Source: Actinocorallia herbida (GTDB taxonomy: Bacteria; Actinomycetota; Actinomycetes; Streptosporangiales; Streptosporangiaceae). From it: 64,000 nucleotides of DNA. The notes below the pieces were generated by a model, which made no database searches, was not told the origin of the DNA, and saw nothing but the letters and a program-made list of their open reading frames with translations. This document shows, in pieces, positions 1-64,000 of this stretch; position 1 is the stretch's first letter, and each line of letters starts with the position of its first letter. Both the position numbers and the translations under genes were made by a program. The stretch lies in assembly GCF_003751225.1 (NCBI RefSeq), contig NZ_RJKE01000001.1:7502001-7566000 (forward strand). Reading direction: 5' to 3'.

Positions 1-2
1 GG

Positions 3-1253
3 CTCCTCGGCCTCGCCGTCGTCCGGATCGACGCGGCGGCCGGCGGGGACGAGGGCATCCTGGACGGGGTGGCCCGCGGCGAGGCCGAGCGGCTCAGGGC
101 ACGCCTGCTGGGCCGCGGCCCGGTGGTCCGGGGCGCGCCCAGGCCGGAGGTGATCGCCCGGTCCGAACCGTCCTGGTACTGGTACGCCCCGCTGAGCGGC
201 GCCTACCTGCTGACGCCCTTCGCGCTCGCCGGAAGCCTCCTCGGCACCCTGTACAACCTCAGCAACGAGGTCGGCCTGATCTCCGAGGGCACCCTCAGCC
301 ACCTCGGCGACCGGGTCCTCGGGTTCTCCCCCGTCGCCGGCGTCGTCGTGGCGCTGCTGTTCGTGCTGGCGATGCCGCTGGCGTCGGTGCTGGTGTTCGC
401 CTGGTTCAACTGGGACTTCCAGCTCAGAGCCGTGCGGGACGCCGAGAGCGGGCAGGGCGCGCTGCTCGCCGAGCGCGGCCTGGTCAGCCGGCGCAGCGTC
501 ACCCTGGAGAAGCGCCGCATCCGGGGCGTGGAACTGCGCGACAACCCGCTGGAGCGGATGCTCGGCGTGGTGCGGCTCACCGCGCTCGTCACCGGTCTCG
601 GCGACGCGGAACAGCGCGGCAGACTGCTGCCGACCGCGCCGCGCCCGGTCGCCGAGGACGTCATCGAACGGATCGCCGGGCCGTTCACCGCTCCCCTCGC
701 CGCCCATCCCCCGGCGGCGCGCACCCGGCGGATCTCCCGTGCGGTGTGGCCGCCCCTCGTCCTCGCCGCGGCCGCCACCGCGACCGGGCACCCGTGGCTC
801 GTCGGGCTCGGCCTCGTCGCGGCCGCCTTGGGCGTCCCGCTGGGACTCGACAGGTACCGGCAGCTCGGCCACGCCACCGACGGGCGGCTGCTCTCGGTCA
901 GGTCGGGATCGCTCGTCCGGCACCAGGAGATCATCGAGAACCGTGCGGTCGTCGGCTGGAAGCTCCGGCAGAGCGTCTTCCAGCGGCGCGGCGGCGTCGC
1001 CACCCTGACCGTCGCGGTGGGGGCGGGCGAGGGCGGTTACGCGATCATCGACGCCGGCGAGGCCGAGGCCGTCGCGTTCGCCCGGTCCGTCACCCCGGCC
1101 TGGGTCACCCCGTTCCTCGTCCCGTCCGGGCCCGGAGAAGACGCCCCGGAAGCCTCCGAGAGCGTCCAGGAAGGGCTCGCGTCTCCGGACACGACAAAGC
1201 CCCCGGACCTGCGGTCCGGGGGCCCTGCGGGCTCGCTGGGCGCTGCGGGCTAG
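3..1253 (+). CDS. PH-domain (bPH2, YdbT-like) membrane protein, 3' part
   Basis: The reading frame is open to the left edge, with LLGLAVVRIDAAAGG-like sequence before the first internal GTG, so the gene begins outside the window. The visible part has a hydrophobic hairpin (about nt 190-410), then two segments resembling bacterial PH domains: one after a LAERGLVSRRSVTLEKRRI stretch and one around SGSLVRHQEIIENRAVVGW. This tandem arrangement is typical of YdbT-type membrane proteins, whose function is poorly defined. The last 20 codons run through a terminator-like hairpin. It converges on the SulP gene and overlaps its end by 4 bp. The family call is by recognition and is fairly secure. Confidence 0.8.
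   Translation, partial: LLGLAVVRIDAAAGGDEGILDGVARGEAERLRARLLGRGPVVRGAPRPEVIARSEPSWYWYAPLSGAYLLTPFALAGSLLGTLYNLSNEVGLISEGTLSHLGDRVLGFSPVAGVVVALLFVLAMPLASVLVFAWFNWDFQLRAVRDAESGQGALLAERGLVSRRSVTLEKRRIRGVELRDNPLERMLGVVRLTALVTGLGDAEQRGRLLPTAPRPVAEDVIERIAGPFTAPLAAHPPAARTRRISRAVWPPLVLAAAATATGHPWLVGLGLVAAALGVPLGLDRYRQLGHATDGRLLSVRSGSLVRHQEIIENRAVVGWKLRQSVFQRRGGVATLTVAVGAGEGGYAIIDAGEAEAVAFARSVTPAWVTPFLVPSGPGEDAPEASESVQEGLASPDTTKPPDLRSGGPAGSLGAAG
1199..1223. terminator. Perfect hairpin between convergent genes
   Basis: An 11-bp perfect inverted repeat (1199-1209 and 1213-1223) with a 3-nt loop lies at the convergent junction of the PH-domain gene and the SulP gene. It sits inside the final codons of the plus-strand gene and can act for both directions. 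Confidence 0.6.
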
Positions 1254-3502
1254 GCGGTCGCCTCGGCGTCGCGGCGGCCGTCGCCCTCCTCGGTCGGCAC
1301 CTCGTCGGGCACCGCGAGGAAGGATCCGTGGTCGGGGTCGAGGATGTGGACCTTGGCGGTCTCCAGGTCCAGGTACATGCCGACCAGTTCGATCTCGCCC
1401 AGGTCGACACGGCGCTTCAGCCACGGGTAGCTGAGCAGGTTGTCGAGCTGCTGGACGACGTTGGTCTGGCACAGCCGCGTGAGCGGGCTCGCCGCGCCGT
1501 CGCCCTCCGGCTCGTGCAGGTACCTGTCGAGGCTGTAGTTGGCGTGCTTCAGCCAGTTCGACAGCTGCGGCAGGTGCTCCACCTCGCTGCCCCCGGCCAG
1601 CACACCGGCCATCGCGCCGCAGTTGGAGTGGCCGCAGACGGTGATCGTCTTCACGTCGAGGACCGAGGTCGCGTACTCGACGGTCGCCATCACCGAGTCG
1701 TCGGGCACCCGCGAGCCGTAGCGCGGCACGAGGTTGCCGACGTTGCGGTTGATGAAGATGTCGCCGGGCCCGCTGGCGGTGATCAGATTGGGCACCACCC
1801 GTGAGTCGACGCAGGTGATGAAGAGATGGTCAGGGGTCTGGGCCATGGCCAGCTCGGCCATGATCGGACGAACGAGACGCGCGGTGCGTCCGTGGTACTC
1901 GCGGACGCCCGCGAGGAGCACCTCACGCGGCGATACGCCATCGAGGTCCTGGACCGGGCCGCGCTCGCGGCGTGACCAGGGCGCCCACCACCGGACGCCC
2001 CCGGACGACTTGTCCTTGGGAGCAGCTTCGCCTGTCATAGCGTTTTCATACCAAGACTCGTGGATTTCATCGATATCGACCCTACCGCCCTGCCTTTCAT
2101 GGGAAACGCGCCAGGTGTGGATAGTGTCGAACGCCGCGTTGTCCATGAAGTCGACGTCGAGGTCGAGGTCCACCGGGACGCCCGGCGGGAGGTCGGCCAG
2201 GGCCGCGTTCAGCTTGGGGACCCCCAGGAACGTCAGCGACCCGGCCACCACGACATGCCACTTCCCCTCGCGCTGCTCGGTGCGGATCCGCACCCGGGTC
2301 AGCCGCCGCAGCGCCAGGCAGGCCGCCAGCGCCATCCCCAGCAGCACGCCCTCGCCGAGGCCGAGGACGACCACGCCCGCCAGGGTGAGCCAGTAGATCC
2401 AGGTCTCCCGGTGCGCGCGCAGGCCCTTCAGCGGGGAGGGGTCCATCATCCGCAGGCCCAGCGCCACGAGCAGCGCGGCGAGCGCGGACAGCGGGATCTG
2501 CTCGATGAGCAGCGCGCCCGACAGCGACAGCGCCACCACCCAGACGCCGTGCAGGACCGTCGAGGCGCGGGTGAGCGCGCCCGCCCGGACGTTGGCCGCC
2601 GAGCGGACGACGACGCCGGAGATCGGCAGGCCGCCGAGGAAGCCGGAGAAGCAGTTGCCCACGCCCTGGCCGATCATCTCCCGGTCCAGGTCGCTGCGCG
2701 CCACCCCGACCGGCCGCGTCCGGTCCATCAGCACCGCGCACAGCAGCGACTCCACGCTCGCGACGAGCGCGACCGCGACCACCGCGCCGACCAGGTCGGG
2801 CAGCGGGGCGTCGGGCACCTTCGGGGTGCTCCAGTCGCCGAAGAAGGAGTCGGGGAAATCGACCCGCGGGACGTCCAGGCCGCCCGCCCAGGCGGCGAGC
2901 GTGGCCACCGCGATGGCGACGAGCGGGGCCGGCACCCTGCGGAACGGCAGCCGCTCCCAGACCAGCAGCACGACCACGGTCAGCACGCCGATGAGCACCG
3001 CCGCCGAGTGGTTCTCGCCGATCTGCCGGGGCAGGTCGACCAGGTTGGCGATCGGCGACTCCTGGGGGGTGCCGCCGAGCACGATGTGCAGCTGCGACAG
3101 CACGATCACCGCGCCGATGCCGCCGAGCATGCCGTACATGACCGCGGGCGACACCGCCAGCGCCGTCCGGGCGACCCGGCAGGCGCCGAGCCCGATCTGG
3201 AGCAGGCCCGCGCCTATCGTGATGGCGCACGTGGCCTGCCACCCGTAGGTCTGCACCATCGAGGCGACGATCACGGTGATCCCGGCGGACGGACCGCTCA
3301 CCTGGAGCGGGGCCCCGCCGATCAGACCGACGATGATGCCGCCGACCGCGGCGGCCACCAGCCCCGCGGCCACCGGTACCCCGGCGGCGACGGCGATGCC
3401 TAGTGAGAGCGGGACCGCCACCAGGAACACCACGAACGACGCGGGAATATCCCTGCCGGGCGCGATGAAACGCGTCACTACATTCTGTGGTTCGAAGGTC
3501 AC
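1250..3502 (-). CDS. SulP anion transporter fused to beta-carbonic anhydrase
   Basis: A 750-aa fusion. Residues 1 to about 410 form a SulP permease with many hydrophobic helices and the family's GAPLQVSGPSAG segment near the N terminus. A STAS-like stretch follows (about 420-500), then a beta-carbonic anhydrase domain (about 530-730). The zinc-binding CVDSR motif is near residue 562 and CGHSNCG near residue 623, so the enzyme part looks active. The likely role is bicarbonate (or other anion) transport coupled to CO2/bicarbonate conversion at the inner face of the membrane. Such fusions are known in actinobacteria and other bacteria. The start is a GTG; the gene converges on the PH-domain gene with a 4-bp overlap. 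Confidence 0.92.
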   Translation of the reverse strand: MTFEPQNVVTRFIAPGRDIPASFVVFLVAVPLSLGIAVAAGVPVAAGLVAAAVGGIIVGLIGGAPLQVSGPSAGITVIVASMVQTYGWQATCAITIGAGLLQIGLGACRVARTALAVSPAVMYGMLGGIGAVIVLSQLHIVLGGTPQESPIANLVDLPRQIGENHSAAVLIGVLTVVVLLVWERLPFRRVPAPLVAIAVATLAAWAGGLDVPRVDFPDSFFGDWSTPKVPDAPLPDLVGAVVAVALVASVESLLCAVLMDRTRPVGVARSDLDREMIGQGVGNCFSGFLGGLPISGVVVRSAANVRAGALTRASTVLHGVWVVALSLSGALLIEQIPLSALAALLVALGLRMMDPSPLKGLRAHRETWIYWLTLAGVVVLGLGEGVLLGMALAACLALRRLTRVRIRTEQREGKWHVVVAGSLTFLGVPKLNAALADLPPGVPVDLDLDVDFMDNAAFDTIHTWRVSHERQGGRVDIDEIHESWYENAMTGEAAPKDKSSGGVRWWAPWSRRERGPVQDLDGVSPREVLLAGVREYHGRTARLVRPIMAELAMAQTPDHLFITCVDSRVVPNLITASGPGDIFINRNVGNLVPRYGSRVPDDSVMATVEYATSVLDVKTITVCGHSNCGAMAGVLAGGSEVEHLPQLSNWLKHANYSLDRYLHEPEGDGAASPLTRLCQTNVVQQLDNLLSYPWLKRRVDLGEIELVGMYLDLETAKVHILDPDHGSFLAVPDEVPTEEGDGRRDAEATA

Positions 3503-3562
3503 ATGCTGTATCGAATCACAGCCGCTCGGTCACCGACGGCCATTCCGCGCCGGTGCCGGGCG

Positions 3563-5497
3563 CTAGTGCCGGTAGTCGCGGTACTCGTCCCATTCCTCGG
3601 TGGCCCGAGGCTGGTCGGCGTACTGGGCCGTCGGGTACTGCTGGGTCGGGTACTGCGGCGCCGGGTCGACGGGCGCGGGGAACGGCGCCTGCTCGCCCGG
3701 GTAGTAGCCGCCGGAACCCGTCGTCCCGGTCGGCTGCTCCCCGGTGTTGCCGCTGTAGCTGCTGCCGGAGAAGTCCCCGTAGCGTCCGGCGCTCTCTCCG
3801 CCCTGGCCGTAGGAGGAACCGCTCGGGTAGCCGCCGGTGCCGGACGTGGAGGAGCCGCTCGAGCCGTAGCCGCTGAGCGGGTCGTCGTAGCGCGCCGGGG
3901 TGGGGTCGGCCCCGTAGGTGGGGGCCGTCGGGTAGTCGGTGGAGCCGGTGTAGGACGGCGAGCCGTAGGAGGAGCCGCCCAGGGCGTCCGAACCCGAGGG
4001 CGTGGACGACGACCAGGACGAGCCGTAGTCGCGGTCCGCGGAGTTCAGCGGGTCGTTCAGCGGGTCCAGCGCCGGGGTCGGGCTGTAGGACGCCGAGGAG
4101 CCCGGGGCGTCGGACTTGCGGCGGTCGGCCTGGATCCGCTGGAGCAGCTCGTCCACGGTCGGCAGGCGGGTGCCGTCGGTGGTCTCGCTCGCCGACGGCG
4201 GGTCGACCGGGCCGCCGTAGGACGGAGCTCCGCCCAGCGGCGGGCTCAGCGGGGACGCGGGCACGGCGCCGCCGAGCGGACCGCTCAGCGGGGACGCGGG
4301 CCCGGTGCTCAGCGGGCCGGTGGAGCGCACGGGCGGCGGCGCGGGGATCGACGGCCCCGTGGACAGCGGGTTGCTCCCCTGCGTGGGCAGCGGGCCGGTC
4401 GAGCGCGGTGCCGGGGAGCCGTAGGACCCCGCGCCCAGCGGGCCGGTGGCCGAGCCGAGGCCGCCGAGGGGCGCCGCCGGGTAGGCCTGGGTCGCCTCGG
4501 GGTCGCGCGACTGCGCCGCGGCCGCGGGACGGGCGAACGGGTCGGGCAGGCCGAGCGGGTCGGGCTGCGGGATCCGCTGCTGCGGCGCCTCGTAGGCCGC
4601 GGCGGCGGGCTGCTGCTCGTAAGGCTGGTCGTACTGCTGCTGCTCGTACTGCGGCACGTCGTACTGCGGCTGGTCGAAACCGCGCACCGGGGGCTGGTCG
4701 AACCGGGTCAGCGGCTCGTTCTGCCAGTCGGCGGCCGCGGGCTCCAGCGGATCGGGCCGCAGCGGGCGCTGGACCGGCTCGGGGTCGTAGCCGTGCCCGT
4801 CGTTCTGGTCGGGGTAGTAGGCGGTGGTCTCCTCGCCGTAGCCGTAGCCGTCGGCGCCGTACTGCTGGTCCCCGTACTGCTGCTCGGCGTACTGCTGGTC
4901 CCCGCCGTACTGCTGGTCGGAGTAGGAGTCGGCGTACTGCTGGTCGCCGTACTGCTGGTCGCCGTACTGCTGGTCGGCGTACTGCTGGTCGGCGTACTGC
5001 TGGTCGGCGTACTGGTCGCCACCGTAGGAGTCCGCGTACTGGTCGTCCTGGCCGCCTTGGGCCTGGGCGTGGGCGGGCTCCGGCTCGGGCTGCGGCACGG
5101 AGTCGAGCGGGTCGGCCACGGGGGGCTTGCCTTCGCCGCCCTCACCGTTCTGCCAGGGGAACTTGGGCTTGTCGAACGTGATCGTCGCCCAGTAGTCGTC
5201 GTCGGCCATGCGGTCGCCGCCGGCCTTGCCCCCACGGGCGGCCGCGCGGCTGCCGCGGCCGGGCTCGCCCGCCGTCGGCGCCGACAGCGGCGCCCCGGCG
5301 ACCCTGCGGTCGGGCCCCGCGGGGTCCTCGCCGTCCTTGCGTGCCTTCGGGTCGTCGGTCATCCAGTCGTCGTCATCGTCGCGCTCGCGCTGCGCCCGCA
5401 TCCCGAGCGCGACGAGCACCACGACGAGACCGACGAGTACGACCAACCCCGTAATAACGATAATCATCGCTCCACCCAGTGCCATGGCCCGGCGCAC
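3563..5497 (-). CDS. Membrane-anchored Gln/Tyr/Gly/Ser/Pro-rich low-complexity protein
   Basis: A 644-aa protein with one N-terminal transmembrane helix (about residues 11-33), a short acidic cytoplasm-facing-like linker (RERDDDDDW) and then an almost wholly disordered region. Residues about 145-215 are tandem DQQYA/DQQYG pentapeptides; later parts repeat SGPLS- and GGxSYG-like units. The composition resembles prion-like, phase-separating sequence. No enzyme domain is visible and I do not recognise a named family. Start choice is uncertain: GTG 5497, ATG 5485 and ATG 5467 are all in frame and none has a well-spaced Shine-Dalgarno sequence. The complementary strand also has a long open frame, but that is a codon-bias shadow. 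Confidence 0.75.
   Translation of the reverse strand: MRRAMALGGAMIIVITGLVVLVGLVVVLVALGMRAQRERDDDDDWMTDDPKARKDGEDPAGPDRRVAGAPLSAPTAGEPGRGSRAAARGGKAGGDRMADDDYWATITFDKPKFPWQNGEGGEGKPPVADPLDSVPQPEPEPAHAQAQGGQDDQYADSYGGDQYADQQYADQQYADQQYGDQQYGDQQYADSYSDQQYGGDQQYAEQQYGDQQYGADGYGYGEETTAYYPDQNDGHGYDPEPVQRPLRPDPLEPAAADWQNEPLTRFDQPPVRGFDQPQYDVPQYEQQQYDQPYEQQPAAAAYEAPQQRIPQPDPLGLPDPFARPAAAAQSRDPEATQAYPAAPLGGLGSATGPLGAGSYGSPAPRSTGPLPTQGSNPLSTGPSIPAPPPVRSTGPLSTGPASPLSGPLGGAVPASPLSPPLGGAPSYGGPVDPPSASETTDGTRLPTVDELLQRIQADRRKSDAPGSSASYSPTPALDPLNDPLNSADRDYGSSWSSSTPSGSDALGGSSYGSPSYTGSTDYPTAPTYGADPTPARYDDPLSGYGSSGSSTSGTGGYPSGSSYGQGGESAGRYGDFSGSSYSGNTGEQPTGTTGSGGYYPGEQAPFPAPVDPAPQYPTQQYPTAQYADQPRATEEWDEYRDYRH
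4855..5020 (-). repeat. 15-nt tandem repeat encoding DQQYA/DQQYG
   Basis: A run of 15-bp units of the form GGCGTACTGCTGGTC (plus strand) encodes consecutive DQQY(A/G) pentapeptides in the low-complexity protein. Several neighbouring units are identical, so copy number is expected to vary by slippage. Confidence 0.85.
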
Positions 5498-5631
5498 AGA
5501 ACCGGCCCCGTTGGTGTCGGCCGGTACGGCCGTACGTGCCCGGTCCCGCTTGTCACCGCGCCCTGCCCATCCGTTCGCGCACCCCTACCATCACACGATC
5601 TCTCTCGTTTTGGCCACAGGTCCGGGAAGTC

Positions 5632-6213
5632 TCACGACTCGGACTGCGGCCCGACGTATCCGGTGATGCGCCCCCGTCCGACGGTGCGCTCGGCGATCGC
5701 GGGCAGTGAGTCCTTCAAGCCGCTCACCTCGTCCTCGGGAATGGGCGAGGACAGCGCGTAGACCGTGAAGCGGATCCTGTGCCGCTCCCCCTTCGGCGGG
5801 CAGGGCGCCAGGTACGACGCGCTTCCCGCGGAGTTGCGGCCCTGCTCACCGCGGTCGGGGACCACGCCCTCGACGAGGTCGGCAGTCGTCCCGTCCAGAT
5901 TGGCGAGCACCCAGTGAATATACGTGCCACCGCGCGCGTCCGGGTCGTCGACGACGACCGCGAAGGCCTTCGCCTCCGGGACTCCGGACCAGTGCAGGGG
6001 CAGGATCTTGCCCTGCCCCCCCAGCGCGGCGCAGCCGTAGCGGTCGGGGATATCCTTCATGTCGCTGAACGCCGGGCTGCTGACGGTGAACTCCGCCAGC
6101 TCTCCGCTTCCGGAGCCACTGCCCACGACGCCGCAGCCCGAGATCAGGGACGCCCCAGCCAGGGATGTCAGGGCCACTTGGAGGACGGCGGCCCGTCCCG
6201 AGGTCTTCTTCAT
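5632..6213 (-). CDS. YbhB/YbcL-like PEBP family lipoprotein
   Basis: A 193-aa protein from ATG 6213, chosen because it gives MKKTSG followed by a hydrophobic stretch and a lipobox-like SLISGC: a lipoprotein signal. The mature part contains the phosphatidylethanolamine-binding-protein signature, including AFAVVVDDPDA, GGTYIHWVLANL and APCPPKGERHRIRFTVYAL. Bacterial members of this family have no settled function; ligand binding in the periplasm-equivalent space is likely. An upstream in-frame extension of 21 codons is Arg-rich and would spoil the signal peptide. The family call is secure. Confidence 0.88.
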   Translation of the reverse strand: MKKTSGRAAVLQVALTSLAGASLISGCGVVGSGSGSGELAEFTVSSPAFSDMKDIPDRYGCAALGGQGKILPLHWSGVPEAKAFAVVVDDPDARGGTYIHWVLANLDGTTADLVEGVVPDRGEQGRNSAGSASYLAPCPPKGERHRIRFTVYALSSPIPEDEVSGLKDSLPAIAERTVGRGRITGYVGPQSES

Positions 6214-6509
6214 CAGATCAGCACTCCCGGGTCGAGATCGTACGCGAGCACGCGCGCTCGCGCGCGGTCCCCGCAAAACCCTAGGGCCTCACCGGACCTT
6301 GGGGTACGTGAGATGTGACGTTGGTCATTAACGACGGTCAGGTTTTGGGATATCGAGAACTTGTGTCGTAGTTCACGGCCCTAGACCGATCCAGTTTTAC
6401 CAAACTAGAAATATATGCGGAAGTTCCTTGGTTCTGGTTTGGACTAGACCACCCAAGTCCGCTACATTGTGAATGTCTTCACAAGGTGACACCTCTTTAG
6501 GAGCTTGAG
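6214..6509. promoter_or_regulatory. Divergent promoter region between PEBP gene and ndh
   Basis: This 296-bp divergent gap is AT-richer than its surroundings and has no gene. A well-formed vegetative promoter for ndh is visible on the plus strand: TTGGAC at 6439-6444, an 18-bp spacer, and TACATT at 6463-6468. A Rex-like operator overlaps the end of the -10 element and the likely transcription start (separate entry). A Shine-Dalgarno-like TTAGGAG lies about 10 nt before the ndh ATG. Confidence 0.7.
6468..6483. promoter_or_regulatory. Rex-type operator at the ndh promoter
   Basis: The site reads TGTGAATGTCTTCACA, a perfect 6-bp palindrome with a 4-nt centre. The published Streptomyces Rex operator is TGTGAACNNNTTCACA, so this differs at one fixed position. 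It begins at the last base of the -10 hexamer, so a bound repressor would block transcription. Rex senses the NADH/NAD+ ratio and is known to control respiratory genes, including ndh, in Streptomyces. Binding here is inferred. Confidence 0.75.
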
Positions 6510-7889
6510 ATGGCCACTAGGCCTGACGCGAACCCCGACGCCCCGCACATCCTCATCGTGGGGGGTGGCTATGTCGGCCTGTACACCGCGCTCCGCCTCC
6601 AGAAGAAGCTCAAGAGCGAACTGAAGCGCGGCGAGGTCGAGATCACCATCGTCGACCCGCAGTCGTACATGACGTACCAGCCCTTCCTCCCCGAGGCGGC
6701 GGCCGGAAACCTCTCGCCGCGGCACGTGGTCGTTCCGCTGCGCCGGGTCCTGCCGAAGGTCAACATCGTCACCGCTCGCGTCACCGAGCTCTCCCACGCC
6801 GAGCGCTGGGCCATCATCCAGCCCGTCGAGGGCCCCCCGAAGAGGCTCACCTACGACTACCTCGTCATGGCCGCCGGATCCGTCTCGCGCACGCTGCCCA
6901 TCCCCGGGCTCGCCGAGAACGGCATCGGCTTCAAGACCATCGGTGAGGCCATCCACCTGCGCAACCACGTCCTCGGGCAGCTCGACATCGCCTCGTCGAC
7001 CGACGACCTCGAGCTGCGCAAGCGCGCCCTCACCTTCGTCGTCGTCGGCGGCGGCTTCGCCGGCGTCGAGGCGCTGGCGGAGATGGAGGACATGGCCCGC
7101 GACGCGATCAAGCTGCACCCGAACCTGCGCGCCGACGACATGCGCTGGGTCATGGTCGAGGCCGCCGACCGGATCCTGCCCGAGGTCGGCCCCGAGCTCG
7201 GCAAGTGGACCGCCGAGCAGCTGCGCGGGCGCGGCATCGACGTCAAGCTGAAGACCTTCCTGCAGTCCGCGGTCGACAACGTCATCGAGCTGTCGGACGG
7301 CGAGAAGTTCCCGACCAACACCCTGGTCTGGACCGCGGGCGCCAAGGCCAACCCGCTCGGCAAGTCCACCGACCTGCCGATCGACGAGCGCGGCCGGGTC
7401 AAGGGCAACGAGTTCCTCCAGATCGAGGGCACCGTCCGGGCCTTCACCGCGGGCGACAACGCCGCGATCCCCGACCTCACCAAGGAGGGCACGGAGTTCT
7501 GCGCGCCGAACGCGCAGCACGCCGTCCGCCAGTCCAAGGTCCTCGCCGACAACATCGTGGCCGCCTACCGCGGCAAGGCCCTCGAGGTCTACCGCCACGC
7601 CTACGTCGGCTCGGTCGCGGGCCTCGGCCTGCACAAGGGCGTCGCGCACGTCTACGGCACCAAGCTCCGCGGCATGAGCGCCTGGCTCATGCACCGCACC
7701 TACCACCTGTCGCGCGTCCCGACCTTCAACCGCAAGGTCCGCGTCGTCGCCGACTGGACCCTCGCCCTGTTCTTCAAGCGCGAGACCGTCTCCCTCGGCA
7801 GCATCGAGGCCCCCTTCGAGGAATTCGCCCTCGCCGCCGCCACCGACCGCCCCGCCGCGGACGGCATCGTCAAGAGCGCCGCCAAGTAA
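6510..7889 (+). CDS. ndh: Type II NADH dehydrogenase (NDH-2)
   Basis: A 459-aa FAD/NAD-binding oxidoreductase that oxidises NADH and passes electrons to the quinone pool without pumping protons. The first dinucleotide fold (IVGGGYVGLYTALRL, about residues 14-28) binds FAD. The second (VVVGGGFAGVEALAEM, about residues 177-192) binds NAD(H). The late FTAGDNAAIPD segment is the usual second FAD contact, and QHAVRQ follows as in the NDH-2 family. The C-terminal part carries amphipathic sequence typical of membrane attachment. Its promoter carries a Rex-type operator, which fits redox control, and a strong hairpin terminator follows. Other pyridine nucleotide-disulphide oxidoreductases are a less likely alternative. 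Confidence 0.9.
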   Translation: MATRPDANPDAPHILIVGGGYVGLYTALRLQKKLKSELKRGEVEITIVDPQSYMTYQPFLPEAAAGNLSPRHVVVPLRRVLPKVNIVTARVTELSHAERWAIIQPVEGPPKRLTYDYLVMAAGSVSRTLPIPGLAENGIGFKTIGEAIHLRNHVLGQLDIASSTDDLELRKRALTFVVVGGGFAGVEALAEMEDMARDAIKLHPNLRADDMRWVMVEAADRILPEVGPELGKWTAEQLRGRGIDVKLKTFLQSAVDNVIELSDGEKFPTNTLVWTAGAKANPLGKSTDLPIDERGRVKGNEFLQIEGTVRAFTAGDNAAIPDLTKEGTEFCAPNAQHAVRQSKVLADNIVAAYRGKALEVYRHAYVGSVAGLGLHKGVAHVYGTKLRGMSAWLMHRTYHLSRVPTFNRKVRVVADWTLALFFKRETVSLGSIEAPFEEFALAAATDRPAADGIVKSAAK

Positions 7890-7906
7890 CCCGGCACCTC
7901 GACCGA

Positions 7907-7935
7907 AAGGGGCACGGCCACCGGCCGTGCCCCTT
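7907..7935 (+). terminator. Intrinsic terminator after ndh
   Basis: A perfect 13-bp inverted repeat (7907-7919 and 7923-7935) with a 3-nt loop begins 17 nt after the ndh stop codon. It ends in TTC rather than a long T run, as is usual in actinobacteria. Confidence 0.75.
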
Positions 7936-8091
7936 CGCCTTTCCCGCGGCCTGGGACTTGAGAACTCGAGCGGCCAGAGATCGGGCTTCCTGAGCGAACT
8001 GCTCCTGCGGCGGGCCCGTGTCCCCGTTCCGGAACTCCTCGACGCTCTTGCGCGAGCGCGCCTCAGGACACGTTCGCAACGATCGCAAGGG

Positions 8092-8097
8092 TAAGAT
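8092..8097 (+). promoter_or_regulatory. Candidate -10 element of rnpB
   Basis: TAAGAT ends 6 nt before the first base of the RNase P RNA helix P1. No well-spaced -35 hexamer is obvious upstream, so this is suggestive only. Confidence 0.35.
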
Positions 8098-8103
8098 CGG
8101 GCT

Positions 8104-8501
8104 ACGGCGGACGAGCCGGCCGGGCGGTCGCGTCGGGGGGTCTTCGGATCTCCCGCCGAGGAAAGTCCGGGCTCCACAGGGCAGGGTGGTCGGTAACACC
8201 GACCCGGGGCGACCCGCGGGACAGTGCCACAGAGAACAGACCGCCCCGCGCTCCCAGGAGCGCAGGGTAAGGGTGAAACGGTGAGGTAAGAGCTCACCAG
8301 CGCCCGGAGCGATCCGGGCGGCTAGGTAAACCCCACCCGGAGCAAGACCAGACAGCGGATGCACGAGGGCTGCCCGCCCGAGTCCGCGGGTAGGTCGCTA
8401 GAGGGCGCCGGCAACGGCCCCCCAAGATGGATGACCGCCAAGGAGACGTCGGCAACGACCCTCCAGAACAGAACCCGGCTTACAGGCCGCCTCGTCCGCC
8501 G
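8104..8501 (+). ncRNA. rnpB: RNase P RNA (bacterial type A)
   Basis: The catalytic RNA of RNase P, which trims tRNA 5' ends. The conserved GAGGAAAGTCCGGGCTCC block is at 8157-8174, the ACAGAGAACAGACCGCC-like P-loop region follows at about 8228-8244, then GGTAAGGGTGAAA and the AGACAGCGGATG-like segment. Helix P1 is perfect: 8104-8114 pairs with 8491-8501 over 11 bp, which sets both ends. The 3' terminal region is repeated 5.6 kb downstream (see the direct repeats), so the gene probably serves as an integration site; it remains intact because the repeat restores the 3' end. Confidence 0.95.
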
Positions 8502-8503
8502 CC
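8474..8503. repeat. Left direct repeat (attL-like) at the rnpB 3' end
   Basis: Thirty bases, starting CCCGGCTTACAGGCC and ending CCGCCGCC, are repeated perfectly at 14060-14089. The copy here covers the 3' strand of rnpB helix P1 plus two bases, which is the layout expected when an integrative element uses the 3' end of an RNA gene as its target. Confidence 0.85.
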
Positions 8504-8554
8504 ACCCCTCCTACCAGGGGCTTCCCCCTCATCCGCCGTGGTTCCGCAGCCCGC

Positions 8555-8857
8555 TCACGAGCGCCCCGCGACCACCGCCAGGATCGGCCACATCACCTTG
8601 ACGACCTCCCCCGAGGCCCGATCCCACTCCGAGCACAGCGCCAGCAAGTCGCCCCCGGACTCGAACCAAGCCTCCAGAACCCCCTCCGGACCAGGTTCCA
8701 GCCGAACCCCGACACAGACGCCGACCCCGGCAAGCCGCGGATGCCAGACCCGCAAGAACACCGCCCCGAGTTCAGTTCGTATCTGGGCATTCATCCCTCT
8801 CGCCCGCAGCGCCCTCGACAAGAACACGAACCCTGCGACATCGCCCCCCTCACCCAC
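8555..8857 (-). CDS. Small conserved-looking protein B of the three-gene module
   Basis: A 100-aa protein from GTG 8857, which overlaps the stop codon of the upstream 87-aa gene (TGA 8850-8852), so the two are translationally coupled. The sequence has protein-like periodicity: GFVFLSRALRARGMNAQIRTE, then VCVGVRLEPGPEG, then GDLLALCSEWDRASGEV. A decayed version survives beside the second att-like repeat, which supports it being a real gene. No catalytic motif is visible and I do not recognise the family. Its 3' end lies about 50 bp from the rnpB repeat. Confidence 0.6.
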   Translation of the reverse strand: MGEGGDVAGFVFLSRALRARGMNAQIRTELGAVFLRVWHPRLAGVGVCVGVRLEPGPEGVLEAWFESGGDLLALCSEWDRASGEVVKVMWPILAVVAGRS

Positions 8858-9113
8858 CGTCGTCCTCTTCCCCGCCGTCGGCGAGCAACGCAAGGACCTC
8901 GGCAGCGACATGGTAGATCCGGTCCGGCTCTGACCGTCCCCCACCGGGCTCCCACGCGATGAGCCCGTCGTCTCCGACCCAGACCCCGACGGACGAGCCC
9001 GCAGAACTGACGACAAGCCGCGGCACCGCGTCCCGCAACTGCATCCCCACCCCGGACACCGCCAGCACCCGGCACAGCCGCCCGAGAACGACGGTCTTCT
9101 CCTCACGGTCCAT
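8850..9113 (-). CDS. Small conserved-looking protein A of the three-gene module
   Basis: An 87-aa protein (MDREEKTVVLGRLCRVL at the start; GVWVGDDGLIAW in the middle; acidic tail). A second copy with about 85-90% identity is present at 14161-14424, which shows the frame is under selection or was recently duplicated. It lies between proteins C and B with coupling to B. The function is unknown; the small size, duplication and position next to an XRE regulator suggest an accessory partner rather than an enzyme. Confidence 0.7.
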   Translation of the reverse strand: MDREEKTVVLGRLCRVLAVSGVGMQLRDAVPRLVVSSAGSSVGVWVGDDGLIAWEPGGGRSEPDRIYHVAAEVLALLADGGEEDDGG

Positions 9114-9215
9114 GCTCGCCCTTCAGTGAAAAAGACGAGGCCGGCGGCCCTTCAGCGAGCCACCCGCACCCGCGCGAGCAACCGACCAGACCGGGTACCG
9201 CCGGCCCCGCACCCA

Positions 9216-9401
9216 TTACGCAGCCGCCTTCTTCACTCGGCCGGACCCAGCGCACCGGCAGCACGGCTCACGCTCGGGGACCCACTCGACGTCCCCGCTC
9301 ACCGTCACCGCCATCAGCACCACAGGCGAAGACACGAACTTCCAGCCCCGACCACCGCACCCCGTGCAGCGCCCGGACCCGGAGCCGTCCTGCTTTGCCA
9401 T
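9216..9401 (-). CDS. Small DnaJ-type zinc-finger-like protein C of the module
   Basis: A 61-aa protein from ATG 9401, preceded by GGAGGG at a 4-nt spacing. It has two cysteine clusters, CTGCGGRG near the start and CCRCAGSG near the end, in the CxxCxGxG style of the DnaJ zinc finger, so it probably binds one zinc ion. The protein lies first in the minus-strand set C-A-B and diverges from the XRE/TPR regulator at 9596. A remnant lacking the second cluster is fused in frame ahead of the second copy of A. Role unknown. Confidence 0.65.
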   Translation of the reverse strand: MAKQDGSGSGRCTGCGGRGWKFVSSPVVLMAVTVSGDVEWVPEREPCCRCAGSGRVKKAAA

Positions 9402-9595
9402 CAAGCCCTCCACACGCTCGACTGCGTTGCGTCAAGGGTGGACGAGCCAAACGGCCTATCAAAGGTCCTCTTAAGGCCATCTAGAGGACTCTTAGCGGCC
9501 TTTCTAGGCAACCCGTGTCCGGTTAGTCCTTTGAAAGTCCGTTGAAGAGCTACAGTCGAGCCAACAACGGCCCGTACGTCCGGAGGAAGGACCGC
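9402..9595. promoter_or_regulatory. Divergent promoter region with inverted repeat
   Basis: The gap between protein C and the XRE/TPR regulator is AT-richer than its flanks. It contains an inverted repeat GTCCTCT (9465-9471) and AGAGGAC (9483-9489) with an 11-bp spacer. This is a plausible operator for the adjacent XRE-family regulator. GGAGGAAGG at 9582-9590 is the ribosome binding site for the regulator ATG at 9596. Confidence 0.45.
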
Positions 9596-10867
9596 ATGTC
9601 ACGTCCAGTCGGCAACACGAGGTTGAAGGCCGCCAGGCAGCACGCCGGGTTCGCCTCTCAGCAGGCACTCGCCGATGCGCTGACCCGAGCCGCCCCGCAA
9701 CTCGGTCTCGGCCGCATGGAGATCAGCGCCCGCCAGGTCCGCCGTTGGGAGTCCAGCACTCCCCCGTGGCCCCGCGCCGACCATCAGCGCCTGTTGGTCC
9801 ACGTCCTGCAACGCCCCGTCGAGGACTTGGGCTTCACCGCCCCGTGGAGCACCGAGGCCGCCCAGCCGACGAGCACCAGGATGACGACACCCCATACCGC
9901 CCCGGCCCAAGGCGTCCCGCTCCCCCTCCCCCAGGCGTCCACCGGCGTGCAGCCCTCCACCGCGGGCAGCGACTACGCCGCCATCACCACCGCCCACCGC
10001 CGCCTCTACTGGACGGTCCAACCGGCCCAGATGCATCCCGCCGTCGCCGAACACGCCCGTCTCGGAACGCAGCTCCTCGGCGAGACCAGCGGAGTGTCCC
10101 GCCGCATCCTCGCCACCGCGTTGGCCGAGTCCCTCCTCATGGCCGGCCGCATCGAGTTCTTCGACCTCCGCCAGCCCGACGAGGCCGACGCCACCTTGGT
10201 CCGCGCCCTCCAGGCCGCAGGCGAAGCCGATGACGCCCTCCTCGGCGCCGCCATCCTCGCCCACGCCGCGTTCGTCCCCGGCTGGGCAGGCCGCCGCGAA
10301 GAAGCCACCGAGCGCATGCGAGCCGCCCGCACCTACGCCCGCCGCGGCAACGCCAGCGCCCAGTTCCTCGCATGGCTCGACGCCGTCGAAGCCGAATGCG
10401 AAACCCGCTCAGGCCACCCCCGCGAGGCCCTCCGTCTCATCGACCACGGCGAACAGACCCTCACCACCGCCCCGCACCACGAAGACCCGGCCTGGTTCGA
10501 CTGGTTCTCCCCCGTCCGCCTATCCGCCTTCAAGGGCAACACCCAGCTCGTAGCAGGCCACTACCCCCAGGCCCACGAAACCCTGACCGCCGTCCTAGCC
10601 GACCTCCCCGAGGAAGCCGGCAAGCAGCGCGTAGTGGTCCTAGGCGACCTGGCCGCAGTCGAAGCCGCCCGCAAGAACCCCGAAGCCGCCTGCACCTACG
10701 CCGAACAGGCCCTCGACCAACTGGCCCTGACCTGGTACGCGACGGGTATGGAGCGCATCCACGACGTCCGCCGAGCCCTCCAACCCTGGCAGGACAACGA
10801 ATGCGTCCAACGCCTGGACGACCGCCTCTACGGCTGGCAGACCACCCTCAGCACCCTCCAGCGTTAA
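9596..10867 (+). CDS. XRE-family HTH regulator with TPR-like C-terminal region
   Basis: A 423-aa protein starting at ATG 9596, chosen for the GGAGGAAGG just upstream. Residues about 5-75 form a helix-turn-helix of the XRE type, with ARQHAGFASQQALADAL and ARQVRRWES as recognition-like helices. The rest is helical and repetitive with TPR character (for example EATERMRAARTYARRGNASAQ and AACTYAEQALDQLALTWY). Such actinobacterial proteins often act as peptide- or partner-sensing regulators. It sits inside the rnpB-bounded island, diverges from the C-A-B module and converges on the HAD gene, overlapping it by 20 bp at the 3' ends. Confidence 0.8.
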   Translation: MSRPVGNTRLKAARQHAGFASQQALADALTRAAPQLGLGRMEISARQVRRWESSTPPWPRADHQRLLVHVLQRPVEDLGFTAPWSTEAAQPTSTRMTTPHTAPAQGVPLPLPQASTGVQPSTAGSDYAAITTAHRRLYWTVQPAQMHPAVAEHARLGTQLLGETSGVSRRILATALAESLLMAGRIEFFDLRQPDEADATLVRALQAAGEADDALLGAAILAHAAFVPGWAGRREEATERMRAARTYARRGNASAQFLAWLDAVEAECETRSGHPREALRLIDHGEQTLTTAPHHEDPAWFDWFSPVRLSAFKGNTQLVAGHYPQAHETLTAVLADLPEEAGKQRVVVLGDLAAVEAARKNPEAACTYAEQALDQLALTWYATGMERIHDVRRALQPWQDNECVQRLDDRLYGWQTTLSTLQR

Positions 10868-11510
10868 ACGCCTCCACCAGACCCGGAAGCTCCTCCAGCG
10901 AGTGAATCCGCATCGTCGGAACACTCCGAGCTTCCGGGTCTTCCCATTGGATCAACCCCCAAGGCCCCCGCCGGATCAACGCCGTCTTCAACCCCACCTC
11001 CACCGCCGGCCGAATGTCATTGTCCAGCCGATCCCCCACATACAAGATCTCGTGCGCCTCACACGGCGCCACCTCCACCAACCGCCGAAAGAACTCCGGA
11101 TCAGGCTTCGACACCCCCCAGTCATCCGACGTCGCCAAGAAGTCCGCCGGAAGCTCCAGCCCCCGCAGGATGCCCCCCGCCCTCACCGTCTGGTTCCCCG
11201 CGATCCCCACCCACAGCCCAGCCTCCCGCAACTTGCTCAAGGCAGGCCGCACATCCGGATACAGGTCCCCTTCCCCGAACCACTCCGGCTGCCCGGCCTC
11301 CGCCCTCTTCTTCCGCTCCTCATACAGCTCAAACCCAGGCCGGAACACCTGGAACGTCTCCCGGTAGTCCAGCCCCCGAGCGATCACCGCCCCGAACATC
11401 GCCGAGAACGCATGCCGAGGCACCCCCAACCAGTCCGCCCACGTCCCATACTCCCGCGTCTCATCCACAAGGCACTCACCAACATCAAACACAACTGCTC
11501 TGATAGTCAT
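10848..11510 (-). CDS. HAD-superfamily hydrolase
   Basis: A 220-aa protein with the four HAD motifs: FDVGECLVDE at the N terminus (nucleophile Asp, with the usual second acid replaced by Glu two residues on), GIAGNQT for motif II, the lysine in WGVSKPDPEFF for motif III, and ILYVGDRLDNDI for motif IV. It probably acts as a phosphatase on a small phosphorylated substrate; the DxxE-type motif I is seen in several family members and need not abolish activity. It is convergent with the XRE/TPR regulator. Within the island it could be cargo or a domestic enzyme carried along. Confidence 0.82.
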   Translation of the reverse strand: MTIRAVVFDVGECLVDETREYGTWADWLGVPRHAFSAMFGAVIARGLDYRETFQVFRPGFELYEERKKRAEAGQPEWFGEGDLYPDVRPALSKLREAGLWVGIAGNQTVRAGGILRGLELPADFLATSDDWGVSKPDPEFFRRLVEVAPCEAHEILYVGDRLDNDIRPAVEVGLKTALIRRGPWGLIQWEDPEARSVPTMRIHSLEELPGLVEAFNAGGC

Positions 11511-11555
11511 GCGAAGAGTTTAGAGCATCCACTCCAGAGGAGACTCTAGGAGACC

Positions 11556-13277
11556 TTATTCTTCAGTTTCACTCTCTCTCGAAACAGACCCGCGCTCTAT
11601 GAGAACGTCAAACGGCGATCCTCCTTGCTCATAAAATTCCCGGGAAACCTCAGCATCCAATCCGGAACTCTTCCATTCATTTGGAGGAAATACAATGGGG
11701 TCAATGGCGGCAGCCACTTCATATGCGACTTTCACGTCTCCAATCAAAAACTCCACTCCAACCGGATCAACATCAAATATTTCCCTAATACACTTAAGCA
11801 TATGGAGGATGTATACAACATCCCCATCGCATCTCCCAAGAATCGACGTTAGAGTTTTCCAATCGATCACAGTAACATCGTTTGATGGTTGATCAAAAAA
11901 CATTCCAGAATTCTGGGATGTGATGATCATCGACCTGAAGGCAATGATACCCTCCCGCATTGGCGAGGAATCTTCAGAAATGACCTTCTCTGCCAGGAAT
12001 CTGACGCCTGCTTCAGAATCCAAGGCATCGATAATCCTTCCCACCTGCAGAAATGCCTTAGGCAGGCTATCTTTTCGCAACACTCTAAGATAGTCTTTTG
12101 CCCAAGTAGCCGGTAGTGTTGCTTTCACTTCACAGGCGAAGACATAATATCCGAGAGTCGCCTCTTTCGATATCACCAAAAGGTCGATATCGGGAAGATC
12201 CGCACCGAGTTCGCTCAGCGAAACATTCTTTCGGACGATAAATCCAGCTTTCTCGAAGCTCTCGGCCAAACGTACCACTAGGCCGTCACCCAGCGGCCCA
12301 CTTATGTGGCGAGAAAAATGAGCTGGAGACTTGATCGATTGCACCCTCAGCAGCTGGGCAAATCCGTCCTCTTCAATAAGGCTATCCGCAATTATCAGAT
12401 ACTCTTCAAGACTCCCATGGGAGAAGAGTTCGAAATATTGAGGGACCATTCCCTTTGGGCTGTCTCCAGAATAGACCATATCCTTCACCACCAGCTCGAC
12501 GATGGATTCATCGAGTCCGGTATTCAATGATATCTCCATAACTAGATCCTGCTTGGAGAATCTAAATACTGGCATTACCGAGTTTGCCCGAGCATAGTAT
12601 CGATGATAAATAAACTTGGCTAGCAGAAACCTGTATACCACATAGAAGTCTGCATAGCGGTAACCGTCAAACTGAACGCCAGACTTGGCACCTCCAAGCA
12701 TCTCGAACTTCGCCGCAATTCTTAGATCGGCCTCCTGTTCGGCGAGCTCAAGTCCGCGAATCACGTGCTCCTCCGCTCCCAGCTCTTCTTTCCCAGAGAG
12801 AAGAGCTATCGCCTCATTCTCGATGGCAAGCCTATCCGTGAGCGCGTCTATCAAGGCAACAATCGCAGCGTTTCCCCCTTGATGAAATTGTCGCAAAATG
12901 GATCGATCACTAAAAGAAATCTTGACAAAATCTTCGCCAAACTCCCAATTAAACGACCCCTTGGCATTATATGTATAGTACAGGTACTCCCTGATCATAT
13001 AGTAGTGCGACATAAAAGTCAGTGCATCAGAAAAATTCTTCCCGTAATCGCGATCAACGGGACTTCCTTCGCTAAGCTTGGCAAGTATGGGCAGCGCTAC
13101 GGAGAGACTTCGCGATGCCGTTCCAACTATCGGATTCAGGTTAGGGTCCGTGTAGCTAAGCAAAACCGAGCCAACCAGATTTATGGTCGAATCGCTTGGC
13201 TCATATCGAAAAAACTTCTGCGATGAGAGCTCTTCATCCAGAAGCCGCTCAAATTCTCGCACCTTTTCCAGATCCAC
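11556..13277 (-). CDS. Low-GC 573-aa protein with possible PD-(D/E)XK nuclease motif
   Basis: A 573-aa protein starting at GTG 13277 with GGGGAGG five bases upstream. Its base composition is far lower in GC than every neighbour, with many AAA, ATA, AGA and TTT codons, so it was recently acquired. The N-terminal half (about 1-330) is helical with no recognised domain. Around residues 365-390, LPDIDLLVISKE is followed by YYVFACEVKATLP, matching the D...ExK spacing of PD-(D/E)XK nucleases with flanking hydrophobic strands. The C-terminal part is unassigned. Its position beside the right att-like repeat of a small island and its foreign composition fit a defence or restriction-like cargo gene, but this is inference; I do not recognise the family. 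Confidence 0.7.
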   Translation of the reverse strand: MDLEKVREFERLLDEELSSQKFFRYEPSDSTINLVGSVLLSYTDPNLNPIVGTASRSLSVALPILAKLSEGSPVDRDYGKNFSDALTFMSHYYMIREYLYYTYNAKGSFNWEFGEDFVKISFSDRSILRQFHQGGNAAIVALIDALTDRLAIENEAIALLSGKEELGAEEHVIRGLELAEQEADLRIAAKFEMLGGAKSGVQFDGYRYADFYVVYRFLLAKFIYHRYYARANSVMPVFRFSKQDLVMEISLNTGLDESIVELVVKDMVYSGDSPKGMVPQYFELFSHGSLEEYLIIADSLIEEDGFAQLLRVQSIKSPAHFSRHISGPLGDGLVVRLAESFEKAGFIVRKNVSLSELGADLPDIDLLVISKEATLGYYVFACEVKATLPATWAKDYLRVLRKDSLPKAFLQVGRIIDALDSEAGVRFLAEKVISEDSSPMREGIIAFRSMIITSQNSGMFFDQPSNDVTVIDWKTLTSILGRCDGDVVYILHMLKCIREIFDVDPVGVEFLIGDVKVAYEVAAAIDPIVFPPNEWKSSGLDAEVSREFYEQGGSPFDVLIERGSVSRESETEE

Positions 13278-13711
13278 CAGTGCCTCCCCACGTCACGACC
13301 ATCTTGGCGCAGAACTGGCGATCACTCCAGTGGGTTTTGGGAGTTCGCTTAGCTTCGGTAGCCGCGCCCAACTGTCTTGCCGAGTTTGGCTGTTTAGGAT
13401 CAAGGGCGGCGGCTTCGCCGCCGCCGGCCGCCCCCGCACGCCGCTTCGGGCGTGCGGCGTGGGCGCCGGTCCCTCAGCGGCGGACGGGGGCGGCCCAGCT
13501 CGTCTCAGCTCCGGTGAACCGATGCGCAGGGGACTACGGACGCGAGATCCTCGTTGGGGGCTCAGGCGCCCCCAGACCCCGCCATCCCAGAGCACTCATC
13601 CGCGCTCTGCTCTCTGTCACGGCTTCTCGCCGTTGCGCGGATGAGCACTCTGGACCGAACCGTGCGGGCTCTGCCTCTCGCTGAAACCAGACCGTCCGTG
13701 AGGATGAGACC
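13278..13711. other. Non-coding gap with several hairpins at the right side of the island
   Basis: I see no convincing gene in these 434 bp. They hold a GGCGGCGGC/GCCGCCGCC hairpin (about 13405-13427), a GCACGCCGC/GGCGTGC hairpin just after it, and the long imperfect inverted repeat at 13587-13653. The composition returns from low to high GC here, marking the edge of the foreign segment. Confidence 0.6.
13587..13653. repeat. Long imperfect inverted repeat
   Basis: CCAGAGCACTCATCCGCGC (13587-13605) and its near-complement at 13635-13653 pair over 19 bp with two mismatches and enclose a 29-nt loop. It could be a terminator, a structured RNA or an element end; nothing in the flanks decides between them. 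Confidence 0.65.
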
Positions 13712-13915
13712 ATGACCGATCCTTGGCCCTCCATCGACGCCGAGATCCTGCAAGGCCACAACATCGCCGCGATCGCGATCTTGCGTGAGGAGTTCGGGTA
13801 CACGATCCACGAAGCCGTTGACGCCCTTCAAGAGCGGTACGACCGACTCATGGAGACACGGCCCGACGACTTCTCCGACGCTCCCCCGGCTAGCGGCGAG
13901 TGCGTCCGCTCCTGA
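13712..13915 (+). CDS. Small hypothetical protein
   Basis: A 67-aa protein with a GTGAGGATGAG ribosome-binding-like stretch a few bases upstream of the ATG. The sequence is amphipathic helical (ILREEFGYTIHEAVDALQERY) and acidic at the end. It is followed within 150 bp by the right att-like repeat. No family is recognised; its size and position suggest a small partner or DNA-associated protein of the element. Confidence 0.5.
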   Translation: MTDPWPSIDAEILQGHNIAAIAILREEFGYTIHEAVDALQERYDRLMETRPDDFSDAPPASGECVRS

Positions 13916-14059
13916 GTTGCCGTATCAAGATCAGTGCACATTTCGTGCACATGAGGGCGCGAGGAGGCGGGAAACGATGAGAACTGGCCCGAAGTGAACG
14001 GGAACGTTCGGGCTGGCCAAGGGGTGTTTCCGCTGGTCAGCCGACCGGGGGTCTCCGAT

Positions 14060-14089
14060 CCCGGCTTACAGGCCGCCTCGTCCGCCGCC
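14060..14089. repeat. Right direct repeat (attR-like copy of the rnpB 3' end)
   Basis: A perfect 30-bp copy of 8474-8503, 5586 bp downstream and in the same orientation. The rest of rnpB is absent here. Together the two copies bound the proposed integrated island. Confidence 0.85.
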
Positions 14090-14157
14090 TTTTCCCGACT
14101 CCGGCACCCCGTCCGGACCCGCTTCCAGCCGGCCCCGACTCAGGCGTCGATCCCCGC
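14090..14157 (-). pseudogene. Remnant of small protein B
   Basis: The first residues of protein B (GTGGGTGAGG) and a short RLExGPxGV-like stretch persist on the minus strand, but most of the gene is deleted and the right att-like repeat replaces its end. It mirrors the order repeat-B-A-C found at the left side of the island. Confidence 0.5.
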
Positions 14158-14160
14158 CCC

Positions 14161-14424
14161 TCACCCACCGTGGCCTTCTCCCCGGTCGTCGGCGAGCAAC
14201 GCGAGCACTTCAGCGGCAACGTGGTAGACCCGGTCCGGCTCGGCCTTGCCGCCCCCGGGCCCCCATGCGACAAGCCCGTCGTCCCCGACCCAGACCCCTA
14301 CGGACGCACCGGCAGAATTGACGACGAGACGCGGCACCGCGTCCCGCAGCTGCATCCCCACCCCGGACACCGCCAGCACCCGGCACAGCCGCCCAAGAAC
14401 GACGGTCTTCTCCTCACGATCCAC
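14161..14424 (-). CDS. Second copy of small protein A
   Basis: An 87-aa protein from GTG 14424, nearly identical to the protein at 8850-9113 (VDREEKTVVLGRLCRVL start, GVWVGDDGLVAWGPGG middle). The frame remains open upstream into the remnant of protein C, so the start could lie further up. Only a few residues of protein B follow it before the att-like repeat. The copy is intact but its partners are not, so it may be decaying. Confidence 0.55.
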   Translation of the reverse strand: MDREEKTVVLGRLCRVLAVSGVGMQLRDAVPRLVVNSAGASVGVWVGDDGLVAWGPGGGKAEPDRVYHVAAEVLALLADDRGEGHGG

Positions 14425-14560
14425 ACTCACTTCTTCGCAGAAGAAGACGGGATCGGCTGCACGGCTCACTCCCGGGAACCCACTCGGCGTCCCCGCCATC
14501 AGCACCACAGGAGAAGACACGGACTTCCTGACCCGATCACCGCACCCCGTGCACGTTCGT
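14425..14560 (-). pseudogene. Remnant of zinc-finger-like protein C
   Basis: The minus strand retains CTGCGDR, SSPVVLMAG and then unrelated residues in frame with copy A2. Compared with the intact protein at 9216-9401, the second cysteine cluster is lost. The preserved order shows that a whole C-A-B module was once present here. Confidence 0.55.
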
Positions 14561-14808
14561 CCTCCGCATCACGGTGTTCGACCCCGCCTCGGACCTGGGC
14601 CTCATCGAAGGGCAGGCCGATCCCTCGGTGCTCGTGACGCACCGCTTGGCGCCGGGTTCCCGGCCTCGTGATTCACCAGCGATTCCCGGCCCCCGCAGCC
14701 GCTGGCCTCGTTGGCTTGAAGGGGATTCATGTTCGCGTGAGTGTCGACCCCACCTGGACGGACGAGGTGGTCGGCGCGCCTGCCCAGCGTCCGGCCGTGG
14801 GATGTTAC
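14561..14808. other. Gap with no clear gene
   Basis: No convincing gene. The plus strand has a short protein-like stretch at about 14570-14660 (TVFDPASDLGLIEGQADPS) without a start or a continuation, which may be a fragment of a lost gene. Confidence 0.4.
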
Positions 14809-15276
14809 TCAGGGTGCGAAGAGGGCGAGTGCGTGAAGGCGCGCCTGATCGACGTGGGAGCCGCAGAGCGGGCAGTGCGTTGCATATCGGTGCCGACCGC
14901 CCCAGGACGGCAGCCCACCGTCGGGATAGAGCGCGTTGACGCGCCCACCGCAGACACGGCAGCGAAAGCCCTCCCGCGGATGAACGAGCAGGACACCGGC
15001 GAGATCGTCATCGGTCCACGTGGCCGCCCGGTCGGGGTCGGGAACAGGGACACCTTTGGGCCATGCCGCGACCAGGTCGCAGGCATGCGCATCGACGTCG
15101 GCCACGTTGATCCGCCTCAGCCGAGCCGGCAGATATTCAGACTCGGCAGGGATCCACCGTGGAAGGCCGGGTGTCCCGGCACCCGGGGTGGCGCCGGCTC
15201 CGAAGATCTCCAGGGCCCATCCCTGGCCGACCGTGATCTGCTGCACCGCACGACCGTAGCGCTCCCGAATCGACAC
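14809..15276 (-). CDS. Hypothetical protein with zinc-ribbon-like C terminus
   Basis: A 155-aa protein (GTG start). The C-terminal half has CRVCGG and, about 30 residues on, HCPLCGSH, so two CxxC knuckles that could bind one zinc, followed by a helix ending LHALALFAP. The N-terminal half has no recognised motif. The spacing is reminiscent of HNH or zinc-ribbon folds but lacks a clear HNH histidine pattern, so I do not assign nuclease activity. It lies just beyond the decayed module, in the accessory region. Confidence 0.6.
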   Translation of the reverse strand: MSIRERYGRAVQQITVGQGWALEIFGAGATPGAGTPGLPRWIPAESEYLPARLRRINVADVDAHACDLVAAWPKGVPVPDPDRAATWTDDDLAGVLLVHPREGFRCRVCGGRVNALYPDGGLPSWGGRHRYATHCPLCGSHVDQARLHALALFAP

Positions 15277-15789
15277 CGGGCCAGATGATCGTGCGTCAGC
15301 CGGACGGGGGGATCGACCGATGCTTCAAGATCGGGGGGACTGCACCAGGTGGGCCGGATTCCGCTGAGGTGGAGCCAAGAGCCGCTGCAGAAATCACGGC
15401 CTCGCCTCTGCGCATCCGGACCACGGCCTACCAACGTGACCTGCCGAGGGTGAACATGTCGGATTGTTCAGACATCTCTGGCACCGGCGGGAGGCACTCG
15501 CGGCCGGCTTCGGCGACTGCCTCCTTCACTGCAGCGCCGGATTCATCTCCGAAGGCGCGACATGGAACGTCGGCTTCTTCGACGGGCAGTGGCTGGCGAG
15601 ACCGGTGCGCAGACCGGTGAGGGTGTCTCCGACGTGGGAGGAGGTGCACTCCGGCGACGGCGCGGACGGTCCTGAACCGCCAGGACGCGGCAGTACATCC
15701 CGGCCGTTCACCGGATCCTGGGGCCGGTTGGCAGGATCCGGCCGTGCGGTTGAGGCGATCGTGCCGGGCCCGGGTGCGTCCAACCGGAT
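15277..15789. other. Gap with no supported gene
   Basis: These 513 bp have open frames on both strands but none has a good start, ribosome binding site or protein-like composition throughout. A short plus-strand stretch near 15530-15620 (SEGATWNVGFFDGQWLARP) looks protein-like and may be a gene fragment. Confidence 0.4.
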
Positions 15790-16671
15790 GTGAGCCAACC
15801 GGACGAGTCAGGGCCCGCGGGCCCCCCGCCACCCGGCCCCGCCGCGCACGGGCCCCACGACGCCGACGTGACCGCGCCCGGGGCTGCGCAGGCCGATGCG
15901 CCGGAGCCGGAGCGCCGACGCCAGGATCGCCGCCGGTCCCCGCGTCAGTGGTCCAGCCGCATCACGCTGGCGGTGGTCGTCGTGGGAATCCTGGTCACCC
16001 CCTACTTCATGCTGAGCTCGGGCCGGGAGGCCCACAACCGCTACACCCAAGCCGTCGAACAACTCACCTCCGACCGCAGCGAAACCCGCACCGCCGCCAT
16101 CCACGCCTTGGCGCGCGTCGCCAGGGATTCTCCCCCGGACCGGCTCGCCGTCCGCGACACCCTGGCCGCCTACATCCGCGAAAACAGCCCCGCCACCGAC
16201 GAGGGGCTCCTGCCGACACTCGACCCCGAGATCGCCTCCGCCCTCACCGTCCTGGCCGACCTCTCCACCGACCCCGCCGACGACCCGCCCCTGGACCTCC
16301 GCGCCATCCACGCGCCCCACTCCTCCCTGGCCAAAGCGAACCTGAACGGCGCGTACCTGAACGGCGCGTACCTGAACGAAGCGAACCTGACCGGCGCGAA
16401 CCTGAGCGGCGCGGACCTGCACATCGCGAACCTGTTCGGCGCGAACCTGGAAGGCGCGGACCTGCGCGGCGCATACCTGAGCAACGCGACCCTGAGCGGC
16501 GCGACCCTGGACGGCGCGCATCTACGCGGCGCGACCCTGGACGGCACCGACCTGAGCGGTGTGAACCTGCGTGGCGCGGATCTGCGCGGCGTGAATCTGA
16601 GCACGGCGCGAGGGATAGTACCGAACGAGATCCGGGCGGTGGCGGTGACGGACGGCTCAACGCTGTTCTGA
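15790..16671 (+). CDS. Membrane-anchored pentapeptide-repeat protein
   Basis: A 293-aa protein from GTG 15790. A Pro/Ala-rich disordered N terminus with a basic RRRQDRRR patch (about 1-55) precedes one transmembrane helix (ITLAVVVVGILVTPYFML), a helical middle domain (about 80-170), and about 20 pentapeptide repeats of the A(N/D)LxG type (about 175-275). The repeats should form a right-handed quadrilateral beta helix. Soluble members of this family can protect gyrase, but membrane-anchored actinobacterial versions like this have no established role. Neighbours give no clue. Confidence 0.85.
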   Translation: MSQPDESGPAGPPPPGPAAHGPHDADVTAPGAAQADAPEPERRRQDRRRSPRQWSSRITLAVVVVGILVTPYFMLSSGREAHNRYTQAVEQLTSDRSETRTAAIHALARVARDSPPDRLAVRDTLAAYIRENSPATDEGLLPTLDPEIASALTVLADLSTDPADDPPLDLRAIHAPHSSLAKANLNGAYLNGAYLNEANLTGANLSGADLHIANLFGANLEGADLRGAYLSNATLSGATLDGAHLRGATLDGTDLSGVNLRGADLRGVNLSTARGIVPNEIRAVAVTDGSTLF

Positions 16672-16776
16672 GGCGAGGTCGGCGGCCCCGCCGACGGCCG
16701 GAAACCCGTGGACGGTGCCGCGCACCGGACGGCTTCGCCTCGGCTGGCCGTCGTTGCGCGAACCTAAGATCAGCGC

Positions 16777-17106
16777 ATGTCGTAAGACGTCTATTTCTGG
16801 AAGAGCGCCGAGGGTGATCCCGGCGATGTGTGCGGGGAGCCGGCGGACGAGGAGGGCGACTCCGTCAAGCCGGGTCCGGACGTCTTCCGGTTTCGGGAGC
16901 AGCTCTTGGGACTGTGGCCGGATCTGGCGGACCGGATCTCTCCCTGGGCCGCCGACCCGGGATGGCGGCAGCCGTCGGGGCGCGAGGACCTCGCCGCTTA
17001 CTACGTCGGCCTGACCCTGTCTTGGAGCATCGCCGAGGACACACTCCAAGCCATGATCGACCTGGCCGAAGCCCACCCTCGGTCACCTACGACCCCTAGA
17101 GCATGA
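16777..17106 (+). pseudogene. Hypothetical protein gene with TAA at codon 3
   Basis: From ATG 16777 the frame reads M-S-stop-D-V-Y-F-W-K and then stays open to 17106 with protein-like sequence (FRFREQLLGLWPDLADRISPW, AAYYVGLTLSWSIAEDTL). Related actinobacterial proteins, as I recall them, begin MSHDVYFW-like, so a codon near His3 appears changed to TAA. Either the gene is inactivated or translation starts at a downstream GTG such as 16828, giving 92 residues. The function of the family is unknown. Confidence 0.5.
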
Positions 17107-17191
17107 GCGTGCTCACCTGACTCACCGCCGACCACGGATAGAGGCTCGGGTCGGAGAATGAGTTCGCGGTGGGGTGGTCGTTCTCGGGCTG

Positions 17192-17731
17192 TCAGCGGTG
17201 GTGGAGGAGCCTGGCCAGGGTGCGGCCCATCGGGGTCTGTTGGTATGCGCTTGTGAGGGGGGCTGTGCCGGTCATGGCGTGGTGGCCTAGGAGCCAGTAG
17301 GCGTCGGTCTCGGTGCCGTCCCACAGGGGGGTCATGCCGTCCAGGGAGGGTGTCTTGCGGGCGGCGGGCGGTTTGCCCGCGTTGAGAAGGGCCGCGTCGG
17401 CGGGGCAGCAGGCGACGGGGCGGGGGGCCGCGTCGGCCGGGCGCCACACTGCCTGCCTGGAGGCGGGCGGGTGATACGGGTCGAAGACGCAGGGGCGGTG
17501 GTCCGGGTCGTGCCGCAGCCGCGCGACGGCGATCTCCGCGGCGAACAGTTCGACGAGGCCGCTTTTCAGGTGGAGGTCCGCCGGCTCCTCGAGCGCCCGC
17601 CACTGGTCGCGGTGCAGGCGTGCGGCGGGGATCTCCGCGCCCACGGCGCCTTCGGCCTCCTCCAGTTCGCGGTCGTACGTGTCCATCATGTACTTGGCCA
17701 GTGCCCGGCCCCGTGCGATCCCTTTACTCAC
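17192..17731 (-). CDS. Hypothetical protein
   Basis: A 179-aa protein starting at GTG 17731. The first 80 residues are helical and charged (ALAKYMMDTYDRELEEAE, ELFAAEIAVARLRHD); the rest is Pro/Ala-rich with a conserved-looking end (GTETDAYWLLGHHAMTG, MGRTLARLLHHR). No domain is recognised. It stands alone between two accessory genes. Confidence 0.5.
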   Translation of the reverse strand: MSKGIARGRALAKYMMDTYDRELEEAEGAVGAEIPAARLHRDQWRALEEPADLHLKSGLVELFAAEIAVARLRHDPDHRPCVFDPYHPPASRQAVWRPADAAPRPVACCPADAALLNAGKPPAARKTPSLDGMTPLWDGTETDAYWLLGHHAMTGTAPLTSAYQQTPMGRTLARLLHHR

Positions 17732-17903
17732 GCAGATATGGACGCACCGGGCATCTCGCCGGTTCGCCGGGGTCCCCGGAGGCGCGGTTCGTCACGAGGC
17801 GTTGCGGCCGTAGGCGGGTGTCGCGGCCGGAAGCCTCAAGGGGACGAAGAGCGACGACTCCAGGTCGCGGCCGCGGAAGGCCGGGTCAGCACGGTGAGGG
17901 GTG

Positions 17904-18473
17904 TCAGGAGCGGGTGCCGGGGTGTCGGGCGCGGAGTTCGTCCTCGTTGATGATCTGGTCTATGCCGGGGAGCGGGGAAAGGGCGGCTTCGATGGTGGGG
18001 ACGTCGGCGGGGTCCGCACGGATGCGGAAGGAGTCCGGGATGTCCCCGGGCTCGGCCGCGGCGATCATCCCCGGCGTGTCGGCGAAGAGGACGCGGAAGC
18101 GTTCGAAAGCCTCCTCGCTGGACTCGTAGCGGAAGCCGTGGACTTCCGGGAGGGAGGACAGGCGGGCGGCGACCGCGTCGCGCTGGGCGGGGGTGGTGTC
18201 CTTGCCGCCGCAGGTGGGCTGGGACGACGTGCGGACGCACAGGTAAGCGGTGAGTTGGAAGGTGCCGGCGGGAGGCGCGGCGGCCTCGGTGCGAACGGGG
18301 TCGGGGGCGGCCAGATAGGCGATGGACGCGACCACGGCGGCCGAGGCCAGGGCCGCGGCCAGAGGACGGGGAAGGAGGCGGCGGGTGGTGGGGGCGGCGA
18401 AGTCGGGAACGCGCTCGATGGTTCGGGCGGTCGCCGTGAGGGTGTCGCGGAGGCGGTTCTCGGTGGGGGTCAT
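17904..18473 (-). CDS. Membrane protein with FtsX-like extracellular domain
   Basis: A 189-aa protein whose ATG overlaps the stop of the sigma factor gene in an ATGA, so the two are co-translated. It has a cytoplasmic N terminus (about 1-35), one transmembrane helix (LAAALASAAVVASIAYLAA) and an outside domain resembling the FtsX ectodomain: LTAYLCVRTSS, PTCGGKDTT, LSSLPEVHGFRYESSEEAF and MIAAAEPGDIPDSFRI. The permease part of FtsX is missing. Pairing with an ECF sigma factor suggests a sensory or anti-sigma-like role, but it lacks a recognisable anti-sigma zinc motif; that role is inferred from linkage. Confidence 0.75.
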   Translation of the reverse strand: MTPTENRLRDTLTATARTIERVPDFAAPTTRRLLPRPLAAALASAAVVASIAYLAAPDPVRTEAAAPPAGTFQLTAYLCVRTSSQPTCGGKDTTPAQRDAVAARLSSLPEVHGFRYESSEEAFERFRVLFADTPGMIAAAEPGDIPDSFRIRADPADVPTIEAALSPLPGIDQIINEDELRARHPGTRS

Positions 18474-18982
18474 CGCTGGGGCTCCAGGTGGCGGGAGAGG
18501 GATGCGAGGGCGCGGGAGACCGTGGATTTGGCGGTGCCGCGGCTGATGCCCATCGCGGTGGCCGTCTCCTCCTCCGACAGGTCGAGGAAGTAGCGCAGGA
18601 CGAGGGCTTCGCGCTGGCGCGGGGCGAGGCGGTGAAGGGCGGCGAGCACCTCGCGGCGGTCCTCGCCGAGGATCGCCTCGGACTCGGCCGACCAGACGGG
18701 CGGCTCCAGCGCGCCGAGGAACGGGAGGCGTCTTCGGCGCAGCAGCGAACGGCACCGGTTGAGGACCGCGGAGCGGACGTAAGGGAGGGCCTTCGACGGG
18801 TCCCGCAAGGACGGCCAGCGTCTGTAGAGCCCAAGGAACGCCTCCTGGACGACGTCCTGGGCCGCCTCCCTGTCGCCGACCATGAGGAACGCCATCCGGG
18901 TGAGCCCCAAGGCGTGTTCCCGGTAGAGCGAGGAGAACGACCCCTCGTCCGCGCGGCGGGGGGCCGTCGTTTCAGTGGTCAT
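18470..18982 (-). CDS. ECF RNA polymerase sigma factor (SigE-family-like)
   Basis: A 170-aa sigma-70-family factor from ATG 18982. Region 2 contains LYREHALGLTRMAFLMVGDREAAQDVVQEAFLGLY in two adjoining blocks (residues about 18-52), with the conserved DVVQEAF core helix. Region 4 contains LAPRQREALVLRYFLDLSEEE and a helix-turn-helix ending GTAKSTVSRAL. It should direct RNA polymerase to a small regulon. It is translationally coupled to the FtsX-ectodomain membrane protein, a linkage seen in other actinobacteria. Confidence 0.88.
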   Translation of the reverse strand: MTTETTAPRRADEGSFSSLYREHALGLTRMAFLMVGDREAAQDVVQEAFLGLYRRWPSLRDPSKALPYVRSAVLNRCRSLLRRRRLPFLGALEPPVWSAESEAILGEDRREVLAALHRLAPRQREALVLRYFLDLSEEETATAMGISRGTAKSTVSRALASLSRHLEPQR

Positions 18983-19494
18983 GTCCCAGAGACGCCGCAC
19001 CGCCCCGGAGGTTGCCTCCCCGGAGCGGAATTCTCGCAGACGGAGGGCTCGGGCGGAGCTCGGCGACCGGCCCCTCCGCACTGGGGGCGAAGGGGAGAAG
19101 GCCCCCTGCGCCAACAGGAGGGCCTTCTCGAGTGACGGCGTCCGGCTCAACAGACGTGCGTCGCCGCCCCGCCGCAAGAGCGCGGGGCCACCCCCACTGT
19201 GCTTCTCGTCGGTGCCATCCACGAATCGCGGCGTGCGGTAGCCGCCATCTCATCGTCCGGATGGAGCCCTCAACAGGGGCAAGGGAGAATGTTCGACATT
19301 TTCCGGATCGGATTCCGCAGGAAAACACAAGACGATAATTGTTCGGTATCTCCTGCTTGATTTGGTTCTGGTGAGGTTTCAGAGGATCCTGGGTCCGGGC
19401 TCCAGAAGCCGGACAGCGCCAACTGTCCGGGAATCGCTTCTGTACCAGAAAGTCACTGAATGTCCGGCTCAATGAACTGCAAAGGAGCAGATTC
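18983..19494. other. Gap with hairpin upstream of the sigma gene
   Basis: No gene is supported in these 512 bp between the divergent sigma factor and small membrane protein. A strong hairpin, GAGAAGGCCCCCTG (19095-19108) with CAGGAGGGCCTTCTC (19115-19129), has a single-base bulge and looks like a terminator, which is odd between divergent genes. The segment 19260-19490 is AT-richer and probably holds promoters. AAAGGAGCAG just before 19495 is a ribosome binding site. Confidence 0.5.
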
Positions 19495-19863
19495 GTGCGC
19501 ACATCGGTGTGCTCTGCCTTCATGCCCGAGGTCCATTTCGGGCTTCTGGTCCTCGCGACGGTGGCCGGTGGCACCCTCACCCTCTCGGGAACACCGCTAG
19601 GCGAGGCATTCATCATCGTCATGGCGACCCTGGTCGGCGGCGTGGAGGTCTCCCGCCGTGTCACCGGATCTCTGCCGTGGGTCCGCATCAGGATCGCGGT
19701 CGTGATCCTGATCCTCGTGCTCGTGGTCGGACTCATCGTGGCCGGCTTCCCGCCTCTCATCGTCGTCTTGGGCCTCCTCGCGACCGCCGACGCGGTGGCC
19801 GGGGCCGCCCGACGACTCACCACCCCCGCAACCGTCGTACCCCTCACGGTCTTCGCCGCGTGA
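19495..19863 (+). CDS. Small membrane protein of the NB-ARC unit
   Basis: A 122-aa protein from GTG 19495, preceded by AAAGGAG. It has three or four hydrophobic helices (VHFGLLVLATVAGGTLTL, AFIIVMATLVGGV, VVILILVLVVGLIVAG, LIVVLGLLATADAVAG) and little else. It is followed 21 bp later by the HTH gene and then the NB-ARC gene, all in the same direction, so it probably belongs to one operon and could be a membrane partner or effector. No family is recognised. Confidence 0.6.
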   Translation: MRTSVCSAFMPEVHFGLLVLATVAGGTLTLSGTPLGEAFIIVMATLVGGVEVSRRVTGSLPWVRIRIAVVILILVLVVGLIVAGFPPLIVVLGLLATADAVAGAARRLTTPATVVPLTVFAA

Positions 19864-19883
19864 GGGGATCCTTCAAGCCCGTC

Positions 19884-20153
19884 ATGGCCCGTCCAGAAAA
19901 GCCCGTCACAGGCGACGAGCCCATCGCGCGATTCGCCAGGAGCCTGCGCGCCGAGCGGGAGCGCGCCGGGATCACCTACCGGGCCATGTCGATCCGCTGC
20001 CACTACGGCGTCACTTCATTGAGCCAGGCCGCCAGCGGGAGCAAGCTGCCCATCTGGCCGCTCGCGCAGGCGTATCTCACCGCGTGCGGTGTGCCCAAGG
20101 CCGACCTTCCCCGGTGGCACCGCCAATGGGAAGAAGCCGACCGATGTCGGTGA
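19884..20153 (+). CDS. Small XRE-like HTH protein
   Basis: An 89-aa protein from ATG 19884. The sequence (IARFARSLRAERERAGITY, SQAASGSKLPIWPLAQAYL, WHRQWEEAD) is that of the short XRE-type helix-turn-helix units common ahead of actinobacterial STAND proteins. It resembles residues 1-80 of the next protein, suggesting duplication. Its last 10 bp overlap the start of the NB-ARC gene, so the two are likely to be translated together. Confidence 0.65.
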   Translation: MARPEKPVTGDEPIARFARSLRAERERAGITYRAMSIRCHYGVTSLSQAASGSKLPIWPLAQAYLTACGVPKADLPRWHRQWEEADRCR

Positions 20154-23100
20154 CGGATCCCGGATTCACCGACGCCCGCAGGTCCGTCGCCGCGTTCGCG
20201 CGCGGCCTGCGGGCGGTCCGCGAGAAGGCGGGCACGCCGCCGTACCGCAGCATGGCACGGCTGGCCAACTGCTCGGTCTCCAGTCTGGCCACGGTGACGC
20301 GAGAGGACCGCCTGCCCACATGGGAGATCGTCGAAGGATTCCTGCGGGCGTGCGCCGTCGAGCCCGGCGATCTCGAGCTCTGGCACCGACGCTGGGTCGA
20401 CGCGCGCTCGCTCCGCGACGAGTTCGGGCTGCGCACGACGGGGCGAAGCGACGGTCCAAGACAGCTGTTCGCCGCGCGTCTGAGCCGTCTGTTCGTTCTC
20501 GCGGGATCCCCGCCGATGCGCACGGTCATCGCACGCAGCCAGCACCTGCGCTCCCCCGGGCGAGAACCGCAGCTCAGCGTGCAACGGGTCAGCGATTGGC
20601 GCAGAGGGATCTCCATTCCCACGGATCTCAGCGCGCTTCTCGCCCTTGTCCGGGCTCTCGGTCTGGTGCACGCCCAGACAGGTGGGTACACGACACCGGA
20701 ATTCGAACTACTGCTGGATCCCGAGGAATGGCGGCGGCTGTGGCGAGAATGCCGCGCTGAGAAGAAGACCCAGTCGTCGCCGAGCAGGACTCGGATCGGC
20801 GTGCTTCCGCAATTCGCCGACGCCTTCGTCAGCAGGCAGATCGACGCCGAACTCGAGGCGCGCTTCTCCCGGGCGGACGCGGCGCCCACGCAGGTGCTCA
20901 CGGGCATGGGCGGGGTCGGCAAGACGCAGATCGCCGCCGCCTGCGCCAAGCGCGCCTGGCAGCGCGGAACGTTCGAGGCGCTCGTCTGGGTGGACGCCTC
21001 CCGCCGCGCGACGATCAAGGGAGGCTATGCCGCGGCCGCCCAAAGGCTTGACCTCTGCCTCGGCGATGATCCTGACCAGGGCTCCCATGCCTTTCTCGAA
21101 TGGGTGCAGGCTTCGACGACACCGTGCCTGATCGTCCTGGACGGTCTGCGCGACCCCGCAGATCTGCGCGATCTGTGGCCCGCCGCCGCGGGCGCGCACC
21201 GCGTCATCGTCACCACCCGCCGACGCGACGCCTCACTTTCCGGGTATGGGCGGCAGTTCCTCGACATTCCCGTGTTCACCTTGCCCGAGGCGAAGACCTA
21301 TCTGACGGCGCAGTCCACCGTTCGTGGAAGTGCCGAGACCTCGGCGAATCTGGAGGCGCTCGCCGAGGGTCTGGGCTTTCTGCCGATGGCTCTCGCCCAA
21401 GCCTCCATCGTGCTCCGCGATCTCGACCAGAGCTGCGCGACGTACCTGACCCGGCTCGCCGACCCCCGTCTGCGCCTGGCACAGCTGCTGCCCACACCGG
21501 ATGCCCTCCCCGACGATCACCATCACACCGTCGACGCGGTGTGGAACTCCTCGATAGATCTCGCGGACCGCGCTCGTCCCGCCGGAATGGCGGGGCCTCT
21601 GCTGAACGTCCTGGCGATGCTCGCGCCCGATGGCGTCCCCACCGAGATCCTTCGCAGCTCCGCGCTGCGCGCCCACCTGGCCGCCCGTGACCCCGCGCCG
21701 GAGAATCTCCCCTCCCCCCATGCCGATGAAGCGGCCGAAGGGCTGCGCGTCCTGCACCGCCTCGGCCTCATCACCATCACCGACGGCGCCGACTCCCCGC
21801 ACTCCGAGATCAGGCTTCACAGGCTCCTCCAGCGCACGGTTCGCGAAAGGCTCCCCGCGGAGCGGTTCACCGAGGCGGCGCTCGTCGCGGCGGACGCGCT
21901 ACGGGAAGTTTGGCCGGAGAGCGAGGCGCACCCCCTTGCCAAAGCCCTGCGCGAGAACACCGTGGCGCTCCGCTCGGTCGCCGAGTCCGCGCTCTGGCGG
22001 CCTGACGGCGCCCATCCCGTGGTCGCGCACCTGATCGCCAGCCTCGGCGCGGTGGGCGAGGCCGTCGCCGCCCGCATCGAGTGCGCCAAGGTCGTGGCCT
22101 CCGCGGAACGCCTGCTCGTTCCCGACCACCCTTACACGCTCACCGTCCGGGCTGCCCTCGCCCTGTGGGTGGGGGAGGCCGGCGACGCCCAGGCGGCCAT
22201 CGACGCCTACGCACGCCTGCTCGCCGATCGCGTCCACGTCCTCGGACCCGACCACCCCGACACCCTCGCCACCCGCCACCACCTGGCCCACTGGAGAGCC
22301 AGAGCAGGGGACATCACAGGAGCCATCACCACCGCAGAAGACCTCCTCACCCAACGAATCCGCCTCCTCGGCAACGACCACCCCGACACCCTCGCCACCC
22401 GCGAGGCGCTGGCCTGCTGGACGGCCTGGACCGGGGACCCGGCGGGCGCGGCCTCCCTCGCCTCGACGCTGCTCGCCGATCGTGTCCGTGTCCTCGGACC
22501 CGACCACCCCGACACCCTCGCCACCCGCCACCACCTGGCCGACTGGACCGGGGCGATCGGCGACGCGCGCAGCGCGGCCGAGCGGCACGCACGGCTCCTG
22601 GCGGACCGCCAGCGACTCCTCGGCCCGAGGCATCCGGACGTCCTGGCCAGCCGCGACGCGTACGCCCTGTGGGTGGGGGAGGCCGGCGACGCCCAGGCGG
22701 CCATCGACGCCTACGCACGCCTGCTCGCCGATCGCGTCCACGTCCTCGGACCCGACCACCCCGACACCCTCGCCACCCGCCACCACCTGGCCCACTGGAG
22801 AGCCAGAGCAGGGGACATCACAGGAGCCATCACCACCGCAGAAGACCTCCTCACCCAACGAATCCGCCTCCTCGGCAACGACCACCCCGACACCGCGGCC
22901 GTCAGGGCGGATCTGGCCCGTTGGCAGGAGCTGGCCGGGCTCTCCCCGCTTCCGCAGGGCAAGCGTTCCAGCGCAGGGTCGCTCGCCCTCCGGGTGCTCC
23001 TCGGTGCCCGGCTTCGCGGCCTCCGCGAGGCCAAGGGCATCTCCCGGGCGAAGGCCGGGCAGGCCCTCCGCGCGTCAGGTTCCAAGATCAGCCGGATGGA

Positions 23101-23827
23101 GAGCGGCGAGGTGCTCTTCCGGCACCGGGATGTCGTCGATCTCCTCTCCCTGTACGGCGTGACGGACTCCGAAAAGCGCAGGGAGATGGCGGAGCTCACC
23201 AAACGCTCCAACGCACGCAACTGGTGGCGTGAGTACAGAGACGTGGTGCCACGCTGGTTCGAGAGCTACATCGGCCTCGAGGATTCCGCGATCCGCATCC
23301 GCCTGTACGAGGCGCACCTCGTCCCGAGTCTGCTGCGGACCGAGGACTACGAGAGGCAGGTCACTCGCCTCAGTGATCGCCGGATCTCCCCGGCTGAGAT
23401 CGACAGGAGGATCGAGGTGCTCGCCGCGCGACAGCGCCTGCTCGTCTCCGACCAGGCGCCGCACTACTGGGCGATCATCGACGAGGCCGTGCTGCGCCGT
23501 GGTTTCGGCAGGCGGGGTGGAAGGAAGATGATGCGCGCTCAGCTGAGGCGGCTGATCGAGCTGAACGAACGACCCAACGTGATCGTACAGATACTCCCGC
23601 TCACCCACGGCGAGCGGGGGACCGCGGTCGGCTCCTTCAACGTCCTTCGCTTCGCCGAGCCGGAGCTGCCCGACATCGTCTATCTCGAGCAGCTCACCAG
23701 CGCGCTCTACCTCGACCGGCGCCACGACACCGACAGCTACCTGGCCGCCATGGAGACGCTGGCCCTGGAGGCCCATCCCCACACGCGCACCGAGCGCATT
23801 CTGACCGCCATCCACGACGAGCTGTGA
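20144..23827 (+). CDS. NB-ARC/TPR STAND ATPase fused to XRE-DUF5753 regulator
   Basis: A 1227-aa multidomain protein. Residues about 5-85 and 95-190 are XRE-like helix-turn-helix regions. The NB-ARC ATPase follows: Walker A GMGGVGKT (about 254), Walker B LIVLDGL (about 328), VIVTTRRRD, the FLPMALAQA (GxP) motif and LHRLLQRTV (MHD position). Kinesin-light-chain-like TPRs span about 660-930, with repeated GPDHPDTLATR. Residues about 945-1005 form another XRE domain (GSKISRMESGE), and about 1015-1227 match DUF5753, the Scr1-type domain (RIRLYEAHLVPSLLRTEDY, LIELNERPNVIVQILPL). The two halves are usually separate genes. It could be a signalling or antiphage switch; that is inference. It overlaps the upstream HTH gene by 10 bp. 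Confidence 0.85.
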   Translation: MSVTDPGFTDARRSVAAFARGLRAVREKAGTPPYRSMARLANCSVSSLATVTREDRLPTWEIVEGFLRACAVEPGDLELWHRRWVDARSLRDEFGLRTTGRSDGPRQLFAARLSRLFVLAGSPPMRTVIARSQHLRSPGREPQLSVQRVSDWRRGISIPTDLSALLALVRALGLVHAQTGGYTTPEFELLLDPEEWRRLWRECRAEKKTQSSPSRTRIGVLPQFADAFVSRQIDAELEARFSRADAAPTQVLTGMGGVGKTQIAAACAKRAWQRGTFEALVWVDASRRATIKGGYAAAAQRLDLCLGDDPDQGSHAFLEWVQASTTPCLIVLDGLRDPADLRDLWPAAAGAHRVIVTTRRRDASLSGYGRQFLDIPVFTLPEAKTYLTAQSTVRGSAETSANLEALAEGLGFLPMALAQASIVLRDLDQSCATYLTRLADPRLRLAQLLPTPDALPDDHHHTVDAVWNSSIDLADRARPAGMAGPLLNVLAMLAPDGVPTEILRSSALRAHLAARDPAPENLPSPHADEAAEGLRVLHRLGLITITDGADSPHSEIRLHRLLQRTVRERLPAERFTEAALVAADALREVWPESEAHPLAKALRENTVALRSVAESALWRPDGAHPVVAHLIASLGAVGEAVAARIECAKVVASAERLLVPDHPYTLTVRAALALWVGEAGDAQAAIDAYARLLADRVHVLGPDHPDTLATRHHLAHWRARAGDITGAITTAEDLLTQRIRLLGNDHPDTLATREALACWTAWTGDPAGAASLASTLLADRVRVLGPDHPDTLATRHHLADWTGAIGDARSAAERHARLLADRQRLLGPRHPDVLASRDAYALWVGEAGDAQAAIDAYARLLADRVHVLGPDHPDTLATRHHLAHWRARAGDITGAITTAEDLLTQRIRLLGNDHPDTAAVRADLARWQELAGLSPLPQGKRSSAGSLALRVLLGARLRGLREAKGISRAKAGQALRASGSKISRMESGEVLFRHRDVVDLLSLYGVTDSEKRREMAELTKRSNARNWWREYRDVVPRWFESYIGLEDSAIRIRLYEAHLVPSLLRTEDYERQVTRLSDRRISPAEIDRRIEVLAARQRLLVSDQAPHYWAIIDEAVLRRGFGRRGGRKMMRAQLRRLIELNERPNVIVQILPLTHGERGTAVGSFNVLRFAEPELPDIVYLEQLTSALYLDRRHDTDSYLAAMETLALEAHPHTRTERILTAIHDEL
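22159..22390 (+). repeat. 232-bp direct repeat, copy 1, in the TPR region
   Basis: Identical on inspection to 22663-22894, offset by 504 bp (168 codons), in frame. It encodes ALWVGEAGDAQAAIDAY through LLGNDHPDT. It contains AGA and other codons rare in the surrounding genes. Confidence 0.9.
22663..22894 (+). repeat. 232-bp direct repeat, copy 2, in the TPR region
   Basis: Second copy of 22159-22390. Recombination between the copies would remove exactly 168 codons and leave a shorter but open TPR array. Confidence 0.9.
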
Positions 23828-23908
23828 CCGCGGCCGGGCGGGGCCGTCTCCCGGCGCCTCCGCTCAGGAGAAGAACCGGAAGAGACCGGCTCCTCCTCAG
23901 GAGCGGTG

Positions 23909-24232
23909 TCAGACCGGGACGGTGGCCGAAGCGGCGGTGGCGATCTCGTCGACGGTCTCGAGGGGGATCGTGACGGCGAAGTCCCAGGTCTCGTCGTCCT
24001 GGCCGACGAGGATGACGGCGTTGCCCTCGTGCTGGACCCAGAACGCGGGGGCGCCCGCGCAGGTGCCCGCGCCGATGGACCCGGAGGTCTCCCAGTCGGT
24101 GTCGCGGATGCCGGTCAAGCGGGCGAACTCCGCGGGGATCGCCCGGATGTTGATCTCCCAGCCCGCGCCGCAGAGTTTCACCGTGGCGACCGGGTCCATG
24201 TCTCGCCCGGCCTCGAACGTCATGCTCACCAT
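23909..24232 (-). CDS. Hypothetical protein downstream of the NB-ARC gene
   Basis: A 107-aa protein; the start ATG 24232 is chosen because GGGAGGATG lies just upstream. The sequence (VKLCGAGWEINIRAIPAEF, APAFWVQHEGNAVILVGQD, TWDFAVTIPLETVDEI) is globular and mixed alpha/beta, without a signal peptide or known motif. It converges on the NB-ARC gene. It does not match the DUF397 proteins that often accompany DUF5753 regulators, so I do not call it their toxin. Confidence 0.6.
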   Translation of the reverse strand: MVSMTFEAGRDMDPVATVKLCGAGWEINIRAIPAEFARLTGIRDTDWETSGSIGAGTCAGAPAFWVQHEGNAVILVGQDDETWDFAVTIPLETVDEIATAASATVPV

Positions 24233-24329
24233 GGGCTCATCCTCCCGTATCGCGGCAAGTGAGATGTCCGCGGAGGCAGCCACTCAACCAGACATGGGGC
24301 CCACAGGGATCAAATACGGCGAAAACTCT

Positions 24330-25442
24330 TTACGCGGACGGCAGATAATGCGTCTCGTTCATCGACCTGACCACGGCGGGGCCGTCGTCGTACCAGTCGA
24401 CGGTGCACAGCGACGCGGTGTCGAGATGCACCCGGTACAGGATCGTGTCCGGGGCGTCGAGGGCGAGTTGCAGCATCGTCTTGATCGGCGTCACGTGCGA
24501 GACGACCAGGACGGTCTGGTGCCGGTAGCGCACGAGCAGCTTGTCCCGCGCGACCGAGACCCGCTGGGCGACGGAGGTGAAGCTCTCCCCGCCGGGCGGG
24601 GGGTAGCCGGAGTCCGACAGCCAGGCGGCGAGGTCGTCGGGCCAGCGCTCGGCGACCTCGGCGAAGGAGTGGCCCTCCCACGCGCCGAAGTCGGTCTCCC
24701 GGAAGCCCTCGTCGGTGCGGATCTCCGCGCCGGTGACCGCGGCGACGGCCTTGGCGGTGTCCTGGGCGCGGCGCAGCGGGGACGCGACGATCACGTCGAT
24801 CCCGGCGTTCGCCAGGTACCGGGCGGCGGCCTCGGCCTGGGCGACGCCGACCTCCGTCAGGGGGATGTCCCCGACGCCCGCGAAGCGCCGCTCGACCGAC
24901 AACGGGGTCTGGCCGTGCCTCAGCAGCAGGGTGCGGGTCGGGTCGGTGCTCGGGGGCACCCAGCCCCCCTTGCGGGGCGGCTCGGGCGCGGCGGGCGGCT
25001 CGGCCGCGGACGGCGACCAGGTCTCGCCGCGCGCCGCGGCGTCCATGGCGGCGTTGGCCAGGGCGTCGGCGCGGGTGTTGCGGGCGCGCGGGATCCACGT
25101 GTAGGAGATCGCGGCGAAGCCGGACGCGGCGTCCCGGGCCTCCAGCGCCAGCGGCTTCATGTCCGGGTGCTTGATCTGCCAGCGCCCCGACATCTGCTCC
25201 ACGACGAGCTTGGAGTCCATCCGGACCTCCACCCGCGCGCCGGGGTCGAGTGCCGCGGCGGCCCGCAGCCCCGCGATGAGGCCGCGGTACTCCGCGACGT
25301 TGTTGGTGGCCCGGCCGATGGACTCGGCGACCTCGGCGAGCAGCTCACCGGTGAGGGCGTCGATGACGACCGCCCCGTACCCGGCGGGGCCGGGGTTGCC
25401 GCGTGAGCCCCCGTCGGCCTCGATGACCAGCTTGCGGCTCAC
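24330..25442 (-). CDS. Bifunctional RNase H / acid phosphatase (CobC-like)
   Basis: A 370-aa fusion starting at GTG 25442. Residues 1-145 are a type I RNase H-like domain: IEADGGSRGNPGPAGYGAV, NVAEYRGLI, VRMDSKLVV and the later NTRADALAN, giving the usual acidic set. From about 170 on is a histidine phosphatase: LLLRHGQT (catalytic His), ERRFAGVGDIPLT and VVSHVTPIK (second His). The mycobacterial counterpart removes RNA from RNA:DNA hybrids and has alpha-ribazole phosphatase-like activity. It is the last gene of a three-gene operon, with a GTGA overlap to the zinc-ribbon gene. Confidence 0.92.
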   Translation of the reverse strand: MSRKLVIEADGGSRGNPGPAGYGAVVIDALTGELLAEVAESIGRATNNVAEYRGLIAGLRAAAALDPGARVEVRMDSKLVVEQMSGRWQIKHPDMKPLALEARDAASGFAAISYTWIPRARNTRADALANAAMDAAARGETWSPSAAEPPAAPEPPRKGGWVPPSTDPTRTLLLRHGQTPLSVERRFAGVGDIPLTEVGVAQAEAAARYLANAGIDVIVASPLRRAQDTAKAVAAVTGAEIRTDEGFRETDFGAWEGHSFAEVAERWPDDLAAWLSDSGYPPPGGESFTSVAQRVSVARDKLLVRYRHQTVLVVSHVTPIKTMLQLALDAPDTILYRVHLDTASLCTVDWYDDGPAVVRSMNETHYLPSA

Positions 25443-26182
25443 AGGCCGGACTCGGGGGTGCGGACGAGGATGCGGCGGCACTCCTCGCAGCGGACGACGT
25501 CGTCGGCCGCGGCGGCCCTGATCCGGTTGAGGTCCGAGGTGTTGAGCGCCAGGCGGCAGCCCTGGCACTGGCCGCGGGTGAGCGCGGCGGCGCCGACCCC
25601 GCCGAACTGGTCGCGCAGCTTCTCGTACAGGCCGAGGAGGTCGGCCGGGATGTCCCCGGCGACGCCCTTGCGCGCGTCGGCGGTGAGCGAGGACTGGCCG
25701 GCGATCTCCTGCTCGGCCTTGTCCTTGCGCTCGTTCAGCGCGGCGAGGGAGGCGTCGAGCTCGCGCTGGTCGGACTCGACGGCGCCGACGCGCCCTTCGG
25801 CCTCCTCGCGCCGCTCCATGATCTCCAGGACGACCTCCTCGAGGTCGCTCTGGCGGCGCTGGAGGGAGGCGATCTCGGACTGGAGGGAGGCGAGGTCCTT
25901 GGCGGAGGTCACCAGCCCCGAGTCCAGGCGCTTGGCGTCGCGGTCGGCGCGGGTGCGGACCTGGTCGACGTCCTGCTCGGCCTTGACCTGCTCGCGGTCG
26001 AGGTCGCCGAGCTCGGTGCGGGCGCCGATGAGCCTGTCGCGCAGTTCGGCGATCCGGCCCTCCAGCGCGGTGAGCTCCGCGATCTCGGGGAGGGTGCGGC
26101 GGCGGTGGGCGAGCCGGTCGAGGGTGGAGTCGAGTTCCTGGAGGTCGAGCAGACGGATCTGGTCTCGGGGTGCGGCTTTCAC
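25439..26182 (-). CDS. Coiled-coil C4-type zinc-ribbon protein (DUF164-like)
   Basis: A 247-aa protein from GTG 26182. Residues about 10-175 form a long coiled coil rich in Glu, Arg and Leu. The end carries two CxxC knuckles, CQGCRLAL and CEECRRILV, that form a zinc ribbon. This matches a family widely found between Nif3-like and RNase H genes in actinobacteria; it may bind nucleic acid, but the role is not settled. GTGA overlaps join it to both the upstream Nif3 gene and the downstream RNase H/phosphatase gene, so all three are co-translated. Confidence 0.88.
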   Translation of the reverse strand: MKAAPRDQIRLLDLQELDSTLDRLAHRRRTLPEIAELTALEGRIAELRDRLIGARTELGDLDREQVKAEQDVDQVRTRADRDAKRLDSGLVTSAKDLASLQSEIASLQRRQSDLEEVVLEIMERREEAEGRVGAVESDQRELDASLAALNERKDKAEQEIAGQSSLTADARKGVAGDIPADLLGLYEKLRDQFGGVGAAALTRGQCQGCRLALNTSDLNRIRAAAADDVVRCEECRRILVRTPESGL

Positions 26183-27009
26183 TGGACTCCTTCGGCGGCG
26201 TGGGTCCACGCGTCGGTGACGAGCGTGGACACCAAGGTCTTGACATGTGGGCTGAGGAAGGCGGCGAGGTCGGCCAGCCAGGGCCACTCGGTCGCCCAGT
26301 GGGCGGCGTCCACCAGCGCCATGGGGCCGCTCTCCAGGGACTCGGAGACGGGATGGTGGCGCAGATCGGAGGTGAGGTAGACGTCGGCGCCCGCGGCCCT
26401 CGCGGTGTCGATCAGCGAGTCGCCCGCTCCCCCGCAGACCGCGACGGTCCGCACGGTGCGGCCGGGGTCGCCCGCGGCGCGCACGCCCCAGGCGGTCTTG
26501 GGCAGTGCGGCGGCGGCGCGCGCGGTGAACTCGCGCAGCGTGACGGGTTCTGGAAGCTCCCCGATCCGGCCGAGGCCCCTTCTGGGGTCGGCGGGCGAGG
26601 GCTGGAGCGGGCGGAGCGCCCCGGTCACGCCGACGGCCCTGGCCAGCGCGTCCGACACGCCGGGATCGGCCACGTCGGCGTTGGTGTGCGCGGTGTAGAG
26701 CGCCACACCCGAGCGGATCATCCGGTGGACCGTCCGGCCCTTGGGGGTGGTCGCGGGCACGCCGTGGACCCCGCGCAGGAGCAGCGGGTGGTGGGTGATC
26801 ACGAGCTGGGCGCCGCCGGCGATCGCCTCGTCCACCACCGCGGTGACGGGATCGACGGCGAGCAGCACCGAGGTGACTTCGGATTCAGGGTCGCCGCACA
26901 CGAGTCCCACCGCGTCCCAGGCCTCCGCCCAGGCCGGGTCGTATCGGCCCTCGATCCGGCAGATCAGTTCGGAGAGACGCACGTCCGAAAGGTTATCGTG
27001 GTTTCGCAC
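26179..27009 (-). CDS. Nif3-like dinuclear metal-centre protein
   Basis: A 276-aa protein of the Nif3/YbgI family. Metal-binding histidines are visible in ITHHPLLL, YTAHTNADV, SDLRHHPVSE and DAAHWATEW. Family members form hexamers and probably act as GTP cyclohydrolase-like or other hydrolases; the substrate is unknown. The start is GTG 27009 or, more likely, GTG 26982, which gives the usual VRLSELI beginning; a GATAACCT stretch just ahead would suit a leaderless transcript. First gene of the operon. Confidence 0.88.
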   Translation of the reverse strand: MRNHDNLSDVRLSELICRIEGRYDPAWAEAWDAVGLVCGDPESEVTSVLLAVDPVTAVVDEAIAGGAQLVITHHPLLLRGVHGVPATTPKGRTVHRMIRSGVALYTAHTNADVADPGVSDALARAVGVTGALRPLQPSPADPRRGLGRIGELPEPVTLREFTARAAAALPKTAWGVRAAGDPGRTVRTVAVCGGAGDSLIDTARAAGADVYLTSDLRHHPVSESLESGPMALVDAAHWATEWPWLADLAAFLSPHVKTLVSTLVTDAWTHAAEGVQ

Positions 27010-27119
27010 CGGTCTTCCTGGATCCGAGCCGGAGCGCTACCGTGCGGACGACACCGCGAGCACGGGGATCGAACGCGATCAAGGGGATCAAACTCGGCCG
27101 TGGAATCGTTGGAGTGTTC

Positions 27120-27497
27120 GTGAAGTCACCGTTCCGCCGCCGCAAGCGGTCGAAGAAGGCCGAGGAGCTGCGCCGCAAGGCCAAGCTGGAGGCCAAGATG
27201 TCCGTGCCCGAATGGGCCCATGAGGGCACCGGAGGCGGCGGCCTGATGTCGGCGCTGCGCGGTGACGGTGAGGCGGGGGCCGGATTCGGCGCCGGGATCT
27301 TCGAGGATCTGCACGCCGCGTTCAGCGGGGCGAAGAAGATCCAGCTCCAGGAGCAGGAGGCCGAGAAGCTCCGCCGCGTCGACGACCATGAGCAGACGGG
27401 CAAGGCGCCCAAGAGCACCCGTCCGGATCTCGATTCCGGGCGCATCCGGATCACCCCGCGGCGGGCCCCGTCCGCCGAGGAGTCCGACGAGAGCTGA
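27120..27497 (+). CDS. Hypothetical protein, DUF6191-like tail
   Basis: A 125-aa soluble protein with a very basic start (KSPFRRRKRSKKAEELRRK) from GTG 27120. The C-terminal part (EDLHAAFSGAKKIQLQEQEAEK, then DLDSGRIRITPR) resembles the small actinobacterial DUF6191 family; I am only moderately sure. An upstream in-frame start at 27042 is possible. It diverges from the Nif3 operon and ends before a short hairpin. Confidence 0.6.
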   Translation: MKSPFRRRKRSKKAEELRRKAKLEAKMSVPEWAHEGTGGGGLMSALRGDGEAGAGFGAGIFEDLHAAFSGAKKIQLQEQEAEKLRRVDDHEQTGKAPKSTRPDLDSGRIRITPRRAPSAEESDES

Positions 27498-27501
27498 ACC
27501 G

Positions 27502-27519
27502 GCCGCCCTCACGGGCGGC
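27502..27519 (+). terminator. Short hairpin after the DUF6191-like gene
   Basis: GCCGCCC (27502-27508) pairs with GGGCGGC (27513-27519) over a 4-nt loop, 4 nt after the stop codon. No T run follows. Confidence 0.4.
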
Positions 27520-27591
27520 GCATGACCTTCCCGCCCTCGGGATCGGCCGACAGCGGCCGTCCCGGGGGCGTTCGGCTCTATCGGCGCGGCC

Positions 27592-28683
27592 TCAGGTGCG
27601 GGTGACCACCTTGTCCGGGTTCTTACGTGCGGGGCGCAGCCCGTGCTGGAGGGTCGCCTCGTCGAGCCAGGCGCCCAGCCGCGGCCAGGTGGTGGCGCGG
27701 GCGGCGCGGCCGGTGAGCACGCCGAGGTGGCTGCCGGGGGCCGTGGCGAACCGCACCTCGGGGCTGCCGGTGAGCAGCCGGGTGAGCGGGTGGACCGCGG
27801 CGAGCGGCGCGAAGGCGTCGTCGCGTCCGGCGAGCACGAGGACCGGCACGCGGACGTCGGACAGGGCGATCCGCCGCCCGCCGACGAGCACGGCGCCGGA
27901 GGCGAGGTCGCCGCGGCGGAAGAAGCGGGTGGCCGCCTGTGCGGAGGCGGGGTCGGCGGTGACGCGGGCGGCGAACGCCTCGCGCGCCTCGGCCTGGGCC
28001 AGGAAGTCGGCGTCGTCGAGATGCAGCAGCAATTTCACCGGACGCGTCAGACGTTTATCTATTCCATAGGTCTCATAACCGTGCAGCAGCGATTCAGGCG
28101 CAATTCTCTGCACCGCGCCCGGGAGCACGCCGCGGCTTCCGGCGATATGGGCGACCGGGTCGGCGCCCGCGGGGACCGCGGTGCGGTCGACGGGTGCGGC
28201 GAGTGTGGCGAGGGAGGCGAGCGGCAGGCCGGGGTCGGCCGCCGCGGCGAGGACCGCGAGGATGCCGCCGAGGCTCCAGCCGACCAGCTGAACGGGCTGG
28301 CCCCCCGCGTCGCGGCTGACGCGGCGGACCGCCTCGGGGATCGTCTCGCCGATCCAGCGGGCCGGGCCGCCCGGGTGCTCCGCGGTGTCGGCGGGGGCGA
28401 GATCCAGCAGGTGGACACGCCTTCCCGTGGCGACGAGATGGGCGGCGAGGCTGCCGCCGCGGCGCAGGTCGAACGCCCAGGCGGCGCCCGGCACGGGCGG
28501 CGGGACGAGCAGGACCGGCGGTCCCGTGGCGATGACGGAGGCGGCTGGACGGTACCGGCGCAGGGCCCCGGAGCCGCCGACCGGATCGGACGGGGTCGGG
28601 GTCAGGTCGGCGACGGCCCCGTGCCGCAGACGGTGCGCGGCGTTGGCTGTCGCGTCGCGGATCTTTTTCGGGGAGGGAAACAT
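27592..28683 (-). CDS. Alpha/beta hydrolase (PHA synthase/depolymerase-like)
   Basis: A 363-aa protein from ATG 28683. The fold is shown by VLLVPPPV (strand and oxyanion region), the nucleophile elbow VGWSLGGI (Ser), VPVLVLAGRDDAFAPL (catalytic Asp strand) and GSHLGVLTG (His). The overall length and the segment between elbow and Asp resemble the PhaC-like hydrolases of actinobacteria, although PHA synthases have Cys at the nucleophile, so an esterase or acyltransferase is more likely. No signal peptide. It diverges from the RelA/SpoT homologue. Confidence 0.78.
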   Translation of the reverse strand: MFPSPKKIRDATANAAHRLRHGAVADLTPTPSDPVGGSGALRRYRPAASVIATGPPVLLVPPPVPGAAWAFDLRRGGSLAAHLVATGRRVHLLDLAPADTAEHPGGPARWIGETIPEAVRRVSRDAGGQPVQLVGWSLGGILAVLAAAADPGLPLASLATLAAPVDRTAVPAGADPVAHIAGSRGVLPGAVQRIAPESLLHGYETYGIDKRLTRPVKLLLHLDDADFLAQAEAREAFAARVTADPASAQAATRFFRRGDLASGAVLVGGRRIALSDVRVPVLVLAGRDDAFAPLAAVHPLTRLLTGSPEVRFATAPGSHLGVLTGRAARATTWPRLGAWLDEATLQHGLRPARKNPDKVVTRT

Positions 28684-28955
28684 CACCACAGTATTCCACG
28701 ACCAATCACGAGTCGATTTCAAGGACCGAACCCGGACACCTGTGACCTGCTCTTACTCTTACCTATCAGACAAATCCGTGTCGCTTATCACACGGCCATG
28801 TCGACCGCGTTAAATCAACCTCCCGGCGCGGACGGTGACGAGGGACCGGTCCAGTACAGGTCCGGACCCGGTCACGAATGCGGACCTAACGGCCGGTCCG
28901 CCCTGCACAGCCGCCCGGTCGCGCGCATAATGACAGCTACAGCCAGTCACTGATC
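28684..28955. promoter_or_regulatory. Divergent intergenic region with inverted repeat
   Basis: This AT-richer gap carries CCGTGT (28776-28781) and ACACGG (28790-28795), a perfect inverted repeat around 8 nt, a possible operator. CATAAT at 28927-28932 may be a -10 element for the RelA/SpoT gene, whose ATG follows at 28956 without a clear ribosome binding site. Confidence 0.4.
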
Positions 28956-30734
28956 ATGTTCCGGGCGGTGTCTTTGACGATCATCAGACCGACGGCGAAG
29001 GAGCCGAGCACGACGCGCTGGAGCGCGCTCGGCAAGGTGCCGGGACGGGCCGCATCCGGCCCCGCGCAGGCGGTCGAGCCGCTCATCGCGGCGTTCCGCG
29101 CGGCCCATCCGGCGGCCGATCCGGCCGAGTTGCGGCGGGCCTACGAGGTCGCCGAGCGGATGCACCGCGGCCAGATGCGGAAGTCGGGCAATCCTTACAT
29201 CACCCATCCGCTGGCGGTCGCGACGATCCTCGCGGGGCTCGGGATGGACCGGACCTGCTTGATCGCCGCGCTGCTGCACGACACCGTCGAGGACACCGCC
29301 TACACGCTGGGCGAGGTGCGCGCGGACTTCGGCGACGAGGTCGCGGTGATCGTCGACGGGGTGACCAAGCTGGACGGGGCGCGCTGGGGCAAGGAGACCG
29401 CGGAGGCCGAGACGTTCCGCAAGATCGTGCTGGCCGCCGCCGCGGACCTGCGGGTGCTCATCATCAAGCTCGCCGACCGGCTGCACAACCTGCGCACCCT
29501 GGGCGCGCAGCCGCCGCACAAGCGGGAGCGGATCGCCCGCGCGACCCTCGACCTGCTCATCCCGTTCGCCGACCGGCTGGGCATCCACGTCCTCAAGCGC
29601 GAGATGGACGATCTGGCGTTCGCCACGCTCGATCCCGAGGCGTTCGGCGAGACGCAGGCCAAGGTGCGCGAGGTGCTTCGGCTCGTCGAGGCCGAGCTCG
29701 GCCCCGCCGCCGCGATGCTGCGGAGCGCGCTCGCCGACAACGGGGTGCGCGCCGAGGTCGAGCTGCGCCCCCGGCATCTGCACAGCGTGCACAAGACGCT
29801 GCCCGGCGACCTCGCGGGCCTGCGCACCAGCGAGGTCATCCGGTTCCTCGTCCTCGTCGACGGCTCCGAGCAGGACTGCTACGTCGCGCTCGGCGCGGTG
29901 CACGCGGCGCTGCACCCGATCACCGGCCGGGTGAAGGACTACATCGCGATCCCCCGTTTCAACCTCTACCGCGCGCTGCACACCGTGCTGATCGGCCCGG
30001 ACGGCGACATGCTGGACGTGATCATCCGGAACCGGCGGATGCACGAGGTGGCCGAATACGGCCTCATCGCGCACATCCGCCAGGGCAGCGGGGGCGGGGC
30101 CGCCGAGGAGTTCGCGGGCCGCCGCGACCTCGCCTGGCTGGCCCGGCTGCTGGCGTGGCAGTCCGACGCCCCGTCCGCGGCGTTCCTGGACGGGCTGCGC
30201 ACCGACCTCCGCGAGGGCAACATGCCGATCTTCACCCCCGAGGGCCTGATCGTCCCGCTGCCGCCGCGCTCGACCGCCCTGGACTACGCCTACGCGCTCG
30301 ACCCGGAGACCGGCGAGCACAGCATCGGCGCCCTCATCAACGGCCGCCTCGCGCCGCTGTCGGCCGAGGTGCGGCTCGGCAACGTGGTGGAGATCCTCAC
30401 CGCGCCCGACGCCTGCCCGGGACCGGACTGGCTGGAGTTCGTGCGGACCGCCCAGGCCCGCGTGCACATCCAGGGCTTCCTCGACGCCCAGGCCGCCGAC
30501 GAGCGGGCGCGATCCGGCCGGGAGGCGCTCAGCGCGGCACTGGCCGCCCAGGGCGTCGACCTGCTCGCCGCCGAGACCGCGGGCGACTCCCTCGGCGTCG
30601 CCAGGTCGCTCGGCCACAGCAGCCCGGAATCCCTCTACCTCGCGCTCGCCGACGGCGCCCTCCCGCTGGACGACGCCTTGTCCCGCTTCGCCACCAGGGA
30701 CTTCGAGCCCGACCATTCCGCGCCGCCCGAATGA
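28956..30734 (+). CDS. Small RelA/SpoT homologue, HD hydrolase domain intact
   Basis: A 592-aa (p)ppGpp metabolism protein, shorter than the usual 750-800 aa because the C-terminal ACT region is missing; a TGS-like segment (GNMPIFTPEGLIVPLPPRST) is present. The HD domain has YITHPLAVA, LLHDTVEDT (about 105-113) and KLADRLHNLRTL, so alarmone hydrolysis is likely. The synthetase region keeps GRVKDYIAIPRFNLYRALHT, but the canonical D-L-x-A-I-R segment reads EVIRFLVLV, losing the metal-binding Asp and the Arg by my alignment. It may be mainly a hydrolase. A second, full-length Rel is expected elsewhere. Confidence 0.85.
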   Translation: MFRAVSLTIIRPTAKEPSTTRWSALGKVPGRAASGPAQAVEPLIAAFRAAHPAADPAELRRAYEVAERMHRGQMRKSGNPYITHPLAVATILAGLGMDRTCLIAALLHDTVEDTAYTLGEVRADFGDEVAVIVDGVTKLDGARWGKETAEAETFRKIVLAAAADLRVLIIKLADRLHNLRTLGAQPPHKRERIARATLDLLIPFADRLGIHVLKREMDDLAFATLDPEAFGETQAKVREVLRLVEAELGPAAAMLRSALADNGVRAEVELRPRHLHSVHKTLPGDLAGLRTSEVIRFLVLVDGSEQDCYVALGAVHAALHPITGRVKDYIAIPRFNLYRALHTVLIGPDGDMLDVIIRNRRMHEVAEYGLIAHIRQGSGGGAAEEFAGRRDLAWLARLLAWQSDAPSAAFLDGLRTDLREGNMPIFTPEGLIVPLPPRSTALDYAYALDPETGEHSIGALINGRLAPLSAEVRLGNVVEILTAPDACPGPDWLEFVRTAQARVHIQGFLDAQAADERARSGREALSAALAAQGVDLLAAETAGDSLGVARSLGHSSPESLYLALADGALPLDDALSRFATRDFEPDHSAPPE

Positions 30735-30776
30735 TCGCTAAGCTCCGCGACCACCCCCCGATCGACGGAGCGAGCG

Positions 30777-31874
30777 ATGCGGCGAAGTGTTCAGGCCCTG
30801 TGGGCGGCGGGAGCAGCGGCGTGCGTCCTGCTCGCCTCGGGCTCCGCGGTCTCCGCGGCTGCCGACTACCGGTGGCGCGTGATCAAGCCGACCGGCGAGG
30901 AGCAGACGTTCGCCGACTCCGCCAAGGCGTTCAGCGACCGCGACCTCTGGGTCTTCACCGAGGACTGGTCGGACTACCCGAGCCGGCCGCTGGCGCACCA
31001 CTTCGACGGCGCACGCTGGAAGGACGTCCCGCTCCCGGCCGAGGTGACGGGGAAGGTGCGGCTGGTGGACGGCTCGCCGTCCGGCCTCTGGGCGCTCGCC
31101 GACGCCGGGCAGAAGCCGTCGTCGATCCTGCACTGGGACGGCGCCCGGTGGACCGTCGTCAAGACCGTCGGCTACTCCGGGGCCGTCTGGTACGGTCTGC
31201 GCGCGTTCGGCCCGCGTGACGTGCGGATCTTCGCCCGCGGCAAGACCGGCACGGACATCCTGCGCTACGACGGGACCCGGTGGAGCAGCCGCGCGACGAG
31301 CGCGGCCGGGATCGACCTGGTCTCCCCGCTGCGCGACGGCACGGCCTGGGCCGCCCGCGGCGCCTCCGCCGCATCGGCCGATTCGGCGGTCGCGCGCTGG
31401 ACGGGTGCGAAATGGACCCGCACCACCCCGTCCCGCGCCGTCCTCGGCTGCAAGACCGCCTGCACGACGCAGGTCACCGGACTCCTCGCGCTGTCCAAGA
31501 CCAAGGTGTTCGCCTCCCTCGCCGTCACCGAGCGCAAGGCGTCCTCGGCCAAGGGCGTCCTGGTGCGCTGGAACGGCCGGAAGTGGACCCTCGTCCGCCG
31601 CCTCGGCGCCGAGTCCTACGGGAGCCTCGTCCCGGACGGCTCCGGCGGCTTCTGGGCGATCCACGGCGTCGAGTCGAACGACGCGATGGTCGTCCATCAC
31701 ACCGCCAAGGGCGGGCTCGTCCGCTTCCCCTACCGCGTGAAGTACGACTGGCTCCTCCTCGGCGTCCTGGCCGCCGCCCCCGACGGCACCGTCGTCACCT
31801 TCGGCGCCCGCGACACCGACAAGTACGAGGACGGCGAGATCTTCCTCGGCTGGCGCCTCGACCGCACCCCCTGA
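30777..31874 (+). CDS. Secreted repeat protein (beta-propeller-like), paralogue 1
   Basis: A 365-aa protein with an N-terminal signal peptide (MRRSVQALWAAGAAACVLLASG, cleavage near SAAAD). The mature part has short repeats of the form H-W/F-D/N-G-x-x-W-x-x-V (HHFDGARWKDV, LHWDGARWTVV, LRYDGTRWSS, VRWNGRKWTLV), which suggests a bladed propeller. Cys-Cys (LGCKTACTT) may form a disulphide. It is followed 33 bp later by a paralogue of the same build. No enzymatic motif; extracellular or envelope role unknown. Confidence 0.7.
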   Translation: MRRSVQALWAAGAAACVLLASGSAVSAAADYRWRVIKPTGEEQTFADSAKAFSDRDLWVFTEDWSDYPSRPLAHHFDGARWKDVPLPAEVTGKVRLVDGSPSGLWALADAGQKPSSILHWDGARWTVVKTVGYSGAVWYGLRAFGPRDVRIFARGKTGTDILRYDGTRWSSRATSAAGIDLVSPLRDGTAWAARGASAASADSAVARWTGAKWTRTTPSRAVLGCKTACTTQVTGLLALSKTKVFASLAVTERKASSAKGVLVRWNGRKWTLVRRLGAESYGSLVPDGSGGFWAIHGVESNDAMVVHHTAKGGLVRFPYRVKYDWLLLGVLAAAPDGTVVTFGARDTDKYEDGEIFLGWRLDRTP

Positions 31875-31907
31875 CGGTCCCCGCACTCCCCGAACCGAGG
31901 AACACCC

Positions 31908-33026
31908 ATGCCGTCCCGAGCCGCCGTCGCCGCCTGCGCCGCGTCCGCCCTGTCGGCCACCGTCCTCGCCGTGCCCGCCGCGCCCGCGTCTGCGGCCCCC
32001 TACCGATGGACGCGCCTCATGAGGATCGGCGCGGACAACCCGTGGTTCCCCGCCGAGATCCAGGCGCTGGGCCGGAACGACATCTGGCTGTTCACCGACG
32101 CCTCGCAGGAGGCCGCGGAGTCCGTCACGCCCCGCGCCCACCACTGGAACGGCGCCTCTTGGACGGAGTTCCCCGTGCCCTCCCGGGTGAAGGGCCTGAT
32201 CGGGCAGATCTCGGCGGGCTCGGCGAAGGACATCTGGGCCGAGGTGTGGAGCCCCGACTCCTCCTATGAGGGGGTCCTGCACTGGAACGGCAAGGCGTGG
32301 TCGGAGGCCGGCCGGCTGTCCTCGGGGCTCATCACCACCGGCATCGTGGCCTTCGGCAAGGGACGTGCCCGGGCCTTCTCCAGCGAGCCCGGGCGCACCG
32401 AGACCGTGACCTTCCGCGACGGCTCCGCGACGCGCAAGACGTGGCGGGGCCGCGAACTGCTCGCCCCGGCGGGCACCGCGCCGAACGACGTGTGGGCACT
32501 CGGCCTGTCCAAGCGCTCCCCGGTCTTCCCCCGCGAACTCCAGAGGTTCGACGGGACCAAGTGGCGCGAGGTCGTGCCGCCCGCCTCGGTGCTGGCGTGC
32601 GGCGGCAAGAAGTGCCCGCCGAGTTCCTACGGCTCGATCGTCGCGGCGTCGAAGAAGAGCGTCTTCGTCACCTATGACCTCTCCGTCGAGAGCGCGAACG
32701 GCGAGCCGCTCAAGCCGCGGTGGCGGGTGCTGCACTGGAACGGCAAGGCGTGGAAGCGGCTCGGCAAGGACCACCGGTACTGGCTGCACAGCGCGGTCTC
32801 CGACCGGGCCGGCGGCCTTTGGGCGGTCGAGCAGAACCCCGACGGGGGCAGCACGGTCGTCCACCTCGACAAAAAGGGCAAGCTGACCCGCTACCCCTAC
32901 CGCGCCGACCCCTCCGGGCTGCGCTACCCGGGCCTCACCGTGGCCAAGGACGGCACGGTCTTCGCCACCGCGGCCCCCCATTACGGAAGCGACGGAGCAC
33001 GTTATGTGTGGCGGCTCGACCGGTGA
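31908..33026 (+). CDS. Secreted repeat protein (beta-propeller-like), paralogue 2
   Basis: A 372-aa protein with a signal peptide (ending PASAAPYRW) and the same repeat type as the upstream gene: HHWNGASWTEF, LHWNGKAWSEA, QRFDGTKWREV and LHWNGKAWKRL. A CGGKKCPP disulphide-like motif is at the position of the CKTAC in paralogue 1. The shared layout shows tandem duplication. It converges on the GMC oxidoreductase with a 6-bp gap. Confidence 0.7.
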   Translation: MPSRAAVAACAASALSATVLAVPAAPASAAPYRWTRLMRIGADNPWFPAEIQALGRNDIWLFTDASQEAAESVTPRAHHWNGASWTEFPVPSRVKGLIGQISAGSAKDIWAEVWSPDSSYEGVLHWNGKAWSEAGRLSSGLITTGIVAFGKGRARAFSSEPGRTETVTFRDGSATRKTWRGRELLAPAGTAPNDVWALGLSKRSPVFPRELQRFDGTKWREVVPPASVLACGGKKCPPSSYGSIVAASKKSVFVTYDLSVESANGEPLKPRWRVLHWNGKAWKRLGKDHRYWLHSAVSDRAGGLWAVEQNPDGGSTVVHLDKKGKLTRYPYRADPSGLRYPGLTVAKDGTVFATAAPHYGSDGARYVWRLDR

Positions 33027-33032
33027 GCGGGG

Positions 33033-35366
33033 TCAGAAGGCGGGGGCCGGGTCTCCCGGGCCGTAGACGTCCCAGAGTTCGCCGAGGAAGAAGCGGCCGA
33101 AGCGGGTGAGGGCCTTGAGGTCGTCGGGGCCGTCGGTGCGGAATGTGGTGAGCTGCTCCAGGAAGTCGGCGAGGCGGATGTGCAGGGTGCCCGCGCCCAG
33201 GACGGGGGCGACGGACTCGGCGGCGACGTGCCCGGCGAGGATCCGGTAATAGAGCGTGGTCGTGTCGGGCCAGATGTGGGTCGGCGGACCGACCTGGATG
33301 TCCTTCCAGCCCGCGAGGGTGCGGGGTTCCCCGTGCACGTCGGTGAAGTGCAGCAGGTACCGCATCTCGCGCCGGTCGGCCTGGGCGCCGGGGGTGACGA
33401 ACAGGTTGAACGACCCGTCCTCGACCCGGCGCCGGCCGCCGAAGGACGCCGCGTCGATCCAGCCCTCGGCGCGCGCCAGATGCCCTTCCTCGGCGAGGAA
33501 CCTGTCGACGTCGGCGGCGGTGATCGTCAGGCGGAACGACAGCCGCTCGCCCGCCTCGCCGTCGTGCGGCTCGGTCGCCCCGGAGACGTAGCGGCCCTTC
33601 ATCTCCTCGGTGAACGCCAGCGACGTGCTCCCCCGAGCCCGTCCGCCGTTCGAGGCGGCGTTCCGGCGGGAGGCGGCCCCCGCCGTCTCCGCCGCGAGGT
33701 CCCCGTGCAGCATCTGCCGGCTCATCCGCTCGGCGAGCGCCGCGATCGTCAGCGACGGGTTCGCGCCGACCGGCCCCGGCAGCGCGGCCCCGTCGGCGAT
33801 GTAGAGGCCGGGCAGGCCGAACACCTCGCCGAACGGGTCGCAGACACCCTCCCCGGCGTGCCTGCCGAGCGGCGCCCCGCCGAGCGGGTGCACGCTCACC
33901 ACCCGCTTGCGCAGCCACAGCGGGTTGTCGGCGTAGTCCGCGCCGAGCACGTCGCCGATCCGCCGCATCGTGGTGCGCAGCCGCTCGAAGTACGCCCGGC
34001 TGGTCTCCACCGACCAGTTGGCGGTGAGGTTCCCGTCCCGGTCGAGCGCGAGCACCCCGTCCGGGACGTCGCGGCCCATGCCGAGCAGCGGGAGCGCCTG
34101 CGCCGACAGCGACCTGCCCGACAGCAGCTGCGACACCTCCGCCGACATGTTGGTGTCGCCGTCGCCGGTGAGGAAGTCGGTGAACCGCTCCCACAGCAGC
34201 TTCACCGCGCGGGTGAGCTGCCCCGGCATGTCCAGGCCCGCCGCCATGAAGTCGACGAAGCCCGGGTACCCGCCTTCTTCGATGTAGGCGCCGCGTCCGG
34301 TCCCGAACCCGTCGAGCTGGTCGGGCAGCCGGATCGCGCTGGTGATCACCGGCCCCTTGGCGACGTCCAGCGGCCCGGAGCGGTCGCTGTCCTTGACGCC
34401 GGTGAGGAAGGTGAGCAGGTCGCCGTTCCCGCACAGCCGCGTGCCGAGCGCGGGGCTGATGCCCGGCAACGCCGAGCGCAGCAGCAGCCGTGTGGTCCCG
34501 AACGTCCCGGCCGCCAGGACGAGCCGGGCGCACCCGAGCGTCCCCTTGGCGCGGCGGCCGGTCGCCGGGTCGTGCCGGACGTAGTCGACGAGGTAGCCCC
34601 CGCCTTCCCGCGTCCGTATCCCCTCGACCTCGTGCAGCGTCCGCAGATCGGCCCCCCGATGCGCGGCCGACGACAGATAGGTGTGGTCGAGGGAGTTCTT
34701 GGCTCCGTCATTGCAGCCGATGTCGCACTCGCCGCAGAGCCTGCACGTAGTGCGGGGCACCCCGTGCAGGTTCGGATACGGACCCTCCGCCAGCGGTCTG
34801 CCCGGCTCCGGCACGGCCCCTGTGTGCGTGCCGAAGCTCACCGCGAGCGGTGGACGGAACCAGTCGAGCCCCAGCTCGGCCGCCGCGTCCTGCATAGCGT
34901 GCGTCTTAGGGGTGGCGGCGTACGGCGGATGCTCCACCGGATACGGCGCCACGCCGATCATGCGCTCGACCTCGTCGTAGAACGGGTCGAGGTCGGTGCG
35001 GGTCACCGGCCAGTGCTCGTAGCCGCCCCCCGGCAGCTCCTGTTCGTGCACGAACCAGTGCTCGTCCTTGCGCAGCAGCACATTGGCGTAGATCAGCGAC
35101 CCGCCGCCGAGTCCCGCGGAGACGACCGAGTCGAAGCCCTTGAAGCGCCAGACGTCGAACATCCCGTAGAGCCGTTCGGCGGGGTCCCAGAAGGCGCGGC
35201 CGAGGTCGGCCGGGGTGCGCGGGAACTCACCCGGTGCGTAGGAGCGCCCCCGCTCCAGCAGCACCGTGGCCAGGCCCGCCTCGGCCAGCCGGAGCGCGGC
35301 GACCGACCCTCCGAAACCGGAGCCGACGACGACCGCGTCGACGGTCTCCACCTGATCGTGCGCCAT
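33033..35366 (-). CDS. GMC oxidoreductase, cholesterol-oxidase-like
   Basis: A 777-aa flavoprotein. Residues about 10-40 are the FAD fold (VVVGSGFGGSVAALRLAEAG, then LLERG), followed by SAGLGGGSLIYANVLLR, typical of cholesterol oxidases. CRLCGECDIGCNDGAKNSLD is a cysteine-rich block seen in this actinobacterial group. HPLGGAPLGRH and DGAALPGPVGANPSLTIAAL are the GMC C-terminal signatures, including the catalytic His. The last 230 residues form an extra beta-rich domain. It probably oxidises a sterol-like alcohol. There is no signal peptide. The alpha/beta hydrolase gene lies 5 bp upstream in the same operon. Confidence 0.85.
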   Translation of the reverse strand: MAHDQVETVDAVVVGSGFGGSVAALRLAEAGLATVLLERGRSYAPGEFPRTPADLGRAFWDPAERLYGMFDVWRFKGFDSVVSAGLGGGSLIYANVLLRKDEHWFVHEQELPGGGYEHWPVTRTDLDPFYDEVERMIGVAPYPVEHPPYAATPKTHAMQDAAAELGLDWFRPPLAVSFGTHTGAVPEPGRPLAEGPYPNLHGVPRTTCRLCGECDIGCNDGAKNSLDHTYLSSAAHRGADLRTLHEVEGIRTREGGGYLVDYVRHDPATGRRAKGTLGCARLVLAAGTFGTTRLLLRSALPGISPALGTRLCGNGDLLTFLTGVKDSDRSGPLDVAKGPVITSAIRLPDQLDGFGTGRGAYIEEGGYPGFVDFMAAGLDMPGQLTRAVKLLWERFTDFLTGDGDTNMSAEVSQLLSGRSLSAQALPLLGMGRDVPDGVLALDRDGNLTANWSVETSRAYFERLRTTMRRIGDVLGADYADNPLWLRKRVVSVHPLGGAPLGRHAGEGVCDPFGEVFGLPGLYIADGAALPGPVGANPSLTIAALAERMSRQMLHGDLAAETAGAASRRNAASNGGRARGSTSLAFTEEMKGRYVSGATEPHDGEAGERLSFRLTITAADVDRFLAEEGHLARAEGWIDAASFGGRRRVEDGSFNLFVTPGAQADRREMRYLLHFTDVHGEPRTLAGWKDIQVGPPTHIWPDTTTLYYRILAGHVAAESVAPVLGAGTLHIRLADFLEQLTTFRTDGPDDLKALTRFGRFFLGELWDVYGPGDPAPAF

Positions 35367-35371
35367 CGGGC

Positions 35372-36454
35372 TCAGACCGCCTTCTTCCTGAGGAACTCGA
35401 CAATGCGGGGGAAGACGTCCTCATGCGCCTTCTTCCCGACGAAGGGGTCGACATGGCCATAGCCGGGCAGCAGCTCCAGCTCGTGCCTGCCGGGGGCGGC
35501 CTGCTCCAGGGCCGCATGGGTGACGATGTTGCTGTCGGTGAACACATGGTTGGCGGTCCCGGCCAGGAGCAGGATCGGGGTCTCCACCGCGCCGAGGTCG
35601 CCCATGACGTCGGGCAGGCGGGTGTCGGCCTCGTCGAACGGGACGATGTGCCCGGCCGCGACCATCTTGGCCACGTGCCGGTAGTAGTGGACGCCGCAGG
35701 CGCCGCACAGGTCCTCCATGCGCTCATGGGTGGCCTCGTGCAGCATCTCGTGCGCGAACATCGCGGGCTTGCCGTCGCCCCACATGAAGCTGAGCATGTG
35801 GCAGGCGGAGTCCCGGCACTCGCGGTGGAACAGCGAGACCGCGCGGGAGAAGACCTTGCGCCGGGTGAACCACAGCGCGTCGCCGAACCGCGGGTCGAGG
35901 ACCGGCATGCCGAGGCCGTACTCGGCGAGCGCGGGCCCGAACCGCAGCTTGAGCGCGGCCCACTTGGACACCCGAGGGTGCAGCGAGACGCTGTTGGCGA
36001 CGACGCTGGTGATCTGGTCGACCTTGCCGCCGAACAGGCTTGCCATGAACGTCACCGAGCCCAGGCAGTGCGCGATGACGTGGATCCTGCGGTCCCCGAC
36101 GACCTCGCGCAGCGCCTCAAGGGCCGCGGGGTGGTCGAACGCTGCGACGTCGTCAAGCGTATGACGGTGCGTCTCCAGGTCGTAGGGGAAGCGGTTGCTC
36201 ATCCGGTAGTCCAGCGTCCACACGTCGGTGAAGCCGGCGTCGAGCAGGTAGGAGACGAGGTTGGTGTGCTCGGGCATGATGAACATGTCCCGGGACAGGG
36301 TGAGACCGTGGATGAGGAGGACCACGTCGTCGCAGTCGGCCCGGTGGAACCGGGTCAGGCTGAGCCCGAGACCGTCCTCCGTGGCGAACAGCCGCTCGGA
36401 CATCTCGGTGCCCGTCACCCCCTGAAGGGTGAACCTGGGTATCCGGTCGGTCAT
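35372..36454 (-). CDS. Alpha/beta hydrolase with Cys nucleophile, partner of the GMC enzyme
   Basis: A 360-aa protein with the hydrolase fold: VVLLIHGLTLSRDMF (oxyanion region), the elbow IAHCLGSVTFMAS, TPILLLAGTANHVFTDSN (acid) and PGYGHVDPFVG (His). The elbow has Cys in place of Ser, as in PHA synthases and some thioesterase-like enzymes. The 5-bp gap to the GMC gene indicates co-expression and suggests action on the same sterol- or lipid-like substrate. Such pairs occur in other actinobacteria. Confidence 0.78.
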   Translation of the reverse strand: MTDRIPRFTLQGVTGTEMSERLFATEDGLGLSLTRFHRADCDDVVLLIHGLTLSRDMFIMPEHTNLVSYLLDAGFTDVWTLDYRMSNRFPYDLETHRHTLDDVAAFDHPAALEALREVVGDRRIHVIAHCLGSVTFMASLFGGKVDQITSVVANSVSLHPRVSKWAALKLRFGPALAEYGLGMPVLDPRFGDALWFTRRKVFSRAVSLFHRECRDSACHMLSFMWGDGKPAMFAHEMLHEATHERMEDLCGACGVHYYRHVAKMVAAGHIVPFDEADTRLPDVMGDLGAVETPILLLAGTANHVFTDSNIVTHAALEQAAPGRHELELLPGYGHVDPFVGKKAHEDVFPRIVEFLRKKAV

Positions 36455-36593
36455 CTCTCCTCATTCCCGCGGCGCTCGGGCCCGTGATCCGGCGCTCTCC
36501 CGCCGGTGACCACCTTCCCGCACACCCGGCCCGGGGGACATCGGGGGAAACACTGAGCTTGTAGGTGTTCGTCCTCGTACGTACCGATCCGCC

Positions 36594-39443
36594 TTACCCG
36601 GAGGCGAAACCCGTACCTTCCTGACCCGGCCCCAGCGGGAGATTCCGGACGGCCCCGGCGACCCCCACCCGGGACGTCACCTCGAGCTTGGCGAAGATGT
36701 TCGACAGGTGGGTCTCCACCGTCCGCACGCTGATCACCAGCTTGTCGGCGATCTGCTGGTTGCTGTAGTCCTCCGCGACGAGGAGCGCCACCTCCAGCTC
36801 GCGCCGGGACAGGCCCCCGGGGCCGCCGCCCGCCCGTCCCCTGGCCCGCTGCACCGGCACCCGCACGCCGCGCGCCCGCTGCTCCCGGACGGCCTGGGCG
36901 TGCATGCCCTCGGCGCCGTGCTCGGCGAACACCCGGACGGCCTCGGCGAGGTCGGCCAGCGCGGTGTCGCGGTCCTGCTCCAGCGCTCCCGCGGTGAGCC
37001 GCGCGCGGCCCTGCTCCAGCGGATGCCCTTCCAGCAGCGCGGCGGCCTCGCGGGCGCGCCGCGCGGACCGCTCGGCGTGCGCCGCGGCGAGCTCGACGAG
37101 CCCCCTGCCGTAGTCCCAGTCCTCCTGGAGGGCGCCCGCGGCGCGGTCGGCCCAGCGGCGCGCCTCCACCGCGGCCCCGCGGCCCGCCTCGGCCCAGGCG
37201 AGCAGCTCCGCGCACGACAGCAGGGTCGCCGGGTCGAGCACCGGGTCGTCGAAGTCCCGGCAGGCCGCGCGCAGCACCGCCACACCCTCGTCGGTCCGCC
37301 CGGCGGCGAGCAGCGCCACCCCGTGGGCGTGCCGGAACATCGACCCCCACACCTCGCCCTCGCCCGTCCCCGTCGCCTCGGCCTCCGCCACGCACTCCAG
37401 CGCGCGGCCGGTGTCCCCGGACCAGGCCGCGGCGAGGCAGCCCTGGGTCTGCGCGAACACCAGCTGCATGCCCGAGCCGATCATCCGGGCGATGTCGGCG
37501 GCCTCCTCGGCCAGCGCGGCGGCCTCGGTGAGCGCGCCGGTCATCACCAGGCCGCGCGCCTGCCCGGCGAGCATGTTCGCCACCACGTAGCCCATCTCGT
37601 GCGGCCTGGCGATCGCCACGAGCCGGGAGAAATGGGCGACCGCCCGGGCCGGCCGGCCGAAGAGGGTCTCGGTCCAGCCCGCCCAGGTGAGGACGTCCAT
37701 CCAGTCCAGCAGGTACTCGTCCGGGGTGAGCGCGAGCTGCTGGGCGGCGACCTCCATGAACCGGCGCGCCTCCTCGGTGCGACCGAACGCGTGCGCGGGC
37801 AGCCCGCGCAGCGCCGCCACCGCGACCTCGAGGCCGGGCGGCCAGTCGCGGCCTATGTCCGGGATCATGTCCAGGACCGCCTGAGCAGCCCTTTTGTCGT
37901 TGCGCAGCAGGCTCTCGGCCACCAAACGCAAACGCAAAGGGATCGCCAGCGAGGTCTGCTGCCGCGGCAGCCGCTTCAGTTCGGCGAGCAGCACCGCACG
38001 GGCCTGCTGCGGCCGGTCGAGCTGGCGCTCCACCAGGGCCAGGGCGCGCACCGCGTGCGCGCGCATCACATGGTCGTCCTCCGACAGCAGGCCGAGCACC
38101 TCGTTGGCGGTGCGACGGGCGCCGTCCAGCCGTCCGCTGGCCAGCTGCGCCCTGACCAGCTCGACGAGCAGGACCAGCCGCTGCGGGTCGCCCGGCTGGA
38201 TGAGCCGCAGCGCCGAGCGGAGCCGGTGCCCCGCCGTCGCCGGGGCGGGGCCCGCCGCGGCCCTCGCGGCCTCCACCAGCACCTCGATCGCGGCCTGGTC
38301 GCCGAAGCGGGCGGATCGCTCCACATGCCGGGCGCGCAGCGCCGCGGGCGCGCCGAGCCGCCCGAGGTGGGCGGCGACCCGGCCGTGCGCGGCGAGCCGC
38401 CAGCCCGCCGCCGCCTGGACGTACACCGCCTGGCGGACCAGCGGATGCCGGAACCGGAACCGGCCCGGCGCGGACGGCCGCGCCACGTCCCGCGCGACGA
38501 GTTCGTCGATCGCGGCGAGCGCGAAGTCCTCGGAGATGTCGGCGGCGACCGCGACCAGGACCGGGTCGAACTCCTCGGCGGCGACCGCGGCGCCCTGCGC
38601 GGCGGCCTGCGCGCCCGCCGACAGGCGGCTGACCTCCAGCTGGAGTGCGGCGCGGACCGGTCCAGGCAGTTCGTCGGACTCCTCCACGTCGTCCTCCGCC
38701 TGCTCGCCGCGGGCCAGGGCGTCCAGGTAGAAGGGGTTGCCCCCGCTCGCCTCGTACAGGCGGCGGCACCGCTCGGCGGCCGGGTCGAGGCCGAGCAGCT
38801 CGGCCGCCTCGGGCAGCGAGAGCGGGCCGACGGTCATCCGCTCGCCGGACTCCGACAGCGCGCCGAGCCGCGGCATCGCCTGGACGGGCCGGTAGGCGAT
38901 CGCGACGAGCACCTGGCCGCGCGGCTGGTGCCGGACGAGGTGGTCGAGGAGCTCCACGGTGGCCTGGTCGGCCCAGTGCAGGTCGTCGAGGATGAGCACG
39001 AGGCCGTCGGTGCGGGCCAGTTCGTCCATGAGCTGGCGGGCCGCCTTGTGCAGCCGGTAGCGGCCGGACGCGCCGGTGCCCTCGCCCGCGGCGTCCTCCA
39101 GCGCGGGGAAGATCGTGCCGAGCAGGCGGACCGTTCCCGGGCCGAGCCTGCGCGGAACGTCGGGCGCGGCCTCCAGGTGGTCGTCGAGCGCGTCGACGAC
39201 GGCGCCGTAAGGCATCTCCTCGTCGAACTCCGCGGCCCTGCCCCACAACGTGAGCCTGCCGCGGCCGCGCGCGGTGGCGGCGAGTTCGGTCAGCAGCCGG
39301 GACTTGCCGACACCGGGGTCGCCGACGAGGGACAGGAACGTGAAGCCCGGCCGGTCGAGGACCTCGGCGAAGGCCGTCAAGGCGTCGGCTCTGCCGACCA
39401 GGCGGTCGGCCGCCGGCGAGGGGTGGTCGGGCACGGGGGGCAC
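36594..39443 (-). CDS. Large LuxR-family ATPase regulator (LAL type)
   Basis: A 949-aa regulator. The start at GTG 39443 is chosen because GGAG lies 7 nt upstream; an open frame extends to 39515. The N-terminal STAND/AAA-type ATPase has Walker [14 protein letters not shown] and Walker [15 protein letters not shown] long helical TPR-like region follows. The C-terminal LuxR helix-turn-helix is clear: [40 protein letters not shown]. Proteins of this kind often control secondary metabolism or catabolic operons. It is transcribed toward the hydrolase/GMC pair, about 140 bp upstream of it, and may control it. Confidence 0.88.
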
Positions 39444-39597
39444 CTGTCTGCTCCGGGAGGGGGACGGGGCGGACGCGCGGCACACGGCGGTGCGGCGACG
39501 TAGATGAAAGATCAATCTATCCGTACCGGAGGGGGCTAGGTAGTGTCGTGTGACTCAGACACCCATAAGGTTTGCGTTAAGCGCGTCCTTCACCCCG

Positions 39598-41169
39598 TCA
39601 TTCCGAGGTCGCCAGGAACGCCTCCCGCCACACCGCCTCCAGTCCGTGCGACTCCGCGAGCGGACGGCAGCGCAGGACGTCGGCGTGCAGCGCCGGATCA
39701 CCGAGCCGGGCGGCCGACTCCAGCGCCACGTCGAGGGTGTAGTTGTCGAGCGCCGGATCGGCGAGCAGCCTGCGGATCCCGGCGGCGGCCCGCTGATCGC
39801 CCCGCTCGGCGAGCCCCCTCGCCGCCTCGGCCAGCACCACCGGCGACGGGTCGTCCAGCCGTCTGGCCAGCGCCTCGCGGATCTCCGGGTTGTCGATCTC
39901 CAGCAGGCCGAGCGACATGGTCGCCCAGTCCCGCACGTACTCGTGGTCGTCCTCGGTGAGCCGGACCAGCTCCTCGGTCTCCATCGGGTCCTCCGGCGGC
40001 AACACCCTGGTCAGCGCGTAGCCGACGGCGTCGCGGACCCGGTGGTCGTCGTGCCTGGCGTGCCCGAGCAGCTCCGGCAGCGCCACCACGTCGCCGTGGT
40101 CGCTGAGCGCCAGCACCACGGCCCGCAGCAGCACGGGATCGGTCTCCTCCCTGGCCATCCGGCGCAGCAGCGGCAGCGCCTTGGCGCGGTGCTCCGGCCC
40201 GGCCAGCACATCGACCCCGAGCGTGCGGTACAGCGGATCGGAGTCGTGCGCCAGCTCGATCGCCTGGTCCAGGGTCTCGGCGTCACGTCGCTCACGCAGC
40301 ACCCGGACCGTCTCGCTCCAGCCGGGCCGCTCCGTCGCGTGCCTGCGCGACTCCGCCGCGGTCGGCCGCAGATAGCGGAACTCCATCGCCCGTCTGACCA
40401 GCTCGTCCATCGGGGTCCGCACGCCGAGGCGCTGCTCCAGGATCGTCGCGATGGCCCCATGGCCGGTCTGCATCGCGCTCTCGGCCCCGTCGAACTCGCC
40501 GGGGCGTCCCGCCGAGACGCTGATCAGCTCGGTCTCGTCGTCCTGCTCGGTCCGGGTGACGACCACCTCGTATCCGGGCTCGGTGAACATCTCGGTCTGG
40601 CGGCGGCGCAACTCGGCCTCGAGGTCGATGCCCGTCCAGTGGAGCGCGGCGTCCAGCGCGGTCTTGCCCTCGGCGTCGAGGGCCCCGGGATCGGCCCCTG
40701 CCTTCAGCAGCAGCCTGACGATGTCGACGGCCCCGCGGCCCGCGGCGAGATGCAGCGGGGGAGTCCGGGTGCCCAGGTTCGGGTCAGCGCCGTGCCGCAG
40801 CAGCAGCGAGACCGCGCCCGTGTGGCCGCCGGAGGCCGCCCATTTCAGCGGGGTCCAGTCGAAGGACTCGGTGCGGTTCGGATCGGCCCCGCCCGCCAGC
40901 AGCGCCGCGACGGTCTCGTCATGGCCCCAGCAGGCCGCGCCGCACAGCGGCAGGCCGTCGCTGTCGCCGAGGCTCGCCAGGTTCGGGTCGGCGCCGCCCG
41001 CGAGCAGCGCCCCGACCACCTCCGTATGCCCGGCCACCGCCGCCGCGTACAGCGCGGTGGTGCCCTCGGCATCCGGCCGGTCCGGCGGCGCCCCCTCGGC
41101 GAGCAGCTCGCTCAGCCGATCGAGCTTGCCCGCCCGCGCGGCCTCGACCAGCGATTCGTCCCCCGACAT
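39598..41169 (-). CDS. Ankyrin-repeat plus HEAT-repeat protein
   Basis: A 523-aa soluble protein. Residues 1 to about 190 hold four or five ankyrin repeats (GTTALYAAAVAGHTEVVGAL, TPLKWAASGGHTGAVSLLL, PPLHLAAGRGAVDIVRLLL). A linker of about 100 residues follows, then HEAT-like helical repeats from about 300 to the end (TDPVLLRAVVLALSDHGD, DPSPVVLAEAARGLAERGD). It has only protein-interaction modules and no enzymatic motif. It is 7 bp from the hrpA stop codon, so it follows hrpA in the same transcription direction. Confidence 0.82.
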   Translation of the reverse strand: MSGDESLVEAARAGKLDRLSELLAEGAPPDRPDAEGTTALYAAAVAGHTEVVGALLAGGADPNLASLGDSDGLPLCGAACWGHDETVAALLAGGADPNRTESFDWTPLKWAASGGHTGAVSLLLRHGADPNLGTRTPPLHLAAGRGAVDIVRLLLKAGADPGALDAEGKTALDAALHWTGIDLEAELRRRQTEMFTEPGYEVVVTRTEQDDETELISVSAGRPGEFDGAESAMQTGHGAIATILEQRLGVRTPMDELVRRAMEFRYLRPTAAESRRHATERPGWSETVRVLRERRDAETLDQAIELAHDSDPLYRTLGVDVLAGPEHRAKALPLLRRMAREETDPVLLRAVVLALSDHGDVVALPELLGHARHDDHRVRDAVGYALTRVLPPEDPMETEELVRLTEDDHEYVRDWATMSLGLLEIDNPEIREALARRLDDPSPVVLAEAARGLAERGDQRAAAGIRRLLADPALDNYTLDVALESAARLGDPALHADVLRCRPLAESHGLEAVWREAFLATSE

Positions 41170-41176
41170 GCCTGTG

Positions 41177-44100
41177 TCATTTCCGGGGCCGCGCTTCGGT
41201 AATCGCCTTCCTGATCCGTTTGTCGGACACGGGATAGCGGGTGCCGAGCGATTGGGCGAACAGGCTCACCCGGTACTCCTCGATCATCCACCGGACGTCG
41301 GCGGGCTTCCCGGCCCGTTCCCAGTCGCCGCGCACCCCGGCGATCTGGGCCATGAGCTGACGGTCCCGGACGGGGCTCTCGGCGAGCCGGTCCAGCCGGT
41401 GCTCCACCGCCCGCAGGTAGCGCAGGAGGTCCGGCAGCCTCGCCATCCCGGTCTCGGTGACGAACCCGGGGTGGACCAGCTCGTCGAGCTGGGCGCGGAT
41501 GTCGGTGAGCGACGGGACCAGCACCAGGCTCGTCGTCCCCTTCAGCTTCCGCTGGACGGCCTGGTAGGCCCCCAGAACCCTTTCGGTCCAGTGCAGGATC
41601 TGGGCCGCGGTGTCGGCGAGATCGGCCCGGACCGCGTCGTACAGCCGCCGGTAGTCGGCCTCGTTCCACGGGACGCCGCCATGATCGGCCATGAGCTTGT
41701 CGGCCGCCGCGTCGGTGATGTCGGCGAACAGCTTGGGCACCGAACCGTGCGGGGTGTGCGCCAGGGTGAGCTTGGCCTGGTTGGTCAGCCCGTTGCCGAG
41801 GTGCTTGGCCGGGGACGGGGCGTTCAGCAGGATCATCCGCCGGACGCCGGGCCACATCGCGGCCCGCTGCTCGTCCTCGGTGCCGAAGGTCCGGATCGCC
41901 ACGGTCGCGCCCTGGTCGACGAGCGCGGGATAGGCCTTGAGCCTGCCCTGCTCGTGCAGCCTGGGCAGCTCGGAGAAGTCCCACGAGGTGAGGCCCTGCC
42001 GCTCGATCCCGCTGGACTTGGCCAGGGTCTGCTGCTGCTTGGGCGCCAGCTTGCGCTTCAGCTCCTCCAGGTCCTTGCCCTCGGCGAGGCGCTTGCGGCG
42101 CTCGTCGACGACCCGGAAGGTCATCCGCAGGTGGTCGGGGATGCCCTGGGGGTTCCAGGACTCCCGGGCCACCCGGACGCCCGTCAGGGCCTTGAGCACG
42201 TCCTCCAGGGCGTCCAGGAGGGGTCCCTGGCGCGGGACGATCCGCTCCAGGGCGCGGCGGGCGAAGTCGGGGGCGGGCACGAAGTTGACCCGGGTCTGCT
42301 TCGGCAGCGCCCGGATCAGCGCGGTGATCAGATCCTGGCGCAGGCCCGGGACCATCCAGTCGAACCCGTCGGGGCTCACCTGGTTGAGCAGGTGCAGCGG
42401 GATGTGCGCGGTGACGCCGTCGGCGTCGGCGCCCGGCTCGAACTGGTAGGTCAGCTTGAACGCCAGGTCGCCCTGGGTCCAGGAGTCCGGATAGTCCTCC
42501 TCGGTGACCTCGGCCGCGGTCTCGTGCACCAGCATGGACTTCTCGAAGTCCAGCAGGTTCGGCTCGGTCCGCTGCGCCTTCTTCCACCAGGAGTCGAAGT
42601 GCGCGCCCGAGACGATCTCGGCGGGCAGCCTGCCGTCGTAGAAGTCGACGAGGGTCTCGTCGTCCACCACGATGTCGCGGCGCCGCGCCCGCTCCTCCAG
42701 CTCGCCCACCTCGGCCAGCAGCCTGCGGTTGGCGTGGAAGAAGCGGTGCCTGGTCTCCCAGTCGCCCTCGACGAGCGCGTGCCTGATGAACAGGTCGCGC
42801 GACATCTCCGGGTCGATCCGGCCGTAGTTGACCTTGCGGTTGGTCACCAGCGGGACGCCGTAGAGCGTCACCTTCTCCAGGGCCATCACCGCGGCCTGGT
42901 TCTTCTCCCAGTGCGGCTCGCTGTAGGAGCGCTTCACCAGATGCTGCGCCAGCGGCTCGACCCACTCGGGCTCGACCTTGGCGTTGACCCGGGCCCACAG
43001 CCGCGAGGTCTCCACCAGCTCGGCCGAGACGACCCAGCGGGGGTTCTTCTTGAACAGCCCCGAGCCGGGGAAGATCGCGAACCGCGCGCCGCGCGCGCCC
43101 AGGTAGTCGCGCTTCTCTGCGTCGAACAGGCCGAGGTGCGACAGCAGGCCCGCCAGCAGCGACGCATGGATCCGCAGCGGGTCGCCCGGCGTGGTGTTGG
43201 CGCTGATGCCGAGGTCGCGGCCGACCTGCTTGAGCTGGCCGACGAGATCCTGCCACTCGCGGATCCGCAGGTAGTGCAGGAACTCGTTCTTCATGGTCCG
43301 CCGGAACTGGCCGCCCGACAGCTCACGCTGCCGCTCCCGGACGTACTCCCACAGGTTCAGGAAGGCCGCGAAGTCGCTGGTCGGGTCCTTGAAGCGGGCG
43401 TGCTTCTCGTCGGCGGCCTGCTGCTTGTCCGAGGGACGCTCGCGCGGATCCTGGATCGACAGGGCCGCGGCGATCACCATCACCTCGTTGGCGCAGCCGT
43501 TCTTCTCGGCCTCCAGGATCATCCGGCCCATCCGCGGGTCGACCGGGAGCCTGGCCAGCTTGCGGCCGATGTCGGTGAGGGTCCGCTCGCCGTCGAGGGC
43601 GTGCAGTTCGTGCAGGAGGTCGAAACCGTCCTTGACGGCCCTGCGGTCCGGCGGGTCGATGAACGGGAACTGCGCGACGTCGCCGAGGCCGAGGCTCGTC
43701 ATCTGGAGGATGACCGAGGCGAGGTTGGTCCGCAGGACCTCGGGGTCGGTGAACTCCGGCCGGGAGACGAAGTCGTCCTCTTCGTACAGGCGGATGCAGA
43801 TGCCGTCGGAGGTACGGCCGCAGCGGCCCTTGCGCTGGTTCGCGCTGGCCTGGGAGACCGCCTCGATGGGCAGCCGCTGGACCTTCAGCCGGCTGCTGTA
43901 ACGGGAGATCCTGGCCATGCCGGGGTCGATCACGTACTTGATGCCCGGGACCGTCAGGGACGTCTCGGCGACGTTCGTGGCCAGCACGATCCGGCGGCCC
44001 CGGTGCGCCTGGAACACCCGGTGCTGCTCGGCGTTGGACAGCCGCGCGTACAGCGGGAGCACCTCGGTGTCCCGGTACTGCTTCTTGGCCAGGGCGTCGG

Positions 44101-45001
44101 CGGCATCGCGGATCTCCCGCTCGCCGGACAGGAAGACCAGGATGTCGCCCGGCGCCTCCAGGCGGAGCTCGTCGACGGCGTCGCAGATCGCCTCGGCCTG
44201 GTCGGTGTCGTCCTCCGGCGGGCGGTACCTGACCTCGACGGGGTAGGTGCGGCCGGAGACCTCGACGATCGGGGCGTCGCCGAAGTGCCGGGAGAACCGC
44301 TCGGGGTCGATGGTCGCCGAGGTGATGATCACCTTGAGGTCGGGCCGGCGCGGCAGGAGCTGCCTGATGTACCCGAGGATGAAGTCGATGTTGAGGCTGC
44401 GCTCGTGGGCCTCGTCGATGATGAGCGTGTCGTAGGCCTCCAGCGCGCGGTCGTGCTGGAGCTCGGCGAGCAGGATGCCGTCGGTCATCAGCCGGACGAG
44501 GGTGTCGTCGCTGGAGTGGTCGGTGAAGCGGACCTTGTAGCCGACGGCCCCGCCGAACGGGGTGTCCAGTTCCTCGGCGATGCGCTCGGCGACCGTCCGG
44601 GCGGCGAGGCGGCGCGGCTGGGTGTGCCCGATGAGGCCCTTGACGCCCCGGCCCAGCTCCAGGCAGATCTTCGGGAGCTGGGTCGTCTTTCCCGAACCCG
44701 TCTCGCCCGCGACGATGACGACCTGGTGGTCGCGGATCGCGTCGGCGATCTCGTCCTTCTTCTGGCTGACCGGAAGCTGCTCGGGATAGGTGATCTTGGG
44801 GACGGCGGCGGTCCGGTTCACCACGCGCAGCTCGGCCTGATCGACCAGGCGCAGCACGTCGGCCTGCACCTTCGCGCGCTTGGCGGTGTCGCGGATCTTG
44901 CGGGTGCCCTCCCAGCGGCGGCGCAGCCGGGCGGCGTCGCGCGTCATGAGGCCGTCCAGGCGTCGGCGCAGGTCGGCTTGGGGGACGGGCGGAGAACTCA
45001 C
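41177..45001 (-). CDS. hrpA: ATP-dependent RNA helicase HrpA
   Basis: A 1274-aa DEAH-box helicase, close to the 1300 aa of the E. coli enzyme, acting on RNA and stalled ribosomes. GETGSGKTTQLPK (Walker A, about 97-109), IIDEAHERSLN (DEAH), TSATID (motif III), VAETSLTVPG and QRKGRCGRT (motif VI) are all present. The HA2/OB-fold region and the long HrpA-specific C-terminal domain follow. The start at GTG 45001 gives VSSPPVPQADL; an open frame reaches further upstream but is unlike the family. Confidence 0.92.
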   Translation of the reverse strand: MSSPPVPQADLRRRLDGLMTRDAARLRRRWEGTRKIRDTAKRAKVQADVLRLVDQAELRVVNRTAAVPKITYPEQLPVSQKKDEIADAIRDHQVVIVAGETGSGKTTQLPKICLELGRGVKGLIGHTQPRRLAARTVAERIAEELDTPFGGAVGYKVRFTDHSSDDTLVRLMTDGILLAELQHDRALEAYDTLIIDEAHERSLNIDFILGYIRQLLPRRPDLKVIITSATIDPERFSRHFGDAPIVEVSGRTYPVEVRYRPPEDDTDQAEAICDAVDELRLEAPGDILVFLSGEREIRDAADALAKKQYRDTEVLPLYARLSNAEQHRVFQAHRGRRIVLATNVAETSLTVPGIKYVIDPGMARISRYSSRLKVQRLPIEAVSQASANQRKGRCGRTSDGICIRLYEEDDFVSRPEFTDPEVLRTNLASVILQMTSLGLGDVAQFPFIDPPDRRAVKDGFDLLHELHALDGERTLTDIGRKLARLPVDPRMGRMILEAEKNGCANEVMVIAAALSIQDPRERPSDKQQAADEKHARFKDPTSDFAAFLNLWEYVRERQRELSGGQFRRTMKNEFLHYLRIREWQDLVGQLKQVGRDLGISANTTPGDPLRIHASLLAGLLSHLGLFDAEKRDYLGARGARFAIFPGSGLFKKNPRWVVSAELVETSRLWARVNAKVEPEWVEPLAQHLVKRSYSEPHWEKNQAAVMALEKVTLYGVPLVTNRKVNYGRIDPEMSRDLFIRHALVEGDWETRHRFFHANRRLLAEVGELEERARRRDIVVDDETLVDFYDGRLPAEIVSGAHFDSWWKKAQRTEPNLLDFEKSMLVHETAAEVTEEDYPDSWTQGDLAFKLTYQFEPGADADGVTAHIPLHLLNQVSPDGFDWMVPGLRQDLITALIRALPKQTRVNFVPAPDFARRALERIVPRQGPLLDALEDVLKALTGVRVARESWNPQGIPDHLRMTFRVVDERRKRLAEGKDLEELKRKLAPKQQQTLAKSSGIERQGLTSWDFSELPRLHEQGRLKAYPALVDQGATVAIRTFGTEDEQRAAMWPGVRRMILLNAPSPAKHLGNGLTNQAKLTLAHTPHGSVPKLFADITDAAADKLMADHGGVPWNEADYRRLYDAVRADLADTAAQILHWTERVLGAYQAVQRKLKGTTSLVLVPSLTDIRAQLDELVHPGFVTETGMARLPDLLRYLRAVEHRLDRLAESPVRDRQLMAQIAGVRGDWERAGKPADVRWMIEEYRVSLFAQSLGTRYPVSDKRIRKAITEARPRK

Positions 45002-45185
45002 AACCGCCAAGGATAGGCGGCACCTGGGGCAGTAACGCAAAGCATTATCCGCGACGCTGCCCACAATGACCCCCTTGCCGGGGCTCGCCCCCTTGACCCC
45101 CTCGTGGGGCATCTGTTGCGAACCCGACCCCAGCACGACCAAAGCGGTACTACCCTGTGACCGTTTTGTTGCACTTGGAGATGAC

Positions 45186-45689
45186 ATGACCCCCAAAATT
45201 GCTTTTGCCCTGTCCGTGAGTGCGCTCGTCCTGTTCTCCGGCGGCGTGGCCCATGCCGCGCCGAGCACCGCCTCCGGCCAGGAGTCCGTGCGCACCACCT
45301 CGTCCAAGGCCGCCTACAAGATGACCGCCAAGGAGCGCAAGGTCCTCCAGCTCACCAACAAGGCGCGCGCCAAGGCCGGCTGCAAGCCGCTCAAGGCCAA
45401 CACCAAGCTGGCCAAGGCCGCGCGCAAGCACTCCAAGGACATGGCCGTCAACCACTACTTCTCCCACGACTCCCAGGACGGCAGCTCGCCGTGGGACCGC
45501 ATCAAGCGCGAGGGCTACAAGTACCCCGGCGCCGAGAACATCGCGGCCGGCTACCCGACCGCCGCCGCGGTCGTCAAGGGCTGGATGAACAGCAAGGGCC
45601 ACCGCGCCAACATCCTCAACTGCAAGCTGAAGGCCCTCGGCGTCGGCCACTACCAGAAGTACTGGACCCAGGACTTCGGCTGGAAGTAG
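45186..45689 (+). CDS. Secreted CAP-domain (SCP/PR1) protein
   Basis: A 167-aa protein from ATG 45186 with TTGGAG 6 nt upstream. A signal peptide (ending VAHAAPS) is followed by a CAP domain: LQLTNKARAKAGC, LAKAARKHSKDMAVNHYFSH, GAENIAAGYPTAAAVVKGWM, SKGHRANILNC and GVGHYQKYWTQDFG. Bacterial CAP proteins are secreted; some bind lipid or act on cell-wall contact, but the function is not known. The following gene is a close paralogue, so this is a tandem duplication. Confidence 0.88.
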   Translation: MTPKIAFALSVSALVLFSGGVAHAAPSTASGQESVRTTSSKAAYKMTAKERKVLQLTNKARAKAGCKPLKANTKLAKAARKHSKDMAVNHYFSHDSQDGSSPWDRIKREGYKYPGAENIAAGYPTAAAVVKGWMNSKGHRANILNCKLKALGVGHYQKYWTQDFGWK

Positions 45690-45862
45690 GCCCGCGGGAC
45701 AGGACCGGGCGCACGGGACCCGCGGCACCGGTGACACGGCACTGTGACACGAAAGGTCGCTCTCGCCGCTTTCACTGGTGACCCCCGTCGCCCGGCCCTC
45801 GCGCGGCTCTCCCACTCCCGAAGCGGCGCCGCGGTACGGGCGCCTCGCCCCTTGGAGCTGAC

Positions 45863-46558
45863 ATGACCCCCAAGCTCGCGCTCATCGCCTCGGTCTCCGC
45901 ACTCGTCCTGCTCGCCGGATGCGGCTCAGGAGGCGCCGAAGACCTCGCGGCCTCCTCCCCGCGGGCTTCGGAGTCCCAGGCCGTCGACGGATCCGGGGAG
46001 CCGACGGCCGAGCCGTCGAAGACCGGGAAGTCCCCCGACGGCGGGAAGGACGAGAAAAAGAAGAAGTCGAAGAAGCCGACGCCCAAGCCGTCCACGGCCA
46101 AGCCGAAGAAGCCGAAGACCACGCCGACCGTCAAGCCGACCCCGAAGCCCAAACCGTCGACCCCTCCCCCGGTCGCGACGGGCGGTGGAATGACGAAGGT
46201 GGAGCTGAAGGTGCTCCAGCTCACCAACGCCGAGCGGGCCAAGGCGGGCTGCGCCGCGCTCAAGCCCAACGCCAGGCTCGCGCGGGCCGCGCAGAAGCAC
46301 TCCAAGGACATGGCGGTCAACGACTACTTCTCCCACGACTCCCAGGACGGCCGTTCGCCCTGGGACCGGATCAAGGCCGAGGGCTACACCGACCCCGGCG
46401 CGGAGAACATCGCGGCCGGGTACCCGACCGCGGCCGCCGTGGTGAAGGGCTGGATGAACAGCGCCGGGCACAAGGCGAACATCCTCAACTGCAAGCTGAA
46501 GGCCCTCGGCGTCGGCGAGTACAAGAACTACTGGACCCAGGACTTCGGCTGGACCTGA
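45863..46558 (+). CDS. CAP-domain lipoprotein with Lys/Pro linker
   Basis: A 231-aa protein. The signal ends in a lipobox, LVLLAGCGSG, so it is probably lipid-anchored. A linker of about 75 residues rich in Lys, Pro and Thr (KKKSKKPTPKPS) precedes a CAP domain that matches its upstream neighbour over nearly all of its length (LTNAERAKAGC, KHSKDMAVNDYFSHDSQDG, GHKANILNCKLKALGVG). The copies thus differ mainly in how they are held at the cell surface. Confidence 0.88.
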   Translation: MTPKLALIASVSALVLLAGCGSGGAEDLAASSPRASESQAVDGSGEPTAEPSKTGKSPDGGKDEKKKKSKKPTPKPSTAKPKKPKTTPTVKPTPKPKPSTPPPVATGGGMTKVELKVLQLTNAERAKAGCAALKPNARLARAAQKHSKDMAVNDYFSHDSQDGRSPWDRIKAEGYTDPGAENIAAGYPTAAAVVKGWMNSAGHKANILNCKLKALGVGEYKNYWTQDFGWT

Positions 46559-46757
46559 CGGCCTGCTCGGGCGAGGGCGGACCACCGTCACCCGCCCGAA
46601 CGCCATGGTGGCTTTTCGGCCAGCCTGAATGGCGACATTTATTGACATCGCCAATTCTCGGCGTGTTGTCCCTGTCATCCGGGCATAGTGAGCGGCGGAG
46701 CCTCCCCCGAGGCCCCGCCCGCCCCATGCGCCCTGCCCGGACCGACAGGAGCAGCCC

Positions 46758-48374
46758 ATGGCACTGCCCCGCCTCACACTGCGCGGCCGCGACCGCTACC
46801 AGTTCATGATCGCCGCAGGCATGGCCTTCGGCGTCCTCGCCGGAGCCTTCGGCGCGTGGAGCGTGGTGGAACGGCGCGGCGGGTTCTCCCTCAGCGCCGC
46901 GGCCGCCCCCGACGACGGCTGGAAGGTGCTGTTCGAGGACGGCTTCGGAGGGAAGAAGGACGCCTACCCCGGCGACCACTGGCTGCCCGACCTCGGCCAC
47001 CACACCGTCTCCCCCATCGGCGCGGGCAACGGGCCCATGAACTTCGGCACCACCGAGGTCGCCGCCATGACCAAGGACCCCGCCAACGTCTCCACCGACG
47101 GCACGGGCAACCTCGCCATCACCCCCCGCACCGACGGGGCGGGCGGCTGGACCTCGGCCCGGATCAACAGCGAGCAGGTCTTCAAGTTCGCCGACGGCGG
47201 CCAGACCGCCTTCGAGGCCAAGATCAAGATGCCGGACGTCGCGGGCGCCCAGGCCCTCGGCTACTGGCCGTCCTTCTGGCTGCTCAACCAGGCCCAGCGC
47301 CTCCACCCCGAGCAGGGGAACTGGCCGTCCGGCGGCGAGATCGACATCGTCGAGAACGTCAACGGCCTCAACAAGGCCCACTTCACCCTGCACTGCGGCG
47401 TCAAGGGCGGCGGCGACCAGGGCGGCCCCTGCAACGAGCACAACGGCCGCGGCACCGCCGCCGACTGCGCGCCGGTCTCCTGCCAGGCCGGGTACCACAC
47501 CTACCGCTTCGAACTCGACCGGCGCACCGACGCCGAAGAGATGCGCTGGTACCTCGATGGCCGCCTCACCCACCGGCTCGAACGCGACAACCCCCCGGAC
47601 GGCGCCGACGGCGGGCAGTGGAAGCAGGCCTGGGACAACATGACGGGCGGCGACGGATTCTTCATCATCTTCGTCGTCGCCATGGGCGGGGACATGCCTC
47701 GCGGCAACGGAGGCGACATCGCGGCTTCCACCGAGCCCGGCAACCCCATGCTCGTCGACTACGTCAAGGTGATGGCGCGCGGCGCCGGCGCCCCGGACGG
47801 CGACATCGCCCCCGAGGCGCCCGAGGACCCGACCCCTGACGCGCCCGCGCCCACCGCGACGCCCGCGCCGTCCGAGTCGGCGAACCCCGAGAAGCCCGAG
47901 GATCCCGGGCCCGCGACCCCCGGGACTCCCGCGCCGCCGACACTCGACCCGGACTCCCCCGCGGCGTGGAGTCCCCCGTTCGTCCAGGCCGAGGGGTACT
48001 CCGCCCAGTCCGGCCTGCGCACCGACGCCGCGGACGACATCGGCAAGACCGAGTTCATCGGCTGGATCGCCGACGGCGACTGGGCGCGCTACGACGACAT
48101 CGACTTCGGCCCCGGCGGCTCCACCAAGTTCCTCGCCCGGATCTCCGGCGGCGCGGGCGGCGACCTGGGCGGCACGCTGGAGGTCCGGCTCGACTCCGCG
48201 GACTCCGCGCCCGTCGCGACCGTCAAGGTCCCGAACACGGGCGGCTGGCAGGAGTGGGAGGACGTGCTCGCGGAGATCCCGGCGACGAAGGGCGTCCATG
48301 ACGTGCACCTCAAGTTCGTCACCGACCACGACCAGGAGTTCTTGAACGTCAACTGGTTCACTTTCCTGCCATGA
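46758..48374 (+). CDS. Secreted glycoside hydrolase family 16 with C-terminal CBM6-like module
   Basis: A 538-aa enzyme. An N-terminal hydrophobic segment (about 16-38) acts as a signal or anchor. The GH16 domain (about 50-330) has the catalytic GEIDIVENVNG motif with both acids, FWLLNQAQRLHPEQGNWPSG ahead of it, and DAEEMRWYLDG. A Pro/Ala/Glu linker (about 340-400) leads to a beta-sandwich like CBM6 (VQAEGYSAQSGL, WIADGDWARYDDIDF, NVNWFTFLP). It probably cleaves a beta-1,3 or beta-1,4 glucan-type polysaccharide outside the cell. Confidence 0.88.
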   Translation: MALPRLTLRGRDRYQFMIAAGMAFGVLAGAFGAWSVVERRGGFSLSAAAAPDDGWKVLFEDGFGGKKDAYPGDHWLPDLGHHTVSPIGAGNGPMNFGTTEVAAMTKDPANVSTDGTGNLAITPRTDGAGGWTSARINSEQVFKFADGGQTAFEAKIKMPDVAGAQALGYWPSFWLLNQAQRLHPEQGNWPSGGEIDIVENVNGLNKAHFTLHCGVKGGGDQGGPCNEHNGRGTAADCAPVSCQAGYHTYRFELDRRTDAEEMRWYLDGRLTHRLERDNPPDGADGGQWKQAWDNMTGGDGFFIIFVVAMGGDMPRGNGGDIAASTEPGNPMLVDYVKVMARGAGAPDGDIAPEAPEDPTPDAPAPTATPAPSESANPEKPEDPGPATPGTPAPPTLDPDSPAAWSPPFVQAEGYSAQSGLRTDAADDIGKTEFIGWIADGDWARYDDIDFGPGGSTKFLARISGGAGGDLGGTLEVRLDSADSAPVATVKVPNTGGWQEWEDVLAEIPATKGVHDVHLKFVTDHDQEFLNVNWFTFLP

Positions 48375-48450
48375 CGTTACGTGTCAACACGATTACTCTC
48401 GGGCAGGGTGATGGCGGTCCGTCCGTCCGTCGCCCCGCCCGGGAGGAATC

Positions 48451-50022
48451 ATCAACGAAGGACATCCCACCCGCCGCGCCGCCGCCGCGCTCTGCACGGT
48501 CATCGGCGGCACCGCACTCTTCACCGCCTCGGCCGAGGCCAGACCGCACTCTCTGCCCGCCGCGCCCGCCGCGCCCGCCGCGTGGGAGGACCCCCTCGAC
48601 CGGCCCGCGCCCCGGCCCGCGCTCGGCGCCGCGCACGTCCCCGTCCTGCCGAGCCCGCCCGTCGACCCGCCCGCCGTTCCCGACCTGCCCGCGCCGCCGA
48701 GCCCGCCCGGTGCGCCCGGACTGCCCGGTGCGCCCGGACTGCCCGGCGCGCCCGGACTGCCCGGCGCACCGGGGCTGCCGAGCGCGTCGCCGGATCTGCC
48801 CGTGTCGCCCGGCCTCCCGGCCTCGCCCGGGCTCCCCGCCTCACCTGGGCTTCCGGCCTCACCTGGGCTCCCCGCCGCACCGGAGGTGCCCGCGCTCCCC
48901 GGCGCGACGCCACCGGCCGTGCCGGGACCCGCGCTCCCGTCCGTCCCCCCTGCGGTCCCGCCGCTCCCCCGCCTGACGGAGAAGTCGGCGGCCTCGGCGA
49001 AACCGACCGCGTCGGCCCCGGGCAAGGCGAGCGCCTCGGCCGGGGCCGCGCGCTGGCGGGTGCTGTTCTCCGACGACTTCTCCGGCGCCAAGGGCACGGG
49101 GCCCGGGCCGGAGTGGCTGCCCGACCTCGGCCACCGCACCCGCTCCCCGCTCGGCGGGCTCGGCCCCGAACGGTTCGGGACCGGCGAGATCGCCAGAATG
49201 ACCGCGGACCCCGCCAATGTGGCGACCGACGGCAAGGGCAGGCTCGCGCTCACCCCGCGCCGCGCCGGCACCGCCTGGACGTCCGCGCGCATCAACAGCG
49301 CCAAGGTCTTCCGCTTCGCCGACGGCACCCGCACCGCCGTCGAGGCCTCGATCAGGATGCCCGAGATCAGCGGCGTGCGCGCGGGCGGCTACTGGCCCGC
49401 GTTCTGGCTGCTCAACCAGGCCCAGCGGCTGCACCCCGAACAGGGCAACTGGCCCTCCGGCGGCGAAATCGACATCGTCGAGAACGTCAACGGGGAGAAC
49501 ACCGCGCATTTCACCGTGCACTGCGGCATCCGCGGCGAAGGCTCCGCGGGCGGGCCCTGCCGTGAACCCGTCGGACGGGGCGCGTCCGCCGAATGCGCGC
49601 CGGTGTCCTGCTCCGCCGGATTCCACACCTACCGGCTGGAGTTCGACCGGCGCACCGACGCCGAGGAGATGCGCTGGTACCTCGACGGAAAGCAGGTGCA
49701 CCGGATCGCCCGCGACGCCGCGCCCGGCAACGTCCCGGGCAAGCGGTGGCGGAAGGCCTGGGACGCCATGACGTCCGGGGAGGGCTTCTTCGTCATCTTC
49801 AACGTGGCGATGGGCGGCAGCATGCCCCGCGCCCACGGCGCCGACGCCGGACCCGCCACCGAGCCCGGCAGGTCGATGCTCGTCGACCGGGTCGCGGTCT
49901 CAATGGAAGTCCCGGCTGCGGACCCGGCCGGGAACCGGAAGCCTGCGCAGCCGGGTGGCGTGGACGTGCACCACGCCATCCCGCCGCTCCAGACGCCCGT
50001 TGACCAGCAGGCCCTGCGCTGA
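48451..50022 (+). CDS. Second secreted GH16 enzyme, apparent ATC start
   Basis: The frame encodes a signal peptide (TRRAAAALCTVIGGTALFTA), a collagen-like (GAPGLP)n and Pro-rich linker, then a GH16 domain that matches the previous gene (GEIDIVENVNG catalytic motif, MRWYLDG). No ATG, GTG or TTG precedes the signal peptide in this frame after the stop at 48409-48411. GGAGG at 48442-48446 sits 4 nt before ATC 48451, which I take as the start; ATC 48448 is the alternative. The nearest standard start (GTG 48802) would lose the signal peptide. The C terminus overlaps the end of dnaE2 by 123 bp. It lacks the CBM6 module. Confidence 0.7.
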   Translation: MNEGHPTRRAAAALCTVIGGTALFTASAEARPHSLPAAPAAPAAWEDPLDRPAPRPALGAAHVPVLPSPPVDPPAVPDLPAPPSPPGAPGLPGAPGLPGAPGLPGAPGLPSASPDLPVSPGLPASPGLPASPGLPASPGLPAAPEVPALPGATPPAVPGPALPSVPPAVPPLPRLTEKSAASAKPTASAPGKASASAGAARWRVLFSDDFSGAKGTGPGPEWLPDLGHRTRSPLGGLGPERFGTGEIARMTADPANVATDGKGRLALTPRRAGTAWTSARINSAKVFRFADGTRTAVEASIRMPEISGVRAGGYWPAFWLLNQAQRLHPEQGNWPSGGEIDIVENVNGENTAHFTVHCGIRGEGSAGGPCREPVGRGASAECAPVSCSAGFHTYRLEFDRRTDAEEMRWYLDGKQVHRIARDAAPGNVPGKRWRKAWDAMTSGEGFFVIFNVAMGGSMPRAHGADAGPATEPGRSMLVDRVAVSMEVPAADPAGNRKPAQPGGVDVHHAIPPLQTPVDQQALR

Positions 50023-53000
50023 CAACCCGACGGCCCGGTGCCGGTCCCAGACCGGCGCCGGGCAGATCACATTGGCGGTGCCCGTCTCGTCCTCCAAGCT
50101 GAGGAAGACGATCCCGCCCGCGGTCGGCGGGCGCTGCCGGTGCGTCACCAGCCCCGCGACCAGCACGTTGGAGTCCGGCCGCGCGCCGCGCAGCGCCGCG
50201 GCGGGCAGCGCCCGGTACTCCTCCAGCAGCGGCCGCAGATGCTCCATCGGATGCGTCGCGGAGATCCCGGTGGACCACAGGTCCGCCAGGGTCTCCTCCA
50301 CCACGGACATCGGCGGCAGCTCCGGCGCCGACGCGCCCGGCGCGGTGCCGGGCAGCTGGCCCGGCCGGGTGCCCGCGAGCGCGCCCGCGCTCCAGATCGC
50401 CTCGCGCCGCGACAGGCCGAAGCAGTCGAACGCGCCGGCCGTCGCCAGCGCCTCGAACGCCGCGGCCGACAGCGGCACTCGCAGCGCGAGATCCTCCATC
50501 GACGCGTACGGCCTGCCCTCCTCGAGGAGCCGCAGCATCTCCGGGCCGAGATCGCGGACCGAGCCGAGCCCCACCCGGATCGCCGGCTGCGGCCGGGACG
50601 GGCCGTGCGGATGCGTCCGCACCGGCGGCAGCGGCTCCTCCAGGGTGGCGAGGACCGCCGAGGCGTTGACGTCCACCGGCCGGACCGTCACCCCGTGCCG
50701 CTTGGCGTCGCCGAGCAGCGACTGCGGACTGTAGAACCCCATCGGCTGGTTGCGCAGCAGCGCCGCGGTGAACGCCGCGGGGAAATGCCGCTTCAACCAG
50801 GAGCTCGCGTAGACCAGATGGGCGAACGACTGCGAGTGCGACTCGGGGAACCCGAAACTGGAGAACCCGAGGATCTTGTCGTAGACGTCGAGGGCGATCT
50901 CGCGGGCGATGCCCCGCTCCGCCATCCCGTCCAGCAGGCGGGCGCGCAGCCGCTCGATCCGCTCGGGCGCCCGCTTGGAGCTCATCGCCTGGCGCAGCGC
51001 GTCGGACTCCTGCGCGGTGAACCCCGCGCAGTCCACCGCGAGCTGCATCATCTGCTCCTGGAACAGCGGGACGCCCAGGGTGCGGCGCAGCGCGTTCTCC
51101 ATCAGCGGATGCGGGATCTCCGGCGGCTCGTCGCCTCTGCGGCGCTTGAGGTAGGGATGCACCGAACCGCCCTGGATCGGGCCGGGACGGATCAGCGCGA
51201 CCTCGATCACCAGGTCGTAGAACGTGCGGGGGCGCAGCCGGGGCAGCGTCGCCATCTGGGCGCGGGACTCTACCTGGAAGACCCCGACGGAGTCCGCGTC
51301 GCACAGCATGTCGTAGACCGCCGCGTCGTCCTGCGGCAGGGACGCCAGGTCGTACCGCTCGCCGTGGTGGGCGGCCACCAGACGGAAGCAGTCGGCGAGG
51401 GCCGAGAGCATGCCGAGGCCGAGGAGGTCGAACTTCACCAGCCCGGCCGAGGCGCAGTCGTCCTTGTCCCACTGGAGGACGCTGCGGTCCTCCTTCGTCG
51501 CCCACTCGATCGGGCAGACCTCGCCGACGGGCCTGTCGCAGATGACCATGCCGCCCGAGTGGATGCCGAGGTGCCTCGGCAGCCTGCCCATCCGCACCGC
51601 GAGATCGGTGACCTGCTCGGGGATCACGTCATTGTTCACCGGATCCCGCCAGTCGACCTGCTTGGACCAGGCGTCCTGCTGGCCCGGGGAGTAGCCGAGC
51701 GCGCGGGCCGCGTCGCGGGTGGCCATCTTGGGCCGGTAGGAGATGACGTTGGCCACCTGAGCGGTGCACTCCCTTCCGTACTTCCGGTAGACGTACTGGA
51801 TGACCTCCTCTCGACGTTTGTGCTCGATATCGAGGTCGATGTCGGGCGGCCCGTCCCGTCCGGGCGACAGGAACCGCTCGAACAGCAGCCGGTGGTGGAC
51901 GGCGTCGACCCCGGTGATGCCGAGGGCGTAGCAGGCCGCGGAGTTGGCGGCCGACCCCCTGCCCTGGCACAGGATGTCGTTGTCCAGGCAGAACGCCACG
52001 ATGTCGTGGACGATGAGGAAGTAGCCGGGGAACCCCAGGCCCTCGATCACGTCGAGTTCCCGGTCGATCTGCGCCCAGGCGCCCCGGGTCTTCTCGGCCT
52101 CCCGCGGGCCGTACCTCCGCACCGCCCCGTCGTACGTCAGCTTCCGCAGGTAGGACGCCTCGGTGTGGCCGGCGGGGACGGGCCAGCGCGGCAGACCCGG
52201 CGGATCGGCCTTGAAGTCGAACGCGCAGGACTTCGCCAGGTCCACCGTCGCCTCCCGCACCCCGGGGAAACGGGCGAGGCGGAGTGCCATCTCCTTGCCC
52301 GTCCGCAGATGGGCGGTGCCCGCCGCGTGCAGCCATCCCTCCATCTCGTCCAGCGGGGTCCGCGCCCGGATCGCGGCGAGCGCCTGGGCGAGGCGCGCCT
52401 CCGGACCCGGCGCGGCGTAGTGCGCGTTGTTGGAGGCGACGACCCCGAACCCCAGCTTCCTCGCCTCGGCGTACAGGGCGTCGTTGCGCGGGTCGTCACC
52501 GGGCATGCGGTGGTCGATCAGCTCGGCGAGGACATTGCCGCGGCCGAACCGCTCCCCCAGCTCGGCAAGGCCGATGCCCCGGCTCAGCGGCCCCTTCCGG
52601 CATCCGGTGAGCACCGCCCAGTGCCCGTCGTGCGCCTCGCTCAACTCGTCGAGGTCATAGACCGGACGCCCTTTCTCCCCACCGCGCAGCTGCGCCCGCG
52701 TGATCGCCCCGCACAGCCGCCGGTACCCCTCCGCCCCCCGCGCCAGCACCAGCAGATGCCACCCGTCCGGATCCGCCTGCCCCGCCCGCGCTCCCGACAT
52801 CTCCAGGCTCAGCTCGGCCCCGTACACCCCCCGGATCCCCGCCCTCCTGACCGCGTCCGCGAACTGCACCGCCCCGTACATCCCGTCGTGATCGGTGATC
52901 GCCACATACCCCACCCCCAGCCGCGCGGCCTCCTCGGCCAGCGCCGCAGGGTCACTCGCCCCGTCCAGAAAACTGAACGAAGAATGACAGTGCAGCTCAG

Positions 53001-53142
53001 CCCACTCCACCTCCCCGGGCACGAACTCCTCAGCCGCCCATTCCCCCGCAGGCAGCCCGGCCCTCGCGGCCACCCCCTTCCCGCCCCACCCCACCCGATC
53101 AGCGAACTCCTTCCAAGGAACCGCCGGATTCTCAAACCCCAC
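49900..53142 (-). CDS. dnaE2: Error-prone DNA polymerase III alpha subunit
   Basis: A 1080-aa polymerase from GTG 53142, preceded by GGGGGGAGGG. The PHP domain comes first (AELHCHSSFSFLDGASDP, VAITDHDGMYG), then the polymerase with CQGRGSAANSAACYALGIT, PPDIDLDIEHKRREEVIQYV and GIHSGGMVICDRP, then helix-hairpin-helix and OB-fold parts. In mycobacteria DnaE2 is the translesion polymerase of the SOS mutasome and needs ImuB to reach the clamp. An N-terminal extension to GTG 53244 is possible. Its 3' end overlaps the convergent GH16 gene. Confidence 0.92.
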   Translation of the reverse strand: MGFENPAVPWKEFADRVGWGGKGVAARAGLPAGEWAAEEFVPGEVEWAELHCHSSFSFLDGASDPAALAEEAARLGVGYVAITDHDGMYGAVQFADAVRRAGIRGVYGAELSLEMSGARAGQADPDGWHLLVLARGAEGYRRLCGAITRAQLRGGEKGRPVYDLDELSEAHDGHWAVLTGCRKGPLSRGIGLAELGERFGRGNVLAELIDHRMPGDDPRNDALYAEARKLGFGVVASNNAHYAAPGPEARLAQALAAIRARTPLDEMEGWLHAAGTAHLRTGKEMALRLARFPGVREATVDLAKSCAFDFKADPPGLPRWPVPAGHTEASYLRKLTYDGAVRRYGPREAEKTRGAWAQIDRELDVIEGLGFPGYFLIVHDIVAFCLDNDILCQGRGSAANSAACYALGITGVDAVHHRLLFERFLSPGRDGPPDIDLDIEHKRREEVIQYVYRKYGRECTAQVANVISYRPKMATRDAARALGYSPGQQDAWSKQVDWRDPVNNDVIPEQVTDLAVRMGRLPRHLGIHSGGMVICDRPVGEVCPIEWATKEDRSVLQWDKDDCASAGLVKFDLLGLGMLSALADCFRLVAAHHGERYDLASLPQDDAAVYDMLCDADSVGVFQVESRAQMATLPRLRPRTFYDLVIEVALIRPGPIQGGSVHPYLKRRRGDEPPEIPHPLMENALRRTLGVPLFQEQMMQLAVDCAGFTAQESDALRQAMSSKRAPERIERLRARLLDGMAERGIAREIALDVYDKILGFSSFGFPESHSQSFAHLVYASSWLKRHFPAAFTAALLRNQPMGFYSPQSLLGDAKRHGVTVRPVDVNASAVLATLEEPLPPVRTHPHGPSRPQPAIRVGLGSVRDLGPEMLRLLEEGRPYASMEDLALRVPLSAAAFEALATAGAFDCFGLSRREAIWSAGALAGTRPGQLPGTAPGASAPELPPMSVVEETLADLWSTGISATHPMEHLRPLLEEYRALPAAALRGARPDSNVLVAGLVTHRQRPPTAGGIVFLSLEDETGTANVICPAPVWDRHRAVGLSAQGLLVNGRLERRDGVVHVHATRLRRLPVPGRVRSRDFH

Positions 53143-53549
53143 CGGCCCTCCCCCCACCGAGACCGGGCCGACCAAGCCCAGCACCGACACGAAGCCCACC
53201 AAAAGTCGCGGAACCATCCCGAAGCAGGACAGGCAAGGCCGCACCCGTCAGGTCCGCACCGATGCGTCCACGGCGAACCGGGCGGCGACGGTCCGCCACC
53301 CGACCGGCATGCACCTCACCGAGGCCGCACCGAGCACAGAACCCCTCACGGCCAAAGCGACCAAGACCGACCAGCCCACCGGACCTCGCACACGGCCCGC
53401 CAGAACTCGGGCGGCCAAGGTGGAACGGCCTGCCAGGCCGAGCACGAAGACCGCCTGGGCCGGGGCCGGCAGGGACGTTCGTCCTTCCGGGGAGAACGGG
53501 GAACGGGTCGGGGTGGGCGGAGGGGGCGGGGCGGGGAGTTCCGCGGGGG
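53143..53549. other. imuB-dnaE2 gap occupied by a coupled small ORF
   Basis: About 400 bp separate imuB from the chosen dnaE2 start. The main content is the 101-aa ORF at 53248-53553. No SOS-box-like palindrome is evident directly upstream of dnaE2, so it may depend on the promoter ahead of imuA'. Confidence 0.4.
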
Positions 53550-53553
53550 TCAT
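53248..53553 (-). CDS. Small ORF coupled to imuB
   Basis: A 101-aa ORF whose ATG overlaps the imuB stop in an ATGA, and whose stop lies 3 nt before a possible dnaE2 GTG at 53244. It has a Pro-rich start and two weakly hydrophobic stretches (AVFVLGLAGRSTLAARVLAG, GWSVLVALAVRGSVLGA), so a small membrane-associated protein is conceivable. High GC makes chance ORFs of this size common; the overlap is the main evidence. Confidence 0.3.
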   Translation of the reverse strand: MTPAELPAPPPPPTPTRSPFSPEGRTSLPAPAQAVFVLGLAGRSTLAARVLAGRVRGPVGWSVLVALAVRGSVLGAASVRCMPVGWRTVAARFAVDASVRT

Positions 53554-55157
53554 TCATAGGAGGCCTCCAGGGTCCAGGAGCTGTTCTGCAGGGTGAGGAG
53601 ATGGGCGCCGCGTGGGGTGAGGATCTGGAAGCGGGCCAGGCGACGGGACGTATCGGGGTCCCACCAGCGTTCGTGGGCGGGCCAGGGACCCGTCCAGGAC
53701 AGGACGCGGTGGCTTGTGCCGTCGGGCAGGACGACGAGGGCCGGGGCGGCCGAGGGGACGCACCGGGCCGAGACCGTCACCGGGGAACCGTCGGCGGCGC
53801 GAACCGTGACCGGCCGCGCCTCAGGTGGCACGACCGAGGGCGCGGGGGCGGGCAGCGCCCCGGGCCAGGGACCCTCCGGCCGGGTCTCCAGCGGCATGTC
53901 GCCGAGGGGCACCCGCAGCACCCGCTCCCCGGGACCCCGCCCGCCCGTCAGGTGCGGGCGGGTGAGCGAGCCATGGCCGAGCATCGCCTGGACCCGGTCG
54001 GCCGCGCGCGCCACCCGTTCCGGCAGTTCACCGCGCGCGCCGTCGCCGTCGCGGCCCCACAACGCGCGCTGGGTCCCGGTGTCGGGCACCACCTGGTCGG
54101 GCACGAGCAGCAGCGCGCTCACCCCGCCCCACACCGCGTCCTCACCCGCGGTCTCCCCACCCGCGATCTCCCCCGCAGCACCCCGGCCCGCGGCGGGAAG
54201 CCGCCAGCCCGACAGCTGCCAGCGGACCCGTTCGGCGACGGCCGGGCTCGACAGCAACCCGTCGTGCCGCCAGAGCCGCTCGGACACGCCGCCGTCGGCG
54301 AACTCGACCTCCACGCCGAGGCGCACGCAGGTCAGGCCCTCGGCGGCGAGACCCGCGTGCAGGCCGTCGGCCAGGGCCTTGGCGGCGAACACCACCTCGT
54401 CGGAGCGGGCGGCGGGCGGATCGAACGTGCGGACCGCCGTCAGGTCGGGCAGGCCCGCGCGCGGCGCGACGTCCCGAGGTTCCCGGCCGCGCGCCAGCCG
54501 GTGCGCGAGCGCCCCCGCCGCACCGAACCGGCCCGCGACGTCGTCGACGGGCAGCGCGGCGAACTCACCGAGGGATCTGACGCCCAGGCGCACGAGCAGA
54601 TCGGCGAGGGAGTCCCAGTCCGGGACCGCCCCGGCGAGCACGCCGAGGGGGAAGGGCGCGAGGAACTCCGCCGCCCCCTCCTCGGGCACGATGAGCCCGC
54701 CACCGCCGTTGCGCGCCGCGAGTTCGGCGGTGAACATGCCGTCGGCGATCCCGACCCCGCAGTCGTGCCCCGCCTCGACCACGGCGTCCTGCACGGTGAT
54801 CCGCAGCGCTTCCTCGCCGCCATGGAACCGGGCCGCGCCGCGCGCGGGGATCGCGCACACCCCTGGCCGGACCACCTCGACCCGAGGGGTCAGCTCGGCG
54901 ACGGCCGCGGCGACCGCCTCGAACGCGCGCCCCTCGGCGTCGAGGTCGCGTTCGACCACGACGAGATCCGGACACAGCCGCTGCGCGTCGCGCCGCCGCT
55001 GCCCGCGCCGCACCCCGGCGGCCCGCGCCGCCGCCGTGCACGCCGCCACCCGCTCCGACGCCCCTCTCCTGGCCAGCACCGCCCCCGCCACCCCCGCCTC
55101 GATCCCCACCGCCGTCACCGGCCAATCCGGACACCACACCACAAGCACCCGCCTCAC
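53550..55157 (-). CDS. imuB: ImuB-like Y-family polymerase homologue
   Basis: A 535-aa Y-family-like protein from GTG 55157. The N terminus (VLVVWCPDWPVTAVGIEAG) lacks the catalytic acidic DxD-type pattern of active Y-family polymerases, as in mycobacterial ImuB, which is thought to be a scaffold linking DnaE2 to the sliding clamp. The palm/finger remnants (VVEAGHDCGVGIADG, FLAPFPLGVLAG) and a little-finger-like region follow. It lies in the order imuA'-imuB-dnaE2 on one strand and overlaps a small upstream ORF by GTGA. Confidence 0.88.
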   Translation of the reverse strand: MRRVLVVWCPDWPVTAVGIEAGVAGAVLARRGASERVAACTAAARAAGVRRGQRRRDAQRLCPDLVVVERDLDAEGRAFEAVAAAVAELTPRVEVVRPGVCAIPARGAARFHGGEEALRITVQDAVVEAGHDCGVGIADGMFTAELAARNGGGGLIVPEEGAAEFLAPFPLGVLAGAVPDWDSLADLLVRLGVRSLGEFAALPVDDVAGRFGAAGALAHRLARGREPRDVAPRAGLPDLTAVRTFDPPAARSDEVVFAAKALADGLHAGLAAEGLTCVRLGVEVEFADGGVSERLWRHDGLLSSPAVAERVRWQLSGWRLPAAGRGAAGEIAGGETAGEDAVWGGVSALLLVPDQVVPDTGTQRALWGRDGDGARGELPERVARAADRVQAMLGHGSLTRPHLTGGRGPGERVLRVPLGDMPLETRPEGPWPGALPAPAPSVVPPEARPVTVRAADGSPVTVSARCVPSAAPALVVLPDGTSHRVLSWTGPWPAHERWWDPDTSRRLARFQILTPRGAHLLTLQNSSWTLEASYE

Positions 55158-55579
55158 CTCCGTCTCCCCCTTCCCTGCCCGCGCCCCACGACCCCCGGCC
55201 CCGCCCCTCCGGACAAGCCCCGCCCACCACCACGATCAAAGAACCCAAACCACCCGAAACCACCCACCCCCAACAGCACAGAGCCAGAACCCACGCACCC
55301 CCTTCCCCGCCCCCGGCAAGGGGCGGCGCCCCCACCGCGACCCGAGAACACGACCCGCGCCAAAACCCCCGCGCCCATAGGCCCGGGGGCACGGTCCACG
55401 CACCCCGAACAAAGGGCGGCGCCTTCGCCACGACCGGGGAACACGACTCGCGCCAAGACCCGCGCCCCCAGAGGCACAGAGAGCAGAGCCCATGTGCCGC
55501 TGCTGCGCGAGGGGCGATAGGCGGTGCTGTGGCCGGGGTCCGGGAACAGGGCTCGGGTGGGCACGGGTGGAGGGGTCAT
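55154..55579 (-). CDS. Gly/Arg-rich ORF nested between imuA' and imuB
   Basis: A 141-aa ORF from ATG 55579, which overlaps the imuA' stop (ATGA) and ends with its stop inside the imuB start (GTGA). The sequence is Gly/Arg/Ala-rich and holds two repeats, GARVLARVVFPGRGEGAALC and GAGVLARVVFSGRGGGAAPC, matching the DNA repeats at 55292-55474. It is either a real extra component or a repeat insertion that kept both couplings. Composition argues caution. Confidence 0.35.
   Translation of the reverse strand: MTPPPVPTRALFPDPGHSTAYRPSRSSGTWALLSVPLGARVLARVVFPGRGEGAALCSGCVDRAPGPMGAGVLARVVFSGRGGGAAPCRGRGRGCVGSGSVLLGVGGFGWFGFFDRGGGRGLSGGAGPGVVGRGQGRGRRR
55292..55474. repeat. Two imperfect direct repeats of about 80-90 bp
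   Basis: Unit 1 starts with CACGCACCCC near 55292 and unit 2 with the same bases near 55397; each then carries GGGCGGCGCC, a GAACACGAC(C/T)CGCGCC block and a CGCGCCC tail. They lie in the 420 bp that separate imuA' from imuB and encode the repeats of the nested ORF. Confidence 0.65.
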
Positions 55580-56247
55580 GCGACCACCTCCAGGTGACGG
55601 GTGGGGGTGGGAGCGGAGGCGATGCGGCCGTCGGGGCCGGGGAGGAGGAGCCAGGCGGAGTCGCCGCGGCCCGCCGCGCCACGGCCCGCGGCGGTGACGC
55701 GGACACGGCGGGAGAGCAGGCGGCCATGACCCTGGCCCAGGCCCTGCCAGGAGGTGTCGGAGACGGTGAGGCGCACCTGCGCGCCCTCCCATTCACCCGC
55801 GGCGACCAAGGCGCAGCCGTTCTTGCGGGCCAGGGTGACGAGGCGGCGCGCGAGCGTCGGCGCGGGCCGCGCGGGCGGCCGTACCAGCACCAGCCGCACC
55901 CCCTCGACCAAGGCCGCGACGACCTCGGCCCATCGCTCCCCGGGAGCGTCGACGAGCAGCAGCCGGTCGGGATCCGCCCCCATACCGACGGCGGCCGCCA
56001 CCCCGAACTCCGGCATCCCCACGACCGCTGCCCACTCCTGCCCGCGCGCCGCCCCCGCGACCAGCGCGGTGCCCAGCGCGGCGCTCCCGCCCACCGAGAC
56101 CACGGTTCCCCCTCTCAGCCGCGGCAGCACCGCGCGCAGCGGCGGCAGCACCGGCACGAGCTCCTCTTCGGGCCCTTCCGGCGCCGCCAACGGCCCCACG
56201 AGCCCCTCTCGCCGGAGCCCGTCCAACGCACCCACAGACCCCATCAT
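55576..56247 (-). CDS. imuA': ImuA'-like protein
   Basis: A 223-aa RecA/SulA-like protein of the actinobacterial mutasome: GTVVSVGGSAALGTALVAG replaces the nucleotide-binding loop of RecA, and WAAVVGMPEFGVAAAVGMG and RLLLVDAPGERWAEVVAAL follow as in ImuA'. It is needed with ImuB and DnaE2 for damage-induced mutagenesis in mycobacteria. An SOS-box-like sequence overlaps the proposed ATG at 56247, so either the transcript is leaderless or translation begins slightly downstream. Confidence 0.8.
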   Translation of the reverse strand: MMGSVGALDGLRREGLVGPLAAPEGPEEELVPVLPPLRAVLPRLRGGTVVSVGGSAALGTALVAGAARGQEWAAVVGMPEFGVAAAVGMGADPDRLLLVDAPGERWAEVVAALVEGVRLVLVRPPARPAPTLARRLVTLARKNGCALVAAGEWEGAQVRLTVSDTSWQGLGQGHGRLLSRRVRVTAAGRGAAGRGDSAWLLLPGPDGRIASAPTPTRHLEVVA

Positions 56248-56262
56248 CGAACAAGATTTCGA
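56247..56262. promoter_or_regulatory. SOS-box-like (LexA) site at imuA'
   Basis: TCGAACAAGATTTCGA matches the mycobacterial-type SOS box TCGAACNNNNGTTCGA with one mismatch. It lies exactly at the start of imuA', between this gene and the divergent gene at 56469, so LexA could repress the mutasome operon. Confidence 0.7.
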
Positions 56263-56468
56263 CCCCTGGCAAGTCGATCATCCTTTCGAATACCGGCCCA
56301 TGCGCTACTCCTGACCTGGAAACATCCACGATTCCCCCGACCCACCGCCGTTACCACCGTGGCGGCCGCAGCCGACCGCACCCCCGCACCGTGACACCCC
56401 GGCGACCCGGCCGGGATCCCTCACGTGAGGGATTCGCCGAGCGCCGCGACTCGATTACCGTCTCGGGC

Positions 56469-57296
56469 ATGAACGAAGATCACCCGCTGCTCCGCGAGGT
56501 CCATCCCGATCTCACCGCGGAACTCGCCGCCCTGCTCGAATCCGCGGGCGAGCACGCGCTCGCCCGCCAGACGCGGAACCTTCGCCTGTTCGGCCGGTGC
56601 GACTGCGGCGACGGCTTCTGCCAAAGCCTCCGCACCGGTCCCCCGCCCGAAGTCCCCTACGGCCCCGAACACCGCAACGTGTCCCTGGACCCCGCCGAGG
56701 GCATGCTCGTCCTCGACATCGTGGGCGATCGCATCGTCTTCATCGAGATCATCGACCACCCCCCGCTCCGCCCCCACGAACCCGGAACCAGCACCGCCTA
56801 CCCGCCCTCGCCTCTGCCCCCGGCCGAAAGCGCCCCCGCTCCTCGCCCCGCTCCAGCCGACGGCCGGGGCACCGCAGCCCGCCCGCCCAAAGCATTACCG
56901 GCCTACTTGAACGTGCGGGCGCATCTCCCTCGAGATCCCCGAACGCACCGGGCCAATAGGCCAGGCCCAACGCACCCGGACGGGTACGCGCGCCGGGGCC
57001 GTCCTCAGCACCGCCGAACTCACCCCGGCGGTGCGCCGGCCCTCTTCCCCTCGCACGCTGCGGGACCGCCCGGCCGGCTCGGCGCACTCGACCGCGCCCT
57101 GTCGTCGAACATCACCAGGCCACCCTCGTCGGCCGCGACGCCACCACCCCGACCCCTTCGATGCCCCGCACCCGCAGCAGCAGCAGATCCACCGCTGCCT
57201 CTTCCTGCCGCCCATCGCGCGCATCCCGACCGCGCGAATCCCGCCGCACCCGTACCGACGCACAGAACGAACGCGAGCCGCGCTTCCCCCCGGTGA
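56469..57296 (+). CDS. Hypothetical protein, conserved-looking N-terminal domain
   Basis: From ATG 56469 the first 100 residues are protein-like (HPLLREVHPDLTAELAALL, RLFGRCDCGDGFCQSL with a CxCxxxxC cluster, MLVLDIVGDRIVFIEI). After about residue 105 the frame turns into Pro/Ala/Arg-rich low complexity to 57296, which may mean a frameshift or that the real gene ends earlier. The cysteine cluster may bind metal. The gene diverges from imuA'. No function is recognised. Confidence 0.55.
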   Translation: MNEDHPLLREVHPDLTAELAALLESAGEHALARQTRNLRLFGRCDCGDGFCQSLRTGPPPEVPYGPEHRNVSLDPAEGMLVLDIVGDRIVFIEIIDHPPLRPHEPGTSTAYPPSPLPPAESAPAPRPAPADGRGTAARPPKALPAYLNVRAHLPRDPRTHRANRPGPTHPDGYARRGRPQHRRTHPGGAPALFPSHAAGPPGRLGALDRALSSNITRPPSSAATPPPRPLRCPAPAAAADPPLPLPAAHRAHPDRANPAAPVPTHRTNASRASPR

Positions 57297-57591
57297 ACAG
57301 GCGGCATGAGTTGATTCGACCTGCCGGGAAGGAGCCATCCGCGCCGGCACGACATGGACCGCGGTTCCGGCAGAGCACGATCGATCCTTAGCACAGAGGG
57401 AACAAGACGGTCGCCCTTGCGAAAGAGCCGACCTTTCGCAGACGACGATCCGTCATCGGTTCGCACAGGACGAACACGAGCCACGGCGCCAACACACAGA
57501 AAAGGAGGCACCGCTCATGAAATTTGCCGATGCACCGTGGCTGGGCCTGGTGGGGCGGTGTTCCGTCGACTGCGGCCCCGAGAAGGGGGTC

Positions 57592-57825
57592 GTAGCCCGG
57601 AGAGAGGGCGTAGCCCGGAGAGAGGGCGTAGCCCGGAGAGAGGGCGTAGCCCGGAGAGAGGGCGTAGCCCGGAGAGAGGGCGTAGCCCGGAGAGAGGGCG
57701 TAGCCCGGAGAGAGGGCGTAGCCCGGAGAGAGGGCGTAGCCCGGAGAGAGGGCGTAGCCCGGAGAGAGGGCGTAGCCCGGAGAGAGGGCGTAGCCCGGAG
57801 AGAGGGCGTAGCCCGGAGGGGTGGG
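57592..57825. repeat. 18-bp tandem repeat, 13 copies
   Basis: Twelve identical units of GTAGCCCGGAGAGAGGGC and a thirteenth degenerate one lie head to tail with no spacers. As 18 is a multiple of 3, every frame stays open through it (for example VARREG on the plus strand). Copy number is likely to vary between strains. Confidence 0.95.
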
Positions 57826-58318
57826 GCCGGCTGTGGGGCGTGGCCCGAGGACGGGGGAGCCCCGGGGGTAGGGGCCCGGGGGCGGGGTCGGTGGGGGCCT
57901 GCGGTGGTGAGGCGGTCGGGATCTGGGCGGGGGTTCGCGGGGCGGGGTGGGGTGGGGAGGTGCGGGGTTCTGGGGCGGCTCGTTGGCGGACGGGGCTGGG
58001 CTGGGGAGCGTCGTTCGTCGGGTGTGGGGGCTCGGCGACGGCTGGGGCTCGGTCGGGGATCGGGGTGCTCGAGTGGTGCGGAAGTCGCGGGGAGTGTGCG
58101 GGAAATGGGGTCGGTGGGGCCAGGACGGGAAAGGGGTCAAGGCGCGGGGGGTGGGCTTCCGTGGCGGGCTTCTGGGGTGCGGGATGCGGGGGCAGGGGGC
58201 GGGACGGGATGAAGGCTCGGGCGGGCTGGCGGGCTGTCGGGCTGGGGTGAGGGGCGGGAAGGGGTGGGTGAGGGCTGGGGAAGGGGGTGAAGGGGGTGAA
58301 GGAAAAAGGGGGCGGAAA

Positions 58319-58360
58319 GGCGAAAGCCGGACGCCTCCGTGGAGGGGTCCGGCTTTCGCC
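58319..58360 (-). terminator. Terminator after the DUF2637 gene
   Basis: A perfect 14-bp stem (58319-58332 with 58347-58360) has a nested CCTCC/GGAGG in the loop, and lies 14 nt beyond the stop of the minus-strand DUF2637 gene. It is followed on that strand by A/C-rich DNA. Confidence 0.75.
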
Positions 58361-58373
58361 CTGGGGATGAGGG

Positions 58374-59399
58374 TCAGGCGCGCCAGTTGCGGACGAGGTC
58401 GCGCAGGGCGACCCGGTCGAACTCGACGCCGAGGTCGGTGAGCTCCTGGGCGACGAGCTTGCCGTCGGGGCCGTGCTTGGCCACGAGGCGGTAGGCGAAG
58501 TACGGGAACCAGTGGTTCTCGCGGATCTTGAGCACCTCGGTCTCGTCGATGGCGTAGCCGTCGGCGGCGAGGTCGGCGCAGGTCTTCGTGACGTCGCCGT
58601 TGTGCTTGTTCAGCGCCTCGGTGACGATCGTGCGCATGGTGCCGGGGTCCGGCTGGGCCTTGAGGTCGGCGACCGGCTCCAGCAGGTCCACGAAGGTCTG
58701 CTCGGCGGGCGACTCCGCGGAGGACGAGTCCGGGGACTCGGCCTTGGCGTGCTTCGGCGACGTGCCGGGCGCGGCCGCGGCCGCGACGGTCTCGGCCTCG
58801 GGCGCCTGGGCCGTGGTGGCCGCGTTGACGAGCGGGTCGGCGAGCTGCTCGGCCGGGGCCTCCAGCTGGGCGACGCGCACGGCGCTCGCGGTGATCTGAC
58901 GAGGCTCGGCCGCCCCCTCCAGCTCCTTGATGGAGTCGTCCTCGGCGTGCTGGAGGTCGACCACCACGTAGCGGTGCAGGGTGCGCAGCAGGACGAACAG
59001 GCCGAGCATCGACACTATCGGCGGAACGGCTGCCGTCGCCTGGTAGGAGAAGTCCTTGTTCAGCACGTGGCCGACGTTGAAGACCAGCGAGGCGGTCCAC
59101 CCGGCGAGCGCGATGAACAGCGGCAGCATGAAGTCGAGCCAGGACAGGAGGGTCTTGCGGATGGCGTAGGCGTCGAGCGCGAGCAGGAACAGGCCCAGCT
59201 CGCCGACGATGATGAACAGGTCGACCAGCAGCGGGAACGACGCGGCCTTCCAGCCGGTCAGCCCGTGCTCGATGGCCCACTGGTACAGACCGGAATACGA
59301 CTGGGCGAAACCACCACCGGTCGCGGTGAGGACCGCGGCGGCCATCAGGCCCACCGCAGCCCATCGAGTAATGGCTTTGGCCTTGATGGCGGTGCTCAT
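58374..59399 (-). CDS. DUF2637 membrane protein (SpdB-like)
   Basis: A 341-aa protein. Residues 1 to about 140 hold four transmembrane helices: AAVGLMAAAVLTATGGGFAQ, FPLLVDLFIIVGELGLFLLA, FMLPLFIALAGWTASLVFNV and VPPIVSMLGLFVLLRTL. This matches DUF2637, found in Streptomyces spread and plasmid-transfer (SpdB-type) proteins. The rest is an Ala/Glu-rich linker, then a helical end (TMRTIVTEALNKHNGDVTKT, VLKIRENHWFPYFAYRLV) that may bind DNA or a partner. There are no other conjugation genes nearby, so a plasmid origin is not shown. Confidence 0.82.
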   Translation of the reverse strand: MSTAIKAKAITRWAAVGLMAAAVLTATGGGFAQSYSGLYQWAIEHGLTGWKAASFPLLVDLFIIVGELGLFLLALDAYAIRKTLLSWLDFMLPLFIALAGWTASLVFNVGHVLNKDFSYQATAAVPPIVSMLGLFVLLRTLHRYVVVDLQHAEDDSIKELEGAAEPRQITASAVRVAQLEAPAEQLADPLVNAATTAQAPEAETVAAAAAPGTSPKHAKAESPDSSSAESPAEQTFVDLLEPVADLKAQPDPGTMRTIVTEALNKHNGDVTKTCADLAADGYAIDETEVLKIRENHWFPYFAYRLVAKHGPDGKLVAQELTDLGVEFDRVALRDLVRNWRA

Positions 59400-59552
59400 C
59401 TGGGGGCTCCACTCTCACTCTTGAGATGACCTTGCAGGAGAATATCCCTCCCCAAGCCCCTCAGGAGTTGACTTCCCGGCCTTTGTTCACTTCGTTGCCG
59501 AGCCGACGCACACGGGTGCCCCATCGCCACCGCCCTTCCGGTGTGATGACGA

Positions 59553-60041
59553 TCATGTGCCGGACAGCCCCAGAACGTCGGCGACCCTCGGCATGAGCAC
59601 GCCGAGGACGATGATCGCGCCGCCGCCGATCTTGACGGCCTGGTCGGTGAACTGGGTGAACGGGTTGCCCGGCATCGCCGCGGCCCACGCGGTGAAGGCG
59701 ACCACCGCGAACAGCAGCAGCGCGAGGGTGACGCCCAGGCTGCGCGCCGGAGGCCCGTCGGGGCCCGCGACGGCACGGCGGCGCTGAAGGTAGGCGAGGA
59801 AGTAGAAGGCGAAGACGAGTGCGAGTCCGACGCCGAAGACCGTCCACTTGGCTACGGGTTCGTGCGGGTCGATGAAGGCCCACAGCGCCAGGTAGACGGC
59901 GACGGCCTCGGAAGGGATGAACGCCGCCACCCGGTTGAGGGCGGTGTCCTTGCTGTAGGCGGAAGAGAGCCCGGTCTCTCCCGGAGACGCCTTCACTGCC
60001 TCGGCTGTCACGGCGGCCTGCGCCATGTTCGTCACGCTCAT
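59553..60041 (-). CDS. Hypothetical four-helix membrane protein
   Basis: A 162-aa protein with a soluble N terminus of about 40 residues and four hydrophobic helices (IPSEAVAVYLALWAF, TVFGVGLALVFAFYFLAYL, LGVTLALLLFAVVAFTAWA, GGGAIIVLGVLMPRVADVLG). No motif suggests a function. The gap to the DUF2637 gene is 153 bp, so they are probably in the same transcript or separate units on the same strand. Confidence 0.7.
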   Translation of the reverse strand: MSVTNMAQAAVTAEAVKASPGETGLSSAYSKDTALNRVAAFIPSEAVAVYLALWAFIDPHEPVAKWTVFGVGLALVFAFYFLAYLQRRRAVAGPDGPPARSLGVTLALLLFAVVAFTAWAAAMPGNPFTQFTDQAVKIGGGAIIVLGVLMPRVADVLGLSGT

Positions 60042-60135
60042 ACCGGGTACATCGCCTTGAGATGATCTACCGTTATGGCCCGGCTCGTCCGACGTGGACG
60101 GACCGGGCGGCCGGATCAGGACGGGGCGACGCGTC

Positions 60136-60561
60136 TCACGGGGAACGTGGGTGCCCCCGGTAGGTGCCGAAGCTCCACAGGTTGCCCTCGGGGTCGCGGA
60201 CGGAGAAGTCCCGGGAGCCGTAGTCGGTGTCCTGGAGGCCCGACACGAGCGTCGCGCCGGCCTTCATGGCCCGGTCGAACAGCGCGTCGGGCTCGTCGGT
60301 GACGACGTAGGCCCCGAACGTGCCGGGCGGGAGGGCGAACAGGTCGTCGGGCCCGCGCCGGGCGGAGCCGAGCATGACGCCGCCGCCCGGCGGCCAGGCC
60401 AGCTCGGCGTGGTGCACGATGTCCCCCTCCCCGTAGCTGACGACCTCCTCGAAGCCGAACGCCTCGATGAGGAAGGTGATGAGCCCGCGCGCGTCCTCGG
60501 CCCGAAGGCTGGGCCAGACCTGCGGCGCGGGGGCCGTCTGGGATGTCGTTGTCTCGCTCAT
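60136..60561 (-). CDS. VOC-family (glyoxalase/dioxygenase-like) protein
   Basis: A 141-aa protein of the vicinal-oxygen-chelate fold, with DARGLITFLIEAFGFEEV (first beta-alpha unit), GVMLGSARRG and FSVRDPEGNLWSFGTYRG (last strands, with the Glu of the usual metal site). It lacks a clear full metal triad, so it may be a resistance- or stress-type member rather than a glyoxalase I. It follows the AraC regulator with a 4-bp gap and is probably controlled by it. Confidence 0.85.
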   Translation of the reverse strand: MSETTTSQTAPAPQVWPSLRAEDARGLITFLIEAFGFEEVVSYGEGDIVHHAELAWPPGGGVMLGSARRGPDDLFALPPGTFGAYVVTDEPDALFDRAMKAGATLVSGLQDTDYGSRDFSVRDPEGNLWSFGTYRGHPRSP

Positions 60562-60565
60562 GGCC

Positions 60566-61453
60566 TCACTGTCTCCCCGGGAGCCCTGACGGGTCTTGTA
60601 CGGATCGGTCCTCTCCGTACTCCACCTCCCCCGGCTCCGCCTCCCCGAACAGCGAGGTCTCCCCGAACTCCGCGGCGGCGTACCGCAGCGGGGGCAGGCC
60701 GGTGAACGCGCGGAACTCCCTGCTGAGGTGGGCCTGGTCGGTGTAGCCGGCGGCGAAGGCGAGTTCCGCGAGGCCGAGCGGGGCGCCGCGGACCGTCCGT
60801 GCCCGCAGCGTGGTCCGCGCCGCGTCGAAGCGGACGATCCGCCTCAGCGCGCTAGGCGGCATCCCTACCTGCTCGGTGAACCGCCGCCGTAGGTAGCGCT
60901 CGCTCCACCCGGTCTCGGCGGCCAGGTCGGCGACGCCGACGGCCCCGCGCGTCTGGAGCAGCCGCCGCCACCCGAACGCCACCTCGGGCCGCACCTCGCC
61001 GGCCCCGCGCCGGTCGAGCCTCCCCAGCAGGAACTCCTCGATCAGCGTGAACCGCGCGGGCCAGTCCGCGGCCTCGCCCAGCCTCTCCCGGAGGACCGCC
61101 AGGCCGGGCAGCACGGCCGCCCCCTCGACGTTGGCGAAGGCGAGCTCCCCAGCCGGGAGACCGAGGAGCGCACTAGCGCCGAGCGGGCTGAGGGAGACCT
61201 GGACGCCCTCCTGACGCCCGTCATGGACGATCGTCTCGGGATCGAGGTGGAGGCCGCCGACGAGATCGGGGTAGCCGCGCAGGCCGGTGCCGCGGGCGAG
61301 CACGAGGGGCTCGTCCCAGGTGAGGATCATGGTGAGCCACGGGGACGCCACGCCGCGGTGGATTCCCGGCTCACCGCCTGCCTGGCGGTAGCCGTGCACC
61401 GGGCCGAGCAGGGGCCGCAGGACGGGCCCCGGACGCCACGAGACCATCTCCAC
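60566..61453 (-). CDS. AraC-family transcription regulator
   Basis: A 295-aa regulator. Residues 1 to about 160 form a sensor-like beta-rich N-terminal domain. The C-terminal AraC domain has two helix-turn-helix units, VADLAAETGWSERYLRRRF and LAFAAGYTDQAHLSREFR, with the typical FxxxTGLPP tail. It lies 4 bp upstream of the VOC protein in the same direction, so the two form an operon that it may autoregulate. Confidence 0.88.
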   Translation of the reverse strand: MEMVSWRPGPVLRPLLGPVHGYRQAGGEPGIHRGVASPWLTMILTWDEPLVLARGTGLRGYPDLVGGLHLDPETIVHDGRQEGVQVSLSPLGASALLGLPAGELAFANVEGAAVLPGLAVLRERLGEAADWPARFTLIEEFLLGRLDRRGAGEVRPEVAFGWRRLLQTRGAVGVADLAAETGWSERYLRRRFTEQVGMPPSALRRIVRFDAARTTLRARTVRGAPLGLAELAFAAGYTDQAHLSREFRAFTGLPPLRYAAAEFGETSLFGEAEPGEVEYGEDRSVQDPSGLPGRQ

Positions 61454-61530
61454 CCTTCCACGGTACGCATCCGGGAGGGGGACGGCGAGTACGGGAAGGC
61501 CGCCGAAGACGGTATTGTCTCTTGCGTCAA

Positions 61531-61603
61531 GGGGCTGTGGCGCAGTTGGTAGCGCGGCGAGCTTACACCTCGTAGGTCGTCGGTTCGAGTCCGGCCAGCC
61601 CCA
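61531..61603 (+). tRNA. tRNA-Val (TAC)
   Basis: The 73-nt sequence folds as a tRNA: acceptor stem GGGGCTG/CAGCCCC, D-arm with AGTTGGTAGC, an anticodon stem GCGAG/CTCGT around the loop CTTACAC with anticodon TAC, and the T-arm GGTTCGAGTCC. The discriminator base is A; CCA is not encoded. It reads GTA/GTG valine codons. Confidence 0.95.
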
Positions 61604-61697
61604 CTCCGCACCTCCTCGGGTTCCCGTTTCCCATCGAACCGGAACCTCCTGCCGTACGTCTCATCACACGTATGACCCCCCAGGAGAGAGGCACCCG

Positions 61698-62141
61698 GTG
61701 GAAACCGTCCTCATCGTTGTCGTGGCGCTCGTCCCACTGGAGCTCAGCGTGGTCGCGCTGATCGTGGCGCACGTGATCCGCAAGTCGCGGCGCGCCGCCT
61801 ACGACGTGATCACCGCGCCCTATCGCGGTGGCGCGGCCGGGCCGGGATACCGCCAAGGCCCGTTCTCCTCCGGTGGATCGCCCTTCGACGCGTTCTTCGC
61901 CGACGCGGGCCGGCCCGGCCCGTCCTACGAGCACCACGGGCACCACGGTTCCCACGGGCATCACGGTTCCCACGGGCATCACGATCACGGCTCCTGGGGC
62001 CACCACGACCACGGCTCGTCGTCCCACTCGTCATATTCCGACTACGGGAGCTCCAGCTCTTCGGACTCTTCCAGTTCCGCCGACTCCTCCGGCGGCTCGA
62101 GCTCGTCGGACTCCGGCTCGTCCGGCGGTTCCTCCGACTGA
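61698..62141 (+). CDS. Membrane protein with His- and Ser-rich tail
   Basis: A 147-aa protein from GTG 61698, with GGAGAG about 9 nt upstream. One N-terminal transmembrane helix (TVLIVVVALVPLELSVVALI) is followed by a basic stop (RKSRRAAYD) and a tail with repeated GHHGSHGHH and HDHGS units, then a run of Ser/Gly/Asp (DSSGGSSSSDSGSSGGSSD). The His-rich part could bind nickel, zinc or cobalt. No family is recognised. Confidence 0.7.
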   Translation: METVLIVVVALVPLELSVVALIVAHVIRKSRRAAYDVITAPYRGGAAGPGYRQGPFSSGGSPFDAFFADAGRPGPSYEHHGHHGSHGHHGSHGHHDHGSWGHHDHGSSSHSSYSDYGSSSSSDSSSSADSSGGSSSSDSGSSGGSSD

Positions 62142-62189
62142 TTCGGACGTGGAACGGAACCAGGATCAGGGCAAAGCCGTCAGAGGAGC

Positions 62190-62261
62190 ATGATCGCCGT
62201 TATCGTCGCCGTGCTCGTCGTCCTCCTCATCAACCGCCGCAGGGCCTGCGGGAGGAACTGA
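62190..62261 (+). CDS. 23-aa membrane micropeptide
   Basis: ATG 62190 follows AGAGGAGC and gives MIAVIVAVLVVLLI followed by NRRRACGRN: a single helix and basic end, like other bacterial membrane micropeptides. It lies 48 bp after the His/Ser-rich gene and ahead of a strong terminator. The ribosome binding site is close to the start. Confidence 0.4.
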   Translation: MIAVIVAVLVVLLINRRRACGRN

Positions 62262-62265
62262 CGAG

Positions 62266-62297
62266 AGAAGGCCGAGCCCCCAGGGGCTCGGCCTTCT
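62266..62297. terminator. Strong bidirectional terminator
   Basis: A perfect 15-bp inverted repeat (62266-62280 and 62283-62297) with a 2-nt loop separates the plus-strand micropeptide from the minus-strand PAC2 gene; both strands end in runs containing T. Confidence 0.85.
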
Positions 62298-62320
62298 TCA
62301 TGTCCGTGCGGGGAGTCCCC

Positions 62321-63271
62321 TCAGGAGTCGCCGTCCTGCTCGGCGAGGAAGCGCTCGAACTGGGCGGCGAGTTCGTCGGCCGTGGGCATCGGGGTCTCCT
62401 CGGCGAGGAGCGACTCGCGGTCCATCGACCCGGCGAACGCGTCGTACTGCTGCTCCAGCGCCTCGACGACCTTCTTCACCTCTTCCGAGCCCGCCACCTG
62501 CGAGGCGATCTCCCGGTCGGTCTCGGCGGCGGCGTCGCGCAGCGCGTCGCCGGGGATCGCCAGGCCGGTGGCGTTGACCACGGTCTCCAGGGCCGTCACC
62601 GCGGCTCCCGGGTAGGCCGACTGGGCCAGGTAGTGCGGCACGTGGACGGCGAAGCCCATCGCGTCGTGCCCCGACTCGCCGAGGCGCAGCTCCAGCAGCG
62701 CCGCGGCGCTCGCGGGCACCTGCACCTTGCCGAACGGCGACTTGGGCCAGGTCAGCAGCTCGGGCTTGGTCGCGTGCGCGGTGAGCCCGATCGGCCTGGT
62801 GTGCGGCACGCCCATCGGGATGCCGTGCACGGTCACCGCGAGCCGCACCCCGAACTTCTCCACGAGGGACGTCACCGCGGACACGAAGGTGTCCCAGGCG
62901 CGGTCGGGCTCGGGCCCGGCCAGCAGCAGGAACTCCTGGCCCACCGAGTCCTCGACGAGGTGGAGCCGAAGGACCGGCTTCTCGTAGTCGGTGTAGTGGT
63001 CTCCGTCGAAGGTCAACATGGGACGGCGGGCGCGGTAGTCGATCAGCTCGTCCAGGTCGAACGTGGCGAGCACCCGGTGCTCCAGCGTCTCCAGGATGTG
63101 GTCGCGCACCAGCCTGCCCGCCGATCCGGCGTCCATGAAGCCGTCAAGGCTGTGCAGCAGCACCGGGTGGTCGAGCGAGGGCAAATCCGCTTCCAGCCGG
63201 TACAGATCCTCGGGGCGCAGCGGACCCACCTCCCAGAAAAATCGCCGATGTCGGGTGTCCAACACCAACAT
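62321..63271 (-). CDS. PAC2-family protein
   Basis: A 316-aa protein of the PAC2 (proteasome assembly chaperone 2-like) family. The signature elements are LLHSLDGFMDAGSAGRLV, FDLDELIDYRARRP, LLLAGPEPDRAW, GIPMGVPHTRP and VPHYLAQSAYPGAA. In actinobacteria such proteins are widespread; a link to the 20S proteasome has been suggested but not established. The C-terminal part is a helical, acidic tail. Confidence 0.85.
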   Translation of the reverse strand: MLVLDTRHRRFFWEVGPLRPEDLYRLEADLPSLDHPVLLHSLDGFMDAGSAGRLVRDHILETLEHRVLATFDLDELIDYRARRPMLTFDGDHYTDYEKPVLRLHLVEDSVGQEFLLLAGPEPDRAWDTFVSAVTSLVEKFGVRLAVTVHGIPMGVPHTRPIGLTAHATKPELLTWPKSPFGKVQVPASAAALLELRLGESGHDAMGFAVHVPHYLAQSAYPGAAVTALETVVNATGLAIPGDALRDAAAETDREIASQVAGSEEVKKVVEALEQQYDAFAGSMDRESLLAEETPMPTADELAAQFERFLAEQDGDS

Positions 63272-63352
63272 AGTGCAGGGAGCTTTTCATCCCGCCTGGA
63301 GAAACCCGCTGCCGGGGTGGCCCCCACGAGGGGTCGGGGGCCACCGGAACGG

Positions 63353-64000
63353 TCAGTCGCGCGGGCGGAGGCGGTCGGCGTTGATCAGGTGGTACAGCAG
63401 CAGGAGCTGGGTGATCGCCACGGGATCGCTCACCGTCCCGTCGGCGAGCGCGCCCAGGCCGTCGGGGCAGGGAGCGGCCACCTCGAGCCGCTCCCAGATC
63501 GCCTTCTTGACGATCTCGGCCTCGGCCGGGGCGACGTCGCCATGGACGTGCAGGGAGTCCACCGGCCTTCCGTCGGTGTCGCGCAGCAGCTTCAGGTGCA
63601 GCGCGTCGGCGTCGGCGACGACGTCGGTGAGCGGCGGGTGGTCGATCGTCGGGCGCAGCAGCAGCTCCGCCGACAGCGGCGCGTCCGGCGGGTCCGCGCG
63701 CCCGGCGAGCGGCCCGAAACGCACCACGATGTCGGCGTTGCGGCGCTGCGGCCGGATGAACGCCGCGCTCTCCCCCGCCCGCCTGCGCATCTCCTCGGCG
63801 ACCTGCTCGGGGGTGTAGCCGCGCTTGGTGGTGTCGCGCTGGACCTTCCAGGCGAACCGCTGCTCCTCGGGAGGGTCGAGGTAGACGGTGATGTCGAAGC
63901 AGGCCCGCGCCATCTTGCTGTAGAGCGGCAGCAGCCCTTCGACGATCACGAAGTCCTTCGGCTCGACCAGTTCCGGCCGCACCAGCCGTCCGGTGCCGTG
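63353..64000 (-). CDS. Phosphoribulokinase/uridine-kinase-like protein, 3' part
   Basis: The frame is open through the right edge (HGTGRL precedes the first internal GTG), so the gene begins outside the window. The visible 216 codons contain DFVIVEGLLPLYSK (the acid-containing Walker B region), FDITVYLDPPEEQRFAWKVQRD and KRGYTPEQVAEEM, all typical of phosphoribulokinase-like P-loop kinases. The Walker A motif would be in the missing part. Actinobacterial members need not belong to the Calvin cycle. Confidence 0.8.
   Translation of the reverse strand, partial: HGTGRLVRPELVEPKDFVIVEGLLPLYSKMARACFDITVYLDPPEEQRFAWKVQRDTTKRGYTPEQVAEEMRRRAGESAAFIRPQRRNADIVVRFGPLAGRADPPDAPLSAELLLRPTIDHPPLTDVVADADALHLKLLRDTDGRPVDSLHVHGDVAPAEAEIVKKAIWERLEVAAPCPDGLGALADGTVSDPVAITQLLLLYHLINADRLRPRD

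Follow-up and report, generated by a model that had tools for sequence, protein, structure and literature searches.

The window (the whole stretch of 64,000 nucleotides analyzed from Actinocorallia herbida) contains at positions 19495–23827 a set of three genes on the forward strand. The first one (19495–19863) begins with a GTG codon, preceded at 6 nt by the sequence AAAGGAG as read by eye, and encodes a small membrane protein of 122 residues with a strong hydrophobic stretch at residues 56–106 and weaker ones besides. This protein gave no Pfam match over the cut-off, no NCBIfam match and no match in the plasmid records. The second gene (19884–20153, ATG start) encodes a small HTH_31 protein of 89 residues, and the third (20144–23827, ATG start), which overlaps it by 10 bases, a protein of 1227 residues with the order HTH_31, HTH-like region, NB-ARC, DUF7779, TPR, XRE and DUF5753. 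The open reading frames and the Pfam matches confirm in this way the gene set of the preliminary description, which listed a membrane protein, a small HTH protein and a 1227-residue protein with TPRs, XRE and DUF5753. The flanking proteins that were scanned correspond to an ECF sigma factor, an FtsX-ECD protein, a 124-residue protein with no match and an RNase H/histidine phosphatase protein, and no Rfam match was found at 17000–25000. Upstream of the genes, a perfect 8+8 palindrome (CCGGACAG-N6-CTGTCCGG, 19409–19430, not assigned to a strand) is a candidate operator; of 1000 dinucleotide shuffles made of this upstream region, 46 yield one as good, and since no further exact copy was found in the 9.8-Mb genome no regulon could be derived.

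The large protein opens with an HTH_31 domain (20144–20443, within residues 1–100; E 9.1e-8 in Pfam when the N-terminal 196-residue frame is scanned alone) of the type also seen in the small HTH protein, which shares 42% identity over 77 residues with this N-terminus. A second HTH-like region (20501–20848, about residues 120–235) reaches E 0.0065 with HTH_3, under the cut-off, yet in several NB-ARC relatives without the fusion a conserved stretch near the N-terminus aligns with it. Thus, of the N-terminal HTH regions initially proposed the HTH_31 domain stands and the second is weak. The NB-ARC domain (20894–21367, residues 251–408; Pfam 5.6e-9) scores 36.1 bits against a curated cut-off of 23.5 and is followed by DUF7779 (21590–21865, residues 483–574; Pfam 5.4e-7) and by a TPR array (22184–22939, about residues 681–932) seen as seven TPR_12 stretches in Pfam, an arrangement that, together with the Walker A motif (GMGGVGKT), identifies a STAND NB-ARC protein (AP-ATPase). 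The TTR motif (TTRRRD) and a GLPL-like motif (GFLPMAL) are also present, but the motifs are not complete as had been claimed: Walker B lacks one of its two acidic residues, the second Asp being replaced by Gly334 (VLDG; 21143–21145) at a position where, among 19 aligned relatives, 18 have DD and one has DN. This glycine may weaken ATP hydrolysis. The C-terminal part consists of an XRE/HTH_31 domain (23000–23179, residues 953–1012), the best of the two stretches that match HTH_31 in the large protein (Pfam 1.2e-20), and a DUF5753 domain (23258–23806, residues 1039–1221; Pfam 1.6e-45) that has diverged at conserved positions. In sequence searches against solved structures, the sole match of the N-terminal part was a designed repeat protein (residues 577–625), and no relative was found for the XRE-DUF5753 part.

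A closer look at the junction (22940–22987) shows the two halves joined end to end, just past the last TPR, in a frame that is open from 19712 to 23827. Several of the 14 unfused NB-ARC-TPR relatives end 21–30 residues past their last HPD/HPE motif, approximately where the regulator begins here. The third-position G+C remains at 0.85–0.90 in windows spanning the junction and the segment 22880–23060 is free of stops in all three forward frames, so that a single missed indel in it would not bring back a normal end of the gene. The XRE part is preceded by an in-frame GTG only, with no start codon accompanied by a ribosome-binding site (read by eye). Within the TPR region there is an exact 232-base repeat, with one copy at 22159–22390 and the other, 504 bases downstream, at 22663–22894. 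The strong homology of both halves in one frame, the steady codon-position G+C and the lack of stops at the junction led us to reject a chance or frame artefact as the main reading, a single lost stop being less probable (see below). The fusion is confirmed as real in this assembly.

The fused tail covers positions 4–280 of the 280 positions of NF058600, the model of the Sco1979 family, and therefore represents a whole regulator. Its score (335.7 bits for the whole protein, 341.2 for 22955–23824) lies just below the curated cut-off of 350, and this family, and not the Scr1 type to which the tail had been likened, is the nearest one. The column counts and the tree leave out duplicate rows and five paralogues of greater distance. 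In these counts the fused HTH retains 33 of its 36 conserved positions (0.917), level with the stand-alone relative that retains fewest (0.919; 23 compared), and the fused DUF5753 retains 63 of 80 (0.79), a value clearly below those of all others in the set of 24, the next being 0.84. DNA binding thus looks largely kept and the old control domain more changed. The branch leading to the fused tail has a length of 1.49, compared with a median of 0.19, and such a branch, together with an HTH at the bottom of the range, could indicate decay instead of retuning. No DUF397 gene adjoins the fused regulator, as it would in an XRE/DUF397 pair. A linked DUF397 gene is also absent from the wider surroundings, the nearest of the 37 DUF397 places in the genome being 301,433 bases away. 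Of the 41 DUF5753 places in the genome, 30 lie within 1.5 kb of a DUF397, and ten others are, like this one, without a close DUF397.

No second NB-ARC/XRE-DUF5753 fusion appeared among the matches listed in 40 genomes of relatives, 338 genomes of the family, 394 genomes of the class and the plasmid records, although the NB-ARC-TPR half and the XRE-DUF5753 half were found separately in the same searches. Among these matches the regulator tail is thus seen in one genome only. In the searches at most 16, 3, 5 and 9 candidates were scored per genome, the last three numbers going with strict thresholds (1e-40, 1e-90 and 1e-15, respectively), for which reason a fusion of lower similarity could be missed. 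Residues 1–669 used as query against the genome contigs gave no confirmed relative, and no XRE-DUF5753 gene lies near any of 19 unfused relatives within regions of 9–14 kb. Several candidates were discarded: three other long DUF5753 frames (982, 787 and 535 residues) have no Pfam domain beyond HTH and DUF5753, seven frames of 317–416 residues whose XRE match extended back into TPR sequence of the query showed no TPR or NB-ARC match, and two TPR frames extending past the TPR part, with an in-frame TGA, showed no XRE match. Elsewhere, XRE-DUF5753 regulators were encountered as separate proteins, as the preliminary description had stated for DUF5753 regulators in general. It knew of no described example of the fusion, and none of the publications searched contains both NB-ARC and DUF5753.

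The order of membrane protein, small HTH protein and HTH-headed large protein recurs in Herbidospora mongoliensis and in Nonomuraea sp. NEAU-A123, where the bodies of the large proteins differ from the one described here and the conserved order does not include DUF5753. The recurring order is new here and known from three genera. It lends support to the suggested operon, and the regulator tail is thus something added to an operon of modular make-up, whose chromosomal site varies. Weak matches to the membrane protein, other than its own, numbered 11; an HTH profile built from the three module loci, and so independent evidence for these 11 matches only, was found within 1.5 kb in four of them and was absent in seven, larger regions having been examined for five of the 11. 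One weaker homologue of the membrane protein precedes an HTH protein that carries a VWA domain, and five of eight homologues picked for the small HTH protein are HTH_31-nSTAND1 proteins. The corresponding site is occupied in one congener by an HTH_31 protein and an epimerase-like gene, and in the other by about 10 kb with no blastn match to positions 6000–40000 of the window. Accordingly, the many unfused homologues at this locus that would have spoken against the earlier interpretation were not seen in the two congeners.

NB-ARC switches and XRE-DUF5753 regulators are present in many copies in actinobacteria. As the most likely reading, which we put forward tentatively, the large protein would be a STAND switch with DNA binding by the captured regulator as its output. 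In this scenario the TPR array would sense a ligand or partner, and the NB-ARC domain would change state with ATP and pass this change to the DNA-binding domains. The captured full-length regulator at the C-terminus, near the Sco1979 family, would provide the DNA-binding output under the control of the NB-ARC/TPR part, a control that would replace its earlier DUF397/DUF5753 control. The N-terminal HTH_31 domain and the small HTH protein may regulate the operon's own module or pair with it, and the small membrane protein may be its partner in the membrane, as an anchor, a signal source or an effector. The capture of a whole regulator, the retention of the HTH over the DUF5753, the lack of DUF397, the ends of the unfused relatives, the large SARPs (see below) and the gene order all speak in favor of the switch. 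Against it stand Gly334, the HTH at the bottom of the range on a long branch, the ten further DUF5753 places without DUF397, the fusion being seen in one genome only, the lack of a regulon and a palindrome whose chance occurrence is not very unlikely.

The recurrence of membrane protein and HTH ahead of a third protein whose body varies would also fit an anti-phage or conflict module in which the TPR/NB-ARC part senses an invader and triggers the membrane protein as effector, the HTH domains only autoregulating the operon. This is a somewhat unlikely reading, to which the site differing between congeners and the weaker homologue before the HTH-VWA protein lend support. VWA, AP-ATPase-TPR and DUF397 parts are reported in actinobacterial conflict systems (PMC7159879). 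However, PADLOC returned for the large protein only HTH_VI (E 0.011) and RmrA (E 0.035), nothing for the other two proteins, and no convincing match for four relatives scanned; the membrane protein has no match over the Pfam cut-off or in NCBIfam, and the scanned flanking proteins are those given above. An accidental fusion, in which a stop separating a TPR gene from an XRE-DUF5753 gene was lost or mis-sequenced and the tail has no separate meaning, is less probable still. A one-base change could remove a stop, the exact repeat shows that the region rearranges and could also trouble the assembly, and the single genome, the long branch and the lost conserved positions point the same way, but an accident of this kind is at odds with the 19 unfused relatives lacking a nearby XRE-DUF5753 gene, with a junction devoid of stops in any forward frame, with the lack of a visible start and ribosome-binding site ahead of the XRE part and with an HTH that is still largely conserved.

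Plant NLRs carry integrated domains, and by analogy the XRE-DUF5753 tail might be an integrated decoy, a bait copied from a cellular regulator family and guarded by the NB-ARC/TPR switch. A whole regulator fused behind a sensor array with no DUF397 partner would agree with this, as would the stand-alone XRE-DUF5753 paralogues in the same genome (the closest 56% identical among the matches listed) and the XRE-DUF5753-like proteins of Streptomyces phages (13 among 50,697 phage records, one phage being represented by duplicates). The loss of conserved DUF5753 positions, which are possible interaction sites, the largely kept HTH and the single genome make it very improbable, and we know of no phage protein that targets XRE-DUF5753 regulators. 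Hardly less improbable is an undescribed actinobacterial class of three-gene modules with interchangeable bodies, in which the captured regulator would be the bait on an NLR-like protein. A bait, if true, would be a bacterial counterpart to plant NLRs with integrated transcription-factor domains. The natural fusion suggests which output one NB-ARC switch may drive and offers a testable handle on both switch and regulator. The constant order of membrane protein and HTH with changing bodies points to a modular family, a candidate for phage defence or membrane-coupled signalling.

The protein can be compared with several known systems. The C-terminal 280 residues match the Sco1979 family (SCO1979 of Streptomyces coelicolor) nearly end to end, but here they are fused behind an NB-ARC-TPR body, with a diverged DUF5753, no DUF397 neighbor and a score under 350. 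The NB-ARC and TPR parts match the TPR protein of the FxSxx-COOH system (NF040586) with 311.2 bits, over the cut-off of 300, a score that the repeats probably raise, since residues 1–669 alone give 167.3 bits and the best stretch covers model positions 16–358 of 830; none of the three operon proteins has an FxSxx C-terminal end and the scanned flanking proteins are not radical SAM proteins. The actinobacterial HTH_31-nSTAND1 proteins likewise carry an N-terminal HTH_31 ahead of a STAND NTPase, but this NTPase is of a different family and four of the five have WD40-type repeats. AP-ATPase parts with TPRs are shared with the VMAP/vWA conflict systems, where DUF397 genes adjoin some, according to Kaur et al. 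2020 (PMC7159879), whereas none of the flanking proteins scanned in this genome is a MoxR, vWA or VMAP protein. Finally, the large SARPs such as AfsR are established examples of an NB-ARC-TPR body linked to a DNA-binding domain, with SARP, NB-ARC and TPR in one regulator (PMC10972967). No BTAD or Trans_reg_C was found among the Pfam matches up to E 0.1, and the DNA-binding parts are here an HTH_31 at the N-terminus and an XRE-DUF5753 regulator at the C-terminus.

The three genes of the operon are tightly packed on the + strand, within the single 9.8-Mb contig of the Actinocorallia herbida genome (window at 7,502,001-7,566,000). They are open frames for a membrane protein of 122 aa (19495-19863, +), a small protein of 89 aa with a Pfam HTH_31 match (19884-20153, +) and a large protein of 1227 aa (20144-23827, +), the last two genes overlapping by 10 bases. 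The intergenic stretch before them (19223-19494) has a G+C content of 54%, against 71% window-wide. Pfam matches in the large protein are HTH_31, NB-ARC, DUF7779, seven TPR_12 stretches, a second HTH_31 and DUF5753. Residues 948-1227 align with positions 4-280 of the 280 in the NCBIfam model of the Sco1979 family regulator (335.7 bits, below the cut-off of 350). The NB-ARC/TPR part reaches 311.2 bits with the NCBIfam model of the FxSxx-COOH system TPR protein (above the cut-off of 300), of which residues 1-669 alone give only 167.3 bits. The NB-ARC domain retains Walker A, TTR and GLPL-like motifs; its Walker B has the sequence VLDG, against DD in 18 of 19 relatives and DN in the remaining one. 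By analogy with related ATPases, this change may weaken ATP hydrolysis.

A closer look at the joint showed that the TPR part ends in ...VRADLARWQELAG and that the regulator begins immediately after it. The ends of some unfused relatives resemble this TPR end (...LTTRVNLADWQRKAAES, ...LTIRRNLAAWRERLAGA), and the distance from the last HPD/HPE motif to the C-terminus is 21-30 residues in several of 14 listed relatives, with longer tails in others. No stop occurs in any of the three forward frames between 22880 and 23060, and the G+C by codon position is unchanged across the joint. Therefore, the large protein is made of two whole proteins fused end to end, in line with the fusion proposed in the preliminary description.

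Each half is ordinary, and it is their combination that appears to be new in the literature searched. The whole protein found a match in 32 of 41 genomes (own included), with an end-to-end match in the own genome only, among the matches listed. Residues 1-669 matched 64 of 341 family genomes at E<=1e-40 (own included, among matches listed); at 19 of these loci no XRE-DUF5753 match was seen in the protein or in the surrounding 9-14 kb, nor at two additional NB-ARC loci. Residues 803-1227 matched 8 of 338 family genomes (E<=1e-90, own included), and among the matches listed only that of the own genome covers the TPR part. With residues 850-1020 (E<=1e-15), 130 of 394 class genomes matched (own included, among matches listed), and the own-genome match covers both parts. 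In a check of the listed matches with long reach across the parts, the others turned out to lack one half: frames with XRE (317-416 aa) had no TPR match, and those with TPR had none to XRE. Among 72,556 plasmid records (E<=1e-10), 84 matched residues 1-669 and 202 residues 803-1227, none of those listed covering 80% of the query.

The operon site is variable among congeners. In G002 the flanks are collinear (matching 17958-19032 and 23908-29114) and the intervening 4.9 kb give way to 2.6 kb that hold an epimerase-like gene and the gene of another HTH_31 protein; in G001 collinearity holds on the RNase H/phosphatase-gene side, beyond which blastn matches nothing over about 10 kb. This variability is consistent with cargo exchange. 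At the G002 site (L093, 5587-7701) the HTH_31 protein has an unassigned C-terminus and the neighbouring gene is epimerase/dehydratase-like. Farther from the operon, 10285-11504 and 13378-13656 share 94-96% DNA identity with G002, against 72-87% for collinear stretches nearer to it, suggesting recently shared or mobile DNA. A 578-aa open frame (11556-13292, -) stands out by its low G+C (0.57, 0.36 and 0.49 at the three codon positions) and matched nothing in Pfam at E 0.001.

When 338 family genomes were searched for the membrane protein, three weak matches came up besides its own. At two of them, from the same-family relatives Herbidospora mongoliensis (L121, 5618-9800) and Nonomuraea sp. NEAU-A123 (L120, 4069-7140), the order membrane protein, small HTH_31 protein and HTH_31-headed large protein was found with a different large-protein body. 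The small HTH protein of the window matches their small HTH proteins (3.9e-21 and 7.0e-18) and their large proteins (4.6e-20 and 3.5e-15, respectively). Up to E 0.05, neither NB-ARC nor DUF5753 was matched by these large proteins (1160 and 733 aa), whose NTPase-like matches (CPT, 6.5e-4; nSTAND3, 0.017) all stay below the cut-off. The third match (G097) has no small HTH or HTH-headed gene nearby and was not recovered by the membrane-protein profile. In 394 class genomes this profile gave 11 more weak matches. A comparable HTH lies within 1.5 kb of four of them, whereas 31 other loci, 368 kb in all, yielded two with a less strict threshold. One of the four adjoining HTH proteins, which follows its membrane-protein homologue, has a C-terminal VWA domain (L137, 3496-6626), an arrangement that calls to mind vWA conflict systems. 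Homologues of the small HTH protein were found in 47 of 140 family genomes (own included), about half of them in frames longer than 700 aa, among the matches listed; of eight hand-picked homologues, five belong to nSTAND1, and WD40-type repeats are present in four of the five. Since the order recurs with other bodies, the unit that recurs is the membrane protein and HTH pair, with a changeable body, to which the own genome has added XRE-DUF5753.

Among 24 XRE-DUF5753 sequences placed in a tree, the fused regulator has a terminal branch of 1.49, the median being 0.19. Where 90% or more of the other sequences agree, its HTH retains 33 of 36 positions (0.917; others 0.919 upward), whereas its DUF5753 retains 63 of 80 (0.79; next lowest 69/82, 0.84). 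The replaced positions 1062, 1065 and 1158 are invariant in all others with a letter there, out of 28. DUF397 lies within 1.5 kb of 30 of the 41 DUF5753 places in the own genome; none was found within 301 kb of the fused regulator, and ten other places also have no close DUF397. Together, these features fit a DNA-binding output that may be largely kept and an old control domain that may have changed, general decay of the tail being the sober alternative. Zhu et al. 2020 is reportedly the study behind SCO1979 autoregulation. SCO1979 is cited as autoregulatory (PMC12565409), and in S. coelicolor it has a reported regulatory role and is followed by a DUF397 gene (PMC10364602). Two DUF5753 matches near both ends of the own contig (11213-11749 and 9795364-9795900) have equal scores, the same strand and adjoining DUF397 matches; they mark a direct end repeat, which may be a circular assembly's overlap of about 16.6 kb left untrimmed.

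We tentatively favour, at slightly under even chances, a STAND switch in which the captured XRE-DUF5753 regulator would provide the DNA-binding output. Second, and rather doubtful, is a role in conflict in which the membrane protein would be the effector: actinobacterial conflict systems include such parts, e.g. AP-ATPase-TPR proteins and DUF397 (PMC7159879), but PADLOC gave no convincing match for the three operon proteins or four relatives scanned. That accident or artefact explains the fusion is improbable; the evidence comes from one assembly, in whose TPR coding region an exact 232-base repeat (22159-22390 and 22663-22894, 504 bases apart) points to recent duplication or conversion. Bolder, and the least probable, is an integrated decoy with the regulator tail as bait, although XRE-DUF5753-like proteins do occur in Streptomyces phages (13 of 50,697 phage records). 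Phages encoding such DNA-binding proteins include Samy, Picard, Mojorita, Darolandstone and Success.

In the literature searched, mostly outside subscription journals, three papers mention DUF5753 but no paper with both NB-ARC and DUF5753 was found, nor, in the portions of the sources available, an earlier description of the fusion or of the module order. The model for the switch with a DNA-binding output is taken from the large SARPs. The large protein is not itself a SARP, because BTAD is absent from its Pfam matches. Large SARPs likewise join a DNA-binding domain, NB-ARC and TPR in one protein (PMC10972967).
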